A stretch of DNA of 64,000 nt from Ramlibacter sp. (lineage in GTDB: Bacteria; Pseudomonadota; Gammaproteobacteria; Burkholderiales; Burkholderiaceae_C), in the NCBI GenBank assembly GCA_030695945.1, contig JAUYOG010000018.1, positions 1 through 64,000 on the forward strand, in the 5' to 3' direction. Each line of letters begins with the position of its first letter. The stretch's first letter is position 1. Position numbers and translations under genes: made by a program. The notes beneath the pieces are model-generated. The model was not told where the DNA came from, did no database searches, and saw only the letters and a list, made by a program, of their open reading frames with translations. Shown here piece by piece: positions 1 to 64,000 of the stretch.

Positions 1-26
1 TTCCCGACCCGCCGCCCGTCCTATCT
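1..26. other. Probable sequencing-adapter remnant at contig end
   Basis: Read on the minus strand, bases 26 to 1 align without gaps to the start of the Illumina TruSeq read-through adapter (AGATCGGAAGAGC...) with 20 of 26 positions identical. The HAMP repeat reading frame ends exactly where this match begins. The in-frame TAG at 21-23 is therefore probably artificial, and the true gene runs off the contig. The adapter sequence is from memory of the standard kit. Confidence 0.7.
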
Positions 27-1298
27 GTTCTTCAGTTCGAGAATCTCGCCCTTCACGTCCACCGTGATCTTCTTGGACAGGTCGCCGGCCGCCACGGCCT
101 TGGTCACCTCGGCGATGTTGCGCACCTGGGCCGTGAGGTTCGAGCCCATCGAGTTCACGGAGTCGGTCAAGTCCTTCCAGGTACCCGCCACGCCCTGCAC
201 GTCGGCCCGGCCGCCCAGCTTGCCTTCGGTACCCACTTCACGCGCCACCCGCGTCACTTCCGAAGCGAACGACCGCAGCTGGTCCACCATCGTGTTGATC
301 GTGTTTTTCAGTTCGAGGATCTCACCCTTCACGTCCACCGTGATCTTCTTGGACAGGTCGCCCGTGGCCACGGCTTTCGTCACGCCAGCGATATTCCGCA
401 CCTGGGCCGTGAGGTTCGAGGCCATGAAGTTCACCGAATCGGTCAGGTCCTTCCACGTGCCGGCGACGCCCTGCACATCGGCCTGGCCGCCCAGCTTGCC
501 TTCGGTGCCCACTTCACGCGCCACCCGCGTGACTTCGGCGGAGAAGGTGCCCAGCTGCTGCACCATCTTGTTGATGATCATGGCGGTGCGCAGGAATTCG
601 CCTTCCAGCGGCCTTCCATCGGCCTCGAGCGCCATCGACTTGGACAGGTCGCCCTGTGCCACCGCGCCGATCACGCGCGCCACTTCGGAGGTCGGGTGCA
701 CCAGGTCGGCGATGAGGGAGTTGATGGATTCGGCGGAATCGCGCCAGAAGCCGCTGGCGTTGGGAACGAACGCCCGCTCCTTGAGCTTGCCCTCCTTGCC
801 GACCACGCGCGAGAGGCGGGCCAGTTCATGGGACATGCGCAGGTTCTCGGCCACCACGTCGTTGAAGGCATCGGCCACCTTGCCGAACACGCCGGTCCAG
901 TCCTGCGGCAGCTGGGCCGCGGCGTTGCCTTTCTTGAGGTCCGTCAGCGCGGCCAGGAAGGTTCGCGTGTGTTCCGACAGCACGTCGACCTCGTCCAGGA
1001 TCGAATTCACGATGGCAACGTCGGCCTGCCAGAAGCCGGTCAGCTTGTCGTCGGGCAGCCGCCTGTGCTTCGTGGCGGGCCGGGTTCCCGCCTCGACCGA
1101 CTTGAACTTCTGCGACGTCCGCGCCGTCTGGGCGGTGAGGTCGTTGAACTCCGCGGCGATCTTGCCGTAGATGCCATCCCACTCGGTGGGCAGCGTCACG
1201 CCCGTTTCCCCGCGCCTGAACGCGCCCAATGCCTTCAGGACCAGTCTCAGCTCGCTCTCGCGCTGGTCCACCGAAGGCAGTTTCGCCACTACTTCCAT
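27..1298 (-). CDS. Poly-HAMP signalling protein, N-terminal part (3' end cut by contig end)
   Basis: N-terminal 424 residues of what is probably a large soluble HAMP-repeat sensor kinase of the fungal Nik1-like kind; catalytic domains would lie beyond the window. No membrane segment is visible. The chain is a series of HAMP-type units. The last two are nearly identical, spaced 92 residues (276 bp): EGKLGG near residues 266 and 358, each followed by [13 protein letters not shown] and then [14 protein letters not shown]. The start ATG at 1298 follows a GGGGG stretch; a TTG at 1310 is an alternative. The apparent stop at 21-23 lies in adapter-like sequence and interrupts the expected [14 protein letters not shown] continuation. 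Family call is confident; the kinase role is inferred from family architecture. Confidence 0.8.
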
Positions 1299-1552
1299 GC
1301 TAGCCCCCAAGATATAGATGTCACCCTACCGGCCGCCGTGAAAACGGCTTCCCCGCCCTGCGCCTGCAAGGCACCCGTCGACTCTGCAACAAATGGAAGC
1401 AGGTTACTGATTTCGCCACGTACCCACAACTTGGCGGAAATACGCAGCCGCCCGCAAACCCAGTGTTGGCGCGGCCTGTAGGAGGGCGCCTACAGCAAAA
1501 GTCGGCGAAGCATTACGGCTCGTGCCGGGCACGCAAATCGAGGCGCCCAAAG

Positions 1553-1578
1553 AAAAAGCCGCCCGGGGGCGGCTTTTT
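1553..1578 (-). terminator. Rho-independent terminator
   Basis: A-tract, GCCGCCC/GGGCGGC stem and T-tract. It lies 17 bp past the stop of the binding-protein gene and is symmetric enough to work on both strands. Confidence 0.85.
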
Positions 1579-1594
1579 CGTGGAGCCGAAAGGC

Positions 1595-2728
1595 TCAGTT
1601 CAGGGCGATCTTCTTGCCGTCCTTGTACGTGTACAAGGTCATGGCGGGGTTCTTCAGCTCGCCATTGGGCTCGAACTGCACCGTCGTGGTGACGCCCTTG
1701 TAGCTGGTCTTGCCGATTTCCGCGGTGTAGACCTTCGGGTCGGCGCTCTTGGCGCGCTTCATCGCGTCGACCAGCACCATGATGGCGTCGTAGACGTACG
1801 GGCTGTACACCTGGAACTGGCCAGGGTACTTGGCGTCGTACTTGGCCTTCCAGGCCTTGCCGGCGGGCATCTTGTCCAGCGAAGCGCCGCCTTCGGCGCA
1901 GATCACGTTCTCCAGCGTCTTGGCGCCGCCGGATTGCTTGATCAGGTCCATCGTGCAGATGCCGTCGCCGCCGAAGTACTTCTGCTTCGTCAGGCCGAGC
2001 TGCTCCATCTGGCGCAGCATCGGGCCGGCTTGCGGGTCCATGCCGCCGAAGAAGATGGCATCCGGGTTCTTGGACTTGATGGCGGTCAGGATGGCCATGA
2101 AATCGACGGCCTTGTCGGTCGTGAATTGCTCGTCCACCACCGTCATGCCCTTTTGCTTGGCGGTGTTCTTGAACACTTCGGCGACGCCCTGGCCGTAGGC
2201 GGTGCGGTCGTCGATGACGGCCACGGTCTTGAGCTTCAGGCCGTCGGCGGCGTAGAACGCCAGGCCGGCGCCCAGCGCGTTGTCGTTGGCCAGCAGCCGG
2301 AACACGCCCTTGTAGCCGGGCTTGGTCAGGTTGGGGTTGGTGGCCGACGGGGTGATCATCGGGATGCCGCAATCGTTGTAGATCTTGGAGGCCGGGATGG
2401 TCGTGCCGGAGTTCAGGTGGCCCGCAACGCCGGCAACCTTGGCGTCGCACAACTTCGTGGCGGCGGCCGCACCTTGCTTGGGATCGGCGGCATCGTCTTC
2501 GGCCAGGAGTTCGAACTTGATCTTCTTGCCGCCGATGACGATGTTCTGGCCGTTGAGGTCCTCGATGGCCATGCGCGCGCCGTTTTCGTTGTCCTTGCCG
2601 TAGGCGGCCTGGGGACCGGAGACGGGAGCGACGTGGCCGATCTTGACGACCTGAACGTCTTGTGCGCTCGCGATGCCGCAGGCGGCGGCAATGGCGGCGA
2701 CCACCGTCAGTTTGAACTTCATTTGCAT
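1595..2728 (-). CDS. ABC transporter substrate-binding protein, branched-chain amino acid type
   Basis: Periplasmic binding protein of 377 residues in the LivJ/LivK family (type 1 periplasmic fold). It has a signal peptide ending near AxA-Q at residue 22 and the typical opening KIGHVAPVSGPQAAYGK. An ideal GGAGG lies 7 bases before ATG 2728; a second ATG two codons in would also serve. No permease or ATPase genes are adjacent, so it is an orphan binding protein, which is common in Comamonadaceae. A strong terminator follows at 1553-1578, so it is probably monocistronic. The ligand (branched-chain amino acid, amide or aromatic acid) cannot be told from the sequence. Confidence 0.9.
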   Translation of the reverse strand: MQMKFKLTVVAAIAAACGIASAQDVQVVKIGHVAPVSGPQAAYGKDNENGARMAIEDLNGQNIVIGGKKIKFELLAEDDAADPKQGAAAATKLCDAKVAGVAGHLNSGTTIPASKIYNDCGIPMITPSATNPNLTKPGYKGVFRLLANDNALGAGLAFYAADGLKLKTVAVIDDRTAYGQGVAEVFKNTAKQKGMTVVDEQFTTDKAVDFMAILTAIKSKNPDAIFFGGMDPQAGPMLRQMEQLGLTKQKYFGGDGICTMDLIKQSGGAKTLENVICAEGGASLDKMPAGKAWKAKYDAKYPGQFQVYSPYVYDAIMVLVDAMKRAKSADPKVYTAEIGKTSYKGVTTTVQFEPNGELKNPAMTLYTYKDGKKIALN

Positions 2729-2898
2729 AAATTGACCTCCAGAGTAGGAAAAAGGTTGAGATTATCTTTTAGGGCTCAACGGCGGCGAACATATCGCAAT
2801 TTCCGCGCCCGGGCCATAGGGAAAGGTCTAGGTGGGGACCGATAAGCGGGTTTACTTTGACGACAGTCGAGCTAATGCTATTTCGGGCGGGCACTGTC

Positions 2899-3192
2899 TC
2901 AGCGCCCCTTGGGGCCTTCCAGTTCGTCGGCGAATGCCCGCGCGACGGTCTCCCGGACCACGGCCTCGATTTCCTCGCGCAGCAGGGGGGCGATGGCGCG
3001 GGTGTGTTCGAGCACGGTGGCCGCGATCGCTTCACGCAATTTGCGCTCGAGCACCAGGTCCACCCGCTGCAGTACTCGGTGGATCAACTCTTCCTGGGCG
3101 GCGGCCGAGTCTGCGGCCACCCTCGCCTCCGGTGCGGATTTCACCACCTCGGTGAGGGTCGGGACGTAGCGCGGCGGGGTCCGGGTTGCCAT
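2899..3192 (-). CDS. Conserved hypothetical protein downstream of holC
   Basis: 97 residues, mainly helical and charged, with an Arg/Glu-rich middle (RVDLVLERKLREAIAATV) likely to form a long amphipathic helix. Its ATG overlaps the holC stop (ATGA), so it is translationally coupled to holC and is the last gene of the pepA-holC operon. I do not recognise a domain. Its position suggests a small partner protein, but no function is assigned. Confidence 0.75.
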   Translation of the reverse strand: MATRTPPRYVPTLTEVVKSAPEARVAADSAAAQEELIHRVLQRVDLVLERKLREAIAATVLEHTRAIAPLLREEIEAVVRETVARAFADELEGPKGR

Positions 3193-3629
3193 CAGTGGGC
3201 GTCCTTCGGCGCGGCGTCGTGCCGGGTGATCGCATAGCCGCGGTCGGCATAGTGCTTCCAGCGCCGGCGGCCCTGCTGCCGGTCCTCATCGTCGACGCCC
3301 ACGACCTCGATCAGGCGCTCGAACCGCTCGAAGCCCTCGGGGACGGCGCCGCCCAGGTTCACCAGCACCTGCTGGTGCGGCGCCGATCGCGCCGATTCGG
3401 CCAGCACCACGGGGGAAGCTGCCAGCACTGCGGGCGTCGCCGCGGCCCCCAGGCAATGGGGCACGAACTCCTGCGCCGAGAACGTCCAGAGCGCCACATC
3501 CAGCTCGCTCAACTGGCGGCTGTCGCCGGTCACGACCACTTTGGCGCCCGCGGCCACCGCCTTGCGCAGCAGGCGGCAGGCGTAGCCCGTCTTCTCGGGG
3601 GCGTTGAAGTGGAACGTGACCTCGGTCAT
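3192..3629 (-). CDS. holC: DNA polymerase III subunit chi
   Basis: 145 residues, the usual length. Chi links the clamp-loader subunit psi to single-strand binding protein during replication. The typical N-terminus TEVTFHFNAPEKTGYACRLLRKA and the late motif FERFERLIEVVG are present. It sits 6 bp after pepA and overlaps the next gene by 4 bp, the common pepA-holC arrangement of Proteobacteria. Confidence 0.93.
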   Translation of the reverse strand: MTEVTFHFNAPEKTGYACRLLRKAVAAGAKVVVTGDSRQLSELDVALWTFSAQEFVPHCLGAAATPAVLAASPVVLAESARSAPHQQVLVNLGGAVPEGFERFERLIEVVGVDDEDRQQGRRRWKHYADRGYAITRHDAAPKDAH

Positions 3630-3635
3630 GCGTGC

Positions 3636-5120
3636 CTATTTGCGCTTGGCGGGACGCTTGGCCGCTTTCGCCGGCCGGGCAGCGCCTTGCTGGTCCAGCA
3701 GGAACTGCACCAGCATCCCCACCGGGCGCCCGGTCGAGCCCTTGGCGCCGCCGCTCTTCCAGGCCGTGCCGGCGATATCCAGGTGCGCCCACGGATAGGC
3801 ACCGGCAAAGCGCTGCAGGAACTTGGCGGCGTTCACGGCGCCGCCGGCGCGGCCAGCCACGTTGGCCACATCCGCGAAGTTGCTCTTGAGACCCTCGGCG
3901 TACTCGTCGTCCAGCGGCATCCGCCAGCAGGGGTCCATCGCGCGCTCCCCGGCGTCGTGCAATGCCTGGGCCAGGGCGTCGTCGCTTGCGAACAGGCCGC
4001 TGCGCACGCCACCCAGGGCGATCACGCAGGCGCCGGTCAGCGTCGCGATGTCCACGACGGCACGCGGCTTGAATCGCTCGGCGTAGGTGAGCGCATCGCA
4101 CAGGATCAGCCGTCCTTCGGCATCCGTGTTGAGGATCTCGATCGTCTGCCCGGACAGGCTCTTGACGATGTCGCCGGGCTTGACCGAGCGGCCGTCGGGC
4201 ATGTTCTCGCAGCTCGGGATCAGGCCGATCACGTTGATCGCGGGCTTGATCTCGCCGATCGCGCGGAACGTGCCGAGCACGCTCGCGGCGCCGCCCATGT
4301 CGAACTTCATCTCGTCCATGTCGGCCGACGGCTTGATCGAGATGCCGCCGCTGTCGAAGGTAATGCCCTTGCCCACCAGCACGACCGGCGCGTCGCCGGC
4401 GCCCGCGCCCGTGTACTTCAGCACGATGAAGCGAAGGGGCTCCTCCGAGCCCTTGGCCACGGCCATGAACGAGCCCATGCCGATCTTGGCGACCTCCCTG
4501 GGCCCCAGCACCTCGCACTTCAGGCCGTGGGCCTTGGCGAGTTTTTTTGCCTCCTCGCCCAGGCGCGTCGGCGTGGCGTGGTTGGGAGGCAGGTTGCCGA
4601 GTTCGCGCGCGAACTCGATGCCGTTGGCCGCTGCCCTGGCGCCGGCAAAGGCCACCTGCAGCCGCGAAGCGTCCGCCACGGCAATGGTCACGCGCTGCAG
4701 TTCGCGGCCTTCCGGCTTCGACTTGGTGGCGACGTACACGTAGCTCGATTCGGCCGTGGCCGACACGGCGGCGCGCACCGCGTCCTCCTTGGCATCGGCA
4801 GGTAGGCAGATCACCAGGCGCTTGGCGCCCGAGGTGCGCAACGCGCCCACGGCCGCGGCCACCGCCGCGTGCACCTTTTTGGGCGAGCCGTCGGCGCAAC
4901 CGGCCAGCACGACACGCGGTGCCGCGATGCCGGCGCTGCGGTAGGCCTGCAGGAGCTTGCCGGCCTTGGGATCGAGGTCGCGCGCCTTGAGCGCCTCGCC
5001 CGCCAGCCTGGACAGGGCGTCCTTGCCGGGTTTGAAGTTCTCGCCGACCAGCATGACGAGTGCGTCGCATTTTTCGCCGGCCGCGCCTGCGAGGTCCAGG
5101 GTCTTGAGTTCGAAGTCCAT
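3636..5120 (-). CDS. pepA: Leucyl aminopeptidase (M17)
   Basis: 494 residues. Cytosolic di-metal aminopeptidase that removes N-terminal residues from peptides; relatives also bind DNA. The metal-binding stretch GKGITFDSGGIS and the M17 signature NTDAEGRLILCDAL are intact. The N-terminal domain is complete, and the C-terminus ends in a Lys/Ala-rich tail (KAAKRPAKRK) beyond the catalytic core. The gene is divergent from lptF with only 38 bp between starts, so the two promoters must overlap. Confidence 0.96.
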   Translation of the reverse strand: MDFELKTLDLAGAAGEKCDALVMLVGENFKPGKDALSRLAGEALKARDLDPKAGKLLQAYRSAGIAAPRVVLAGCADGSPKKVHAAVAAAVGALRTSGAKRLVICLPADAKEDAVRAAVSATAESSYVYVATKSKPEGRELQRVTIAVADASRLQVAFAGARAAANGIEFARELGNLPPNHATPTRLGEEAKKLAKAHGLKCEVLGPREVAKIGMGSFMAVAKGSEEPLRFIVLKYTGAGAGDAPVVLVGKGITFDSGGISIKPSADMDEMKFDMGGAASVLGTFRAIGEIKPAINVIGLIPSCENMPDGRSVKPGDIVKSLSGQTIEILNTDAEGRLILCDALTYAERFKPRAVVDIATLTGACVIALGGVRSGLFASDDALAQALHDAGERAMDPCWRMPLDDEYAEGLKSNFADVANVAGRAGGAVNAAKFLQRFAGAYPWAHLDIAGTAWKSGGAKGSTGRPVGMLVQFLLDQQGAARPAKAAKRPAKRK

Positions 5121-5158
5121 AATTCGCTGTTTTTCTTCCGCTTATTGACGATCGCGCG

Positions 5159-6268
5159 ATGTTATTCCATTCCTCCCTGCGCAAGGAACTCGCCCGCAGT
5201 TTCGGCGCGACCCTGGTGGTGCTGGTGACGATCGTCATGACCATGACGCTCGTGCGCACGCTCGGGCAGGCCACGCGCGGCTCGGTCAATCCCCAGGAAG
5301 TGATGATGGTGATGGGCTACACCGTGCTCGGCTACCTGCCCACCATCCTCACCTTGAGCCTGTTCGTCGCGATCGTCGGCACCCTGTCGCGCATGTACCG
5401 CGACAGCGAAATGGTGATCTGGTTCGCGGCGGGCCGCGGGCTGTCCGCCTTTCTCGCGCCGCTGTTCCGTTTCGCCTGGCCGATCCTGCTGGTGATCGCA
5501 TTGCTCGCGCTGGTGGTGTGGCCCTGGGCCAACCAGCAGACGCAGGAGTTGAAGGACCGCTACGGCAAGCGCGGCGACCTCGAACGCGTCGCGCCCGGGC
5601 AGTTCCAGGAATCGGCCAGCGGCAACCGCGTCTTCTTCCTCGAGAAGGACACGCCCGACAACAAGTCGGGCAAGAACATCTTCATCTCCACCAACGAGCG
5701 CGGCAAGGAAACCGTCACGTCGGCGCGCAGCGGCCGGATCACCACCATCGGCGACAGCCAGTTCCTGGTGCTGTCCAACGGGCAGCGGCTGGAGCGCTCG
5801 GCCGGCAACGCCCAACTGAAGATCAGCGAATTCGAGGAATACACGAGCCGCGTGGGTGGCAGCGAACTGGGCACGCGCGACGACGCACCCGCCAAGACGC
5901 GTTCGACCTTCGAGCTGGTCATGGACCCGTCGCGCGCGCACCTTGCCGAACTGGCCTGGCGGCTCGGCCTGGCCCTGGCCGCGCTCAATTTCGTGGTGAT
6001 CGCCATCACGGTATCCAGCGTCAACCCCCGCGCCGGCCGCAGCGGCAACCTGGTGTTCGCGCTGTTCGCCTTCGTCGTCTACTACAACCTGCTGAACCTC
6101 GGGCAGAGCTGGATCCGCGGCGGGCAGGCGGGCTTCGGCGGGTTCCTGCTGGCCCTGCATGGGGGCGTCCTGGCGGCCGGCCTGTTGTGGCTGGCCAAAC
6201 AGCACAATAACTGGACACTTCGGCAGCTCCTGCGCCGGGGCGCCGCGCGCGCCGAGGGCGCCGCATGA
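5159..6268 (+). CDS. lptF: LPS export ABC transporter permease LptF
   Basis: 369 residues of the YjgP/YjgQ family. Inner-membrane half of the LptB2FG extractor that moves lipopolysaccharide onto the Lpt bridge. Two N-terminal and several C-terminal transmembrane segments flank a periplasmic beta-jellyroll domain (about residues 125-250). ATG 5159 is the first codon after the pepA divergence. The stop overlaps the lptG start (ATGA). Confidence 0.95.
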   Translation: MLFHSSLRKELARSFGATLVVLVTIVMTMTLVRTLGQATRGSVNPQEVMMVMGYTVLGYLPTILTLSLFVAIVGTLSRMYRDSEMVIWFAAGRGLSAFLAPLFRFAWPILLVIALLALVVWPWANQQTQELKDRYGKRGDLERVAPGQFQESASGNRVFFLEKDTPDNKSGKNIFISTNERGKETVTSARSGRITTIGDSQFLVLSNGQRLERSAGNAQLKISEFEEYTSRVGGSELGTRDDAPAKTRSTFELVMDPSRAHLAELAWRLGLALAALNFVVIAITVSSVNPRAGRSGNLVFALFAFVVYYNLLNLGQSWIRGGQAGFGGFLLALHGGVLAAGLLWLAKQHNNWTLRQLLRRGAARAEGAA

Positions 6269-7368
6269 GGACCATCCGCCGCCTGATCTACCGCGAAGTG
6301 CTGGCCGCGGTGGTGTTCGTGGCCGTGGGGTTCCTGGCGCTTTTCTTCTTCTTCGACTTCGTCGATGACCTGCCCAACGTCGGCAAGGCCGGTGGCGCCT
6401 ACCGGCTGACCCAGGCCCTGGCGTATGTGACGCTGCTGATCCCGAGCCACCTGTACGAGCTGCTGCCGATCGCCGTGCTGATCGGCACCATCTTCGTGAT
6501 GGCCCGGCTCGCGCAGAGTTCCGAGTACACGATCCTGCGCACGAGCGGCCTCGGCCCGTGGCGCGCGCTGCGCACGTTGCTGACGCTGGGCATGATGTTC
6601 ACCGTGCTCACGTTCGCGGTCGGCGATTACCTGGCGCCGGTGGCGGGCCGTACCGCGCAGCTGCTCAAGGCGCGCCTGGAGGGGCGCATCAGCATCGGGC
6701 AGACCGGCGCCTGGCTCAAGGAGCGCCAGCCGTACAACACCTACAACGTGAACGTCGGTGCGTTGACGCCGGACGGCGACATGCAGGCGGTGCGCATCTT
6801 CGAATCCGATTCACGGGGGTTCCTGGTGTCGATCACCCAGGCCCCCAAGGGGCGATTCGCGGACGACGGCGCCTGGCTGCTCGACGACGCGGAGCGCACC
6901 GAATTCACCTCCTCCGGCAGCGTGGTCGCCAAGGTGGACCGGCTCAAGGTGCCCACCCTGCGCTGGCCGACGGAGATCACGCCCGAGATGGTGTCGGTGG
7001 CCCTGCTCAAGCCGGACCGCATGAGCACCATCGACCTTTTCCAGTACATCCGCCACCTCGAGGCCAACGCGCAGACTTCGCAGCGCTACGAGATCGAGTT
7101 CTGGCGCAAGGTGTTCTACCCGCTCAGCTGCATGGTGATGGTGGTGCTGGCGCTGCCCTTCGCCTACCTGCACTTCCGCGCGGGCGGAATCACCAGTTAC
7201 GTGTTCGGCGGCGTGTTGATCGGCATCAGCTTCTTCCTCCTGAACAACGTGTTCGGGTACATCGGCAACCTGCAGAACTGGCGGCCCTGGCTGACGGCGG
7301 CAGCGCCGGGACTGATCTACAGCATGTTCTCGCTGGGCGCGTTCGGCTGGCTGGTGCTGCGAAGGTAA
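6265..7368 (+). CDS. lptG: LPS export ABC transporter permease LptG
   Basis: 367 residues, second YjgP/YjgQ permease of the Lpt transporter. It opens with RRLIYREVLAAVVFVAVGFLALF, has transmembrane segments near residues 12-35, 55-75 and 100-120, a periplasmic domain, and three C-terminal segments from residue 275. It overlaps lptF by 4 bp, giving a two-gene coupled operon; a CbiX-like gene follows 7 bp later. Confidence 0.95.
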   Translation: MRTIRRLIYREVLAAVVFVAVGFLALFFFFDFVDDLPNVGKAGGAYRLTQALAYVTLLIPSHLYELLPIAVLIGTIFVMARLAQSSEYTILRTSGLGPWRALRTLLTLGMMFTVLTFAVGDYLAPVAGRTAQLLKARLEGRISIGQTGAWLKERQPYNTYNVNVGALTPDGDMQAVRIFESDSRGFLVSITQAPKGRFADDGAWLLDDAERTEFTSSGSVVAKVDRLKVPTLRWPTEITPEMVSVALLKPDRMSTIDLFQYIRHLEANAQTSQRYEIEFWRKVFYPLSCMVMVVLALPFAYLHFRAGGITSYVFGGVLIGISFFLLNNVFGYIGNLQNWRPWLTAAAPGLIYSMFSLGAFGWLVLRR

Positions 7369-7375
7369 GCGGGCA

Positions 7376-7735
7376 GTGGGCAAGGCCATCATCCTTTTCG
7401 GGCACGGCTCGCGCGACCCGCTCTGGCGCCAGCCTATCGAGGCCGTTGCCGCGCGACTTGCGCGGCGCGACCCCGCCATTCCCGTGCGTTGCGCCTACAT
7501 GGAGCTGGAGCAGCCGGACCTGGCGACCGCGGCCCGTGAGCTCGTGGCGGCCGGCGCGACAGGGGTGACGATCGTGCCGATGTTCCTCGGCACCGGCAAG
7601 CACGCCCGCACCGACATGCCCGCACAGGTGGACGCGTTGCGCAAGGCGCACCCCGGCGTCCGGTTCGAGTTGCAACGGGCCGTCGGCGAGGACCCGCGGT
7701 TGCTGGACCTCCTTGCCGCCATCGCACTGGAGTAG
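7376..7735 (+). CDS. CbiX/SirB-family chelatase-like protein
   Basis: 119 residues, the single-domain (short) form of the CbiX/sirohydrochlorin chelatase family. These enzymes insert Co2+ or Fe2+ into sirohydrochlorin. The N-terminal motif ILFGHGSRDP carries the expected metal-binding His, and VPMFLGTGKHARTD carries the second. GTG 7376 is the only sensible start, 7 bp after lptG. No other cobalamin or siroheme genes are here, so the substrate is unproven. Confidence 0.85.
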   Translation: MGKAIILFGHGSRDPLWRQPIEAVAARLARRDPAIPVRCAYMELEQPDLATAARELVAAGATGVTIVPMFLGTGKHARTDMPAQVDALRKAHPGVRFELQRAVGEDPRLLDLLAAIALE

Positions 7736-7745
7736 CGAGCGGGCC

Positions 7746-8063
7746 TCAGCCGGGCGCGCCGGCGGGAACGCAATACCAGGCCTGCCGGTATTCACGGACG
7801 ACCTCCCCGGCCCGCTCGGCGACGATCTGGTAGCCGATCACCAGGAACCCGGCATCGAACGTGCGCACCCGGGCATCGAAGATCGGCGCGCCCAGGGGAA
7901 GCTCACGGCCACAGTCGTATTTCACCAGCTTGCCGACCAGCCCCGGCGGGTCGTTGCGCGGCTCGTAGTCCACCGAGAGCTTGCCGCGTCCCAGCGGCGT
8001 CCATTCGGCCCTTTTCAGCCGCTCGCCGCCCGGCCCCCGACACACTTGTACTTCACACCACAT
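7746..8063 (-). CDS. Conserved hypothetical protein divergent from cysB
   Basis: 105 residues from ATG 8063; an alternative ATG at 8114 adds 17 residues, but those overlap the cysB promoter. Core is mixed alpha/beta with motifs GKLVKYDCGRELPLGAPIFDARV and YQIVAERAGEVVREYRQAWYCVP. No signal peptide or known domain was recognised. The same frame stays open far upstream opposite cysB, but that part is antisense noise. Confidence 0.55.
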   Translation of the reverse strand: MWCEVQVCRGPGGERLKRAEWTPLGRGKLSVDYEPRNDPPGLVGKLVKYDCGRELPLGAPIFDARVRTFDAGFLVIGYQIVAERAGEVVREYRQAWYCVPAGAPG

Positions 8064-8117
8064 ACTGTGCAAGCATACAGTGGTTCGCGCCGGCCGGATC
8101 GAATGGTCGGGCATAAT

Positions 8118-8141
8118 GAATTTCTCTCTTAGAAGAAATTC
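8118..8141. promoter_or_regulatory. Inverted repeat at the cysB start, candidate autoregulatory site
   Basis: GAATTTCT and AGAAATTC, perfectly complementary 8-bp arms separated by 8 bases, end 3 bases before the cysB ATG. The site is AT-rich in a GC-rich region and follows a possible -10 (CATAAT, 8112-8117). LysR-type regulators often bind such sites to repress themselves. The assignment is inference. Confidence 0.5.
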
Positions 8142-8144
8142 GGT

Positions 8145-9089
8145 ATGAATCTTCACCAATTCAGATTCGTCCAGGAAGCCGTGCGCCGCAACCTCAACCT
8201 GACCGAGGCGGCGAAGGCCCTGCACACATCGCAGCCGGGTGTGTCCAAGGCGATCATCGAGCTGGAGGAGGAACTCGGCGTCGAGATCTTCGCGCGGCAT
8301 GGCAAGCGCCTGAAGCGCGTGACGGAGCCCGGACAGCACGTGCTCAAGAGCATCGAGCTCATCATGCGCGAGGTGGGCAACCTGAAGCGCATCGGCGAGC
8401 AATTCAGCGCGCAGGACAGCGGCACGCTCTCGATCGCGACCACCCACACGCAGGCGCGCTACGTGCTGCCCGTCCCGGTGGCGAAGCTGCGCGAGGCCTA
8501 TCCCAAGGTCAACGTGAGCCTGCACCAAGGCTCCCCCGACCAGGTGGCGCGGATGGTGATCGACGAAGTGGCGGAGATCGGTATCGCGACGGAGTCGCTG
8601 TCGGACTACCAGGAACTGGTCACCCTGCCCTGCTACGAGTGGCAGCACGTGCTGGTCCTGCCGCTGAACCACCCGCTCGCGAAGTCGGAACGCATCCACC
8701 TGGAGGATCTCGCCGCCGAGCCGATCATCACGTACCACCCGTCCTTCACCGGCCGCACGCGCATCGACACCGCGTTCGCCCACAAGAAACTCACGCCGCG
8801 CATCGCGCTGGAGGCGATCGACTCCGACGTGATCAAGACGTACGTGCGCCTGGGCCTGGGCATCGGCATCGTCGCGGAGATGGCGGTGCGCGACGACGGC
8901 AGCAACTCGGACCTGGCAGTGCGGCCCCTCGGCCACCTGTTCGGCCCCAACCTGGCCCGGGTCGCCTTCAAGCGCAGTGCGTACCTGCGCAATTTCGTGT
9001 ACAAATTCGCCGAGTTGCTGTCCGACCGGCTGGACCGCAACCTGATCGCCAAGGCCATGAGCGGCCACCCGAGCGATTACGGCATGTAG
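8145..9089 (+). CDS. cysB: LysR-family regulator CysB
   Basis: 314 residues. N-terminal winged helix-turn-helix (about residues 3-60, LTEAAKALHTSQPGVSKAI) and a C-terminal effector domain with the CysB-type segments TTHTQARYVLP and HQGSPDQVARMV. CysB activates sulfate and cysteine genes in response to N-acetylserine. The sulfate importer operon (23.5-28 kb) in this window is a likely target. An inverted repeat sits just ahead of the start. The close paralogue Cbl cannot be excluded. Confidence 0.9.
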   Translation: MNLHQFRFVQEAVRRNLNLTEAAKALHTSQPGVSKAIIELEEELGVEIFARHGKRLKRVTEPGQHVLKSIELIMREVGNLKRIGEQFSAQDSGTLSIATTHTQARYVLPVPVAKLREAYPKVNVSLHQGSPDQVARMVIDEVAEIGIATESLSDYQELVTLPCYEWQHVLVLPLNHPLAKSERIHLEDLAAEPIITYHPSFTGRTRIDTAFAHKKLTPRIALEAIDSDVIKTYVRLGLGIGIVAEMAVRDDGSNSDLAVRPLGHLFGPNLARVAFKRSAYLRNFVYKFAELLSDRLDRNLIAKAMSGHPSDYGM

Positions 9090-9105
9090 GCCGCCACCCC
9101 GCATC

Positions 9106-10272
9106 ATGAGCACACCCGCCGCACGCACCCCGGTCCTCGCGACCAAGTTCCCCACCATGGGCACGACCATCTTCACGGTCATGTCCGCCCTCGCCACCGA
9201 GAAAGGCGCCGTGAACCTCGGGCAGGGTTTCCCTGATTTCGATTGCGATCCGCGCCTGGTGGACGCCGTCACGGACGCGATGAGGAAGGGATTGAACCAA
9301 TACCCGCCGATGCCCGGCGTGCCCGCCCTGCGCGCGGCGGTGGCCGCCAAGATCGAGGCGATGTACGGCCACAATTACGACCCGGCCAGCGAGGTCACCA
9401 TCACCGCGGGCGCCACGCAGGCCATCATCACCGCCATCCTGGCGGTGGTGCGGCCCGGCGACGAGGTGATCGTCCTCGAGCCCTGCTACGACAGCTACGT
9501 TCCGAACATCGAGCTGGCCGGCGGCATCGCCGTTCGCGTGCCGTTGACGCCGGGCACCTTTCGCCCGGATTTCGACCGGATCGCGGCGGCCATCAATGGC
9601 CGGACGCGGGCGATCCTGGTCAACAGCCCGCACAACCCGAGCGCCACTGTCTGGTCCGGCAGCGACATGCTGAAGCTGCAGGAACTGCTGGAACCCACCG
9701 ATGTCCTCCTGATCAGCGACGAGGTGTACGAGCACATGGTGTTCGACGGCCAGGAGCACCAGAGCGCGGCGCGCTTCCCGGGCCTCGCCGCGCGCGCGTT
9801 CATCGTCTCGAGCTTCGGCAAGACCTACCACGTCACCGGCTGGAAGGTCGGCTACGTCGCCGCGCCACAGGCCCTGACGGCTGAATTCCGCAAGGTGCAC
9901 CAGTTCAACGTGTTCACCGTGAACACACCGGTGCAGCACGGCCTCGCCGCGTACATGGCCGACGCGCAGCCGTACCTGCAGCTGCCGGCCTTCTACCAGC
10001 GCAAGCGCGACCTGTTCCGCGAGGGCCTGGCACGCACGAAGTTCAGGGTGCTGCCCAGCGAGGGCAGCTATTTCCAGTGCGTCGACATCTCCGCGGTCAG
10101 CAGCCTGAATGAAGCCGACTTCTGCAAGTGGCTCACGACCGAGATCGGCGTCGCGGCGATCCCGCTGTCGGCGTTCTACGGCAACGGCTTCGACCAGAGG
10201 GTCGTGCGCTTCTGCTTCGCGAAAAAGGAAGAGACGCTCCACTCCGCGCTCGACCGGCTGGCAAGGCTGTAG
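9106..10272 (+). CDS. PLP-dependent aminotransferase, class I/II (methionine aminotransferase-like)
   Basis: 388 residues, fold-type I. The Schiff-base lysine lies in SSFGKTYHVTGWKVGY, with NSPHNPSATVW and the C-terminal RVVRFCFAKKEETL (carboxylate-binding Arg) in place. It most resembles the E. coli YbdL/MtnE group, which transaminates methionine and aromatic amino acids. It starts 17 bp after cysB on the same strand, which fits a sulfur amino acid role, though substrate is inferred. Confidence 0.85.
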   Translation: MSTPAARTPVLATKFPTMGTTIFTVMSALATEKGAVNLGQGFPDFDCDPRLVDAVTDAMRKGLNQYPPMPGVPALRAAVAAKIEAMYGHNYDPASEVTITAGATQAIITAILAVVRPGDEVIVLEPCYDSYVPNIELAGGIAVRVPLTPGTFRPDFDRIAAAINGRTRAILVNSPHNPSATVWSGSDMLKLQELLEPTDVLLISDEVYEHMVFDGQEHQSAARFPGLAARAFIVSSFGKTYHVTGWKVGYVAAPQALTAEFRKVHQFNVFTVNTPVQHGLAAYMADAQPYLQLPAFYQRKRDLFREGLARTKFRVLPSEGSYFQCVDISAVSSLNEADFCKWLTTEIGVAAIPLSAFYGNGFDQRVVRFCFAKKEETLHSALDRLARL

Positions 10273-10275
10273 CGC

Positions 10276-10980
10276 CTAACACTGGATCGAGTTGCGGCAG
10301 AACTTGTCCAGCTCGGTCACCACGGCCTGGCCCGAAACGGTGTGCTTCGCCCTGGGGCCGACCTCCAGGCTCAGCTTCATTTCGTACTTCCTGAAGAAGT
10401 CGTCGAAGAGTTCGCCGCCCAGGGTGGCGTAGGCCGTCAGCGTGTCGGTCTTGCGGTCATGCGACAGCAGCACGGCGCACAGCGGCTGAGAGGCGGGCCC
10501 GGACAGCACCTCCGCGCCGCGCGCAGGGTCGTACTGGCTGTGGTCCGCGCAGCAATGGATCAACTCGTCCTGCACGCCGCGCTGCGCGCGTGTCTTGCGA
10601 AAGCTGATGAAACTCACCTCGCGCGTCGGGTAGACCAGCTGGTGCGCGCAGATCGCCGAATACGCGACCACGCTGCGCTGAGGCCCGACGCCGCCCGGCC
10701 AGGCGTAGGCGTCGCGGCTCTTCGTGCTCAGCGACTGGGGCAATGCGGGCTTGCCCAGGTCCAGCAGGAAGACCGGCGTCGCCTCGAACGGATAGTGGAA
10801 GACGTAGTTCGTCTGCGGCTTCAGGCTCGCGGCCTTGAGCGGGTCGCCTCGCGGCGTGACGAGGAGCGCGTGCGCGTACGGCCGGGGCTTCGCGTCGCCG
10901 GCGATGGCCGGCAGCGCCGCGGCGGCCGACATGCAGGCGGCGCCGGCCGTGCACGACTCGATGAAGCTGCGTCGATCCAT
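10276..10980 (-). CDS. Tat-exported Rieske-like [2Fe-2S] protein
   Basis: 234 residues from ATG 10980. The N-terminus MDRRSFIESCTAG is a twin-arginine-type signal with a hydrophobic stretch to about residue 27. A CAH motif (near residue 128) and a CADH motif about 30 residues later match Rieske cluster ligands (CxH and CxxH). Spacing is wider than in bc1 Rieske proteins, so it is a divergent member. The redox partner is unknown; it is convergent with the aminotransferase and divergent from the SulP gene. Confidence 0.7.
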   Translation of the reverse strand: MDRRSFIESCTAGAACMSAAAALPAIAGDAKPRPYAHALLVTPRGDPLKAASLKPQTNYVFHYPFEATPVFLLDLGKPALPQSLSTKSRDAYAWPGGVGPQRSVVAYSAICAHQLVYPTREVSFISFRKTRAQRGVQDELIHCCADHSQYDPARGAEVLSGPASQPLCAVLLSHDRKTDTLTAYATLGGELFDDFFRKYEMKLSLEVGPRAKHTVSGQAVVTELDKFCRNSIQC

Positions 10981-11060
10981 GGTCGGTGGAAGTAGACCAT
11001 GCGCCCTCTCGCCGACGCACCGGGCTTTGTACCGAGGACCAAAGTCCCCATGCGCCGATA

Positions 11061-13253
11061 ATGCGCAGCAGTATGAATTCACCCCACGCGTCCGCTGCCC
11101 AGCCCTGGATGCGCGAGGTGTCGGGCGGCCTCGTCGCCGGGGCGGTCGCGGTGGCTTATGCCATGTCGTACGCCGCCCTTCTCTTCCCCGGCGAGCTCAA
11201 GTCGCTGCTGCCGTACGGCATCGGGCTGTGCCTCGTGAACGCGATGCTGGGCGCGTTCTGGCTGGCGTGGCGCAGCCAGCTTCCGTTCGCGATCGGCGGG
11301 CCCGACGGCAACACCACGTCCATCCTCGCGGCGATGGCCGCGACGCTCACGTCGGCGAGCACCGCCGGCCGGCCCGCGCTGGACCATGTGCTGCTGCTGC
11401 TCGCGCTCACGACCCTGTTGTGCGCACTGCTCTTCCTGGCGCTGGGCGTCGGCCGGCTCGGTTCGGCGGTGCGCTACATCCCTTTCCCCGTGATCGGCGG
11501 GTTCCTCGCCTCGACCGGCTGGCTGATCTCCACCGGGGCGCTGCGTGTGGCCGCCGACCTGCCCGCGGGCTTCGAAGTGCTGGACCGGCTGGACACGCTG
11601 GCGCGGGACCCGCGCCTGCTCTCGACACTCGCACTGGGCGTGGTCTACATGCTGCTGTTCCGGCGGTGGCGCCACCCCGCGATGATGCCCGTCGTGCTCG
11701 TGCTGAGTTCCGCGGCCGTGCTGGCCCTGCTCGCCCTGGCCGGCATGTCGCCCGGCGAAGCCCGCCAGGCCGGCTGGCTGTTCGACAGCTCCACGCCGCC
11801 GCGCTGGATGGGCCCCTGGCAACTGGCACAGGGCGCCGCGGATTTCGACTGGCCCTGGATCGGCGGGCTGTGGCTGGACATGCTCGCCGTGGCCGCCGTC
11901 GCCATCGTTACCGTGCTGCTTGGCGCATCGGGCCTGGAAGTCATGTCGCGCCGGGACATTTCGCTGGATGGGGAATTGCGCACGCACGGCTGGCTCAATG
12001 TGCTGGCGGCGGCGCTGGGCGGTTACCTGAGCCTGGTGTCGGTCAGCCGCAGCACGGTGCTGCTCGAAAGCGGCGCACGCACCCGGGCTGCCGGCATGGT
12101 GGCGGCGGCCGTCTGCGCCGTCGCGGCCGGTGGCGCGGCCCTGCTGCTCGGCTGGGTGCCACGCGTCGTGCTCGGCGGCTTCCTCTTCTACCTGGGCCTG
12201 GCCATCCTTTGGGAATGGGTGGTGCAGTCACGGGCCCGCATCGGCCTGGCCGACTGGTCGCTGATCGTCGTCATCCTGGCCACCACCATCATGATCGGTT
12301 TCACGGTCGCGGTGCTGGCCGGGATCATCGCCAGCTGCCTGAACTTCGCGCTCAGCTACAGCCGCGTGGGCGTGGTGCAGCACGACCTGGACGGGGCCGG
12401 CATCCGCAGCTCGGTGCTGCGGCCTGCGGCCCAGCAGGAATTGCTGGCCGCCCATGCAAGCGACATCCGCGTGCTGGTGCTGCGCGGCGTCATCTTCTTC
12501 GGCACTGCCAACGCCCTGCTGGACCGGGTTCGCAACTTCCTTTCCACGGCAGCGCGCCGCGGCTCCCGGGTGCTCGTCCTCGATTTCACCCACGTGGCCG
12601 GCGTCGATTCATCGGCCGCGATGACCTTTGCCAAGATCTCGCAACTGGCCTCGGCCCACGAGGCGAAGCTGGTGCTGTGCGGGCTGGGCGCCGCGACGGC
12701 GGCGGCACTGGATCGCGGCGGCGCCATGCATGCCACCCTGGACCAGGCGCTGGACGCCGCCGAAGAGGCGGTGCTGGCCGCCCACGGCGAGGATCCGCGT
12801 GGCGCCGGCCAGCCGCTGGAACCATGGCTGACGCGCGAACTGGGGGGCGTCGAGCACTGGCGCGCGCTCCAGCCGCTCCTGCGCCGCCGGGCCGTGACGG
12901 CGGGCGAAGTCCTGGTGCGGCAGGGGGATGCCTCGGACACCACGCTCCACCTGATCGAATCCGGACGGCTGTCCGTGACCCTGCAAGGCCAGGGCAGCGG
13001 CCGGCGCCTCGCGAGCCTCATGGCCGGCAACATCGTGGGCGAGATGGCGCTCTACACCGACATACCCCGGTCGGCCACCGTCACGGCCGAGAGCGATTCG
13101 GTCGTCTGGACGCTGGGCCGCGATACGCTGGAACGCCTGCACGTGACGGCGCCGGACACGGCGCTCAAGGTCCACGCATTCATCGTGCGCACCATGGCCG
13201 CGCGCATGCAGCAGGCGAACGCCACGATCGCCGCCCTCCAGCGCGGCGCCTGA
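11061..13253 (+). CDS. SulP-family anion transporter with STAS and cyclic-nucleotide-binding domains
   Basis: 730 residues. Residues about 20-430 form the SulP membrane core (10-14 segments). A STAS domain follows (about 445-555, VLVLDFTHVAGVDSSAAMTF). A CRP-like cNMP-binding domain follows (about 600-715) with GEMALYTDIPRSATV, which matches the phosphate-binding cassette pattern. It probably imports sulfate, bicarbonate or a related anion, with nucleotide control. ATG 11061 or 11073 could start it; no clear ribosome site distinguishes them. The tripartite form is a known but minority SulP architecture. Confidence 0.88.
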   Translation: MRSSMNSPHASAAQPWMREVSGGLVAGAVAVAYAMSYAALLFPGELKSLLPYGIGLCLVNAMLGAFWLAWRSQLPFAIGGPDGNTTSILAAMAATLTSASTAGRPALDHVLLLLALTTLLCALLFLALGVGRLGSAVRYIPFPVIGGFLASTGWLISTGALRVAADLPAGFEVLDRLDTLARDPRLLSTLALGVVYMLLFRRWRHPAMMPVVLVLSSAAVLALLALAGMSPGEARQAGWLFDSSTPPRWMGPWQLAQGAADFDWPWIGGLWLDMLAVAAVAIVTVLLGASGLEVMSRRDISLDGELRTHGWLNVLAAALGGYLSLVSVSRSTVLLESGARTRAAGMVAAAVCAVAAGGAALLLGWVPRVVLGGFLFYLGLAILWEWVVQSRARIGLADWSLIVVILATTIMIGFTVAVLAGIIASCLNFALSYSRVGVVQHDLDGAGIRSSVLRPAAQQELLAAHASDIRVLVLRGVIFFGTANALLDRVRNFLSTAARRGSRVLVLDFTHVAGVDSSAAMTFAKISQLASAHEAKLVLCGLGAATAAALDRGGAMHATLDQALDAAEEAVLAAHGEDPRGAGQPLEPWLTRELGGVEHWRALQPLLRRRAVTAGEVLVRQGDASDTTLHLIESGRLSVTLQGQGSGRRLASLMAGNIVGEMALYTDIPRSATVTAESDSVVWTLGRDTLERLHVTAPDTALKVHAFIVRTMAARMQQANATIAALQRGA

Positions 13254-13357
13254 GCCCACAACGCGACAGGCGCTTGGCTGACCTCGGCAGTCGCCGGATT
13301 CCCGCCCGCGGCAACGGGTCGCAGGCGCACCATGGTTCCTCCCCTAAGGAGCAAACC

Positions 13358-13516
13358 ATGTCCGTCTCGCTGATCGTCCTCATTCTTCTGATCCTGCTGC
13401 TGGTCGGCGCGCTTCCGACCTGGGGGCACAGCCGCGGCTGGGGGTATGGCCCGTCCGGCGGTCTGGGCCTGGTGGTGCTGATCCTGGTCGTCCTGCTGCT
13501 GATGGGCAAGATCTAG
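13358..13516 (+). CDS. DUF3309 small membrane peptide
   Basis: 52 residues. MSVSLIVLILLILLLVGALP is a transmembrane stretch, then WGHSRGWGYGPSGG, then a second hydrophobic stretch LGLVVLILVVLLLMG. This is the usual DUF3309 layout. AAGGA lies 8 bases ahead of ATG 13358. Role unknown; family members are often stress- or stationary-phase associated. Confidence 0.88.
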   Translation: MSVSLIVLILLILLLVGALPTWGHSRGWGYGPSGGLGLVVLILVVLLLMGKI

Positions 13517-13528
13517 CGGCGGGCGGGG

Positions 13529-16500
13529 TCAGCTATTGAGCTGACTCCACAGCTTTTCCAGCCGCTTCACGCTCACGGGCTGCGGCGTGCGCAGTTCCTG
13601 CGCGAAGAAGCTCACGCGCAATTCCTCCAGCAGCCATCGGAACTCCTGCATGCGGTCGTCGACCGCGCCCTTGCGCTCGGCGACGAGTCGCCAATAGCGC
13701 TGCTCCTGCGGCTTCAGCTCCGCCAGCCGGGCCGCGTCGCGCGCGGGATCCGTTCGCAGCTTGTCGAGACGTAGGGTGATCGCCTTCAGGTAGCGCGGAA
13801 AGTGCTGCAGCTGCGTCCACGGTGTCGTGGCCATGAAGCGTTTGGGCACGAGCCGCTGCAATTGCTGCGTGGCATCGGCAGCCGCGTCGGGGTGATTACG
13901 GGTGTCCTTGATCTTGCGCGCGGCCAGCGCGTATTCGGCCAGGATCGTGCCCGCGAGCCGCGCAACCTCGTTCGCAATGAGCGTCAGCCGCCCGCGCCCT
14001 TCGTCGATCCGCCGCTTGAACTCGGCTTCGGTCGCCGGCAACGGCGCTTGCATGAACGCCCGGTCCAGTGCCACCTCGATGACCTGCTCGCGCAGCTCTT
14101 CCTGCGTCCCCAGCGGCATGTACGCCACAGCCATCTTCTGCAGCTCGGGGATGTTTCTTTCCAGGTACTTGAGGGCGTCCTTGATCTGGAGCGAGAACAG
14201 GCGGCGCAGGCCCGCCCTGTGCTTGGCCGCCGCGACCTCCGGCTCGTCGAACACCTCGATGGTCACGGCATCGCCGTGGTCGATCAGCGCCGGGAACCCC
14301 ACCAGGCTGGTGCCGCCCTGGCGCACTTCCATCAGTTCCGGCAGTTCGCCGAAGGTCCAGGCGGTGAAGCGTTCGCCCGCAGGCTTCGCTCCTCCCCCGG
14401 TCGGGGGGAGGTTGGGAGGGGGGCTTCGCGCAGGATGGGTTTCATCGCTCGATGCCCCCACCCCCGCCCTCCCCCGAAGGGGGAGGGAGTCTGCCGCGAG
14501 CACCTTCATCCCCGCCAGCGCCTGGAACGCGCCCCTTGCCTGCGCGCCCAGCTCCGCCTTCAGGGCCCCCAGGTTGCGCCCCATGCCCAATTGGCGTCCG
14601 TGCTCGTCCACGACGCGGAAATTCATGAACAGGTGCGCCGGCAGCATGTCCAGCTTGAAGTCCGCGCGCTTCACGTCCAGGCTGGTCGCGTCGCGCACCT
14701 GCTTGAGCAGCGCGTCGGTCAGTGAACCGGAGGCCCAGGCGGCCGGCCCCGACAGTTGCCCCGCCAGCCGCGCCGCCGACTCCGGCAGCGGCACGAACCG
14801 CGACCGCGGCCGCTGCGGCAGGCTCTTGAGCAGCGCCTGCAGCTTGTCCTTGAGCATCCCGGGCACCAGCCACTCGGCGCGTTCCTCGCTCACCTGGTTC
14901 AGCACGAACAGCGGCACCGTCACGGTGAGGCCGTCGCGGATATCCCCGGGTTCGTGCAGGTAGGTGGCGGCGCAGTCCACGCCGCCCAGCCTGATCGTCT
15001 TCGGGAACGCGTCGGTGGTGATGCCGGCGGCCTCGTGCCGCATCAGCTCGTCGCGCGTGAGCTTCAGCAGCGAGGGATCGGTGCGGCTTGCTTCGCGGAA
15101 CCAGCGTTCGAAGGTGGCGCCACTGAAGACATCACGAGGGATGAACTTGTCGTAGAAAGCGTAGATCAGCTCTTCGTCCACCAGCACGTCCTGCCGGCGC
15201 GACTTGTGTTCCAGCTCCTCGACCTGCCGCACCAGCTTCTGGTTGGCAGCGAGGAACGGCAGTTTCGTTTCCCATTGGCCCGCGACCAGCCCTTCGCGGA
15301 TGAAGATCTCCCTGGCGCCTTGCAGGTCGACGCGCGCGAACGGCACGCGCCGGCCGCTGTAGATCACCAGGCCGTAGAGCGTGGCGCGCTCCAGCGACAT
15401 CACTTCCGCCGCCTTCTTCTCCCAATGCGGGTCCAGCAGCTGCTTCTTGAGCAGGTGGCCCGCGACCTGTTCGACCCACAGCGGCTCGATGTTCGCGATG
15501 CCGCGGCCGAACAGGCGCGTCGTTTCCACCAGTTCGGCGCAGACGATCCAGCGGCCGGGCTTCTTCTTCAGGTGCGCGCCGGGGTGGCGGTAGAACTTGA
15601 TGCCGCGCGCACCGAGGTACACATCCTCGTCTTCCGGTTTGACGCCGATGTTGCCCAGGAGGCCGGCGAGCATGGACTTGTGCAGTTCCTCGTAGCTCGC
15701 GGGCTGGGTGTTCAGGCGCCACTTGTGCTCCGCCACCACGGTGTGCAGCTGGCTGTGGATGTCCCGCCATTCGCGCACGCGCCGCACGTTGATGAAGTTC
15801 TGGCGCAGGAGCTGCTCGTACTGGCGGTTGGACAGCTTGTGTTCGTTCCCCTGGCCACCCCGGGCCTCGTGGATCCACTTCCACAGCCTCAGGTAGCCCG
15901 AGAACTCGCTCTTCTCGTCGTCGAACTTGGCGTGTTGCTGGTCGGCCTGGGCCTGCATCTCCATCGGACGGTCACGCACGTCCTGCACGGACAGCGCCGA
16001 TGCGATGACCAGCACCTCGTCGAGCGCGCCGCGCTCGCGGCCCTCCAGGATCATGCGGCCGACCCGCGGGTCCAGCGGCAGCTTCGCGAGTTCCGCGCCC
16101 ATCGCCGTCAGCTCGTTCGCGTCGTCCACGGCGCCGAGTTCGTTCAGCAGCTGGTAGCCGTCGGCAATCGCGCGGCGCGAAGGCGCCTCTATGAACGGGA
16201 AATCCTCCACCGAGCCCAGGCGCAGCGATTTCATCCGCAGGATGACACCCGCGAGCGACGAGCGCAGGATCTCCGGGTCGGTGAAACGCGGGCGGCCCGC
16301 AAAGTCCTTCTCGTCGTACAGGCGGATGCAGATGCCGTTGGCCACGCGCCCGCACCGGCCCGCGCGCTGGTTGGCGGCCGCCTGGCTGATCGGCTCGACC
16401 AGCAGCTGCTCCACCTTGCTGCGGAAGCTGTAGCGCTTGACCCGGGCCGTGCCCGCATCGATCACGTAGCGGATGCCGGGCACGGTGAGCGACGTCTCGG

Positions 16501-17398
16501 CCACGTTGGTGGCCAGCACGATGCGCCGGCCGCCGTGGGTGTCGAAGATGCGGTCCTGCTCGGCCTGCGAGAGCCGGGCGAACAGGGGCAGCACCTCGGT
16601 GTTGCGCGTGAGCGGGCTGTGCGCCAGGTGCTTGCGAAGGTGGTCGGCGGCCTCGCGGATCTCGCGTTCGCCGGGCAGGAACACGAGGACGTCACCGCCC
16701 CCGCCGCCCTGCCACAACTCGTCCACGCCGTCGGCTATCGCCTCGTTCAGGCTGTAATCGCGCGATTCCTCGAACGGCCGCCAGCGCTGCTCCACCGGGT
16801 ACATGCGGCCCGAGACGTAGATGACCGGCGCCGGGCCGTTCCTCGAGGCGAAGTGCTGCGCGAAGCGGTCCGCGTCGATCGTGGCGGAGGTCACGATGAT
16901 CTTCAGGTCCGGCCGGCGCGGGAGGATCTCGCGCAGGTAGCCCAGCAGGAAGTCGATGTTGAGGCTGCGCTCGTGCGCCTCGTCGATGATGATCGTGTCG
17001 TAGGCCTTGAGCAGTGGGTCGGTCTGCGTCTCGGCCAGCAGGATTCCGTCGGTCATCAGCTTGACGGACGCGTCGCGCGAAAGGCGGTCCTGGAACCGCA
17101 CCTTGAAGCCGACCACCTCGCCCAGCGGCGTCTTCAATTCCTCGGCGATGCGCTTGGCCACGCTCGATGCGGCGATGCGCCGGGGCTGGGTATGGCCGAT
17201 CAGCGGGCCCTTGCCACCCGGGTAGTTCAGTTTCCCGCGGCCCATCGCGAGCGCGATCTTCGGCAGCTGGGTCGTCTTGCCCGAACCGGTCTCGCCGCAC
17301 ACGATCACGACCTGGTGGGCGGCAATCGCGGCCGTGATTTCCTCGCGCTTGGCGGAAACCGGCAGGGACTCGGGAAAGGTGATGCTAAGTGACGTCAA
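13529..17398 (-). CDS. hrpA: ATP-dependent RNA helicase HrpA (DEAH box)
   Basis: 1289 residues, close to E. coli HrpA. Walker A GETGSGKT (35-42), DEAH at 138-141, then helicase C, HA2/OB domains and the C-terminal DUF3418 region. Works on mRNA or ribosomes as a 3'-5' helicase; the E. coli protein rescues stalled ribosomes. Oddity: about residues 970-1003 are encoded by a GC-rich double-hairpin repeat (14389-14489) inserted in frame between the OB-fold region and DUF3418, giving a Pro/Gly-rich linker. The frame is intact, so the protein is probably functional. Confidence 0.95.
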   Translation of the reverse strand: MTSLSITFPESLPVSAKREEITAAIAAHQVVIVCGETGSGKTTQLPKIALAMGRGKLNYPGGKGPLIGHTQPRRIAASSVAKRIAEELKTPLGEVVGFKVRFQDRLSRDASVKLMTDGILLAETQTDPLLKAYDTIIIDEAHERSLNIDFLLGYLREILPRRPDLKIIVTSATIDADRFAQHFASRNGPAPVIYVSGRMYPVEQRWRPFEESRDYSLNEAIADGVDELWQGGGGGDVLVFLPGEREIREAADHLRKHLAHSPLTRNTEVLPLFARLSQAEQDRIFDTHGGRRIVLATNVAETSLTVPGIRYVIDAGTARVKRYSFRSKVEQLLVEPISQAAANQRAGRCGRVANGICIRLYDEKDFAGRPRFTDPEILRSSLAGVILRMKSLRLGSVEDFPFIEAPSRRAIADGYQLLNELGAVDDANELTAMGAELAKLPLDPRVGRMILEGRERGALDEVLVIASALSVQDVRDRPMEMQAQADQQHAKFDDEKSEFSGYLRLWKWIHEARGGQGNEHKLSNRQYEQLLRQNFINVRRVREWRDIHSQLHTVVAEHKWRLNTQPASYEELHKSMLAGLLGNIGVKPEDEDVYLGARGIKFYRHPGAHLKKKPGRWIVCAELVETTRLFGRGIANIEPLWVEQVAGHLLKKQLLDPHWEKKAAEVMSLERATLYGLVIYSGRRVPFARVDLQGAREIFIREGLVAGQWETKLPFLAANQKLVRQVEELEHKSRRQDVLVDEELIYAFYDKFIPRDVFSGATFERWFREASRTDPSLLKLTRDELMRHEAAGITTDAFPKTIRLGGVDCAATYLHEPGDIRDGLTVTVPLFVLNQVSEERAEWLVPGMLKDKLQALLKSLPQRPRSRFVPLPESAARLAGQLSGPAAWASGSLTDALLKQVRDATSLDVKRADFKLDMLPAHLFMNFRVVDEHGRQLGMGRNLGALKAELGAQARGAFQALAGMKVLAADSLPLRGRAGVGASSDETHPARSPPPNLPPTGGGAKPAGERFTAWTFGELPELMEVRQGGTSLVGFPALIDHGDAVTIEVFDEPEVAAAKHRAGLRRLFSLQIKDALKYLERNIPELQKMAVAYMPLGTQEELREQVIEVALDRAFMQAPLPATEAEFKRRIDEGRGRLTLIANEVARLAGTILAEYALAARKIKDTRNHPDAAADATQQLQRLVPKRFMATTPWTQLQHFPRYLKAITLRLDKLRTDPARDAARLAELKPQEQRYWRLVAERKGAVDDRMQEFRWLLEELRVSFFAQELRTPQPVSVKRLEKLWSQLNS
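14389..14489. repeat. Palindromic repeat inserted in frame within hrpA
   Basis: Two inverted 36-bp units (14389-14424 and 14454-14489), each a C-run/G-run hairpin followed by a GGGGTGGGGGC-like tail, flank a 29-bp spacer. The layout is that of an intergenic REP/BIME-type element, but it lies inside a coding sequence and keeps the frame open. Such GC-rich hairpins are common between genes in Comamonadaceae; occurrence inside a helicase gene is unusual. Confidence 0.75.
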
Positions 17399-17464
17399 GG
17401 GGCAGCGCGGCTCAAAGCCCTCGATTATCGGCGCGCCGGCCTTTCCCGGCGCCCGCCGCCGCGC

Positions 17465-18685
17465 TCAGGCCGGGTCGGTGGCCGGCAGCTCGGCGATGTG
17501 GCCCGATGCCTGGTCGTGCCACGCCACCCGCGTGGCATAGCTCCAGGCGGTCCGTGACATGGCGCGCGCCATGGATACAGCCGCCGAGGGCTGTACCTGC
17601 GCCGTGGTCGCCAGCAGCCCCACGCCCACCTGCGCCACCCAGTGCGCCTGGCCTTCCTCCAGGTCCGCCGGCGCGGCGCTCGTGCTCAGTTTCACGGGGC
17701 GCGACAGGCGCTCGGCGACCAGGCGGCCGAGCTGCACGAGGCGCTGGGTTTCGGCGGAGGCGCGCACCAGCAGCAGGAAGCCGTCGTCGCCCAGGCGCCC
17801 CATCTCCACGTCGGCCGGCACGCACCGGCGCAGCCGGCTCGCGCAGACGAACAGCGCGTGATTGAGGGCGGCCCGCCCGTGGAGATTCTCCAGCGTGTAG
17901 AGGTTGCCGATCGATATGACGGCCACGCCTATCGGCCGGCTGACGTCCTCATGGTGGCGGAAGAACGCCAGCCCCACCATCTGTCCGGTCTCCGCGTGCG
18001 AGCGCATGCGGGTGATGGGGTCGTAGCTCGGGCCATGGGCCACCACCTCGCGCAGCTCGATGAGGTACGAATAGCGGATCCACAGCGCCGTGGCCATTGC
18101 CACCAGGTAGGCCATGGACGCAGTCGCGGTGACCGCGTGCACGATCCAGGGGACGCCCTCGCGGTGGAGCGCGATCCAGCTCAGGCCCGTGACGGCCAAC
18201 AGCATGCACGACACGCCGGACACCGCCACCCAGGCGAGCCTGTCGCCGCGTCGCGCGCTGCGCACGCAGGTGACGAGCATGGCCGCGCCGACGCCGAAAG
18301 CCATCAGGGAACTCAGGGCAAGCGACGTCCCGGCGTCCAGCGCCCAGCCGGCGGCCAGGACCACGGCGGCCAGCGCGATCATGCCGCCGCGCACCCGGCG
18401 ATCGGTCGCCGGGTGGCGCAACACGCCGAGCATGGCCAGCAGCATCAGGCCGAGCGTCACGGCCGTCAGCACGGCGATGTGGGCCAGCAATCGCGTTTCG
18501 GCAGCGCCGTCGATCGGCAGCCAGCCGAGATAAGCGAGGACGAAGAGGGCCGACACGAGCGCCGACAGTGCGGCCGTCAACGCCACGCGCTGGAGGGAAC
18601 GGGCAAAGGCCGCAAGGGAGCCGGCCAGCATCAGGCCCACGCTGCCGAAGAAGGCTCCCCAGAAAGCGATCGCGAGCACGTCCAT
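17465..18685 (-). CDS. Membrane protein with degenerate GGDEF domain
   Basis: 406 residues. Six or more transmembrane segments span about residues 3-205, then a cytoplasmic GGDEF-like domain (about 220-375) starting DPITRMRSHAETG. The signature is GRLGDDGF (296-303) instead of GGDEF, so the catalytic Glu is lost and cyclic-di-GMP synthesis is unlikely. It may be a GTP or c-di-GMP sensor. ATG 18685 is chosen; 18700 is an alternative. Divergent from argA. Confidence 0.75.
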   Translation of the reverse strand: MDVLAIAFWGAFFGSVGLMLAGSLAAFARSLQRVALTAALSALVSALFVLAYLGWLPIDGAAETRLLAHIAVLTAVTLGLMLLAMLGVLRHPATDRRVRGGMIALAAVVLAAGWALDAGTSLALSSLMAFGVGAAMLVTCVRSARRGDRLAWVAVSGVSCMLLAVTGLSWIALHREGVPWIVHAVTATASMAYLVAMATALWIRYSYLIELREVVAHGPSYDPITRMRSHAETGQMVGLAFFRHHEDVSRPIGVAVISIGNLYTLENLHGRAALNHALFVCASRLRRCVPADVEMGRLGDDGFLLLVRASAETQRLVQLGRLVAERLSRPVKLSTSAAPADLEEGQAHWVAQVGVGLLATTAQVQPSAAVSMARAMSRTAWSYATRVAWHDQASGHIAELPATDPA

Positions 18686-18829
18686 AAGTGCCCCGACCAT
18701 ACCTGCGCGTGCGCCTGGGCGCAATCCGGACGCGACGGCTAAGCCGCGACGGGCACTGGCGGCAGTGTGGGCCGGAGCAACCGGCCTTTCCCGTACACTT
18801 TGCCCAGTTACGCCCACCTCCCTGCGCCG

Positions 18830-20179
18830 ATGTCCACCGTCTTCAATTTCACGTTCGTGCCCTGGTTCCGGTCGGTGGCGCCCTACATCCACATGCACCG
18901 GGGCAAGACCTTCGTGGTCGGCATGGCGGGCGAGGCGATCGCCGCCGGCAAGCTCCAGCACATCGCGCAGGACCTCGCGCTGATCCAGAGCATGGGCGTG
19001 AAGATCGTGCTGGTGCACGGCTTCCGGCCGCAGGTCACCGAGCAGCTCAAGGCCAAGGGCCACGCTGCCAGGTACTCGCATGGCATGCGTATCACCGACG
19101 AAGTCGCGCTCGACTCCGCCCAGGAAGCCGCCGGCCAGCTGCGTTACGAGATCGAGGCTGCCTTCAGCCAGGGGCTGCCCAACACCCCCATGGCCGGTTC
19201 CACCGTGCGGGTGATCTCGGGCAACTTCATCACCGCGCGCCCCGTCGGCGTGCTGGACGGGGTCGATTTCAAGCACTCGGGGCTGGTGCGCAAGGTGGAC
19301 GTCGGCGGCATCACGCGTACGCTGGATTTCGGCGCGATGGTGCTGGTGTCCCCCTTCGGTTTCTCGCCGACCGGCGAGGCCTTCAACCTGACCATGGAAG
19401 AAGTCGCCACCAGCATCGCCATCGCGCTGCAGGCCGACAAGCTGATCTTCCTGTCGGAAGTGCCTGGCATCCGCGTGCGGCCGCTGGAGCCGGAGGGCGA
19501 CGACAACCCGATCGACACCGAGCTGCCGCTGGCCGCCGCCGAGCAGCTGCTCGCCAGCCTGCCGGGCGCGCAGCAGCCCACAGACACCGCGTTCTACCTG
19601 CAGCACTGCGTGAAGGCCTGCAAGGCGGGCGTGGAACGCAGCCACATCATTCCTTTCGCCACCGACGGCTCGCTCCTGCTGGAGGTGTACGTGCACGATG
19701 GCATCGGCACGATGGTGATCGACGAGAAGCTGGAGGAACTGCGTGAAGCCACCGCGGACGACGTGGGCGGCATCCTGCAGCTGATCGAGCCGTTCGAGAA
19801 GGACGGCACCCTGGTCAAGCGCGACCGCACCGAGATCGAGCGGGACGTCGCCAACTACTCCATCATCGAGCACGACGGCGTGATCTTCGCCTGCGCGGCG
19901 CTGTACCCGTATCCCGAAGCGAAGACCGGCGAGATGGCCGCTCTGACCGTCTCGCCGCAAAGCCAGGGCCAGGGCGACGGCGAGAAGATCCTCAAGCGCG
20001 TCGAGCAGCGCGCACGGGCCATGGGCCTGGACAGCATCTTCGTGCTCACGACCCGCACCATGCACTGGTTCCTGAAGCGCGGCTTCGTGCAGGCCGACGC
20101 CGACTGGCTGCCCGAGGCGCGCAAGCGCAAGTACAACTGGGACCGCAAGAGCCTCGTGTTCGTCAAGAAGCTGACGTGA
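18830..20179 (+). CDS. argA: N-acetylglutamate synthase
   Basis: 449 residues, classic ArgA: N-terminal amino-acid-kinase-like domain (FVVGMAGEAIAAGK, VLVHGFRPQV) that binds arginine, and a C-terminal GNAT acetyltransferase domain (ALTVSPQSQGQGDGEKIL). Catalyses the first step of arginine synthesis and is normally feedback-inhibited by arginine. ATG 18830 fits the family; an upstream in-frame start at 18767 adds 21 unlikely residues. Confidence 0.95.
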   Translation: MSTVFNFTFVPWFRSVAPYIHMHRGKTFVVGMAGEAIAAGKLQHIAQDLALIQSMGVKIVLVHGFRPQVTEQLKAKGHAARYSHGMRITDEVALDSAQEAAGQLRYEIEAAFSQGLPNTPMAGSTVRVISGNFITARPVGVLDGVDFKHSGLVRKVDVGGITRTLDFGAMVLVSPFGFSPTGEAFNLTMEEVATSIAIALQADKLIFLSEVPGIRVRPLEPEGDDNPIDTELPLAAAEQLLASLPGAQQPTDTAFYLQHCVKACKAGVERSHIIPFATDGSLLLEVYVHDGIGTMVIDEKLEELREATADDVGGILQLIEPFEKDGTLVKRDRTEIERDVANYSIIEHDGVIFACAALYPYPEAKTGEMAALTVSPQSQGQGDGEKILKRVEQRARAMGLDSIFVLTTRTMHWFLKRGFVQADADWLPEARKRKYNWDRKSLVFVKKLT

Positions 20180-20204
20180 CCGAAGGCCCACACGGTCCAG
20201 CCCG

Positions 20205-20621
20205 ATGTTCCGGATCCTCCAGCTAGACCATGTCGTCCTGCGCGTGCAGGACCTGGCCACCATGCTGCGCTTCTACACGGAAGTGCTCGGCTGCACGCTG
20301 GAGCGCGCGCAGGATGAGCTGGGCCTTTACCAGCTGCGCGCCGGCGCTTCGCTCATCGACCTCGTCACGGTGGACGGCAAGCTGGGCCGTGCCGCTGGCC
20401 CGGCACCGAACCCCGAAGGGCGCAACATGGACCACTTCTGCCTGCGCATCGACCCATTCGAAGGCGAGGCGCTGCGCGCCTGGCTGTCGGGCCGGGGCGC
20501 CGATCCGGGCCAGGTCGTGGAACGCTTCGGTGCCGAAGGCGAGGGGCCGTCGCTGTACCTGAGCGACCCGGAGGGCAACGTGGTAGAGCTCAAGGGGTCG
20601 CCTCGACCGCGCGTGGGCTGA
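20205..20621 (+). CDS. VOC-family (glyoxalase-like) protein
   Basis: 138 residues, two paired beta-alpha-beta-beta-beta modules. Likely metal ligands are His in LDHVVLRV, His in MDHFCLRI and Glu in GNVVELKG. The substrate cannot be inferred. It follows argA by 25 bp and may be co-transcribed. Confidence 0.85.
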   Translation: MFRILQLDHVVLRVQDLATMLRFYTEVLGCTLERAQDELGLYQLRAGASLIDLVTVDGKLGRAAGPAPNPEGRNMDHFCLRIDPFEGEALRAWLSGRGADPGQVVERFGAEGEGPSLYLSDPEGNVVELKGSPRPRVG

Positions 20622-20631
20622 TCCACCGACC

Positions 20632-20645
20632 TTGACCCGGGTCAA
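20632..20645. promoter_or_regulatory. FNR/DNR-type box upstream of the hydrolase operon
   Basis: TTGACCCGGGTCAA is a perfect palindrome matching TTGAY-N4-RTCAA. A possible -10, TACGGT (20668-20673), is centred 32 bp from the box centre, as expected for a class II FNR promoter. The first gene starts at 20768 with a good ribosome site. Confidence 0.65.
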
Positions 20646-20767
20646 GGCAGCGCGGGCACCAGCGGCCTACGGTCAGGAGGTCGGCCCCTGCGTTCCTACA
20701 CGGAAAGCGAACGGGTCCGACACCGCCCGGCCCGGCCGGGGCCTAGCGTAGTTCTGCTGGAGGTGCC

Positions 20768-21454
20768 ATGACCGGTTCCACACAAGTTTGCGTCCCGCAC
20801 GAGGTCCGCATCCCGTCGGGCGACGCCTGGCTGTATGGTGACCTGGCGATGCCGCCGCGCTTCGCCGGCGTCGTTCTCTTTGCCCACGGGAGCGGCAGCG
20901 GCCGGCACAGTGCGCGCAACCGCCAGGTCGCGCACGCGTTGCAGGAGGCTGGCATCGCCACGCTGCTGTTCGACCTGCTCACGGCGCAGGAGGAACAGGT
21001 CGACCTGCACACCCGCGAGCACCGGTTCGACATTCCCCTGCTCACTCGCCGCATGCAGGACGCCACGGCCTGGGCTGCCTCCCAGCGCGATCTCAGGAAC
21101 GCGCCCATCGGCTACTTCGGCGCCAGCACCGGCAGCGCTGCCGCGCTGATCGCCGCAGCGCGCCTGGGCGACCGCATCGCGGCCGTGGTGTCGCGCGGCG
21201 GGCGGCCCGACCTCGCCGGCGCCGCGGCCCTCGCGGCGGTCACTGCACCCACCCTGCTGATCGTCGGTGGCGCTGACCACGGCGTGATCGAACTCAACGA
21301 GGAGGCATTCAAGCGGCTGCAATGCGAAAAGCGCATCGAGATCGTGCCGGGGGCCACCCACCTGTTCGAGGAGCGGGGCACCCTCGAGGCGGTGCAGGAC
21401 CTTGCCGCATCCTGGTTCAGCGCGCACATGGCACGCGCGGAGCACACGACATGA
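20768..21454 (+). CDS. Dienelactone-hydrolase-family alpha/beta hydrolase
   Basis: 228 residues. Nucleophile elbow GASTGS (Ser in GYFGASTG), Asp in IVGGADHGVIEL, and His in GATHLFEE form the expected triad. No signal peptide. GGAGG lies before ATG 20768. It is the first gene of a three-gene set with a phosphoribosyltransferase and an erythromycin-esterase-family gene, a combination seen in other Proteobacteria. It is probably induced under low oxygen through the box at 20632. Confidence 0.87.
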   Translation: MTGSTQVCVPHEVRIPSGDAWLYGDLAMPPRFAGVVLFAHGSGSGRHSARNRQVAHALQEAGIATLLFDLLTAQEEQVDLHTREHRFDIPLLTRRMQDATAWAASQRDLRNAPIGYFGASTGSAAALIAAARLGDRIAAVVSRGGRPDLAGAAALAAVTAPTLLIVGGADHGVIELNEEAFKRLQCEKRIEIVPGATHLFEERGTLEAVQDLAASWFSAHMARAEHTT

Positions 21455-21509
21455 GCCGAGGGCCGGCTCCCAAGGCGCATGGCGCCGCAGCACGCAGTGG
21501 AGACGCTCA

Positions 21510-22178
21510 ATGACCGACGTCCGGCTTCCGTTGCGCGACCGCAGGCAGGCCGGGCGCGTGCTCGCCGAAAAGCTCGAGCACCTGCGCGAGCGTCCCGACC
21601 TGCTGGTGCTGGCCCTGCCGCGCGGCGGCGTCGCTGTCGGCTTCGAAGTGGCGCACGCGCTGAATGCGCCGCTGGACATCTTCGTCGTGCGCAAGCTCGG
21701 TTTCCCGGGCCACGAGGAATATGCGATGGGCGCGATCGCGAGCGGCGGCGTGAGGGTCATGAACCCGATGCCCGGCATCTCGGTATCGCCCGAGGATGTT
21801 GCCGCCGTCGTCGCGCGCGAGCAGGACGAGTTGACCCGCCGCGAGCTCCTGTACCGGGGCGACCGGCCCGCCGTCAGCCTGCGTGGCCGAACGGTGATCG
21901 TCGTGGACGATGGCCTGGCCACGGGATCGACCATGCGTGCGGCGGTGCTGGCCATCCGCCAGCAGAAACCGGCGTACGTCGTCGTGGCCGTGCCGGTGGG
22001 CGCCGAGGAAACCTGCGCGATGCTGCGCGCCGACGCCGACGAGGTGGTCTGCGCGGCCACCCCGCGTCCCTTCCGCGCCGTCGGGCTCTGGTACCGGGAA
22101 TTCCCCCAATCCACCGACGACGAGGTTCACGAACTGCTGGACGAAGCTCGCCGCGAACATGTCCATACGCTCCACTGA
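21510..22178 (+). CDS. Phosphoribosyltransferase-domain protein
   Basis: 222 residues. The PRPP-binding motif is VIVVDDGLATGSTM, with an early loop ALPRGGVAVGFEVA. Homologues are often fused or adjacent to erythromycin-esterase or dienelactone-hydrolase domains, as here. The nucleobase is not known. ATG 21510 follows GTGGAG. Confidence 0.88.
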   Translation: MTDVRLPLRDRRQAGRVLAEKLEHLRERPDLLVLALPRGGVAVGFEVAHALNAPLDIFVVRKLGFPGHEEYAMGAIASGGVRVMNPMPGISVSPEDVAAVVAREQDELTRRELLYRGDRPAVSLRGRTVIVVDDGLATGSTMRAAVLAIRQQKPAYVVVAVPVGAEETCAMLRADADEVVCAATPRPFRAVGLWYREFPQSTDDEVHELLDEARREHVHTLH

Positions 22179-22195
22179 AAGACTTGAGGAGACCG

Positions 22196-23557
22196 ATGTC
22201 CCCGCATGAATCCCAGGCGCTGCGTGCCGAGGACCAATTGATCCACGGGCTCAAACGCCATCTCGTACCCCTGCCCGGCACCCCGGCCGACCACGACACG
22301 CTGCTGGAACTGATCGGCGGTTCCCGCTTCGCGCTGCTCGGCGAAGCGTCCCACGGGACCCGGGAGTTCTATCGGGAACGGATCTGGATCACCCAGCGCC
22401 TCATCCGGGAAAAAGGGTTCACGGCCGTGGCGGTCGAGGCCGACTGGCCCGACGCGTGGCGCGTCAACCGTTATGTGCGCGGCCTGTCCGACGACAAGGA
22501 CGCGACCGAGGCGCTCTCCGGCTTCAGGCGCTTCCCGGCATGGATGTGGCGCAACACCGAAGTGCGCGACTTCGTGGAGTGGCTGCGCGACTACAACAAG
22601 GGGCGCGGCCGGCGCGACCAGGTGGGTTTTTACGGCATCGACCTGTACAGCCTGTTCACCTCGATGTCCGCCGTGCTGGAGTACCTGGACCGCGTGGACC
22701 CGGACTCCGCGCGCAAGGCCCGGGCTCGCTACGCCTGCTTCGATCATGCCCACGAAGACAGCCAGGCGTACGGCTATGGCGCAAGCTACGGCCTCACGCC
22801 CAGTTGCGAGGATGAGGTGGTGCAGCAGTTGCGCGAGCTGAACCGCCGCGTCGCCGACATGCCGCCGGTGCCCGGGCTGGAGCGCGACGAGGCCTTCTAC
22901 GCGCAGCAGAACGCCCGCCTGGTGCACAACGCCGAGGAGTATTACCGCACCATGTTCCGGGGCCGGGTGTCATCCTGGAACCTGCGCGACACGCACATGG
23001 TGGACACCCTGGAGGCGCTGGACCGGCACCTGGGCACGAGCGCCACGCCGCCCCGCATCGCCGTTTGGGCCCACAACTCGCACCTGGGCGACGCATCCGC
23101 CACCGAAATGGGCGACATCGGCGAATGGAACGTGGGCCAGTTGATGCGCGACCGCCATGCGGGCGAAGCCGCGCTGGTCGGGTTCAGCACCCATCGCGGG
23201 TGGGTGACCGCCGCTTCGGAATGGGACGACCCGCCCCACCGCAAGCGCGTGCGCGAAGGCCTGGCCGGAAGCTGGGAAGACCTGTTCCACCAGACGGGCG
23301 TGCCGCGCTTCATGCTGCCCTTGCGCGGCAACGAGGCGCTGAGGTCGCTCATTGCGCAGCCGAGGCGCCTGCAGCGAGCCATCGGGGTGATCTACCGGCC
23401 GGAGACGGAGCGCCAGAGCCACTACTTCTTCACGCGGCTGGCGGAGCAGTTCGACGCGGTGATCCACATCGACCAGACCCACGCCCTGGAGCCGCTGGAC
23501 AAGGGGCCCGTCTGGCACACCGGCGAGGCGCCGGAAACCTATCCCTCAGCCCTGTAG
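22196..23557 (+). CDS. Erythromycin-esterase-family protein
   Basis: 453 residues. Motifs LLGEASHGTREFYRER, VAVEADWPDAW and VWAHNSHLGDA are the family landmarks (His and Glu catalytic residues). Despite the name, chromosomal members in such operons are not known resistance genes. ATG 22196 follows GAGGAG. Last gene of the FNR-box operon; convergent with dsbB, the two 3' ends overlapping by 12 bp. Confidence 0.88.
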   Translation: MSPHESQALRAEDQLIHGLKRHLVPLPGTPADHDTLLELIGGSRFALLGEASHGTREFYRERIWITQRLIREKGFTAVAVEADWPDAWRVNRYVRGLSDDKDATEALSGFRRFPAWMWRNTEVRDFVEWLRDYNKGRGRRDQVGFYGIDLYSLFTSMSAVLEYLDRVDPDSARKARARYACFDHAHEDSQAYGYGASYGLTPSCEDEVVQQLRELNRRVADMPPVPGLERDEAFYAQQNARLVHNAEEYYRTMFRGRVSSWNLRDTHMVDTLEALDRHLGTSATPPRIAVWAHNSHLGDASATEMGDIGEWNVGQLMRDRHAGEAALVGFSTHRGWVTAASEWDDPPHRKRVREGLAGSWEDLFHQTGVPRFMLPLRGNEALRSLIAQPRRLQRAIGVIYRPETERQSHYFFTRLAEQFDAVIHIDQTHALEPLDKGPVWHTGEAPETYPSAL

Positions 23558-24059
23558 CGCGTGGCGCGGCCGCGCCGACCTCCGGGTAAGCCGCGCCAGC
23601 AGCACGAGTGCGGCGACGGTGAAGACGGCGAACCAGATGAACGACCAGTTCGCCAGGGACCCGCCAAGGAAGGTCCAGTCGATCTTGGTGCAGTCGCCGC
23701 TGCCCTTGAAGATCATGGGGATGGCCCGCTGCAGCGGGAAGGTCTCGATCATCCCGTAGAAATCACGGCCACAGGACGATATCTCGGGCGGGTACCACTG
23801 CAGGAAGCTCTGACGCGCGGCCACGAAAGCGCCGAACCCCGCGAACAGGAGCATCAGGAAGCTGCCAGCGACCAGCACGCCGCGGCGGCCGGACAGGGCC
23901 GTAAGCCCCGCCACCAGGACCACCATGACCAGCGCGTACCGCTGGACGATGCACATCGGGCAGGGGTTCAGGCCCACGACGTGTTGCAGGTACAGGCCGA
24001 AGGCCAGCATGCCCACGCCGATGGCGGCCACCACGCCCAGCACGCGCCGCGGCGCGTTG

Positions 24060-24076
<17 letters not shown>
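23546..24076 (-). CDS. dsbB: Disulfide bond formation protein B
   Basis: 176 residues, four transmembrane segments. Redox pairs are the CPMC of NPCPMC and the later Cys of SSCGRD and GDCTK. It reoxidises DsbA and passes electrons to ubiquinone. The homology begins at [11 protein letters not shown], so I choose TTG 24076 with GGGGAAGA upstream. It overlaps the cysA end by 17 bp. The ATG at 24127 would add unrelated residues. Confidence 0.88.
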
Positions 24077-25213
<1,137 letters not shown>

Positions 25214-25217
<4 letters not shown>

Positions 25218-26107
25218 CCTGCTTCCTTGGCGACCAGCGGCCGCTCAGGCGGCAACTCCGCCGCCGCCTGCATTTCCCGTTCATGCCGCCATTCGACGAC
25301 GGACTTGATCACCAGCGTCACGAGGGCCAGCAGGGCCAGCAGCGACGCCACTGAAAACGCCGCCACGGACTGGTACTCGTTGTAGAGGATCTCCACGTGC
25401 AGCGGCATGGTGTTGGTCTGGCCGCGGATGTGGCCGGACACCACCGACACCGCGCCGAACTCGCCCATCGCCCTGGCGTTGCAGAGGATCACGCCGTAGA
25501 TCAGGCCCCACTTGATGTTGGGCAGCGTCACGTGCCAGAACGTCTGCCAGCCAGTCGCGCCGAGCACGATGGCGGCCTGCTCCTCGTCATTGCCCTGCGC
25601 CTGCATCAAGGGGATCAGCTCGCGCGCGATGAACGGGAAGGTGACGAAGATCGTGGCCAGCACGATGCCCGGAATGGCAAAGATGATCTTGATGTCGTGC
25701 GCGGCGAGCCACGGCCCGAACCAGCCTTGCGCGCCGAACATCAGCACGTAGATCAGGCCCGCGACCACGGGCGACACGGAGAACGGCAGGTCGACCAGCG
25801 TGGTGAGGAAGGCCTTGCCGCGGAACTCGTACTTGGCAATGCACCAGGCAGCGGCCACGCCGAACACGAGGTTCAGCGGCACCGCGATGGCAGCCGTGAC
25901 CAGCGTGAGCCTGATCGCAGACCAGGCGTCGGGCTCGCGCAGGCCCTCCAGGTAGGCGCCGAAGCCCTTGCGCAGCGCTTCCGTGAACACGGCGGCCAGC
26001 GGCAGCACGAGGAACAGGAAGACGAAAACGAGGGCGATGCCGATCAGCGTGAAGCGCACCCACGGCCCTTCCGTCGTGATCACGCGCCTGGGCGTCAAGC
26101 TCGTCAT
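25214..26107 (-). CDS. cysW: Sulfate ABC transporter permease CysW
   Basis: 297 residues, six transmembrane segments. The permease EAA-type loop is [22 protein letters not shown] 26107 overlaps the cysT stop (ATGA), setting the start; the open frame extends upstream opposite cysT as noise. Pairs with CysT in the importer. Confidence 0.94.
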
Positions 26108-26982
26108 TGGCCCCCCGATCGCCGGCGCTGCCAGCCCTGCAGGGCGTTGATCACCAGCAGCAGCACGAACGACATCACCAGCATCACCACCGCCACGGCC
26201 GTGGCGCCGGCGTAGTCGTACTGCTCCAGCTTGCCGATGATGACGAGCGGCGTGATCTCGGAGACCATGGGCATGTTGCCCGCAATGAAAATCACGGAGC
26301 CGTACTCGCCGATCGCGCGGGCGAAAGCCATGGCGAAACCAGTGAGCAACGCGGGCGCGATCGACGGGAAGATCACCCTGGTGAAGGTCTGCCGGCGCGT
26401 CGCGCCCAGGCACATGGCCGCCTCTTCCAGCTCCTTCTCGGTGTCCTCGAGCACGGGCTGCACCGTCCGCACCACGAACGGCAGGCCGATGAAGATCAGC
26501 GCGATGACGACGCCATTCGGGTTGAAGGCCAGCTTGATGCCCAGCGGTTCCAGGTACTGGCCGATCCAGCCGTTGCCGGCCAGCAGCGCAGTGAGCGAAA
26601 TGCCGGCGACGGCCGTGGGCAATGCGAACGGCAGGTCCACCAGGGCATCCACCACCTTCTTGCCCGGAAATGTGTAGCGCACCAGCACCCACGCGACGAG
26701 AAGCCCGAACACCACGTTGACCAGCGCCGCGATCAGCGAGGCGCCGAAAGTCAGCCGGTACGAGGCCAGCACGCGCGGCGAGCTGATCGCCGCCCAGAAC
26801 TGCTCCCAGCTCAGCGTGAACGTCTTGAACACCAGCGCCGAGAGCGGGATGAGGACGATCAGGCTCAGGTACAGCATCGTGTAGCCGAGCGTGATGTTGA
26901 AGCCGGGCAGGACCTTCTTGCTTCCGCCCCGCGAAGGTGCCGCAGCGCCGGGCAGCGGTACCCCGATACTCGCAGCCGTCAC
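26104..26982 (-). CDS. cysT: Sulfate ABC transporter permease CysT
   Basis: 292 residues, six transmembrane segments. EAA-type loop [20 protein letters not shown]. One base separates it from the binding-protein gene. Also called cysU. Confidence 0.94.
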
Positions 26983-26983
26983 G

Positions 26984-27976
26984 TCATTTCACCGTATAGA
27001 TCTTGTCGAACTGGCCGCCGTCGTTGAAGTAGACCTTCTGCGCCTCGGAGAGCGACCCGTACAGCTCCTGCACCGTGAACAGCTTGATCGGCTTGAACGT
27101 GTTGGCGTATTTCTTCAGCACGGCCTGCGAGCGCGGGCGGATGGAGTGCTTCGCGGCGATCTCCTGTCCTTCCTCCGAGTAAAGGTACTGCAGGTAGGCC
27201 CTGGCGAGGTCTGTCGTGCCCTTCTTGGCGACGGTGCGCTCGACCACCGCCACCGGGTTCTCGGCGAGGATGCTGGCCGACGGATAGACGACATCGACCT
27301 TGTTGGCGCCGAACTCGCGATTGACCGACTCCACCTCGGACTCGAACGTGATCAGCACGTCGCCGGTATTGCGCTGCAGGAATGCGGTGGTGGCATCGCG
27401 GCCGCCGCGCGCCAGCACCGGGACGTTCTTGTACAGCCTGGACAGGAACTCCTGCTGCTGCGCCTCGGTGGCGCCCTTCTTCTTCATGTAACCCAGCGCC
27501 GCGAGGTACGCATAGCGGCCGTTGCCGCCGGTCTTGGGATTCACGACGATCACCTGCACGCCGGGCTTGACCAGGTCTTCCCAGTCCTTGATGCCCTTGG
27601 GGTTGCCGTTGCGCACCAGGAACAGCATCGTGGACGTGGTGGGGGCCGCGTTGTCGGGGAAGCGCTTGGCCCAGTCCTTGGCGACCACGCCCTTTTCCGC
27701 CAGGAACTCGACGTCCGTGGTCGTGTTCATCGTGACCACGTCGGCGTCCAGGCCATCGGCCACGGCGCGCGCCTGCGCGCTGGAGCCGCCGTGCGCCTGG
27801 TCGATCTTGATGTCCTTGCCCGTGGTCTTCTTGTAGTGGGCGATGAAGGCCGCGTTGTAGTCCTTGTAGAACTCACGCGCCACGTCGTAGGAGACGTTCA
27901 GCAGCGTCTGGGCGCCGGCCATGCCGCTGGCGGCCAGCGCCGCGCCGGCCAGGAGGGTCTTGATCTTCGAATTCAT
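26984..27976 (-). CDS. sbp: Periplasmic sulfate-binding protein
   Basis: 330 residues with a signal peptide ([21 protein letters not shown]) and the mature start [16 protein letters not shown] typical of Sbp/CysP. First gene of sbp-cysT-cysW-cysA-dsbB. ATG 27976 chosen; an earlier ATG at 28048 would spoil the signal peptide. CysB, encoded at 8145, is the expected activator. Confidence 0.93.
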
Positions 27977-28091
27977 GTCGTTGGCTTCGTGGTTGGGCTT
28001 CCGGTTGGAAGGAACCAGCCATTTTGGGATGAACGCGGCGTTCGCCAACGACTGTGTAGTTGTTAGCTAATGTGAAGGCGCGAATAACGCG

Positions 28092-28850
28092 TTACAACAA
28101 AGGACGTAGCTCGCGGGCCGCATCGAGCAGCATCGGAAGGAGGTCCCGCTGCATTTGCCGCGCTTCGAGCCGCTGGGGCGCAGCGACCACGTTCAAGGCG
28201 GACACGGTCTGGCCCTGCATGTTGCGCAAGGGCACCGCCAGCGCGTGGACCCCCAACTCATGCTCTTCGCTGGCCACGCAATAGTCGTTGACGCGCACCT
28301 GTTCGATCAGCGCGCGGAACTTGCGGGGATCGACCGTCGTGTGCGCCGTCAGCCGGGCGAGCTCCCTGCCCTTCATCCATGCATTGAACTCGCTGCGGCT
28401 CCTGGCCGCCAGCAGCACGCGGCCGGTCGAGGTGGCGTGGGCCGGCAGGCGCGCGCCCAGGTGCAGCCCGTAGGCCAGGACGCGGGTCGAGCCGCTGCGC
28501 GCGATGATCACGACCTGGTCGCCGTCCAGCACCACGGCCGAGAACGACTCGGCCGTTTGCGCAGCCAGCCGGTTGAGCGTGGGCTGCAGCACCCGGGGCA
28601 GGCGCGCCGAAGCGAGGTAGCTTCCCGAGAAGCGCAGTACCTTGGGCGCCAGCCAGAAGTAACTGCCGTCGGTCTCCAGGTAGCCCAGGTGTGCGAGCGT
28701 GAGCAGGTGCCGCCGCGCGGCCGCGCGCGTGATGCCGGCCCGCTGCGCGGCCAGCGTGGCATTGAGCCGCTGGCGTTCGGTGTCGAAGCTCTCCAGCACG
28801 GCCATGCCCTTGGCCATGCCTTCGATGAAATCCGCCTTGGCGATCGTCAT
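28092..28850 (-). CDS. IclR-family regulator of 4-hydroxybenzoate or protocatechuate genes
   Basis: 252 residues. N-terminal winged helix (about 10-70) and C-terminal effector domain with LPAHATSTGRVLLAA and VASEEHELGVHALAVPL. It resembles PcaR/PobR/PcaU activators. Divergent from pobA with a 113-bp gap containing a perfect palindrome, so it probably controls pobA in response to an aromatic acid. ATG 28850 fits the family start. Confidence 0.88.
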   Translation of the reverse strand: MTIAKADFIEGMAKGMAVLESFDTERQRLNATLAAQRAGITRAAARRHLLTLAHLGYLETDGSYFWLAPKVLRFSGSYLASARLPRVLQPTLNRLAAQTAESFSAVVLDGDQVVIIARSGSTRVLAYGLHLGARLPAHATSTGRVLLAARSRSEFNAWMKGRELARLTAHTTVDPRKFRALIEQVRVNDYCVASEEHELGVHALAVPLRNMQGQTVSALNVVAAPQRLEARQMQRDLLPMLLDAARELRPLL

Positions 28851-28862
28851 GATGGAAGGGGT

Positions 28863-28879
28863 TGCGCGATCATCGCGCA
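28863..28879. promoter_or_regulatory. Candidate operator between the IclR gene and pobA
   Basis: TGCGCGATCATCGCGCA is a perfect 17-bp palindrome, with a partial second copy (ATGATCGCACA) about 10 bases on. IclR regulators bind such sites between divergent genes. Inferred. Confidence 0.6.
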
Positions 28880-28942
28880 GCCGCGGCAATGATCGCACAG
28901 CGCCTCCTGCCGCGCCTCGCCGAAAACCCTCGCCCCGCCTAA

Positions 28943-30139
<1,197 letters not shown>

Positions 30140-30140
30140 G

Positions 30141-30557
30141 TCACGCGGCCGGCGCGCCCTCGCCGGCGCAGCGCCGCGCCTGGACCTCGAACCAGTTGTC
30201 CGCGTAGGCGCGGCCGCCCCTCAGCCATTGCCACACGCTTGACGCCGGATAAGCCAGGAAGAAGGCGATGCCCCATTGCTCGTATTGCCGCACATGGGCA
30301 TGCTCGTGCGTGCGCAGGCGCTCGAGTTCCATGACGCTGGTGGCAAAAACGACGTGCCCGAAGGTGATCGCATTGAACGGCAGCGCCTCCAGCCAGCGTG
30401 ACCCTTGCATGGCGGCGGGCGCCGCGATCTCGATCACGCCGTCGACCTTGCGTGCGATCGCGCCGAAGAGGAATGCCGGCGCGGTGAGGGCGAGCCCCAC
30501 CAACGTGCAGGGCGCCGCCCATAGGTAGCGCATCAATCGCACGGCTTCCCAGGTCAC
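30141..30557 (-). CDS. Small membrane-anchored protein with HEHAH motif
   Basis: 138 residues. N-terminal hydrophobic helix (LWAAPCTLVGLALTAPAFLFGA) and the motif RTHEHAHVRQYEQWG, which has the HExxH spacing of zinc metallopeptidases. GTG 30557 overlaps the stop of the DUF1653 gene (GTGA); ATG 30533 is an alternative. Conserved in Burkholderiales as a hypothetical; peptidase activity is unproven. Confidence 0.72.
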   Translation of the reverse strand: MTWEAVRLMRYLWAAPCTLVGLALTAPAFLFGAIARKVDGVIEIAAPAAMQGSRWLEALPFNAITFGHVVFATSVMELERLRTHEHAHVRQYEQWGIAFFLAYPASSVWQWLRGGRAYADNWFEVQARRCAGEGAPAA

Positions 30558-30793
30558 GTGCCGGGCTCCAGGGGTGTGAACCGGGGCTGCGAGCGCCCGT
30601 CGACTTCGACCTGGCCGAAGAACATGGCGTGCGGCCGCGCCCACAATCCCGAATCGTTGTACAGGGGCCGGTAGATGACCAGGGGCTCCAGCGTTTCGCT
30701 GTGGCGGGCGACGCCGATCACTTCGTACTCGCCGCCCTTGTAGTGACGGTAGCGTCCGGGGGGCGTGCGTGGCAGGGGCGGCAGGTCGCTCAT
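30554..30793 (-). CDS. DUF1653 protein
   Basis: 79 residues. PPGRYRHYKGGEYEVIGVARHSET and PLVIYRPLYNDSGLWARP are the family hallmarks. Function unknown. Start and stop both overlap neighbours by 4 bp, so it sits inside a coupled three-gene operon. Confidence 0.9.
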   Translation of the reverse strand: MSDLPPLPRTPPGRYRHYKGGEYEVIGVARHSETLEPLVIYRPLYNDSGLWARPHAMFFGQVEVDGRSQPRFTPLEPGT

Positions 30794-31638
30794 CAGGGCT
30801 TGAACTCCATGCGCGCCGCCATGGCCTTGTGGCCCGCGGGGTCGCGGATCCAGAGTTCCGCGGCGTCGGGGCCGTCGGGCCGGCCGCAGGCCTCGAACGG
30901 GTGCAGGTCGAACACCGGCTTCATCGCCCGGAAGGAAAACGCGGCCGGCTCCCGCCCGACGAACTGGCGCCCCGCGAGCCCGGCGAGCAACGTGGCCATC
31001 AGCGGCCCATGCACGACGAGGCCCGGATAGCCCTCGACCTGCGTCGCGTAGCGCCGGTCGTAGTGGATGCGGTGGCCGTTGAACGTGAGCGCCGAGTAGC
31101 GGAACAAAAGCGTGTCGTCCGGCACGACGTGGCGCGCCAGCACGCTCGCCGGCGCCACCTCGTATTCCGGCTCCGCCGCGCCCGGCACGGGATCGGGCCG
31201 GTACACGATGTCGTGGAATTCGCGCAGGGCCAGGCCGCGCGGGCTGCCGACCTCGTGCCGCACCCGCACGAAGCACAACTCGCCGGTGCGCCCGGACTTG
31301 AACTTCACGTCGTCGATGGTGGAGACGCGCCGTATCGCGTCGCCCACCCGCAAGCGCGAGAAGAACTCCAGCTGCCCGCCGGCCCACATGCGCCTCGGCA
31401 GGGGCACCGGCGGCAGGAAGCCGCCCCGGCGCGGATGTCCGTCGGGCCCGAGCTCGGACTGGCGGGCCGACGGCAGGAAGTAAAGCCAGTGCCACAGGGG
31501 CGGCAGGTCGGCCACGTCGTCGTCGGGCGGCAGGTCCAGCGTCGCGCGCAACATGCGAACGGGTGCGGCCGTGACCGTGTCCTGGACGGTTTCGCTGCGG
31601 CCCTTCCAGGCTTTCAGTTCCTCGGCGTCGGGTGTCAT
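30793..31638 (-). CDS. FAS1-like/MaoC-type acyl-CoA dehydratase
   Basis: 281 residues. N-terminal FAS1-like dehydratase half (GGFLPPVPLPRRMWAGG) and a C-terminal hot-dog half with the hydratase-type stretch FNGHRIHYDRRYA. It resembles mesaconyl-C4-CoA hydratase and hydroxyacyl-thioester dehydratase type 2 proteins. Divergent from a CoA-transferase gene, suggesting a joint CoA-ester pathway. Confidence 0.82.
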   Translation of the reverse strand: MTPDAEELKAWKGRSETVQDTVTAAPVRMLRATLDLPPDDDVADLPPLWHWLYFLPSARQSELGPDGHPRRGGFLPPVPLPRRMWAGGQLEFFSRLRVGDAIRRVSTIDDVKFKSGRTGELCFVRVRHEVGSPRGLALREFHDIVYRPDPVPGAAEPEYEVAPASVLARHVVPDDTLLFRYSALTFNGHRIHYDRRYATQVEGYPGLVVHGPLMATLLAGLAGRQFVGREPAAFSFRAMKPVFDLHPFEACGRPDGPDAAELWIRDPAGHKAMAARMEFKP

Positions 31639-31704
31639 GAACGGATCTCGGGTGGGGGCGTGTATCTGCTAGTCTTGCACAAAAGCCACTGCACATCATC
31701 CCCC

Positions 31705-32601
31705 ATGGATCAAGCTCCCAACGTTCTCAAAGGTGTCCGCATCCTCAGCCTGGCGCTGAACCTGCCCGGCCCGGCCGCGCTGATGCGCTGCCGGCAGATG
31801 GGCGCCAGCTGCGCCAAGCTGGAGCCGCCTTCGGGCGATCCCATGGGCCACTACAACAAGGCCGCCTATGCGCAATTGCACGAGGGCGTGAAGGTGATGG
31901 CGGCCGACCTCAAGAGCGAGGCGGGCCAGGAGGTTCTCCACCGCGAACTGGCGAAGACCGACGTGCTGCTGACCTCGTTCCGGCCCTCCGCGCTGGACAA
32001 ACTGGGCCTGGGCTGGAAGAAGCTTCACAGCGCCTACCCGTCCCTGTGCCACGTGGCCATCGTGGGCGCGCCCGGCGATCGCGCCGAGGAGCCGGGGCAC
32101 GACCTGACCTACCTCGCCGACAACGGCCTGGTGCCCGGCCTGGAGCTGCCGGCAACGCTGTATGCGGACATGAGCGGCTCGCTGATGGCCAGCGAAGCGG
32201 TGCTGAAGGCCGCGTTGCTCCAGGGCGAGCGCTATGCCGGCACCGGCGAGACGCATCCGCGCGGCGTGTTCATCGAAGTGGCGCTCTCCGACGCCGCCGC
32301 GTATCTCGCCTTGCCGCGCCAGTGGGGGCTGACGCAGCCCACCGGGTCCGTCGGTGGGGCCCACGCGGGCTACCGGGTGTACGCGTGCAAGGACGGCCGC
32401 GTGGCCGTGGCGGCGCTGGAGCCGCACTTCGCGGCCGCACTGTGCGCGGCGGCCGGCGCGACGGCATCCGATGTGCGGGCCATGTTCGCGCCTGCCACGC
32501 ACCAGGCCATCGCGGCCTTCCTGCTCGCGCAGACGTGCGAGCAGCTCGACCGCCTGGCGGCGGAAAACGACATACCGCTGCACACGATGGCCGCGGCGTG
32601 A
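31705..32601 (+). CDS. CaiB/BaiF-family CoA transferase
   Basis: 298 residues, shorter than the usual 380-400. Opening VLKGVRILSLALNLPGPAALMRCRQMGA and GHDLTYLADNGL (likely catalytic Asp) are present. ATG 31705 is chosen because upstream in-frame sequence is antisense to the dehydratase gene. Substrates unknown. Confidence 0.83.
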   Translation: MDQAPNVLKGVRILSLALNLPGPAALMRCRQMGASCAKLEPPSGDPMGHYNKAAYAQLHEGVKVMAADLKSEAGQEVLHRELAKTDVLLTSFRPSALDKLGLGWKKLHSAYPSLCHVAIVGAPGDRAEEPGHDLTYLADNGLVPGLELPATLYADMSGSLMASEAVLKAALLQGERYAGTGETHPRGVFIEVALSDAAAYLALPRQWGLTQPTGSVGGAHAGYRVYACKDGRVAVAALEPHFAAALCAAAGATASDVRAMFAPATHQAIAAFLLAQTCEQLDRLAAENDIPLHTMAAA

Positions 32602-32673
32602 ATCGCCGGGCCGCGCCCAGGACTCACAACACCACAGCACGCAGCGCGGAGGTCGCCCGTTGACCGGTTGCCG

Positions 32674-33474
32674 TTACTGGCGCGGCTCTCCGCGCTCGTT
32701 GACGACGATGGTCGGGCCGGGAGGCGCCGACATCTGGACGTGGTGTTCCATGCCGCGGAAGTTGTACGTCACGTCGTAGTAGGCAGGTGCGGCCGCGGGC
32801 ACCTGCTGGCAGCGCTGCACGTCCTGGTAGCCGGTAGACCCGGTGCTGCCGCCGGTGTTGGCGCCGATCGCGGCACCCGCGACCGCGCCGCCCACCGTGG
32901 CCGCGTCACGGCCGGAGCCGCCGCCGACCTGGTGCCCCAGGATGCCGCCGATCAGGCCGCCCACGATGGCGCCGCCGACGTTCGGCTGGCCGGGCTGCTG
33001 CACCTGCTGGCGCTCGACCCAGCATTGCTGGTTGGGTGGGCCCACGACGGCGCGGACCTGCGTCACCGGGGCGTCGAACACCCGCTCGGTCGGCCGGCGG
33101 CGGTACGCGTAATCGGGCCGTTCGGCCGGTGCCGCGATCTCGTTCTCGTAGCGGCGGCGGTCGTCCAGCGGCCGGGCCGAAGCCACATGCCGGCCCATCC
33201 CGACCTGCCGCAGGGAGTCGTAGCTGCCACGGCGCAGCACGACGCAGCGGCCCTGGAAGCGCGGCTCTTCGCACACTTCCCAGCGGCCGCGGTCCACCAC
33301 GATCGAGCCGACGCGGTCGTTGAAGCCGAAGCGCTCGAAGTTGCCGACCCTTCGATCGGTGGAGAAGGCACGGCCACGGTAGCCTTCGCCCTCGTAGAAG
33401 GTGATCTGGGCCATGGCCTGCGACGCCAGCAGGATCGCGGCGGCGGCGATGGCGGATTGGGTCTTGAGTTTCAT
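32674..33474 (-). CDS. Secreted beta/gamma-crystallin-fold protein with glycine zipper
   Basis: 266 residues. Signal peptide to about residue 22 (AMA-Q). Two Greek-key units (about 23-105; ITFYEGEGYRGRAF, GRWEVCEEPRFQGRC). A Gly-rich zipper follows (about 165-210; GGAIVGGLIGGILGHQVGG, GGAVAGAAIGAN). Such proteins bind Ca2+ or stabilise the envelope. Role inferred from fold only. Confidence 0.83.
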   Translation of the reverse strand: MKLKTQSAIAAAAILLASQAMAQITFYEGEGYRGRAFSTDRRVGNFERFGFNDRVGSIVVDRGRWEVCEEPRFQGRCVVLRRGSYDSLRQVGMGRHVASARPLDDRRRYENEIAAPAERPDYAYRRRPTERVFDAPVTQVRAVVGPPNQQCWVERQQVQQPGQPNVGGAIVGGLIGGILGHQVGGGSGRDAATVGGAVAGAAIGANTGGSTGSTGYQDVQRCQQVPAAAPAYYDVTYNFRGMEHHVQMSAPPGPTIVVNERGEPRQ

Positions 33475-33612
33475 TGGATTTCCTCCTGTCGAGATGCTTT
33501 CAGCCTAAGCCCGGAAGTCCAGGGTCTTTGTAAGACATCGCCTCCTCTCAACGCGGCTGTCCCGCCTGTGGCCTAATGTCGGGTTTGCAAAGTCAGTAAC
33601 AGGAGTATTTAC

Positions 33613-33783
33613 ATGGGCAACAAGATCGTCACCGAAGCCGACCGCAAGCGCACACCCCCCGTCAAGGTCCAGGAGGGCATCAAGGTCGGCCGCGCCGGCG
33701 GCGGCCAGAAGGTCAGCCTGGAGCGGGGCACGTCCACGCGCAACAAGAAAAACCCGGGCAAGCGCCCCCACAAGGGCGGTTGA
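33613..33783 (+). CDS. Small basic conserved hypothetical protein
   Basis: 56 residues, rich in Lys/Arg/Gly with a tail NKKNPGKRPHKGG. AGGAG lies 7 bases before ATG 33613. No domain recognised; the charge suggests nucleic acid contact, but that is a guess. Confidence 0.72.
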   Translation: MGNKIVTEADRKRTPPVKVQEGIKVGRAGGGQKVSLERGTSTRNKKNPGKRPHKGG

Positions 33784-33877
33784 GCGGCGGGCCGGGCGCG
33801 ACAACAGTGCCCGCCCACACCGTCACGCAGCAGCGTCCTACAGCGCTGCGGCGGGCATCGCGTAGGGTTAAGCCATC

Positions 33878-34867
33878 ATGGCACCCTCCAGCACCCGCAC
33901 CCTGTGGAAAGGCGCGATCAGCTTCGGCCTGGTCTACATTCCCGTCACCCTGCACTCGGCCACGGCCGAGCATCGCATGAAGTTCAACCTGCTCGACAAG
34001 CGCACCATGAACCCGGTGGGCAACCAGCAGGTGAACAAGGCCACCGGCGAGGCCATGCAGAAGGAAGAAATCGTCAAGGGCTTCGAATTCGAGAAGGACC
34101 AGTACGTGGTCGTCTCGCCCGAAGAGATCAAGGCCGCCCTTCCCAAGTCCACGCAGACCATCGAGATCGAGGCTTTCGTGGACGGCAGCCAGATCCCCAG
34201 TACGTACTACAACAAGCCCTACTACGTCGCCCCGGCGGCCAAGGGCAACAAGCCCTACCTGCTGCTGCTCGAGACGCTGCGCCATACCGGCAAGGTCGGC
34301 ATCGCCAAGGTCGTGATCTCCACCCGGCAGCACCTGGCCGCGCTGTTCCCGTCCGAAGAGGGCCTGGTGCTCGAGTTGCTGCGCTGGCATGACGAAGTGC
34401 GCGACACTGCCGGCCTGCCGTTACCCGACACGGGAGACGCGAAGGTCAGCCCGCGGGAGCTGAAGATGGCCGAGCAGCTCGTGAACGAGCTGGCGGACGA
34501 TTGGAAGCCCGAAGCGTTCCACGACGAATTCCGCGAAAAGCTGGAGAAGGTGGTGGAGGCCAAGGTGAAGGCCGGCCAGGGCGAGCACATCATGAAGCCG
34601 ATCGAGGGCGAGGAAGTGCAGGCCAGTGCCGACATCATCGACCTCACCGAGCTGCTGCGGCGCAGCCTGCGCAAGGGCGCGGGCAAGGCGGCCTCTGAGG
34701 AGCCCGAAGAGGAAACGGAAGTGGAAGGCACTCCCGCGCGCAAGACTGCGTCGCGCCGCAAGGCAGCGAACGACGAGGCCCCTGCGCGCCGCGCCGTCGC
34801 GGCCGCCAAGAGCAAGCCCCGATCGAGCACGAGCGTGAAGGCCAAGCCGCGCCGCAAGGCGGCCTGA
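33878..34867 (+). CDS. ku: Ku DNA end-binding protein
   Basis: 329 residues. Bacterial Ku core (TLWKGAISFGLVYIPV, FVDGSQIPSTYYNKPYYV) with an unusually long basic Ala/Lys/Arg tail (about 270-329) able to bind DNA. It normally works with the LigD ligase in end joining; ligD is not in this window. Confidence 0.94.
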   Translation: MAPSSTRTLWKGAISFGLVYIPVTLHSATAEHRMKFNLLDKRTMNPVGNQQVNKATGEAMQKEEIVKGFEFEKDQYVVVSPEEIKAALPKSTQTIEIEAFVDGSQIPSTYYNKPYYVAPAAKGNKPYLLLLETLRHTGKVGIAKVVISTRQHLAALFPSEEGLVLELLRWHDEVRDTAGLPLPDTGDAKVSPRELKMAEQLVNELADDWKPEAFHDEFREKLEKVVEAKVKAGQGEHIMKPIEGEEVQASADIIDLTELLRRSLRKGAGKAASEEPEEETEVEGTPARKTASRRKAANDEAPARRAVAAAKSKPRSSTSVKAKPRRKAA

Positions 34868-34965
34868 CGCGGCCGGCGCTGCAACTGGAAAAGACTCTTA
34901 CGAGACCGCGCCGTTGCGGCCATGCATAGTGACCCCATGTTCGTTGGATGCATAAAGGACACGGG

Positions 34966-35364
34966 ATGAAACCCATCGCCACTGTCGCCGGCGGCTTCGC
35001 CGGGGGGGTTCTGGCCATGCTGCTGCTGGAGCGCCTGCTCGGACGGGCGCAGCGTGTCGTGCCGGCACGCCAGCCGGGCCTCGCAGTCGCCGACCGCGGG
35101 GCCCAGGACGACGCCCAGTTGCGCCAGCGCGTGCGCTCCCGCCTCGGTCACTGGGTGAGTCACCCGGGTGCCATCGATGTCGACGTCGAGCAAGGTGTCG
35201 TGCGTCTTACCGGGCAGGTTCTGGCCAAGGAACTCGACGGACTGCTCTCCCGCGTTCTCGGCGTCGCCGGCGTGTTGAAGGTGCGCAATGCGCTCGAGAC
35301 GCTGCGCGACCCGAGCGGGTTCGGCGAAGTGCCGCAAGGCCGGTCGCCCACCGTGACGTATTAG
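34966..35364 (+). CDS. BON-domain protein
   Basis: 132 residues. N-terminal hydrophobic segment (ATVAGGFAGGVLAMLLLE), then a BON domain (about 50-115; HPGAIDVDVEQGVVRLTGQVL). BON domains bind phospholipid or stabilise the envelope. AAAGGA lies 8 bases ahead of ATG 34966. Confidence 0.84.
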   Translation: MKPIATVAGGFAGGVLAMLLLERLLGRAQRVVPARQPGLAVADRGAQDDAQLRQRVRSRLGHWVSHPGAIDVDVEQGVVRLTGQVLAKELDGLLSRVLGVAGVLKVRNALETLRDPSGFGEVPQGRSPTVTY

Positions 35365-35424
35365 CGACGCCGCGCCCGGCACGGCAACACGCGGCGCCGC
35401 GTCCGCCGTAAGATTGCGCTGTCC

Positions 35425-35823
35425 ATGTCGCTCGACGCCAAGATCCTTCGGTCGCCGCAGTTCACGTCCGTCACCACTTCCGGGCCGGCTTCACTGGACG
35501 ATTTTGTCGGGCTGATGACCACATTCGGCGAGCAAACGCGGCGCGAGGGCGACAAGCGGGTGCTGGTGAACCTGTTGGGAGTGGAGGGAGAGCTGAAGTT
35601 CACCGATCACTTCCAGCTGGGCTCGCAGGCCGCGCAACTGCTGCGGCACCTCGACAAGCTGGCTTCGGTGGTCCCCGCCGACAAGATCACGCACACCAGC
35701 GAGAAAGTGGCGCTGAAACAGGGCTTCCAGCTGCGCGTGTTCACGTCGGTGGACGAGGCCACCCGCTGGCTGTGCGAGTCGCTTCAGCGAAACTGCGCGG
35801 TCGCCAGCGACGAGCGGGCCTAG
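35425..35823 (+). CDS. Conserved hypothetical, STAS/SpoIIAA-like
   Basis: 132 residues, alternating beta and alpha (KRVLVNLLGVEGELKFTDHFQLG; FQLRVFTSVDEATRWL), suggestive of a STAS/SpoIIAA-like fold. No catalytic motif. Domain call is weak. Confidence 0.65.
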   Translation: MSLDAKILRSPQFTSVTTSGPASLDDFVGLMTTFGEQTRREGDKRVLVNLLGVEGELKFTDHFQLGSQAAQLLRHLDKLASVVPADKITHTSEKVALKQGFQLRVFTSVDEATRWLCESLQRNCAVASDERA

Positions 35824-35999
35824 CCGAGAACGATCACGCGGGCCTTGGGCACGGACGCATAGGGGTCGTAGCCGACCATGCCTGCGCGCACCGCCGGCTC
35901 CTGCCGCTTGGCGATCTTGCGGCGCTGCTCGAGATATCGTCCACGGGCAGCTCCCGAAAAGTCGCCAGCCTGCGCGGCAACGCCGCGCGGTGCAACGGG

Positions 36000-36203
36000 T
36001 CAGCTCGGGTTTTCGGCGCGCTGGTGGCGCTTCTTGCCGGCGGCCCGGGCTTCCTCGCTGCTGAATTGGTGGGCGCGCCCGCTGGCGTGCGCGGCCCGGC
36101 CACCCAGGCTGGCGATTTCACGCTTCTTTTCCGGCGACATCGCGGCGAAACCGCGCAGGCGGCGTTGCGGGGCGGTGGTGGTGTCTAACACGGTCTCTTG
36201 CAT
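36000..36203 (-). CDS. KGG-type small stress protein
   Basis: 67 residues. RGFAAMSPEKKREIASLGG and SSEEARAAGKKRHQ are the KGG-repeat form seen in YciG/GsiB-like general stress proteins. AGGAG lies before ATG 36203. A 7-3-7 inverted repeat is 38-54 bp upstream. The frame continues open for about 59 codons past the TGA, a possible remnant of a second gene. Confidence 0.8.
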   Translation of the reverse strand: MQETVLDTTTAPQRRLRGFAAMSPEKKREIASLGGRAAHASGRAHQFSSEEARAAGKKRHQRAENPS

Positions 36204-36240
36204 GGTTTCTCCTGGGTTGGGTAACGAATGGAGATGCCAT

Positions 36241-36257
36241 GCTGAGCCAAGCTCAGC
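36241..36257. promoter_or_regulatory. Inverted repeat upstream of the KGG gene
   Basis: GCTGAGC, CAA, GCTCAGC: perfect 7-bp arms around 3 bases. It could be an operator or a short hairpin. No regulator assigned. Confidence 0.4.
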
Positions 36258-36338
36258 CATTTCCTTGTAGGACAAAGCCGAACCTTGTTGTCGTAAGCAG
36301 GCGAACGAACGCGTAACCGGGCACAACCGGTGAAGGCT

Positions 36339-37235
36339 TCAGGCGCGCTGCAGGATCGCCGCGATCTGCAGGTCCTTCTCCTGCCAAAGCTGGTCCAGCC
36401 AGCGCTGGAACTGCGACCGGAACGCCGGGTCGCCCGCGTAGTCGCCCGCGCAGAATTCCACCGGGATCGGCAGCTGGCGCACCCGCACGGTGATCGCCGG
36501 CGTGCGGCCGCAAAGGAACTCCCAGAACGTCGGCCGGCCGGCCGGGTAGACGATCGTGACGTCGACCAGCGACCGGAAGCGCTCGCCCATCACGTTGAGC
36601 GCCAGTGCCAACGCGCCCGCCTTGGGCTTGAGCAGGTGGCGATACGGCGAAGCCTGGGCGCGGTGCTTGGCCGGCGTGAACCGCGTGCCCTCGGCGAAGT
36701 TCATGACGCTGGTCGGCACGAGCGCGAACTTCTCGCACGCCCGCCTCGTCGCTTCCGTGTCCTGCTGGCGCAGCTCCGGGCGTTTGCGCAGTTGCGCCTT
36801 GCCGTGCCGCTTCATGAACGGGAAGTCCAGGGCCCACCATGCCAGCCCGATCACCGGCACGTAGATCAGCTGCTGCTTCAGGAAGAACTTGAGCATGGGG
36901 ATGCGGCGGTTCAGCAGATGCTGCAACACGAAGATATCGACCCACGACTGGTGGTTGCAGTTCACGAGGTACCAGCCTTCGTAGGGCAGCCCTTCGATCC
37001 CCTGGACGTCCCAGCGCGTTTTCTGCGTCAGGCGCATCCAGCCGCTGTTGCAGGCGACCCAGAGGGTGGCGATGCCGTTGAGGACAGGGTCGACGCGTTT
37101 GCGAACGGGCTGGAAGGGCAGCACGAGCTTCACCAGGGCGAACGCGAACAGCAGCGTGCACCAGAAGAGCGTGTTGACCGCGAGCAGGAGGAAGGCAATG
37201 GCGCCGCGCAGGACAGGGGGCAGGAAACCGAGCAT
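36339..37235 (-). CDS. PlsC-type acyltransferase (YihG-like)
   Basis: 298 residues. HX4D motif in NCNHQSWVDIF and the later NFAEGTRFT are the 1-acyl-glycerol-3-phosphate acyltransferase signatures. An N-terminal membrane segment is present. Phospholipid synthesis is likely; substrate unproven. Confidence 0.88.
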   Translation of the reverse strand: MLGFLPPVLRGAIAFLLLAVNTLFWCTLLFAFALVKLVLPFQPVRKRVDPVLNGIATLWVACNSGWMRLTQKTRWDVQGIEGLPYEGWYLVNCNHQSWVDIFVLQHLLNRRIPMLKFFLKQQLIYVPVIGLAWWALDFPFMKRHGKAQLRKRPELRQQDTEATRRACEKFALVPTSVMNFAEGTRFTPAKHRAQASPYRHLLKPKAGALALALNVMGERFRSLVDVTIVYPAGRPTFWEFLCGRTPAITVRVRQLPIPVEFCAGDYAGDPAFRSQFQRWLDQLWQEKDLQIAAILQRA

Positions 37236-37309
37236 GGAGCAATCTATCGAAATGAACGATTGTCACGTACGCCGGGACTGCCGCTCTTGTGGCAGATCAG
37301 ACCATGCGT

Positions 37310-38503
37310 TCAGCCCGGCCGTCCATCGATGCGGGCCCGCGTCAGGACAGGCCAGTAGCGCACGGCATAGACACCAAACGCGGCGGACCACAGCGCGGCC
37401 GAACAGATAACGGCTTCGATGGCGTGGCCGGGTACCACCAGCGGCACGAACACCCGCACCACGGCAGCGACGAGCACCATGGCGAAACAGGCGACCTCGT
37501 AGCGATCGGCCAGCAGCGGCCGGCCCGTATGGCCGCGCGCCGTCCGCGTCATCATGCCGATGATCAGCCCGCCGATGGCACCCACGGTCAACGCGTGGGT
37601 GGCCGTCGAAAGCGGCAGCACGCCCAGGGCCGCGGCACCCCGCAGCCCCAGGTGAACGGGGATCCACAGGTAAGCCGCATGCAGCACCCAGACGAGCGGC
37701 GCACGCAGTGTCCTCCACGGCTGCCACAATGACCATCGCGCGAGGTGCGCGGCCGCGCAAATGCCCAGCAGCCCGGCAAGCAGGCCACCCGGGAGTTGCA
37801 GCGCGTCGGCCGCCAGCAGCACCAGAGTCGAGCCCAGCGCCAGCTTCTCCAGCCATGCCCGCTTCGTCGCATTCGCGCCCGGCACGCCGTTGTTGGTGAA
37901 CATCGGGATCACCCGGCCGGCCATCACCGACATGATGAAAAGCACCACGTCCAGCCCGATCTGGATGCCGGCCCACCCGGGGAAGCGCACCACGCCCAGG
38001 TGTTCCAGGTGCACGCCCATCACCGCCACCGACATCAGCGCGAGCAGTCCCACGAAAAAGTAGTTGCGCCTGTTGCCCGCGGCGATGAACGGAATCGCGA
38101 GCGCGATGGCCGCTGCCACCGGAAAAGCCGCGTTGACGATCGCCGCGGCCCAGCCGAAAGGCGTCAGGACGAGGACCCGCCCCGCCACCCACAGCGCCGC
38201 GAGTGCCGCCAGGGGCAGGCCCGTCGGTGTCGGCCGGTTCGACCAGTTGCGCCCGGCCGTGAAGAGGAAGCCCACGATCACCGCCACGGTGAAGCCGAAG
38301 AGCATCTCGTGGGCGTGCCACAGGGGCGTCGGCAGGTAGGGACGGCCCAGCCAGCCCGCGAACTGCAGCGCCCACAGGCCGATGGACAACGCGGCGAAGG
38401 TGCTCGCGAGCAGGTAGAACGGACGGAATCCGAGCGCCCACAAGGCAAAGCCTTGCGTTTCAACGGGGCGCGGAGGCTCCTCCAGATGAATGAACTGTGC
38501 CAT
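37310..38503 (-). CDS. nnrS: NnrS-family heme/copper membrane protein
   Basis: 397 residues, about 12 transmembrane segments. LWALGFRPFYLLAS and PLWHAHEMLFGFT are NnrS landmarks. NnrS proteins relieve nitrosative stress. Last gene of the NsrR-controlled operon; starts inside the stop of the preceding gene (ATGA). Confidence 0.92.
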   Translation of the reverse strand: MAQFIHLEEPPRPVETQGFALWALGFRPFYLLASTFAALSIGLWALQFAGWLGRPYLPTPLWHAHEMLFGFTVAVIVGFLFTAGRNWSNRPTPTGLPLAALAALWVAGRVLVLTPFGWAAAIVNAAFPVAAAIALAIPFIAAGNRRNYFFVGLLALMSVAVMGVHLEHLGVVRFPGWAGIQIGLDVVLFIMSVMAGRVIPMFTNNGVPGANATKRAWLEKLALGSTLVLLAADALQLPGGLLAGLLGICAAAHLARWSLWQPWRTLRAPLVWVLHAAYLWIPVHLGLRGAAALGVLPLSTATHALTVGAIGGLIIGMMTRTARGHTGRPLLADRYEVACFAMVLVAAVVRVFVPLVVPGHAIEAVICSAALWSAAFGVYAVRYWPVLTRARIDGRPG

Positions 38504-39648
38504 CAGGTCGTGTCCTTCGCGCCTTCGGCGCCGTCATTGATTCGCCACGCCACGATCGCGCCCACCACGGTGGCGGCGAACAGTGCGATGGCCCCGGCAT
38601 TGAGGGTCGCGCCCGTCGCGCGTTGCGACAGGTCCGCGGCGCCCCAGAACAGGCGCACCGCGAGCGATGCATGCAGCGCCGCGAGTGGCACGTAGAAGAA
38701 GCCGCCGAACTGCAGCTTCACCCGCGCGACCGCGGGCAGGATCACCGGCGCGTGGCCCATCATCATGCTGAAGATGAAGCCCAGCCCCAGCGCATGCAGC
38801 GCCACATCGCGCAGCGGCCAGCCCAGTGCCGTCGCGACCCAGGCCGCGCCCGCCACGGCGAGCCAGGCGTAGCCGCCGAGCAGGCACACGGCCATGTAGC
38901 GGCTGAGGCCCTGCGCGAAGACAGTGCGCCGCGCGATGTCGAAGACGACGAGCCAAAGCGCGAGCAGCACGAGCGAGGCGCCATAGAGCGCGCCGCCGAG
39001 CGGCCCCGGCAGCGCGGAGAGCGTGGCCCCGGCAATCATGAGCGCGAGCACGCCGCCCAGCAGCCAGGGGGCGGCGGGACGCCGGCGCATGAGGCGCGTC
39101 ATCTCCAGGCGCTCGGCGGCGATCGTGATCACGAGGAAGGCGAACCACCACGGCAATATGGCCGCACTGCCCTGCCCCATCGCGAACAACGCATTGCCCG
39201 CCAGCCAGGTGCCCGCGGAGCCGAGCAGCAACAACGTGTGCGCCGCCCATTGCCGGCTGACGACGACGATGTTGACACCGGTGAAGGCCACCGCGGCCAC
39301 GACCATCAGCCACCCCGCTGCGCCATCGCGTCCGAGCAGGAGGCACACGCCGCCCAACGCGGAAGCGAGCGGTGCGAGGAACGCCACCGGCAACTTGACG
39401 GCCACGGCGCGCTCCAGCCCGATCACGGTGCCCAGGAAGGCGCAGATCATCAGCGCCGCATGCGCCAGCGCCGCGCGGCCCAACCACTCGGCCGGGACGG
39501 CAGGGCCCACGACCACGCCCACGCGCAGCAACCCGCCTGCGATGCCGGTGAGCAGCGCGAGCGCCACGAGCATGATGAACACAGGGCGCGCGGCGACAGC
39601 GCCCACGGACGGCGCGGGTTTCGAACGGGCGATCGCGCGCGCCATCAC
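38503..39648 (-). CDS. NnrS-like multi-span membrane protein
   Basis: 381 residues, about 12 hydrophobic segments. The His-containing stretches HALGLGFIFSMMMGHAPVILPA and LAHAALMICAFLGTVIGLERAVA recall heme-binding NnrS relatives. Overlaps both neighbours by 4 bp. A nitrosative-stress role is inferred from operon position. Confidence 0.8.
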   Translation of the reverse strand: MMARAIARSKPAPSVGAVAARPVFIMLVALALLTGIAGGLLRVGVVVGPAVPAEWLGRAALAHAALMICAFLGTVIGLERAVAVKLPVAFLAPLASALGGVCLLLGRDGAAGWLMVVAAVAFTGVNIVVVSRQWAAHTLLLLGSAGTWLAGNALFAMGQGSAAILPWWFAFLVITIAAERLEMTRLMRRRPAAPWLLGGVLALMIAGATLSALPGPLGGALYGASLVLLALWLVVFDIARRTVFAQGLSRYMAVCLLGGYAWLAVAGAAWVATALGWPLRDVALHALGLGFIFSMMMGHAPVILPAVARVKLQFGGFFYVPLAALHASLAVRLFWGAADLSQRATGATLNAGAIALFAATVVGAIVAWRINDGAEGAKDTT

Positions 39649-40016
39649 CAGCCCATGAACCGGCGGGCGCGGTCACTCATGCGGTCCATGGTCCAGGGGG
39701 GGTCCCAGACCAGTTCGACATGGACCAGCAGCTCGGGCGGGGCGATCCGGTCCAGCTCCTGCTCGACCTCGTCGACGATCACGTCGGTGACGGGGCACGC
39801 GGCGGAAGTCATCGTGATGAGGACATGGACCTTCTCGGCGTCGACAGTGACGCCATAGATCAGGCCGACGTCCACGATGCTCATCGCGACCTCGGGGTCC
39901 ACCACTTTGGTGAGTGCCGCCAGGATCGGCTGGTACAGCTCTTGCGGCCCTTCGTACGGATAAGGTGGTTTGGGCTCCAGTCCGTTGTCGTCATTGAAGT
40001 CTTCGAGTGTCTTCAT
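39645..40016 (-). CDS. DUF59/MIP18-family Fe-S assembly factor
   Basis: 123 residues. DPEVAMSIVDVGLIYGV and MTSAACPVTDVIVDEVE are family hallmarks, the latter with the conserved Cys. Probably repairs or assembles Fe-S clusters damaged by NO. Overlaps nsrR and the next gene by 4 bp each. Confidence 0.9.
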   Translation of the reverse strand: MKTLEDFNDDNGLEPKPPYPYEGPQELYQPILAALTKVVDPEVAMSIVDVGLIYGVTVDAEKVHVLITMTSAACPVTDVIVDEVEQELDRIAPPELLVHVELVWDPPWTMDRMSDRARRFMGW

Positions 40017-40483
40017 GCGGTCCTCCGCGTTGGGGGCGGCGCCACGGGATGCATGCCGAACATCACCTTGGCCAGTGCTTGCCGGTTGTGCACCAGGTCG
40101 GCCAGCGTGTATTTGTCCAGCACGGTGTAGAAGGCCTTGACGGCCTCGCCCAGCACACCGCTCAGGCGACAGATGCCGGCGATGGAACAATGGCCGCCGT
40201 CCTCGCCGAAGCACTCGGCGGGCACGGCCGCGCCCTCGGTATGGCGCACCACCTGGCCCAGGCCGACCAGCTCGGGCGGCATCGCCAGCTCCAGCCCCCC
40301 ACCCTTGCCCCGCACGTTGGCGAGCCAGCCGTTCTTGCCGAGGAAGTGCACCACCTTGGTCAGGTGGTTCTCGGAGACGTCGAAAGACGTCGCGATCTGC
40401 GCGATGGTGGCGCGCTGCCCGGGTTGCGCGGCGAGGTAGATCAGCACGCGCAGGCTGTAGTCGGTGAAGGCGGTGAGTTTCAT
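40013..40483 (-). CDS. nsrR: Rrf2-family NO-sensing repressor NsrR
   Basis: 156 residues. Winged helix, then Cys91, Cys99, Cys105 (ECFGEDGGHCSIAGICRL) for the [2Fe-2S]/[4Fe-4S] cluster that NO destroys. Represses NO-detoxification genes. It lies in the operon it is predicted to control (operator at 43457-43480). Confidence 0.93.
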   Translation of the reverse strand: MKLTAFTDYSLRVLIYLAAQPGQRATIAQIATSFDVSENHLTKVVHFLGKNGWLANVRGKGGGLELAMPPELVGLGQVVRHTEGAAVPAECFGEDGGHCSIAGICRLSGVLGEAVKAFYTVLDKYTLADLVHNRQALAKVMFGMHPVAPPPTRRTA

Positions 40484-40522
40484 GGGGTCACGGCACGAGC
40501 GGTCCAGCCGGTATTGTCCGCC

Positions 40523-40774
40523 TCAGGCGAGCACGTGGAAATCGATGACGATCTCGCCGGCCTCGCGCCGGACGTATTCGATGCCCAGCCGTTCGCCGAA
40601 TGCCTGGCGCAGCTGCGACAGCAGGGGCAAAGGGTCATGGTCGTTGACGAAACGCATGGTCTCGCCGGCTTCCAGGCTTTGCAGGGCGCCGAAGATCGCG
40701 GCATGGCGGAAGCGCTTGGCGACGCCGCGCGCGTCGAAAGGGTGCACGTTGTTGATGACGGGAATGGTAGTCAT
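40523..40774 (-). CDS. DUF2249 protein
   Basis: 83 residues. PFDARGVAKRFRHAAIFGALQSLEAGETMRFVNDHDPLPL is the DUF2249 core; the His and NDHDP are typical. Found near NO reductases and hemerythrin-like genes. Function not established. Confidence 0.88.
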   Translation of the reverse strand: MTTIPVINNVHPFDARGVAKRFRHAAIFGALQSLEAGETMRFVNDHDPLPLLSQLRQAFGERLGIEYVRREAGEIVIDFHVLA

Positions 40775-40832
40775 GTGATTCTCCGGTTGTTCAGGTGAAA
40801 TTGGGCCGGCGCAGGCCGGCCCTCCAGGCTCA

Positions 40833-43109
40833 TCAGGATTGGGCCGTTGCCGCTCCCTCGATGGCCGGCGTGCGGCCGGCGGCCGGGCGCCTCAGCAGGC
40901 GCAGCGCGTACACCGCTAGGATGGCGGCGCCGATGGCGAAGACGATGTCGCCCGGCACCCGCATCCACACCAGCGTTTCCATCACCGGCGAGTGGATGAT
41001 CTCGGGCGAGCGTGCGAACCACAGGCCCTTGCTGATGCTGGCCCAGGCCTGGTAGATGCCGGCCGGCAGCAGCGACATGAAGACCATCATCGCCAGGCCG
41101 ATGTTCAGGCCCCAGAAGGCGGGCTTGAGCAGGTTGTCGGCGTGCAGGTGGCGCTCGTAGAGGCCGCGCAGGCAGAACAGCATCAGGCCGATACCCAGCA
41201 TGCCGTACACGCCGAACAGGGCCGCGTGGCCGTGGGCCGCCGTCATGTTCAGGCCCTGCACGTAGTACAGCGCGGCCGGCGGGTTGATCGCGAAGCCCAG
41301 CAGGCCCGCGCCCACGGTGTTCCAGAAACCGACGGCGACGAAGCACATCACCGGCCACTTGTAGGCGGCGAGCCACGGCGCGCTCTTGCTGCGGCGATAC
41401 GTCTGCAGCGCTTCCAGGCCGATCAGCGTGAGCGGCACCACTTCCAGCGCGGAGAACACCGAGCCGACGGCGATCACCGAAGTCGGCGTGCCGGTGAAGT
41501 ACAGGTGGTGCAGCGTGCCCAGGATGCCGCCGAACAGGAACACGATGGTTTCCGCCACGATGGCGCGGTTGGCGCTCTCGGGGCGCACCAGGCCGATGCG
41601 GGTGAAGATCAGCGCGATCACGGCGGTGGCGAACACTTCGAAGAAGCCCTCCACCCAGAGGTGGACCAGCCACCAGCGCCAGTATTCGACCATGGAGTAG
41701 TGCGTGCCCTGGCCCCAGGTGAGCGAGGTCGCGTAGAAGCCGCCGATGCAGGTGGCCGACAGGAACACCATGGCGATCAGGCCGCGGGACTCCGACGGCT
41801 TCATCAGCGCCGGCCACAAGGCGCGGCCGAGCAGGAGCGCCCAGAACAGCAAGCCGATGAACAGCAGGATCTGCCAGACGCGTCCCATGCTCGTGAACTC
41901 GAGGCCCTGGTTGCCCAGCCAGAAGCTGAAGTCGACACCGTTGCGCTGCAGCGTCCCGATCCAGCCGGTCGCGGTGGAGCCAACGACGATGGCGATCAGC
42001 GCCCAGAACAGCACGTCCACGCCGAGCTTCTGGAACTTCGGTTCCTTGCCCGAGAGCAGCGGCGCGATGTACAGGCCCGTGGCCAGCCAGGCGGTGGCGA
42101 TCCAGAAGATGCCGACCTGGGTGTGCACGGTGCGGCTGACCACATACGGCAGCACTTGTGCGAGCGGGATGCCGAAGAACGACTGCCCTTCGACGGCGTA
42201 GTGCGCGGTGACCACGCCCATGCCGATCTGCAGCAGGATCAACCCGACCACGGCGAAGAAGTACTTGCGCGTGGCTTTCATGGAAGCCGTCGCGGGGGCG
42301 TTGAACAGCGGGTCGGCCTTGGGCGCGCGCGCTTCTTCCTCGTGCTTCGTGCTGCCGTGCAGCCACAGCATGGCGGCGATGCCGGCGAGCAGCAGGATGA
42401 TGCTGACCATCGACCAGATGGCCGACGACGTCGTGAGCGTGTTGCCCACCAGCGGCTCGTGCGGCCAGTTGCTGGTGTAGGACAGGTCGGTCTCGCCCGG
42501 CCGGTCGGTGGCCGCGGCCCACGAAGTCCAGAAGAAGAACGCCGTGAGGGCCTTGCGGTCGGCGGCGGCAGGCAGCGCGTCTTCGCTCATCGCGTACTGG
42601 TCGCGCAGCTTGGACAGCGTCTGGTCGGTACCGAACAGGCCGTCGTAGTGGGCCGCGACTTCGCGGATCGCCTGGGCACGCTCGGGCGATACCGTGATGG
42701 TGTCCTTGGCCTTGTCGTACGTATTGCCGCGCATTTCCTCGCGCATCACGGCGGCGACCGCGGCGCGATCGGCCGTGGAAGGTTCACCGGTGGTCTTCGA
42801 ATGCTGCTTGGCGCGGATCGCCTGCAGCGCGACGGCTTCACGGTGCAGCCAATCGGCGGACCAGTCCGGCGCAACGTAGCTGCCGTGGCCCCAGACGCTG
42901 CCGAGTTGCTGGCCGCCCGTGGACCGCCATGCCTGCTGGCCGTACTGGATCTGCTCGCCGGTGAAGAGAACTTCGCCCTCGGTCGTCACGACCGCCTTGG
43001 GGATGGGCGGCGCCTCGAGGTAGATCTGCCAGCCCAGGTACCCGAGTGCCCCGAACGACAGCACGAAGATGAGGCCCAGCCAGCGCCAGAGCCTTGCGGT
43101 GCTTTTCAT
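40833..43109 (-). CDS. norB: Quinol-dependent nitric oxide reductase
   Basis: 758 residues, the single-subunit qNOR form: N-terminal extension (about 1-220) fused to the heme-copper core. FeB and heme ligands appear in VHLWVEGFFEV, GTLHHLYFTG and AAHGHAALFGVYGM. Reduces 2 NO to N2O using quinol. ATG 43109 chosen. Flanked by two DUF2249 genes; first enzyme gene of an NsrR/FNR operon. Confidence 0.95.
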   Translation of the reverse strand: MKSTARLWRWLGLIFVLSFGALGYLGWQIYLEAPPIPKAVVTTEGEVLFTGEQIQYGQQAWRSTGGQQLGSVWGHGSYVAPDWSADWLHREAVALQAIRAKQHSKTTGEPSTADRAAVAAVMREEMRGNTYDKAKDTITVSPERAQAIREVAAHYDGLFGTDQTLSKLRDQYAMSEDALPAAADRKALTAFFFWTSWAAATDRPGETDLSYTSNWPHEPLVGNTLTTSSAIWSMVSIILLLAGIAAMLWLHGSTKHEEEARAPKADPLFNAPATASMKATRKYFFAVVGLILLQIGMGVVTAHYAVEGQSFFGIPLAQVLPYVVSRTVHTQVGIFWIATAWLATGLYIAPLLSGKEPKFQKLGVDVLFWALIAIVVGSTATGWIGTLQRNGVDFSFWLGNQGLEFTSMGRVWQILLFIGLLFWALLLGRALWPALMKPSESRGLIAMVFLSATCIGGFYATSLTWGQGTHYSMVEYWRWWLVHLWVEGFFEVFATAVIALIFTRIGLVRPESANRAIVAETIVFLFGGILGTLHHLYFTGTPTSVIAVGSVFSALEVVPLTLIGLEALQTYRRSKSAPWLAAYKWPVMCFVAVGFWNTVGAGLLGFAINPPAALYYVQGLNMTAAHGHAALFGVYGMLGIGLMLFCLRGLYERHLHADNLLKPAFWGLNIGLAMMVFMSLLPAGIYQAWASISKGLWFARSPEIIHSPVMETLVWMRVPGDIVFAIGAAILAVYALRLLRRPAAGRTPAIEGAATAQS

Positions 43110-43143
43110 GATTGCCTTTCCTTGAATGCTTTTTTTCGAGATC

Positions 43144-43431
43144 TCATTGCCCGCCGCAGGAACCGCAGCACTGGCCATTGCTGTGGGGGTCTCCCAGCTT
43201 GCTGATGGCGACGCGCCAGGTGTCGGGACCCTGCTCCAGGTACTCCCACGCGAACTTGCCGGGGTACTGGGCCTGGAAGACGTTGCGCAGCGGCTTGGGA
43301 TCGTGGTCGTTGACCAGTTCCAGCGCGCCGCCGGCCGCAAGGCCCGCGAAAGTCGAGAAGATGAGCGAATGGCGCTGTTCGCATGCGAGCGCGCGAACGT
43401 CGATCCGGGTGGGGGTTGCAGCTTGGGTCAC
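43144..43431 (-). CDS. DUF2249 protein with Cys-rich tail
   Basis: 95 residues. DUF2249 core (IDVRALACEQRHSLIFSTF, LVNDHDPKPL) plus a tail GQCCGSCGGQ with three Cys, which could bind a metal or Fe-S cluster. First gene of the norB operon. Confidence 0.87.
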   Translation of the reverse strand: MTQAATPTRIDVRALACEQRHSLIFSTFAGLAAGGALELVNDHDPKPLRNVFQAQYPGKFAWEYLEQGPDTWRVAISKLGDPHSNGQCCGSCGGQ

Positions 43432-43456
43432 GGGCAGGTCCTTTCAGAGGCGGTTA

Positions 43457-43480
43457 AAGGTGTATTTAGAATGCACCTAT
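43457..43480 (-). promoter_or_regulatory. NsrR operator of the norB operon
   Basis: GGTGTATTTAGAATGCACC (43459-43477) is an 8-3-8 inverted repeat matching NsrR sites. It covers the transcription start predicted from the FNR box and overlaps the -10 hexamer (TAGCAT, 43484-43479), so NsrR would block the promoter. Confidence 0.8.
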
Positions 43481-43506
43481 GCTATTTGCCGGCTGAGCCC
43501 CGGGAC

Positions 43507-43520
43507 TTGACCTGGATCAA
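43507..43520 (-). promoter_or_regulatory. FNR/DNR box of the norB operon
   Basis: TTGATCCAGGTCAA on the minus strand fits TTGAY-N4-RTCAA. Its centre is 32 bp from the centre of the -10 hexamer, the class II FNR geometry. Confidence 0.8.
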
Positions 43521-43542
43521 CCCCCGTGTAATCCGCGCCGGC

Positions 43543-43556
43543 TTGATCTGGCGCAA
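43543..43556. promoter_or_regulatory. Second FNR-like box
   Basis: TTGATCTGGCGCAA, a one-side-perfect FNR/DNR site 36 bp beyond the first. It could add to norB activation or serve the gene at 43593, though no good -10 lies on that side. Confidence 0.5.
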
Positions 43557-43592
43557 ATCGCAGGCATACCAAAAGTGACAACCTCTGCGCCC

Positions 43593-44000
43593 ATGCCATC
43601 TGCCTCACATTTCGACCAGCTCCTGAAGGCCGCCGCCGCGCAGCCCGACCCGCAACGCCTGCTTTTCGTCTTCGCGCAGGCCGAGCTGCCGGAGGGCGCG
43701 ACCGAGGAGCAAAGGAAGAATTTCGTCGCCGGCAAGGGCGGCGCGCTGACGCCCCTGGCCTGCGTCGACAAGGCCCCGGCCGACCTCTCGACCTTCGATG
43801 CGCTGGTGGACGAGTCCCGCAACGCGTGCCCGCCCTGGCAGGTGCTGTTCGTCGCCGCGCTGGCGGGGCAGGACGGCAAGCCGCCCTCGACAGCCCTGGT
43901 GGACAGCGCACTGCACGCGATGGTCGAGGCCGTGAAGGCGGGCCGATTCGGCAGCTACATGGCGCTCTCGCCAAACGGCGAGCCGCTGGTCATGTCCTGA
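43593..44000 (+). CDS. Conserved hypothetical protein
   Basis: 135 residues from ATG 43593 (GTG 43575 possible). FDQLLKAAAAQPDPQRLLFVFAQAELP and PLACVDKAPADLSTFDALVDE define a small family sometimes labelled ribonucleotide reductase alpha in databases; I see no reductase motif. Its end overlaps the ctaA end by 46 bp, convergently. Confidence 0.75.
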   Translation: MPSASHFDQLLKAAAAQPDPQRLLFVFAQAELPEGATEEQRKNFVAGKGGALTPLACVDKAPADLSTFDALVDESRNACPPWQVLFVAALAGQDGKPPSTALVDSALHAMVEAVKAGRFGSYMALSPNGEPLVMS

Positions 44001-44965
44001 CCCGGTGTGGCCTGCGAAGCCGGGCGCCCTCTCCCGGCGGCAAGACTGAGCGTCGCGGCCAGCAGCAATGCGGCCACGATGTTGTGGGCCAACGCCGCGG
44101 GCAAAGCCAACGTACCCCGCACCAGCATCACGCCCAGGACTGCTTCGACGGCCAGCAACACCACCAGTGCCGCGCCCATTCGGCGCCCTTGCCTCCAGGA
44201 CACGATCCCCAAGGGCAGCAGCACGGCGAAGACCGCCACTGCGCCCATGCGGTGCAGCCATTGCACGAGGGCACCGGACGGATTCGTCGGCGCCGCCGGA
44301 TCGAAGCCCGGCGCCTGCCACGGATCCAGTGCCTGCCATGACGCGCCCGCCATGTCGCAGCGAGTGAGTTCGGGGCAGCTGAGGCCCGCGTAAGTCGCGT
44401 TCACCATGCCACCCAACGCCACCTGCGTCACCAGCAGTGCGATACCGGCCCACGCCCAGCGCGAAAAGTCCGCGCCACCCGCGACGGGCCTGCGAGCGAG
44501 CAATTCGGCCAGCCGGCAGCTCAACGCGAACATCGCGAACCCGCCGACGAGGTTGCCCAGCACGACGGCAGGGACTTTCGCGTTGGCGGTCCAGCGCCCG
44601 AGGATGGCGAGGAACAGGGCAAGGAACAGCAGCCCGAGCACGATGGTCCCTTCGCGCCGCAGCACCGGCGCCTTCGACCAGGTGTTCATCACCATCACGA
44701 TGATGAGGAGCAGCGCCGCCACCGCGGCGACGCGATGCGAGATGCGCGCGGCCGTCACCAGGCCGGTCGGTGGTGTCACGACGCCTTGCTGCCTGTCCCG
44801 CAGGCTCTGCCCGTAACACTGCGGCCAGGGCTCGCACCCCAGCCCGGATGCCGACAGGCGAAGGAATGCGCTCAGGCTGGTGATGGCCAGGACGAGCACG
44901 GCGCAGGCCAATGCCAATTTCCGCAGTGAGGCCATTCGGCCGATGTCTCCAAACATCCTTTGCAT
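43955..44965 (-). CDS. ctaA: Heme A synthase (COX15/CtaA)
   Basis: 336 residues, eight membrane segments. His-containing stretches ARISHRVAAVAALLL and WLHRMGAVAVFAVLL are the family ligands. Converts heme O to heme A. With cyoE at 47643 it gives this locus a full heme O/A supply. Lies beside the heme-copper operon. Confidence 0.9.
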   Translation of the reverse strand: MQRMFGDIGRMASLRKLALACAVLVLAITSLSAFLRLSASGLGCEPWPQCYGQSLRDRQQGVVTPPTGLVTAARISHRVAAVAALLLIIVMVMNTWSKAPVLRREGTIVLGLLFLALFLAILGRWTANAKVPAVVLGNLVGGFAMFALSCRLAELLARRPVAGGADFSRWAWAGIALLVTQVALGGMVNATYAGLSCPELTRCDMAGASWQALDPWQAPGFDPAAPTNPSGALVQWLHRMGAVAVFAVLLPLGIVSWRQGRRMGAALVVLLAVEAVLGVMLVRGTLALPAALAHNIVAALLLAATLSLAAGRGRPASQATPGQDMTSGSPFGESAM

Positions 44966-45021
44966 GCTAACCCTCGCAAAACGAGCATTGGCGCGGCTTT
45001 CGCCTGTGTGCAGCGCATCAC

Positions 45022-45035
45022 TTGAGATATATCAA
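45022..45035. promoter_or_regulatory. FNR-type box upstream of the heme-copper operon
   Basis: TTGAGATATATCAA fits TTGAN-N4-ATCAA. A weak -10 (CACGAT, 45058-45063) is centred 32 bp on, which would give a leader of about 28 bases before ATG 45098. Confidence 0.65.
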
Positions 45036-45097
45036 CACCTGCCAAAGAAGCGCCCGTCACGATACCCCACCAATTCAGTCAACAAGAGGAGACATTC

Positions 45098-45250
45098 ATG
45101 AGCGATGACGACGAGACCGGCAAGGTGCCCCTGGTGCAGCAACTGCTCGACAACCCGTTCCTGCTGTTGTTCCTGGGGGTCCTCATCCCCATGGTGGTGT
45201 ACACGCTGTGGGGTGTCATCGACATCCTGACCATTCCCCTGGCCAAGTAA
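45098..45250 (+). CDS. 50-residue single-span membrane peptide
   Basis: 50 residues with one transmembrane helix (NPFLLLFLGVLIPMVVYTLWGVIDIL). AGGAG lies about 6 bases before ATG 45098. First gene of the oxidase-like operon, likely a small accessory subunit. Not recognised as a named family. Confidence 0.82.
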   Translation: MSDDDETGKVPLVQQLLDNPFLLLFLGVLIPMVVYTLWGVIDILTIPLAK

Positions 45251-45260
45251 GGAGCACGCC

Positions 45261-45800
45261 ATGAGCGCAATTCTTCCGCCGGCGGAACGGCTGTGGTGGA
45301 AACACCCCCTGGACCGCGTCGAAGGCACCTGGATCGCCATCGCCTTCGCCTGGTGCATGGTCATGTTCTTCATGATGATCTACTGGCATGCCTACGGCAA
45401 GCAGAACCTCTCCACCGAGACATACAAGACCACGCCGGAGCAGTTCTCCGCCAAGGCGCAGGCCGTGGTGGACAAGTACACCGTGCGCACCGAGACGGCG
45501 GACAAGATCCCCGTGGTGGCGCCGCCCGAGGGCAGCGATGTGTACCTCGTCGCGCGCCTGTGGGCCTGGTGGCCGATCCTGGAGCTGGAAAAGGGCAAGA
45601 CCTACAAGCTGCACCTGACGGCCATGGACTACAACCACGGCTTCTCGCTGCAGCCCGCCAACATCAACATCCAGGTGGTGCCGGGCTATGAGCACGTGAT
45701 CAAGGTGACGCCCAACCAGTCGGGCACCTTTTCCGTGGTGTGCAACGAATATTGCGGGATCAACCATCACCAGATGGTCGGCCGCATCTACGTGAAATAA
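45261..45800 (+). CDS. Cytochrome c oxidase subunit II-like protein with CuA site
   Basis: 179 residues, one N-terminal transmembrane helix (about 24-43) and a periplasmic cupredoxin domain. CuA ligands are complete: H126, C161, E163 (carbonyl), C165, H169, M172. Shorter than aa3 subunit II (usually two helices), like the compact subunit II of ba3 and sNOR-type enzymes. Accepts electrons for subunit I from cytochrome c or cupredoxin. Confidence 0.92.
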   Translation: MSAILPPAERLWWKHPLDRVEGTWIAIAFAWCMVMFFMMIYWHAYGKQNLSTETYKTTPEQFSAKAQAVVDKYTVRTETADKIPVVAPPEGSDVYLVARLWAWWPILELEKGKTYKLHLTAMDYNHGFSLQPANINIQVVPGYEHVIKVTPNQSGTFSVVCNEYCGINHHQMVGRIYVK

Positions 45801-45811
45801 GGAGGGCCGCA

Positions 45812-47545
45812 ATGTCCGCAACCCTTCCCCTGCCGACCGTTCCCGTGCGCGGCGGCACGACTTACCGCACCTGCCCGCGTTCCGGGCTGCAGTTCGAGGC
45901 CCAGGCCGAGAAACTGATGATCGCCAATGCCGTGATCGCCGTGGTCGCCCTGCTCGTGGGCGGCATCCTGGCCATCGGCGTCGTGCTCACGCGCTGGCCC
46001 GCGGTGCACTGGCTCGCCGCCGACACCTTCTACATGGTGCTCACCGCGCATGGCATCGACATGCTGATCTTCTGGATGATCTTCTTCGAGATGGCCGTGC
46101 TGTACTTCTGCTCGTCCACGCTGTTGCGATGCCGCATCGCCACCCCCTCGATGGCTTGGCTGGCGCTGGCGCTGATGCTGATCGGGGCGGTCATGAACAA
46201 CGTCGCCGTGTTCCAGGGCGGCTCCAGCGTGATGATGACGTCCTACGTGCCGATGATGGCCGCGCCCACGTTCTACCTCGGCCTCATCCTCTTCGCCGTC
46301 GGCGCGCTGATCGGCTGCTTCGTGTTCTTCGGCACGCTGGTGATCGCCAAGCGCGACAAGACCTACGAGGGATCGGTCCCGCTCGTCACGTTCGGCGCGA
46401 TCACCGCCGCCATCATCGCGGTGTTCACGATCACGTCCGGTGCGATCATCCTGATCCCCACGTTCCTGATGTCGATCGGACTCGTGAAGTCGGTCGATCC
46501 GCTGGTTTACCGCACGATCTGGTGGGCCTTCGGCCACTCCTCCCAGCAGGTCAACGTCGCGGCGCACATCTCGATCTGGTACGCAGTGGCGGCCATCTGC
46601 TTCGGCGCCAAGCCGATGTCCGAGCGCGTGAGCCGCGGCGCCTTCCTGCTCTACATCCTGTTCCTGCAACTGGCCAGCGCGCACCACCTGCTGGCCGACC
46701 CGGGCATGTCCACCAGCTGGAAAATCGTCAACACGAGCTACTTCATGTATTTCGCCGTGCTGGCATCGATGATCCACGGCCTCACCATTCCGGGGGCGAT
46801 CGAGGTGGCGCAACGCGCCAAGGGCTTCAACAAGGGGATGTTCGAGTGGCTGCGCAAGGCGCCATGGGGCAACCCGGTGTTCTCGGGCATGTTCATCTCG
46901 CTGATCGGCTTCGGCTTCCTGGGCGGCATCTCGGGCGTGATGATGGGGACCGAACAGCTGAACATGCTGATCCACAACACCATCTACGTGCCGGGCCACT
47001 TCCACGCCACCGTGGTGGTGGGCACCACGCTGTCGTTCATGGCGCTGACCTACTTCCTGATCCCCGTGTTGTTCCGCCGCGAGATGATCGTGCCGGGCCT
47101 GGCCAAGCTGCAGCCCTACCTGTTCGGCCTGTCCATGTACTTCTTCTGCCTCGTGATGATGGGTGCCGGAACGCTGGGCGTGTCGCGCCGCCACTGGGAT
47201 ATGGCGCTGACCGGCGCCGCCCTGGGCTACGAATGGCCGGGCGCCGCCTACCTCATGATGGCGCTGGTGGGGCTGGCGGGCGTCGCCGCCATCGCAGGCG
47301 GCGGGCTCTACATCTACATCACGGTGGGTTCGCTGCTGTGGGGCAGGAAGCTGGATACCGGCAAGGTGAGCCCGACGTTCACGCCGATCCCCCGCACGGC
47401 GCCGAGCGGGGTGGTGCAGACCTACGGTTCGGCCGGGTTCGCGGCGCCTGGGACCTTCATGCTGGCGATGCTGTTCCTGGTGGCCTTCGTGCTGTACTAC
47501 TTCATCAACTGGAAGTACCTCGGCCAGCTCTGGGGCCTGAGCTGA
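45812..47545 (+). CDS. Heme-copper oxidase-type subunit I lacking the cross-link tyrosine (sNOR-like)
   Basis: 577 residues, 12 or more transmembrane segments. Ligands present: low-spin heme H80 and H398, high-spin heme H396, CuB H242, H291, H292. Helix VI reads GHSSQQVN, so the position four after H242 is Gln246 instead of the Tyr of GHPEVY. Loss of the Tyr is expected in nitric oxide reductase-type members such as sNOR of nitrifiers, which also pair with a CuA subunit and SCO. I therefore suspect NO reduction, but O2 reduction is not excluded. Confidence 0.85.
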   Translation: MSATLPLPTVPVRGGTTYRTCPRSGLQFEAQAEKLMIANAVIAVVALLVGGILAIGVVLTRWPAVHWLAADTFYMVLTAHGIDMLIFWMIFFEMAVLYFCSSTLLRCRIATPSMAWLALALMLIGAVMNNVAVFQGGSSVMMTSYVPMMAAPTFYLGLILFAVGALIGCFVFFGTLVIAKRDKTYEGSVPLVTFGAITAAIIAVFTITSGAIILIPTFLMSIGLVKSVDPLVYRTIWWAFGHSSQQVNVAAHISIWYAVAAICFGAKPMSERVSRGAFLLYILFLQLASAHHLLADPGMSTSWKIVNTSYFMYFAVLASMIHGLTIPGAIEVAQRAKGFNKGMFEWLRKAPWGNPVFSGMFISLIGFGFLGGISGVMMGTEQLNMLIHNTIYVPGHFHATVVVGTTLSFMALTYFLIPVLFRREMIVPGLAKLQPYLFGLSMYFFCLVMMGAGTLGVSRRHWDMALTGAALGYEWPGAAYLMMALVGLAGVAAIAGGGLYIYITVGSLLWGRKLDTGKVSPTFTPIPRTAPSGVVQTYGSAGFAAPGTFMLAMLFLVAFVLYYFINWKYLGQLWGLS

Positions 47546-47550
47546 AATGA

Positions 47551-47633
47551 AAGCTCCCCCCCGAAGCGCCTTCGGCGCCTCCCCCTCAAGGGGGCGCCAC
47601 CAGCGGCCCGGCGAAGCCGGTTCCGCGGTGGCC
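47551..47633. repeat. Comamonadaceae-type palindromic repeat
   Basis: Multi-hairpin GC-rich repeat (CGCCTTCGGCG, CCCTCAAGGGGG, CCGGCGAAGCCGG) between the subunit I and cyoE genes, ending in CGCGGTGGCCC. I recognise its pattern from other Comamonadaceae genomes. The cyoE frame is open through it, but the homologous start is downstream. Confidence 0.7.
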
Positions 47634-47642
47634 CACGCTGGA

Positions 47643-48509
47643 ATGACCATGCGGCTGGCGCGCGACGTCCTCTCCCTGTTCAAGCTGCGCATCGGCATGC
47701 TGATCATGGTGACGGCGCTGGTGGGCCTGGCGGTGACGCCGGGCGCATCGCTCGGCGCTGTCCAGGTCCTCGTGCTGGCGCTGTCGGTGCTGGTGGCGTC
47801 GGCCAGCGCCGGCGCCTTCAACCAGTATGTCGAGCACGACAGCGACCGGCTGATGGCACGCACCCGCAAGCGCGCCTTCGTCACCGGGGCGCTGCCGCAC
47901 CATCCGGGCTGGCTGCTGCTGATCGGCGTCATGCTGGCCGGCTCCGTCGCGGCGGCCTGGTACTCGCTCAACGCCATGGCGGCGATGTATGTTTTCCTCG
48001 GCGCGTTCTTCTACGCCGTCGTGTACACCGTATGGCTCAAGCAGCGCAGTGCGTGGAACATCGTGGTCGGGGGTCTCGCCGGCAGCTTCGCCGTGCTGGC
48101 CGGCGCGGCCGCGGCGGACCCGACGCCCGGGCCCCTGCCGCTGCTGGTTGCGCTCGTGCTGTTCCTCTGGACGCCGCCGCACTTCTGGAGCCTGGCGATC
48201 GCCAACCGTGCGGACTATGCCGCGGCGGGCGTCCCCATGTTGCCGGTGGTGGTGGGTACCGAGCGAGCCGCCTGGATCGTGTTCTACAGCACCGCCGCGC
48301 TGGTGGCGGCATCGCTGCTGCCGCTCGCCTTCGGCGCGGGCCCGGTCTATGCGCTGGGCGCGGCCGGCGGCGGCATCCACTTCCTGCGCAAGTCGTGGCA
48401 GCTCGCCCGGTACCCTGAGCGCAAGACCGCGATGGGCTCGTTCTTCGCATCCCTCATCCAGCTGAGTGCGTTGCTGGTCGCGGCCACCGTCGACGGCCTG
48501 TTGCGCTGA
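47643..48509 (+). CDS. cyoE: Protoheme IX farnesyltransferase (heme O synthase)
   Basis: 288 residues, UbiA-type prenyltransferase with about nine helices. NQYVEHDSDRLMARTRKRA is the NxxxDxxxD-type motif (Glu at the first acidic position); a second Asp motif ANRADYAAAGVPMLP follows. Makes heme O from heme B. ATG 47643 chosen. Also called ctaB. Confidence 0.93.
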   Translation: MTMRLARDVLSLFKLRIGMLIMVTALVGLAVTPGASLGAVQVLVLALSVLVASASAGAFNQYVEHDSDRLMARTRKRAFVTGALPHHPGWLLLIGVMLAGSVAAAWYSLNAMAAMYVFLGAFFYAVVYTVWLKQRSAWNIVVGGLAGSFAVLAGAAAADPTPGPLPLLVALVLFLWTPPHFWSLAIANRADYAAAGVPMLPVVVGTERAAWIVFYSTAALVAASLLPLAFGAGPVYALGAAGGGIHFLRKSWQLARYPERKTAMGSFFASLIQLSALLVAATVDGLLR

Positions 48510-48528
48510 AGGAGCGGAGAAGTACGCG

Positions 48529-49380
48529 ATGCGATTTCCGCACCTGCGCGCATCGACGTCCAAGGCGGCGGCCCTCCTGTGGGCCGCCGTTGCCTTTTTG
48601 CCGCCGCTGCAGGCGCAGGAGGCGCCACACCGCCCCGGGCTGGAGGCGAAGTCGGCGTACGCCGCCAGCCAGCAGGCGATAGGCCGCACGATCGGCGATT
48701 ACACCTTGACGGATCGCGAGGGGCGGCCGGTGCGGCTCGCCTCCTACCGCGGCAAGCCCTTGCTGGTGAGCTTCATCTACACCGGCTGCTTCGAAGTCTG
48801 CCCAACCACCACGCGCGCGCTGAACGACACCGTGCGCGCGCTGCAGGGCCGGTTCGGCACCAACCAGTTCCATGTGGTCAGCGTCGGCTTCAACCAGCCG
48901 GCGGACTCGCCCCAGGCGATGAAGGCCTTCGCGGCCCAGCACCGCATCAGCCAGCCGAACTGGGACTTCCTCAGCCCGCCGCCCGCGATCGTCGGGCCGC
49001 TGACGCGAGACTTCGGGTTCGTCTACCAGGCGACGCCTGCGGGTTTCGACCACGTGCTGCAGGTGTCGCTGGTGGATGGCGAGGGCCGCATCGTGCGCCA
49101 GGTGTACGGCGATCGCCCGGCCGCCGATGCGTTGGGCGAGCCCATGAAGCAACTGCTGGTCGGCGCGCCGCTGCCGCAGGCCACCGCGCTCGAAACCATC
49201 ATCGACCAGATCCGCCTGCTGTGCACGGTGTACGACCCCAAGACCGGCGCCTACCGGGTGGACTACAGCCTCGCGATCGAGGCGGCCGGGGGGCTGACTT
49301 TCATCATCGCGGTCGCGCTGTACATGTTCAACGAGTGGCGCTCGCGCCGGCGCGCGCGCCGCCACGGGCGCCCGGCCTGA
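48529..49380 (+). CDS. SCO1/SenC copper chaperone
   Basis: 283 residues. Signal segment (about 12-30), thioredoxin fold with CFEVC (C87, C91) and H175 as copper ligands, and an unusual C-terminal transmembrane helix (about 253-272). Delivers copper to CuA of subunit II. AGGAG lies ahead of ATG 48529. Confidence 0.92.
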   Translation: MRFPHLRASTSKAAALLWAAVAFLPPLQAQEAPHRPGLEAKSAYAASQQAIGRTIGDYTLTDREGRPVRLASYRGKPLLVSFIYTGCFEVCPTTTRALNDTVRALQGRFGTNQFHVVSVGFNQPADSPQAMKAFAAQHRISQPNWDFLSPPPAIVGPLTRDFGFVYQATPAGFDHVLQVSLVDGEGRIVRQVYGDRPAADALGEPMKQLLVGAPLPQATALETIIDQIRLLCTVYDPKTGAYRVDYSLAIEAAGGLTFIIAVALYMFNEWRSRRRARRHGRPA

Positions 49381-49390
49381 ACGGATCGCG

Positions 49391-50938
49391 ATGCAGTACA
49401 CACTCCCCGGCCGGCATGGCGTCCAGCAGGTGTACCAGCAACTGGAGCACGCGTTCGACCGGGCGTTTGGCGGCAGGCTCAACCCGCTCAAGCACCTCGG
49501 GGCGGTGGCCTTCCTGCTGTTCTGGCTGCTCGCGCTCAGCGGCGCGGTGCTGTACGTCATGCTCGACATCTCGGCCGGCGGCGCGTATCGCTCGATCGAG
49601 GAGTTCTCGCGCGACACCGCGAGCCCGGGAAGCATCCTGCGCGGCCTGCATCGCTACTCGGCGGACGGGTTCATCGCCGTCGCCGTCGCGCACCTCGCCC
49701 GCGAATGGCTGCTCGGCCGCTTCAATGGATTTCGCCGCTTCTCGTGGCTCACCGGGGTGCCGCTGCTGCCGCTGGCGTTCGTCTGCGCCATCGGCGGCTT
49801 CTGGCTGAACTGGGACCGCCTCGGGCAATACTCGGCCGTCGCCACCGCCGAGTGGCTGGACGCGATGCCCTTCCTTGCGTCACCGCTGGCACGCAACTTC
49901 CTGGGCGGAGCGGTGAACGACCGCCTGTTCTCGCTCTTCGTCTTCGTGCACATCGGAGTTCCACTGCTGCTGGTGTTCGGGCTGTGGTTCCACATCCAGC
50001 GCATCGCCCGCGCGGAAGTGTTCCCGCCGCGCGCGCTCGGCATCGGCACGGCGGTGACGCTGCTGGCCATGGCGCTGGCGCTGCCGGTGCGCAGCCAGGG
50101 GCCGGCGGACCTCGCCACGGTGCCCGGCCCGCTGGCGCTGGACTGGTGGCTGCTGTTCATCCATCCGCTCACGGCGGCGACATCGGCGGGGTTCGTGTGG
50201 GCGCTCGTCCTGGGCTCGGTCGCCGGCCTGGTCGCACTGCCGTTCCTGCGGCCGCGCGTGCCGCGGGCCGTGGCCAGGGTGGATTCCGCTCACTGCAACG
50301 GCTGCCGCCGCTGCGCGGAAGATTGCCCTTATGCCGCCATCGCGATGGTCCCGCACCCGAATGGCCGGCGCGGCGTCCAGCTGGCGCGGGTCGATGCGGA
50401 CCTCTGCGCGAGTTGCGGCATCTGCGTGGGCTCCTGCCCTTCATCGACGCCGTTTCGCAGCACCGAGCGCCTGGAGACCGGCATCGACATGCCGCAGTGG
50501 CCCATCGATGCGCTGCGCCGCCGCCTCGAGACTCAGCTCGCGGCCGCGCGTGGCGCTCCCTGCTTCGTCGTGTTCGGCTGCGACCACGGTGCGCGCATCG
50601 ATACCCTGGCGTCACGCGACACATTGACGTTCAGCCTGGCGTGCACGGGGATGCTGCCGCCCTCGTTCGTCGAATACGCTTTGCGCGGCGGCGCGGACGG
50701 CGTCGTCGTTGCCGCTTGCCGCGAGGGCGGGTGCGAGTTCCGGCTGGGCGAGCGCTGGACGGCGCAGCGCCTGGGCGGCGAGCGCGAGCCGCACCTGCGC
50801 CGCGCGGTACCGGCGGATCGCTGGGCCTTCGCCCCCGCGAACACGGGTGACGAGGCCGCCGTGCGTGCCGCACTCGAGCGCCTGCGCCGCTTCGCCCGCG
50901 CCGATTCCCCGCCCAGGCGGCAAGGGGCCATCGCATGA
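49391..50938 (+). CDS. Cytochrome b fused to dicluster ferredoxin and MvhD-like domain
   Basis: 515 residues. Residues about 1-210: cytochrome b N-terminal four-helix region with heme His pairs H87/H187 and H101/H201. Residues 302-312 and 339-349: two CxxCxxCxxxCP [4Fe-4S] motifs. Residues about 388-470: a domain like the hydrogenase delta subunit MvhD, with C397, C418, C443, C448. MvhD passes electrons to heterodisulfide reductases in methanogens. This fusion could move electrons between a soluble donor and the membrane. Starts 10 bp after the SCO gene. Confidence 0.85.
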   Translation: MQYTLPGRHGVQQVYQQLEHAFDRAFGGRLNPLKHLGAVAFLLFWLLALSGAVLYVMLDISAGGAYRSIEEFSRDTASPGSILRGLHRYSADGFIAVAVAHLAREWLLGRFNGFRRFSWLTGVPLLPLAFVCAIGGFWLNWDRLGQYSAVATAEWLDAMPFLASPLARNFLGGAVNDRLFSLFVFVHIGVPLLLVFGLWFHIQRIARAEVFPPRALGIGTAVTLLAMALALPVRSQGPADLATVPGPLALDWWLLFIHPLTAATSAGFVWALVLGSVAGLVALPFLRPRVPRAVARVDSAHCNGCRRCAEDCPYAAIAMVPHPNGRRGVQLARVDADLCASCGICVGSCPSSTPFRSTERLETGIDMPQWPIDALRRRLETQLAAARGAPCFVVFGCDHGARIDTLASRDTLTFSLACTGMLPPSFVEYALRGGADGVVVAACREGGCEFRLGERWTAQRLGGEREPHLRRAVPADRWAFAPANTGDEAAVRAALERLRRFARADSPPRRQGAIA

Positions 50939-51438
50939 CCAAGGTGTCGACCTGGGTGGGGCAGGCCATCCTGTACGCCGTCTTCGCGATCGTGATCGGC
51001 GTGTTCTCGGGCTGGCCGGCGTACCGCGCGTTGCCTGCCGACCAGGCGATGCTCAAGGTCAGCTTCATCCATCACGGGCAGCGCGTCGCCGATTGCCGCC
51101 CCTTCACCGCCGAGGAACTCGCGAAGCTCGCGCCCAACATGCGCACGCCCATGAAGTGCGGGCGGGAACGCTCGCCCGTGACGATCGAAGTGGACCTCGA
51201 CGGGGTCAACATCTACCGCCAGGTCGCCGCGCCGTCGGGCCTCTCGCGCGACGGCGCGTCGTCGGTGTACCACCGGCTGCAGCTTCCGGCCGGCGAACAC
51301 CGGATCGCGGTGCGGCTCAAGGACAGCGCGGCGCCGGGCCCGTTCAACCACACGCGCGACGCGACGGTGAAGCTTCGCCCCGCGCAGATCCTCGTCATCG
51401 ACTTTGACGCGGAAAAAGGAGGGATTACCCTGTCATGA
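50935..51438 (+). CDS. Membrane-anchored periplasmic protein of unknown function
   Basis: 167 residues, one N-terminal helix (about 9-27), then a beta-rich domain with C54 and a second Cys in TPMKCGRE. Overlaps both neighbours by 4 bp. Layout resembles FixH-like accessory proteins, but I do not assign it. Confidence 0.75.
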   Translation: MTKVSTWVGQAILYAVFAIVIGVFSGWPAYRALPADQAMLKVSFIHHGQRVADCRPFTAEELAKLAPNMRTPMKCGRERSPVTIEVDLDGVNIYRQVAAPSGLSRDGASSVYHRLQLPAGEHRIAVRLKDSAAPGPFNHTRDATVKLRPAQILVIDFDAEKGGITLS

Positions 51439-52877
51439 GCGCCATCCCCACCCTCCCCTTGCCGACCCGCGTCGCGGTGCCGGCGCCGGCCCAGTCAGGC
51501 GCCGAGTACCGGCTTTCGGTGCCGCACGATGCGCGCGTCGAGCTGGCCCGCGGCTGGCTGTGGCTCGGCATGGCGGCACTGGTCGGCTCCGGGCTCTTCT
51601 CCATCCTGCTGGTGCTTTCGCGCACGCCGGGCCTGAACCGCCTGCTGCCGGTCGCCGACCTGTTCCATGTCGCGCTGGTGGTGCACGTGGACCTGTCGGT
51701 GCTGGTGTGGTTCATGGCGCTGGCCGGCATGCTCTGGAGCCTGAATGGCGCGCCGCGCTTCATGGCGTTGGGCCGGCTCGCGCTGGGGCTCGCCGGCGCA
51801 GGCACGGCCGCGATGGCGCTGTCCGCCTTCACCGGCGCCGGGGAGCCCATCATGGCCAACTACATCCCCGTGCTCACGGCGCCGCTGTTCATGGCGGGCC
51901 TGCTGATGTTCGCCGCAGGCGTCGGCCTGCTGGTGCTGCTGAGCCTCGTCAACGCGCCCCGCCTGGGGCTGGGTTTCGACGGCGCGGGCGCGCTGCGCTT
52001 TGGCCTGAACGCGGCGGCAGTGGCGACGGCCGTCGCGCTGTTGGCCTTCGGCTGGTCGTACGCGGTGCTGCCATCTTCTCTCAGCGGCAAGGCCTATTAC
52101 GAGATCCTGTTCTGGGGCGGCGGCCACGCCCTGCAGTTCACGTGGACGCTGCTGATGCTCGTCGCGTGGCTCTGGCTGGCGGGCGACTGCGGCGCCCGCA
52201 TTCAACTCAGCCCGCGCGTCACCGTGCTGATGTTCGCCCTCGCGCTGGCCAGCGTCTTCATCACGCCCTATGCGTACCTGGCCTACGACATCGCTTCGGT
52301 CGAACACCGCTCGCTCCTGACCTGGGCCATGCGGCTGGGCGGAGGCGTGGCGATCGTGCCGGTCGCCCTGGCGGTGGTTTTCTCACTGGCCGGTGCGCCG
52401 CCCGCACATGCCGCGGCCCGGCCGCTGCGCGCGGCGCTGCTGTCCTCGGTGGGGCTGTTCGCGGCCGGCGGGCTGATCGGCATCTTCATCAACGGCAGCA
52501 ACGTGCGCATTCCCGCGCACTACCACGGCTGCATCGTAGGCGTCACGCTGGCGCTGATGGGCCTGGTCTACAAGCTGCTGCCCGCCCTGGGCTACCGCGC
52601 GCCGGAGGGCCGCCTCGCGACCGTGCAGCCCTGGCTGTACGCGGCGGGGCAGCTGATGCACATCCTCGGCCTGGTGTGGTCGGGCGGGTACGGCGTACAG
52701 CGCAAGGTGGCGGGCGCCGAGCAGGTGCTGCGCACGCCTTCGGAAGTGGCCGGCATGGGCCTGATGGGCCTGGGCGGCGCGATCGCGATCGTCGGCGGGC
52801 TGCTGTTCATCGTGGTGGTGTTGCAAGCCGTCCGCGGGCCCCGGGTTCCAATAATGGTGCGGGCGGCGCCACGATGA
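51435..52877 (+). CDS. Divergent heme-copper-oxidase-like subunit I without helix-VII CuB histidines
   Basis: 480 residues, about 12 membrane segments. Helix II FHVALVVHVDLS (H84), helix VI GGGHALQF (H231, Q234) and helix X IPAHYHGCIVG (H362, H364) align with the subunit I at 45812 (H80, GHSSQQ, VPGHFHATVVVG). Where that protein has H291-H292, this one reads PYAYLAYD, so two of three CuB ligands are absent. It may keep hemes but lack a normal active site, acting as a partner subunit or a different enzyme. Confidence 0.75.
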   Translation: MSAIPTLPLPTRVAVPAPAQSGAEYRLSVPHDARVELARGWLWLGMAALVGSGLFSILLVLSRTPGLNRLLPVADLFHVALVVHVDLSVLVWFMALAGMLWSLNGAPRFMALGRLALGLAGAGTAAMALSAFTGAGEPIMANYIPVLTAPLFMAGLLMFAAGVGLLVLLSLVNAPRLGLGFDGAGALRFGLNAAAVATAVALLAFGWSYAVLPSSLSGKAYYEILFWGGGHALQFTWTLLMLVAWLWLAGDCGARIQLSPRVTVLMFALALASVFITPYAYLAYDIASVEHRSLLTWAMRLGGGVAIVPVALAVVFSLAGAPPAHAAARPLRAALLSSVGLFAAGGLIGIFINGSNVRIPAHYHGCIVGVTLALMGLVYKLLPALGYRAPEGRLATVQPWLYAAGQLMHILGLVWSGGYGVQRKVAGAEQVLRTPSEVAGMGLMGLGGAIAIVGGLLFIVVVLQAVRGPRVPIMVRAAPR

Positions 52878-54787
52878 AGGGCCTGCAGTCGCTGCTGCAA
52901 TGGGTGTTCATGCGGGTGGAAGCGGTGTTCAACGCCGCTTTCGGCGACCGGCTCAATCCGCTGTACCACCTGGGCGCGATCAGCTTCTTCCTGTTCTGGG
53001 TGGTGGGCGTGAGCGGCCTGTACCTCTACGCCTTCTTCGAGACGGGCGTGGCGCAGGCGTACTCGTCGGTGCAGGCGCTGACGCATGACCAGTGGTTCGC
53101 GGGCGGCATCATGCGAAGCGTCCACCGCTACGCGTCCGACGCGATGGTGATGACCATGCTGATCCACATGGTGCGCCACTTCGCGTTCGACCGCTTCCGC
53201 GGGTTCCGCTGGTTCTCCTGGATCACCGGCGTCGCGCTGATCTGGCTGGTGTACACCTCCGGCATCAATGGCTACATGTTGCCCTGGGACAAGCTGGCGC
53301 AGTTCGTGATCGTCGCCAGTTTCGAGTGGGTGGACTGGCTGCCCACGTTCGGCGGCACGCTGATGCGCAACTTCATCCACCCGGGCAGCGTCGGCGACCG
53401 CTTCTTCTCGCTGCTCTCGTTCGTGCACATCGGCCTGCCGTTGCTGGTGTTGCTGCTGATGTGGGTCCACGTGCAACGCGTGCCCAAAGCCCGCACCTCG
53501 CCGCCGCGTCCCATCGTATGGAGCCTGCTGGCGACGCTGCTCGCGCTGTCGCTGGCGCAGCCGGTGCTGAGCCAGGGTGGCGCGGCCGACCTCGGCGTGG
53601 CGGCCCAGAACCTTCGGCTCGACTGGTTCTACCTGGCGCTCCTGCCCTTGGTCAACGACTGGCCCCTGGGCCGGGTCTGGGCGCTGGCCGCGGGCGGAAC
53701 GGCGCTGCTCGCGCTCCTGCCGCTGTGGCCGCGGCGCTTCGGGCGCGCAGCCAGGACGGCCGGGCACCACGCCGTGGTCCACGGCGCCGCCGGGTTCCAG
53801 GCCCAGATGGTCTTGCGCGAGGGCGAGACGTTGCTGGAAGCCGGGCTTCGCGCGGGCCTGGCCCTGCCCTACGAATGCCGCAACGGCGCCTGTGGGGTCT
53901 GCATCTGCAGCGTCGAGCACGGCGCAGTGACCCATCGGCCTTACCAGCCCGGCGCGCTGCCGGATGCGATGAAAGCCCGCGGCAAGGCGCTGATGTGTTG
54001 CGCGGTACCGTCCGGTGATGTCGTGATCGACGTGGAGGGACTCGAAGCGGCGAGCACCGCGCAGAAAGTTCACACCGGCCGCGTGGTGGCGCTCGAGCGG
54101 CTGGCCGAAGACGTGATGCGCGTGCAGATCGCCTTGCCGGACGAAGGACCGCTGCAGTTCATCGCCGGCCAGTACATCAATATCGTGCTCGAGGACGGCG
54201 CGCGGCGCGCCTTCTCCTTTGCCAATCCGCCCCACCAGAACGACGTGATCGAATTGCACGTGCGACGCATCCCTGGCGGCCGATTCACCGGCCATGTGTT
54301 CGAGGGCATGCGCCTGGGCGACACGGTGCGCTTCGAAGGCCCGCTCGGCAGCTTCGCGCTGCAGGACAGCGACCGCCCCATCCTCTTCGTCGCCGGCGCA
54401 ACGGGATTCGCGCCGGTGAAGAGCATCGTCGAAGACGCGTTCCATCGCGGCATCCGCCGGCCGATGCGGCTGTACTGGGGCGTGCGCCGCCGGCAGGATC
54501 TGTACCTGCTCGATGTGGCCGAGGGCTGGCAGCGGGACCACCCCCAGTTCACGGTCGTGCCGGTGCTGTCGGAGCCGCAGCCAGAGGACGACTGGCACGG
54601 TCGCACCGGCCTCGTGCACGAAGCCATGCTCGCCGATGCCGGCGACCTCGCCGGCCAGGAGGTGTATGTCTGCGGGTCGGTGAAGATGGTCGAGGCCGCC
54701 GTGCCGGCCTTCATGGACCACGGCCTGGCCGATGGCGCCTGCTACACCGACGCCTTCCTGCCATCCACGGCGTTACAGGCCCCGTGA
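52874..54787 (+). CDS. Cytochrome b fused to [2Fe-2S] ferredoxin and FAD/NAD reductase
   Basis: 637 residues. Residues 1-205: cytochrome b with H84, H98, H185, H199. About 300-390: plant-type ferredoxin with C335, C340, C343 and C375 (CRNGACGVC). About 395-637: ferredoxin-NAD(P)+ reductase with RAFSFAN (FAD) and VAGATGFAPVKS (NAD). Predicted path is NAD(P)H to FAD to [2Fe-2S] to heme b. This gives the operon its own reductant input. Overlaps the preceding gene by 4 bp. Confidence 0.87.
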   Translation: MKGLQSLLQWVFMRVEAVFNAAFGDRLNPLYHLGAISFFLFWVVGVSGLYLYAFFETGVAQAYSSVQALTHDQWFAGGIMRSVHRYASDAMVMTMLIHMVRHFAFDRFRGFRWFSWITGVALIWLVYTSGINGYMLPWDKLAQFVIVASFEWVDWLPTFGGTLMRNFIHPGSVGDRFFSLLSFVHIGLPLLVLLLMWVHVQRVPKARTSPPRPIVWSLLATLLALSLAQPVLSQGGAADLGVAAQNLRLDWFYLALLPLVNDWPLGRVWALAAGGTALLALLPLWPRRFGRAARTAGHHAVVHGAAGFQAQMVLREGETLLEAGLRAGLALPYECRNGACGVCICSVEHGAVTHRPYQPGALPDAMKARGKALMCCAVPSGDVVIDVEGLEAASTAQKVHTGRVVALERLAEDVMRVQIALPDEGPLQFIAGQYINIVLEDGARRAFSFANPPHQNDVIELHVRRIPGGRFTGHVFEGMRLGDTVRFEGPLGSFALQDSDRPILFVAGATGFAPVKSIVEDAFHRGIRRPMRLYWGVRRRQDLYLLDVAEGWQRDHPQFTVVPVLSEPQPEDDWHGRTGLVHEAMLADAGDLAGQEVYVCGSVKMVEAAVPAFMDHGLADGACYTDAFLPSTALQAP

Positions 54788-54830
54788 CTGCAGCAGCGCA
54801 AGCGCGTGCGCAAACAGCCTTGGCGGGACC

Positions 54831-55072
54831 AAGGCGGCGGGGCGCTCTACTCCGCGAATGTCCCCCGCTTGCGGGCATCGCCCGCTCACTCCTCCTTTAT
54901 TTCGCTGCGTAGAGCGCCCCACCGCCCTGATCCATCCACCGTTGTGGCCGTTCGAGCGTCGCACCCCGGGTCAAGGGCGTCGGGTGGCCGACGCAGCGAA
55001 ATAAAGGCGGAGGAAGCGGGCGAAGCCCGCGCCGGGGGACATTCGCGGAGTTGGCCGCCCGGCGTCCTTGAC
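54831..55072 (+). repeat. Composite palindromic repeat, copy A
   Basis: Module X 54831-54932 and module Y 54969-55072. Each has self-complementary outer arms and a shared core (GCGAATGTCCCCCG ... CCTTTATTTCGCTGCG), in opposite orientation in the two modules. Fills the 333-bp convergent gap between the reductase fusion and ubiD. No gene seen there. Confidence 0.85.
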
Positions 55073-55120
55073 CAGCGCACGCCAAGTCTGCCGCGCAAGC
55101 TACGTCCGCCGCGCAAGCCG

Positions 55121-56620
55121 CTAGCCGCGCTTGTCGATCAATCCGAGTGAATCGAGCAGCGCGTCCATGCGCTTCGTCACGTCCGCGTCCATTGCCATCG
55201 GGCGGCCCCACTCGCGCTGGGTTTCGCCCGGCCACTTGTTCGTGGCGTCCAGGCCCATCTTGCTGCCCAGGCCGCTGACGGGCGACGCGAAGTCGAGGTA
55301 GTCGATCGGCGTGTTCTCGACCATCATGGTGTCGCGCGCCGGGTCCATGCGCGTGGTCAGGGCCCAGATCACCTCGCGCCAGTCGCGCACGTTCACGTCC
55401 TCGTCCACCACGATGATGAACTTGGTGTACATGAACTGCCGCAGGTGGCTCCACACACCCATCATCACGCGCCGCGCGTGGCCGGGGTAGGACTTGCGGA
55501 TGGAAACCACGGCCATGCGGTAGCTGCAGCCTTCCGGCGGCAGGTGGAAGTCGGTGATCTCCGGGAACTGCCGCTGCAGCAGCGGGATGAACAACTCATT
55601 CATTGCCATGCCCAGCACGGCCGGCTCGTCCGGCGGCTTGCCGGTGTAGGTGGAGTGGTAGATCGGCTCGCGCCGCATCGTCATGCGGTCGATCGTGAAC
55701 ACGGGGAACCATGCCTGCTCGTTGTAGTAGCCGGTGTGGTCGCCGTACGGCCCTTCCAGCGCATGCTCGAAGCCGCTCGGGTGGTTGGCATCCGGCTGGA
55801 TGTGGCCCTCCAGCACGATTTCGGCGGTGGCCGGAACATGGAGATGGCTGCCCAGCGAGCGGACGATGTCCGTGCGGCCGCCGCGCAGCAACCCGGCGAA
55901 CTGGTATTCCGACAACGAATCGGGCACCGGTGTCACAGCGCCCAGCAGCGTGGCCGGGTCCGCGCCCAGCGCTACGGCCACGGGGTACGGCTCGCCGGGG
56001 TTCTTGATGCCGTGGTCGCGAAAATCCTGTGCGCCCCCGCGGTGCGCCAGCCAGCGCATGATGACCTTGTTGGGCGCGATCACCTGCTGGCGGTAGATGC
56101 CCAGGTTCTGGCGCGCCTTGTTCGGCCCCTTCGTGATGACGAGGCCCCACGTGATGAGCGGTGCCGCATCGCCGGGCCAGCAATGCTGCACGGGCAGTTT
56201 CGCGAGATCGACGTCCTTGCCTTCCCAGACGATTTCCTGGCAGGGCGCGGAGCTCACTTCGCGCGGGGCCATGTGCCACAGCGTCCTGAGCAGGCCGCCC
56301 AGGCCCATCATGTCCTTGAAGCCCTTGGGCGCCTCGGGTTCCTTCAGCGCCGCGAGCGCCTCACCGAAAGGGCGCAGCTTGCGCAGGTCGTCCACGCCCA
56401 TGGCGCGCGCGACGCGCTCTGGCGTGCCGAACAGGTTGCCCAGCACCGGCATGGTGTGGCCCGCCGGGTTCTCGAACAGCAGGGCCGGGCCGCCCGAGCG
56501 CAGCACACGGTCGCACAGCGCCGTCATCTCGAGGTGGGGCGAAACGGTTTGCGGCACGCGTTTGAGGTCGCCCGCCTGTTCCAGCTGGGCGATGAAGTCG
56601 CGAAGGTCCCGGTATGCCAT
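55121..56620 (-). CDS. ubiD: 4-hydroxy-3-polyprenylbenzoate decarboxylase
   Basis: 499 residues, full length. prFMN-dependent UbiD decarboxylase of ubiquinone synthesis; [15 protein letters not shown] and the acidic active-site region are intact. Last gene of the ubiU operon, separated from ubiX by repeat copy B. Its cofactor is made by UbiX. Confidence 0.95.
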
Positions 56621-56651
56621 GGCGGATCTACACGCTCATGGCGTGCTGCTG

Positions 56652-56909
56652 GATCAGGGCGCCGGGGCGCTCTACTCCGCGAATGTCCCCCGCCGCCGGG
56701 AGGGCGGCTCCTCCTTTATTTCGCTGCGTAGAGCGCCCCGCCGCCCTGATCCATCCACCGTTACGGGTGTTCGATGCGTCGAGCGAACCAATACCTCGCC
56801 CAGGGCCGGGGACGGCGGGTGGCCGACGCAGCGAAATCAAGGAGGAGGTAGCGGGCGCAGCCCGCGACGGGGGACATTCGCGGAGTCGGCCACCCGCCGT
56901 CCACGGCCC
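56652..56909 (+). repeat. Composite palindromic repeat, copy B
   Basis: Module X 56652-56751 (arms GATCAGGGCGCCGGGGCGC and its complement) and module Y 56803-56909 (arms GGGCCGGGGACGGCGGGT and complement). Occupies the 320-bp gap between ubiD and ubiX inside an operon; no gene seen. Confidence 0.87.
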
Positions 56910-56940
56910 GCCGCCAACACACTGCGCTTGCGGCCAAACG

Positions 56941-57525
56941 TTACTCACTTTCCCTCCCGCCTTCCCACCGCAGCGAAAGGCTGTGCTGCACATCCAGCAG
57001 GTCCAGCACCCGGGCCAGGCTGCTGTCCACGATGTCGGCGACGGTGCGCGGGCGGGTGTAGAACGCGGGCAGCGGCGGGCAGACGATGGCGCCCATTTCG
57101 GTGACGCTGGCCATGTTTCGCAGGTGCGCGAGGTTCAGGGGCGATTCACGCACCATCAGCACGAGGCGCCGGCGTTCCTTGAGCATCACGTCGGCGCTGC
57201 GCGTGATCAGGTTGTCGCCGAGACCGTGGGCCACGGCTGCGAGCGTGCGCATCGAGCACGGCGCGATCACCATCCCGCTGCAACGGAAAGAGCCGCTCGC
57301 GATGCTTGCGCCGACGTCGTGCACGTCATGCACGCGGTGGGCCAGCGCCTCGATGGCCGCGCGGCCCAGGTCCTGCTCGTGCTCGACATTGCGCCAGCCG
57401 GCATCCGACACGACCAGGTGCGTCTCGATGCCCGGCGTCTCGCGCAGGACCTGCAGCAGGCGCGCGCCATAGACGGCGCCGCTGGCCCCGGAAATGGCGA
57501 CGATGATCCGGCGTGGATCGCTCAT
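56941..57525 (-). CDS. ubiX: Flavin prenyltransferase UbiX
   Basis: 194 residues. IIVAISGASGAVYGARLL binds FMN. Makes prenylated FMN for UbiD. ATG 57525 overlaps the ubiT end (ATGA). The open frame upstream is noise. Confidence 0.95.
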   Translation of the reverse strand: MSDPRRIIVAISGASGAVYGARLLQVLRETPGIETHLVVSDAGWRNVEHEQDLGRAAIEALAHRVHDVHDVGASIASGSFRCSGMVIAPCSMRTLAAVAHGLGDNLITRSADVMLKERRRLVLMVRESPLNLAHLRNMASVTEMGAIVCPPLPAFYTRPRTVADIVDSSLARVLDLLDVQHSLSLRWEGGRESE

Positions 57526-58040
57526 TCGTCGTGCCTTGGATGCCGCGGGCCGACGCCCCGCCGCTGCAGGGGCGGGGCGACCGCTGCGATCGCCGCCAGC
57601 AGGCGCCGGGGCGCCCACTGCTGCGGATCGAACGGGGGCAATTCAAGCGCGTCGAGCGCGTTCTTCACCACCAGGCCCAGCTCCGTATCGCCTTCCATCG
57701 CCAGCCTGCGGCTGAAGAACAGCGTGTCCGGGTCCTCGCGGCGCTGCGCCAACAGCAGAAAGTCGTAGGCGATCGCGCTGATGGTGAGGTCGGCCTGGGC
57801 GCCGCCGCCGCACGCGCTGAACCCCTGCCCTTCCCAGCTGAAATCGAAGGTGAGGCGCGCATCGCGCACATGGATGCGCATCTTCTTGTGCAGCAGCAGT
57901 TCGCGCACGTCATCGGGCAGGCGCGGCGCCAGGCCGACGTTCAGCACGGTGGTGAGCAGGACGGAGCCCGGATACGCCGGCAGCCGCGCCAGCAAGGCGC
58001 CCAATGGCCCCGGCACGGCGCGTGTGGGAGGTGTGTTCAT
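57522..58040 (-). CDS. ubiT: Anaerobic ubiquinone biosynthesis SCP2-domain protein UbiT
   Basis: 172 residues, SCP2 lipid-binding fold (FFSRRLAMEGDTELGLVVKNALDAL is the UbiT hallmark). Lipid carrier for O2-independent ubiquinone synthesis, partner of UbiU and UbiV. Confidence 0.92.
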   Translation of the reverse strand: MNTPPTRAVPGPLGALLARLPAYPGSVLLTTVLNVGLAPRLPDDVRELLLHKKMRIHVRDARLTFDFSWEGQGFSACGGGAQADLTISAIAYDFLLLAQRREDPDTLFFSRRLAMEGDTELGLVVKNALDALELPPFDPQQWAPRRLLAAIAAVAPPLQRRGVGPRHPRHDE

Positions 58041-58059
58041 GAGAGTCAGCCTTCGGCCC

Positions 58060-58677
58060 TCAGGCCACGTGGAGGAGAACGGTGAAGAAATGGCAGGCGC
58101 TGCCCCCGAGCACGAACAGGTGCCAGATGCCGTGGCCGTGCCGCAGCTTCCCGTCCATGGCGTAGAACACGATGCCGACGGTGTAGAGCAACCCGCCGGC
58201 GGCCAGCCACGCGAAGCCGGCGGGCTTGAGCGCCAGCCACAGCGGCGAGATCGCCACCAGCGCCAGCCAGCCCATGACGAGGTAGATCACGAGCGACAGG
58301 ACGCGCGCGCCTTTCGCGATCCAGATCTCCTGCACGATGCCGAGGATCGCCAGCGTCCACACGGCGCCCAGCAGCGACCAGCCCCATGCGCCGCGCAGCG
58401 ACACCAGCGCGAACGGCGTGTAGCTGCCCGCGATCAGCAGGTAGATCATGCAGTGGTCGATCTTGCGCAGCACGTGCTTGGCGCGGCCCCAGATGCTGTG
58501 GTACAGCGTGGAGAAGACGTACAGCGCCACCAGCATCGTGCCGTAGATGCTGAAGCTGACGATCTTCCAGGGGTCGCCCAGGCCGGCCGCGACCGTCACC
58601 AGCACCGCCGTGCCGGCGATGGCCAGCGCTGCGCCGACGAGGTGGGTGATGCTGTTGAAACGCTCGCCGTAGCGCAT
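58060..58677 (-). CDS. Hemolysin III-family membrane protein
   Basis: 205 residues, seven helices. GERFNSITHLVGA, STLYHSIWGRAKHVLRKIDH and HLFVLGGSACHFF carry the PAQR-type metal His/Asp. Sits between ubiV and ubiT in the operon; a link to quinone metabolism is not known. Confidence 0.9.
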   Translation of the reverse strand: MRYGERFNSITHLVGAALAIAGTAVLVTVAAGLGDPWKIVSFSIYGTMLVALYVFSTLYHSIWGRAKHVLRKIDHCMIYLLIAGSYTPFALVSLRGAWGWSLLGAVWTLAILGIVQEIWIAKGARVLSLVIYLVMGWLALVAISPLWLALKPAGFAWLAAGGLLYTVGIVFYAMDGKLRHGHGIWHLFVLGGSACHFFTVLLHVA

Positions 58678-58684
58678 GGAGCCT

Positions 58685-59596
58685 TCAGGCTGTGGCCGGT
58701 TCTTCCGCCAAGCACTGCTCCAGCCCCGGCTTGCCGTGCCAATAGCCGTTGCAGCCTGCGCCCGGCATGAGGGGCGCGAGGCGGGCCATCGCCTCGGCGG
58801 GCGGCAGCAGGCGGTGCCGCGCCTGGTTGAACAGGGTGATGACTTCCTGCATGTCGCTCGACTGCGGGCTGAGCCGCACGACGTCCACGCCGAGGTCGCG
58901 CATGTCGTCCATGGCGTCCAGCAAGTTGTACACACGAGCCGACTGCGTCTGCGTGCCGTTGAGGACGAGGAATTCCTCGCTCTCGCGCGTTTCGAGCAGC
59001 AGCCCGTCGGGATGCTCCATGCAGCGGAAGCGGCAGTCGTCCTTGGGCAGGTTGTAATGGCGCGCCGTGAAGCAGCGCGCGGAAAACGCGAGCGGCATCC
59101 GGCCATAGGCGAACACCTCGGTTTCGAGCCCCGCGGGACGGCCTTTTTGCAGCACCGCGAGGTCGCTTCGCTTCATCTCCAGCGGCATTGCCCAGCGCTT
59201 CGCGCCCAGCGAGGCCATCCATTCCAGCGTGGGCAGGTTGTACAGGTTCATGTGCGGCCCGGCCACGAAAGGCTTCCTGGCGGCCGACAGCCGGTTCACC
59301 GCGCCCATGTCGTTCGCCTCCACCATGAAGTCGCCGTTGGCGGCGATCTTGTGCATGGCGCTCACGTCGCTGCCCGATTCGAGCAGGACCTGCGTGGACA
59401 GCACCACTTCCTTGCCGGCCTCGCGCAGCTTGCCGGCGATCTCCAGCCAGTCGGGCAGGCGCATCTCGTGGCGGCGCGAGCACACGGCCTCACCGAGGTA
59501 CACGATGTCGGCGGGCGTGGCCGCGACCATGTCGTAGAAGCGGAAGATGGTGTTGCGCGGCCAGTAGTACAGCAGCGGTCCCAGGGAGATTTTCAT
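58685..59596 (-). CDS. ubiV: O2-independent ubiquinone hydroxylase subunit UbiV
   Basis: 303 residues, U32 family. [4Fe-4S] Cys C39, C175, C188, C192 keep the spacing of E. coli UbiV. With UbiU it hydroxylates the quinone ring using prephenate instead of O2. ATG 59596 chosen. Confidence 0.94.
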
Positions 59597-59600
59597 GGTG

Positions 59601-60635
59601 TCACTTCCAGGGGCGGTGGTAGGCGCCCAGGGTGTGCTGCTGGCCTTCGGCGACCTGGTCGAGGCTCGCCATCCAGGCACGCTTGGGTGAATAACGGTGC
59701 GGGCTGGCCAGGCAGTTGTCGATGGCCTCGCGCCACACGCGCGTCACCTGCGCCACATAGGCGGGGCTGCGCTGGCGGCCCTCGATCTTCACGGCGGCCA
59801 CGCCCAGCTTCATCAGCTGCGGCAGCAATTCCAGCGTGTTCAGGCTGGTCGGCTCCTCGACAGCGTAGTAGCTCTTCTCCTGCCCGACGTCGAAGCGGCC
59901 CTTGCACAGGGTCGGGTAACCGGCGTTCTCGCCGTCGGCGTAGCGGTCGATCAGCACACCGTTCAGCCGCGACTCCAGCCCTTGCGGCGTCTGCTGCCAG
60001 CGCACGGCCTTCGCCGGCGAGCACACGCCCGAGGTGTTGGGCGATTCGCCGGTGACGTACGACGACAGCGAACACCGGCCCTCGACCATCACGCACAGGC
60101 TGCCGAAGCCGAAGACCTCGATCTCGACCTTCGCCTTGTCGATCACCTGCTTGACCTGTTCCATCGACAGTACGCGCGGCAGCACCGCGCGCACCACGCC
60201 GAACTGCTCGTGGTAGAAGTTGATGGCGTCGTAGTTGGTGGCCGAGCCCTGCACCGACAGGTGCAGGCGCAGTTGCGGATGCACCTTGGCCGCGTACTGC
60301 ATCAAGCCCGGGTCGGCGAGGATCACGGCGTCGACCCCCAGGTCCACCGCCTTGTCCATCGCACCCTGCCAGAGCTGCGGGTTGGCGGCCTGTGGGTAGG
60401 TGTTGAGCGCCATGAACACGCGCGCGCCGCGCTGGTGCGCGTACGCGACGCCGTTGGCGATCGCCTTGTCGTCGAAATTCAGGCCGGCGAAGTTGCGCGC
60501 GTTGGTGGCGTCGCGCAGGCCCAGGTAGACGCAGTTGGCGCCGTTGTCCACGGCCGCCTTGAGCGCGGGCAGGCTGCCCGCCGGGCAGACGAGTTCCGGC
60601 GCAGCGAGGCCGGCTTCGGGGTTGGAAGTATTCAC
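59601..60635 (-). CDS. ubiU: O2-independent ubiquinone hydroxylase subunit UbiU
   Basis: 344 residues, U32 family. [15 protein letters not shown] opens the conserved region; cluster Cys C181, C188, C205, C244 match E. coli spacing (7, 17, 39). GTG 60635 is the only start near the homologous N-terminus. First gene of ubiU-ubiV-hlyIII-ubiT-ubiX-ubiD. Confidence 0.94.
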
Positions 60636-60671
60636 AGCACCCGACGTTACGGCAGCGGGCGAGGGTTGTTA

Positions 60672-60685
60672 CTGATCCTCGTCAA
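60672..60685 (-). promoter_or_regulatory. FNR-like box upstream of ubiU
   Basis: TTGACGAGGATCAG on the minus strand (one mismatch to TTGAY-N4-RTCAA). A -10 TAACGT (60649-60644) is centred 32 bp away. It would place transcription start about 2 bases before the GTG, giving a nearly leaderless mRNA. Confidence 0.5.
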
Positions 60686-60720
60686 CAACTCGGGCCGGCA
60701 AGGCCCCTTGCCGCGTACGG

Positions 60721-63066
60721 TTATCGGACCTTGTGCGGGTACAGGGTGTCCAGCACCCGGTTGGCGATCGTCTGCAGTTCGCGGGACAGCGCACCTGCCT
60801 GCCCCGGGTCCGCGCCCGCGCGCGCCGCCGCCCAGAACGGCGCCAGCCAGGCGCTGTGCGCCTCCACCGCCGCCACCACGTCGGCCTTCCAGAACGGCTG
60901 GATCTCGCTGCCCGCTTCTCCCGCGGCACGGCCATGGTGGGCGACGGCGAGATAGCGCAGCAGCGCGGCCTCCACCAGCGCCCGCATCATCTCGTCGCTC
61001 AACTGCACGACACTGGACCCGGCGGGCGTGGACCGGTTCTTCCATGCGGCACCGATGAATGCCGCACCGGCGCCGACCAGCGCGCCCAGCGCGGTGGCCG
61101 CGCCCAGCGTCAAGCCACCGGCCAGCAGGTCCACCGAAGCGCCCGTGGCAGCGCCGCCGGCGGCGCCGGCCATCGCGGCCTGGGGGGCATCGATCGGCTG
61201 GTGCACCACGAAATTCTCTTCCAGGCTTTCCTCCAGCTCATCCGCCATGGCGTAGTCGACGCCATGCAGCGAGCGCAGCGTCGTGAACATCTCCGCGGCC
61301 GACCGGCCCAGCCTTTCCACCACGGCCCGCATCGCCCCCTGGCGCGCCAGCGCCTGGGCCTGGCGCTCGCCGGCCACCACGAGGCTCTTCACGGACAGCG
61401 CACTGGCGGGCACCTCTTCGGCCTGGCGGGCCGCGAACACCAAGTGTTCCGCGATGGCCGCCATCGAGCGCTCGAAGCGTGCGCGATTGCGCCCTTGCCA
61501 CGCCGCGGCGATCCGCTCGAACCCCGGCCCCAACGGCCCGGGCACGGCGTGGCGGATCGCGTCCAGCAGAACGCCCTCCTGCACCCAGCACCGGGCGAAA
61601 TCGTCGAAGGAGATCACGTCGGCCACCAGCGCGAGCGCATGCGCTCGCGCCCGGCAGCGCGCGACCAGTCCAGGCGTGTCCGTCTCGGGGGCCGCCGGCC
61701 GGTTCACCAGCACCAGCACCGGCTTGCCCAGCCACTGCAGCAACGCGCTCGCGGTCGCCAGGTCCGATGGGGCGCCGACCACATGCAGAACCACGTGGCA
61801 GTCCTCCCGGGCCGCGTCCAGCCGCGTGCCGGGGGCTTCGTTCGCGCTCGCGGGGCCGGCGCGCCGGCCGAACAGGCCGAGAAAGCGCTGGAGCCAACCC
61901 GGGCTGGGCTGTGGCGCGTTGGGGGGCGGCTGCGCCGCACCCGGCAAGTCCATGAAGAGCAGGACGTCGCCGGACGCCGAGCTGATGAGCTGCCCGGGCC
62001 GCTCGCCGTCCTGGCCCAGGACGGCCAGCAGCGCCGTGCGGTCTTCGTGGCGGTGGGTCACCACGCAGAGCTTGACCTGCGCCGGGTGCAGCAGCGACAC
62101 GATGCGCTGGAAATACGGCCCGCGCAGGTCGAGCCGGACATGGCGCGCCAGCAGCTTGGCACGCGCCAGCGCCACCGCAGCCAGCAAGGCGCGGGGAATC
62201 ATGACGACCAGCAGCAGCAGGGCCACGTACATCCAGACCCACCGAGGCTCCACCTGTCCCACGCCGCCGGGCCCCAGCTGCAGGCTTGCGATCTCCTGCA
62301 CGGAGAATCCATCGAAAGGCAACAACCACACGACGGGCCATAGCAGGACGCTGAGGATGCCGTGCACCTGGCCGGCATGGAGGAACGTGCTCTCCCACCC
62401 GACCCGGTATTCGACCACGAGGCCCTGCACCAGCAGCGAGGCGGCCACGCCGGCGGCCCAGCCGAGCGCCGCCAGGTGCAGCAGCGCCTTCCACCGCTGG
62501 AACTGCAGGGGAGCCGTCACCGCATTCCACAGCAGGTGGAATTGCGCGGTGACGCCGGCGCGCAGGTGCCCCGACCGGCCGCGCCATCCGCCACCGGCCC
62601 AGCGTCGCAGCGCATCGTGCACCGGGTTCTCGTCCCCGCGCCGGGGCACCAGCCAGCCCACCCCCATGAACAGGTACACCGCCACGTTCCACAGGATGAT
62701 CGCCAGCAGCGGAAGGGACAGCAGGTCCACGCGATGCGGGTCGGCAATCCGCTCGGTGAGCGCGCCCAGCAGCATGGTCGCCAGCGGCAGTGCCACCAGG
62801 AGGCCGTTGCGCCAGGGCGGACCGGCCTGCAGCGACGCGATCGCCTGGTGGCGCCCGCCCACGACCGACAGCACGCGCTGCGCCCGCAGGTCGAGGAAAT
62901 CTTCAGCGGGAACCGGGGACGCGCCGGCGGCGGCCCGGGCGGCCTGGCGTGCCTGCTCATCGATGGCCGCCCGTTCGACCTCACTCACGAGCTTGCCTTG
63001 GCTATCGACGGTTTCGATGGCCTGCACGAGCACGACACGCCGTGCCGACGTTTCGTTCAAGCTCAT
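60721..63066 (-). CDS. DUF2868-DUF3482 membrane protein
   Basis: 781 residues. DUF2868-like membrane part (about 70-310, four or so helices) then a DUF3482-like cytoplasmic part with a Gly/Ala-rich stretch near 640-690. In pseudomonads these are two neighbouring genes; the second has a GTPase P-loop, which I do not find here. Function unknown. Confidence 0.75.
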   Translation of the reverse strand: MSLNETSARRVVLVQAIETVDSQGKLVSEVERAAIDEQARQAARAAAGASPVPAEDFLDLRAQRVLSVVGGRHQAIASLQAGPPWRNGLLVALPLATMLLGALTERIADPHRVDLLSLPLLAIILWNVAVYLFMGVGWLVPRRGDENPVHDALRRWAGGGWRGRSGHLRAGVTAQFHLLWNAVTAPLQFQRWKALLHLAALGWAAGVAASLLVQGLVVEYRVGWESTFLHAGQVHGILSVLLWPVVWLLPFDGFSVQEIASLQLGPGGVGQVEPRWVWMYVALLLLVVMIPRALLAAVALARAKLLARHVRLDLRGPYFQRIVSLLHPAQVKLCVVTHRHEDRTALLAVLGQDGERPGQLISSASGDVLLFMDLPGAAQPPPNAPQPSPGWLQRFLGLFGRRAGPASANEAPGTRLDAAREDCHVVLHVVGAPSDLATASALLQWLGKPVLVLVNRPAAPETDTPGLVARCRARAHALALVADVISFDDFARCWVQEGVLLDAIRHAVPGPLGPGFERIAAAWQGRNRARFERSMAAIAEHLVFAARQAEEVPASALSVKSLVVAGERQAQALARQGAMRAVVERLGRSAAEMFTTLRSLHGVDYAMADELEESLEENFVVHQPIDAPQAAMAGAAGGAATGASVDLLAGGLTLGAATALGALVGAGAAFIGAAWKNRSTPAGSSVVQLSDEMMRALVEAALLRYLAVAHHGRAAGEAGSEIQPFWKADVVAAVEAHSAWLAPFWAAARAGADPGQAGALSRELQTIANRVLDTLYPHKVR

Positions 63067-63124
63067 CCAGGAATAGCCGGCGTTTGCATGCCCGCATTAT
63101 GTTGCCCCGCAGTGTTGTGGCGGC

Positions 63125-63380
63125 GGGCCGGGGACGGCGGGTAGCCGACTCCGCGAATGTCCCCCGTCGCGGGCTGCGCCCACTCCTCCTCCTTTATTTC
63201 GCTGCGTCGGCCACCCGCCATCCCCGGCCCTTGGCGCGGCATTGGATCGCTCGACGCAACGCGCGCCTCCATGGTGGATGGATCAGGGCGGCGGGGCGCT
63301 CTACGCAGCGGAATAAAGGAGGAGCCGCCCTCCCGGCGGCGGGGGACATCCGCGGAGTAGAGTGCCCCGCCGCCCTGATC
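63125..63380 (-). repeat. Composite palindromic repeat, copy C
   Basis: Module Y 63125-63230 and module X 63281-63380, the reverse of copies A and B. The spacer also matches copy B when inverted (CATCCACC, TGCGTCGAGCGA). Fills the 331-bp gap between the DUF2868 gene and ygiQ. Confidence 0.87.
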
Positions 63381-63397
63381 CCGCCCCTACCGTATGA

Positions 63398-64000
<603 letters not shown>

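Follow-up and report, generated by a model that had tools for sequence, protein, structure and literature searches.

A nine-gene operon of Ramlibacter joins a predicted eNOR-type nitric oxide reductase to two cytochrome b redox fusions

Heme–copper enzymes of the eNOR type have reportedly been treated by Hemp and Gennis (2008) and by Murali et al. (PNAS 2024). The ba3-type (B-family) O2 reductases have a small single-helix subunit and a glutamate close to the start of subunit II, and the operon reported here resembles them in these features as well as in fold and CuA. In three papers eNOR is described as a subunit I of the B lineage, in which Gln occupies the Tyr site, with a cupredoxin (CuA-type) subunit II directly upstream (PMC8756737, PMC11388526, PMC4653789). 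It is also associated with nitrite reductase genes; in Ardenticatena the partner is NirK (PMC4653789). The excerpted parts of one of these sources give Asn as the sNOR marker and Gln as the eNOR marker at the Tyr position, and state that eNOR frequently carries the annotation of an ordinary cytochrome oxidase (PMC8756737). Our operon is like eNOR in its Gln at the Tyr site, its upstream CuA-type subunit II and its link to nitrite reductase genes, but it adds a cytochrome b–ferredoxin/MvhD fusion, a cytochrome b–reductase fusion, the small protein g7 and a subunit I paralogue lacking CuB. With the sNOR of ammonia oxidisers (norSY-senC-orf1) it shares a CuA subunit, a Tyr-less subunit I and SCO/SenC. 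The eNOR core is already known, if little studied, and the g6–g9 module is the addition here. We found no description of this module in the open-licence literature; the paper of Murali et al. lies outside that scope and may show the operon.

The window, the whole stretch of DNA that was analysed, comprises 64,000 nt of Ramlibacter sp. contig JAUYOG010000018.1 (GCA_030695945.1), positions 1 to 64,000. Nine open reading frames, g1–g9, lie at 45098–54787, all on the plus strand. The intergenic distances from g1 to g6 are 10, 11, 97, 19 and 10 bp, and three 4-bp overlaps link g6 to g9. Because the gene set is found again across many genomes, it is not a chance arrangement, and the reading frames, gaps and recurrence together confirm the proposal of the first-pass annotation of a single nine-gene operon on one strand with an FNR-type box upstream. 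This FNR/Dnr-type box, TTGAGATATATCAA (45022–45035, plus strand), begins 76 bp upstream of g1 and has one mismatch to TTGATNNNNATCAA. A box with at most one mismatch lies within 200 bp upstream of g1 at 43 of 99 distinct loci (the window counted, duplicates removed); the same search before de-duplication gave 45 of 101 loci versus 0.9 expected from Markov shuffles. Regulators of the FNR/NO type would turn the operon on at low O2 while NO is produced. The 97-bp gap upstream of cyoE (g4), which had also been pointed out, is present in the window, but the sister contig L030 lacks the stretch and has about 13 bp between g3 and g4. The spacing upstream of g4 differs between relatives.

The core enzyme is encoded by g1–g3. 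From its reading frame and recurrence, g1 (45098–45250, plus strand) is a candidate small subunit, a single-helix protein of 50 residues found at all 83 tallied loci, the Thermus and Thermomicrobium plasmids included. g2 (45261–45800, plus strand; Pfam COX2) is a subunit II with CuA, whose ligands H126, C161, C165, H169 and M172 are each conserved in 103 or 104 of 104 distinct rows. Immediately downstream of g2, g3 (45812–47545, plus strand; COX1) is a predicted catalytic subunit I in which all six heme/CuB His are present and Gln246 takes the place of the catalytic, cross-linked Tyr of helix 6. Gln stands at this position in 101 of 105 distinct rows, and the four rows with Tyr (L091, L182, L222 and L223) are other oxidases. 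The Asp that would mark a gNOR is found in neither g3 nor its paralogue g8, which has Phe235 there (98/98 rows). Judged by these residues, g2 and g3 (with g1) are a CuA-bearing B-lineage heme–copper enzyme with Gln for the catalytic Tyr.

In the subunit I tree, which contains long branches, g3 and the Thermus and Thermomicrobium plasmid proteins form one clade (99/98), and the ba3 clade (100/98), with the PDB enzymes inside it, is separate. Within the tree set, Gln is present in 25/25 g3 rows and Tyr in 9/9 rows of the ba3 clade. A Tyr-bearing, long-branched protein (L130) is closer to g3 and g8 than the ba3 clade is (99/93), and the sNOR-like proteins stand on a branch separate from g3. The assignment of g3 to the eNOR type draws on the marker residue and on this grouping with Gln-type Thermus and Thermomicrobium proteins. 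The first-pass annotation had likened the operon to the sNOR type and had called for a tree; the tree does set g3 apart from the Tyr-bearing ba3 O2 oxidases, but it sets g3 apart from the sNOR-like proteins as well, and together with Gln instead of Asn at the marker site this separate branch rules out an sNOR assignment. Asn (GHVFIN) is found in the sNOR-like proteins L149 and L008, the latter encoded separately in the window genome itself. The L149 locus carries COX2 and SCO1-SenC (Pfam), and its 4.3-kb stretch holds four sNOR-like genes and no fusion. A search for g3 at 1e-10 in 81 genomes of an amoA-bearing family (Nitrosomonadaceae by inference) gave no match; run without a positive control, it shows nothing by itself.

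The best PDB matches of g3 are ba3-type oxidases, which together with the B-lineage fold and CuA raises the alternative that the enzyme is a B-family terminal oxidase for low O2 and not an NO reductase. The excerpted part of one paper also has its authors arguing that sNOR, another NOR candidate, may reduce O2 (PMC6967387). We regard this alternative as improbable, since g3 lacks the active-site Tyr conserved in B-family O2 reductases, with Gln in its place in the 101 rows given above, and since the operon is associated with cd1 or NirK, NnrS, an NsrR-like regulator and the FNR box. In the window, NnrS (37313–38503, minus strand; PF05940), an Rrf2-family regulator (40016–40483, minus strand) and a qNOR (40833–43265, minus strand; NorB with a fused c-like domain, PF22085 and PF00115) precede the operon. 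The regulator is above the Rrf2 superfamily cut-off, with NsrR as its best match, below the NsrR cut-off. A strong cd1-family match (E below 1e-140, our own cut) is present in 17/19 operon genomes versus 15/59 operon-less ones; the window genome has two NirK in place of cd1. Members of the cd1 cluster lie in the flank of 26 of 106 loci (Pfam check on one representative and L186), and the Thermus relative has nirS about 3.6 kb away and an Rrf2 regulator as its neighbour. NO is thus the likely substrate of the predicted eNOR-type enzyme, and NO reduction is well supported by the Gln residue and the gene context, in line with the low-O2, NO-related setting suggested at first pass.

Two accessory genes follow the core, g4 (47643–48509, plus strand), a heme O synthase (cyoE/ctaB; NCBIfam TIGR01473, above cut-off), and g5 (48529–49380, plus strand), an SCO1/SenC protein (PF02630). 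Divergent from the operon lies a ctaA-like heme A synthase (43955–44965, minus strand; Pfam COX15-CtaA), whose family cluster is represented in the flank of 64/106 loci. These three genes belong to families for heme O/A synthesis and copper handling.

The module that follows contains the two fusions. By profiles, g6 (49391–50938, plus strand) joins a diheme cytochrome b to two [4Fe-4S] motifs and an FlpD/MvhD domain, and g9 (52874–54787, plus strand) joins a diheme cytochrome b to a BenC-like [2Fe-2S]-FAD-NAD(P) reductase (Fer2, FAD and NAD profiles). The four heme His of g6 are conserved in 94/94 distinct rows and its 12 cluster Cys in 97/97 rows; the cofactor ligands of g9 are likewise conserved in the alignment rows. 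Both fusions resemble cytochrome b6 and ExtP/ExtQ-type proteins in sequence and in their four heme His, arranged as two H-x13-H pairs, but differ from them in the fused redox domains and the tie to eNOR. Among plasmids, 14 of the best 15 of 817 records for g9 matched its reductase domain, and the remaining one of these 15 is a Defluviimonas cytochrome b.

Proteins of the b6 type usually interact with quinol. The likeness of g6 and g9 to cytochrome b6, and a weak ExtQ-like stretch that follows in g6, would fit an arrangement in which quinol is oxidised by the cytochromes b at a Qo-like site, some electrons going to CuA/NO and others down to ferredoxin or NAD+, making the system quinol-driven and partly running in reverse. 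We find this very improbable: by our estimate, ubiquinol with a CuA-type acceptor puts the low-potential branch far above NAD+, no Rieske protein is encoded among the nine operon genes, and neither g6 nor g9 has a P-E/D-W-Y/F motif.

Between the fusions lie g7 and g8. From its conservation, g7 (50935–51438, plus strand) is a 167-residue member of an unnamed family, with one helix and a soluble domain that we take as periplasmic. Its Cys pair C54/C75 is kept in 108/109 rows, and apart from this pair it has no cofactor motif. There was no match in Pfam or NCBIfam at 0.001. Loose-threshold Pfam matches (best E 0.005) and PDB matches (best E 0.19, mainly antibody constant domains) were weak, and we take them as noise or a generic beta-sandwich.

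The first-pass annotation had counted two heme–copper-type subunits, which overstates g8 (51435–52877, plus strand), a subunit I paralogue recognised by a weak COX1 match and by alignments. It is above the Pfam COX1 cut-off, and hhalign pairs it with g3 at 99.8% probability; its heme-ligand His H84, H231, H362 and H364 are present in 95/95 distinct rows, so that profile similarity and heme ligands both place it in the heme–copper fold. Of the helix-7 CuB pair, the first His is missing in all 95 distinct rows and the second in 90 of them. Without the three CuB His, g8 was rejected as a second active site; the protein is probably a two-heme subunit without catalytic activity. Its position as sister to g3 is weakly supported (96/67). 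No PDB entry matched the g8 profile at a threshold of 0.01, a plasmid search gave no match, and three pattern matches in viral contigs included no relative. Across 84,980 species genomes, 432 stretches encode relatives of g8, a count that does not separate out the orphan forms.

How the module is tied to the core can be read from 250 genomes of the order, which provide the independent evidence of co-occurrence; that in loci L030–L109 is not independent, because these were found with g8. g3 is present in 19 of the 250, and the identical 19 have a close g8. At least one cytochrome b fusion accompanies g3 in 19/19 genomes, and both do in 16/19. In these 19 genomes either fusion is absent at times but never both, so that g6 and g9 seem to be interchangeable inlets to one enzyme. 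g9 may also lie outside the operon, roughly 10–20 kb away in G097 and G176 and on the opposite strand in G160 and G237. Among the 231 genomes without g3, a fusion occurs in one (G211, with g9 and a g6 fragment and no g3 match, on a contig fragment) and a distant g8 alone in another (G203, 39% identity). The earlier suggestion that the fusions go with the oxidase genes therefore holds, with L091 as a further exception: this locus, one of the 80 seeded with g8, lacks g3 and g7, and its g6 and g8 adjoin a heme O synthase and an A-family oxidase.

Gene content was tallied at 83 loci, those left of 125 after 3 duplicates, 22 loci lacking a complete g3 and 17 whose flanks were short had been set aside; loci outside the order are assigned no closer than to the same phylum. 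Among isolates, Comamonas granuli NBRC 101663 (L037) carries all nine genes, whereas the locus of Castellaniella defragrans DSM 12141 (L076) is without g4 and g6. g7 goes with a fusion at all 76 distinct loci having g3 and g7, and g8 is missing from 10 of these 76. The core alone, with or without g4/g5, is found at 7/83 loci (two Thermus, one Thermomicrobium and four others of the phylum). The g6–g9 module is thus dispensable elsewhere, and the core is therefore able to use other donors.

Four orphan relatives of g8 that we examined are located among cytochrome c assembly genes, and no homologue of g1–g7 or g9 lies in the stretch around them. Since NO could bind a CuB-less heme site, g8 might be an NO-binding sensor or NO sink and not an electron carrier, the cytochromes b serving another enzyme. 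With g8 and the fusions accompanying eNOR throughout the order, we give this reading the least credence of those considered here.

That the operon encodes an eNOR-type NO reductase with its own electron-input branch is, on the sequence evidence, an even call in our judgement. We infer that the soluble domains of g6 and g9 face the cytoplasm, where NAD(P)H via g9 and ferredoxin or a thiol/HdrA-like donor via g6 would reduce the inner heme b. Electrons would then traverse the membrane to the outer heme b and pass through g7 and/or the two hemes of g8 to CuA, and g3 would convert 2 NO to N2O. g8 may descend from a duplicated subunit I of eNOR-like type that lost CuB, and would now serve as a structural partner or as a conduit with two hemes.

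In the main alternative, g6, g7 and g9 would form an assembly branch that is not a turnover donor, made of membrane reductases that draw on cytoplasmic NADH/ferredoxin and whose targets on the outer side are Cu(II), disulfides or heme; SCO (g5) would load CuA, g7 would be a thiol or copper carrier, and cytochrome c or a cupredoxin would feed the eNOR core. This is unlikely, though it deserves weight: in the window g6, g7 and g9 come after g4 and g5, the core is found without them, and g7 has its nearly invariant Cys pair. To our knowledge, the remaining heme–copper operons get by with SCO only, and an assembly role leaves unaccounted for both the presence of two large fusions in those 16 genomes and the CuB-less, two-heme g8 that accompanies the fusions in the order. 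As excerpted, one paper covers membrane reductases that support heme–copper enzymes, CcoG and the proposed copper reductase CrpH (PepSY_TM), and g6 and g9 are like these in their link with heme–copper genes (PMC13038864); neither gave a PepSY_TM or CcoG match in Pfam or among the best 25 NCBIfam rows.

Returning to the electron-input branch, we suggest tentatively, and with less than even confidence, that the operon encodes a membrane NAD(P)H/ferredoxin:NO oxidoreductase and with it all of a short respiratory chain, in which the fusions would feed eNOR directly, bypassing quinone and bc1, with the CuB-less paralogue as a two-heme wire. The operon may thus be a self-contained machine making N2O, a greenhouse gas. 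It provides a clear genetic signature for eNOR in Burkholderiales and some other proteobacteria, and offers a testable answer to the question of eNOR's electron supply. Direct delivery of NADH or ferredoxin electrons by the fusions would give denitrifiers a route to N2O that does not depend on quinone, and the CuB-less g8 would be a natural case of a heme–copper enzyme turned electron carrier.

The operon comprises nine genes, all on the + strand at 45098–54787, separated by gaps of 10, 11, 97, 19, and 10 bp followed by three 4-bp overlaps. Pfam and NCBIfam assign g2 to the COX2/CuA family, g3 to COX1, g4 to heme O synthase, g5 to SCO1/SenC, g6 to cytochrome b with 4Fe-4S and FlpD domains, and g9 to cytochrome b with Fer2, FAD, and NAD domains; g8 matches COX1 weakly, and g1 and g7 match no family in either database. 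A 97-bp GC-rich spacer between g3 and g4 (cyoE) at 47546–47642 is not found in the sister contig of a Ramlibacter sp. MAG (L030), whose g8 is 92% identical to that of the window. Relatives differ in the length of this gap. The first-pass annotation had described the spacer as a repeat, and a dispersed repeat was suspected, but the spacer core occurs once in the window, and no inverted repeat of at least 12 bp was reported.

We found that subunit I (g3) can be aligned to ba3 oxidases and keeps all six His residues, and that the CuA ligands of subunit II (g2) are all present. In 101 of 105 distinct rows, Gln (GHSSQQ) occupies the Tyr position of g3; L091, L182, L222, and L223, the four rows with Tyr, are other oxidases. 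In a published account, Gln at this site marks eNOR, Asn sNOR, and Asp gNOR (PMC8756737). In an IQ-TREE phylogeny of 64 rows, g3 forms one clade with Thermus and Thermomicrobium proteins (99/98), and nine B-family rows, all of which keep the Tyr, form a separate clade (100/98). An sNOR-like protein (L149), encoded in a genome that belongs to the amoA-bearing family, pairs with a second subunit I of the window genome (L008) away from g3, and both carry Asn. Subunit I is thus not of the sNOR type, to which it had been likened. The branching near g3 and g8 is not secure, since a long-branched Tyr-bearing row (L130) lies closer to both of them than does the ba3 clade (99/93). NO reduction by g3 is quite probable and is the better-supported half of the mechanism considered below.

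The g8 protein aligns with the g3 profile over nearly its full length (hhalign probability 99.8%) and keeps H84, H231, H362, and H364 in 95 of 95 rows. It had been counted as a second heme-copper-type subunit, a reading contradicted at helix 7, where the first CuB His is missing in 95/95 rows and the second in 90/95, the pair being mostly aligned with Ala/Ile and Tyr. A Gln three residues past the helix-6 His is shared by g8 (98/98 rows) and g3 (104/108), which fits a putative descent of g8 from an eNOR-like ancestor. On the tree, such an origin has weak support (96/67), with a long stem. Orphan relatives of g8 (L218–L221; 639–715 aa as called, 39–47% identity) are surrounded by cytochrome c assembly genes, with Pfam Cytochrom_C_asm in 4/4 loci examined and ResB, an ABC transporter, and CcmF also at L218; three of the four have His at the second helix-7 position.

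The view that the nine genes form one unit was borne out among 250 genomes drawn from the order Burkholderiales. Nineteen contain g3 (at least 68% identity), and the identical 19 contain g8 (at least 51%); outside them, G139 has only a g3-like protein at 27% identity and G203 only a g8-like protein at 39%, and G069, G190, and G228 have additional distant copies of g3, g8, or both. Full-length g9 is present in 18/19 operon genomes, g6 in 17/19 (split into two pieces in G237), both in 16/19, and neither in 0/19. Some draft assemblies, such as G088, split the operon genes over separate contigs. Cytochrome b fusions apart from the oxidase genes, which as a regular occurrence would have spoken against the unit, are found in 1 of 231 other genomes (G211, on a contig fragment; Fisher p about 1e-27). 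Among 83 distinct loci with full g3 and sufficient flank, 53 have the complete set and 76 have g7, always alongside g6 and/or g9; g8 is in 66, always with g7 and a fusion. This second survey as a whole is not independent of g8, through which most of its loci were retrieved. Gene order varies block-wise (g6-g7-g8-g9 or g9-g7-g6-g8). At L200 (G724:C34), g3 is 90% identical to that of the window and g8 only 59%, with the alternative order, a sign that the g6–g9 block is swappable. In L089 and L092, g7 is duplicated, one copy next to each fusion. In L091, g6 and g8 adjoin an A-family aa3-type oxidase on a 10-kb contig without g3 or g7; a suspected transposase piece there had no Pfam match.

By title, beta-/Burkholderiales account for most of the 80 best loci recovered in the genome scan. 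L069, L088, L100, L101, and L108, titled Lysobacterales, Steroidobacteraceae, or Gammaproteobacteria, have all nine genes, and the similarly titled L096 lacks g4. Among 19 loci from genomes listed under the same phylum and a different order (L200 left out), 10 carry g6 and g7 but neither g8 nor g9, L197 carries g6, g7, and g8, and four (L186, L188, L192, and L193) have only g1–g3 and g5, two of them also g4; contig ends interrupt 4/19. A Defluviimonas plasmid carries g1–g7, Thermus plasmids carry g1–g3, and Thermomicrobium has g1–g3 with an adjoining ctaA-cyoE-like gene.

The four heme-ligand His residues are kept in 94/94 rows of g6 and in 79 to 81 of 81 of g9 (the remainder are gaps), as are 12 cluster Cys positions of g6 (97/97), four of g9 (84/84), and the FAD and NAD(P) motifs of g9. 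The g7 protein has one helix and a Cys pair in 108/109 rows. Positive loops, judged by eye, suggest that the redox domains of g6 and g9 are cytoplasmic; a simple hydropathy scan missed some b6 helices and is no proof of this topology. The domains of g6 and g9, their likely topology, their co-occurrence, and their interchangeability lead us to infer that these proteins would pass electrons across the membrane, with ferredoxin-like donors and NAD(P)H as sources. The main rival holds that they are assembly reductases, for which CrpH and CcoG offer the comparison (PMC13038864). The eNOR core is already known; among the matches listed, from open-licence literature without the main eNOR paper, no description has it accompanied by cytochrome b fusions, g7, and a CuB-less paralogue.

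Near the operon, the window encodes qNOR, NnrS, an NsrR-like Rrf2 protein, ctaA, and UbiT/U/V, the last being anaerobic ubiquinone synthesis genes. These (NCBIfam) lie with UbiD and a UbiX-like flavoprotein (Pfam) at 55121–60635; a UbiU cluster flanks 11/106 loci. A ctaA-like gene flanks 64/106 loci; its presence and that of cyoE suggest that the heme of g3 is A or O. Of 99 distinct loci, 43 have an FNR-type box with at most one mismatch preceding g1, like the box noticed upstream of the operon (45/101 before de-duplication, against 0.9 expected). Strong cd1-family matches (E < 1e-140, a cut-off picked after the list was seen, with many other genomes matching weakly) occur in 17/19 operon genomes versus 15/59 non-randomly chosen genomes without the operon, taken from listed handles. 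In G080, G176, G097, G113, and G150, the distance between the cd1 gene and the operon is at most about 10 kb. The window genome has no such match and two NirK above cut-off; NirK was absent at 1e-30 from the other 18, so G158 has neither. The separate sNOR-like subunit I of the window genome (L008; G000:C43:41064-42386) has helix-6 GHVFIN, and its contig also encodes a NirK (L243) at a distance of ~19 kb. The genome thus carries qNOR, sNOR-like, and eNOR-type enzymes.
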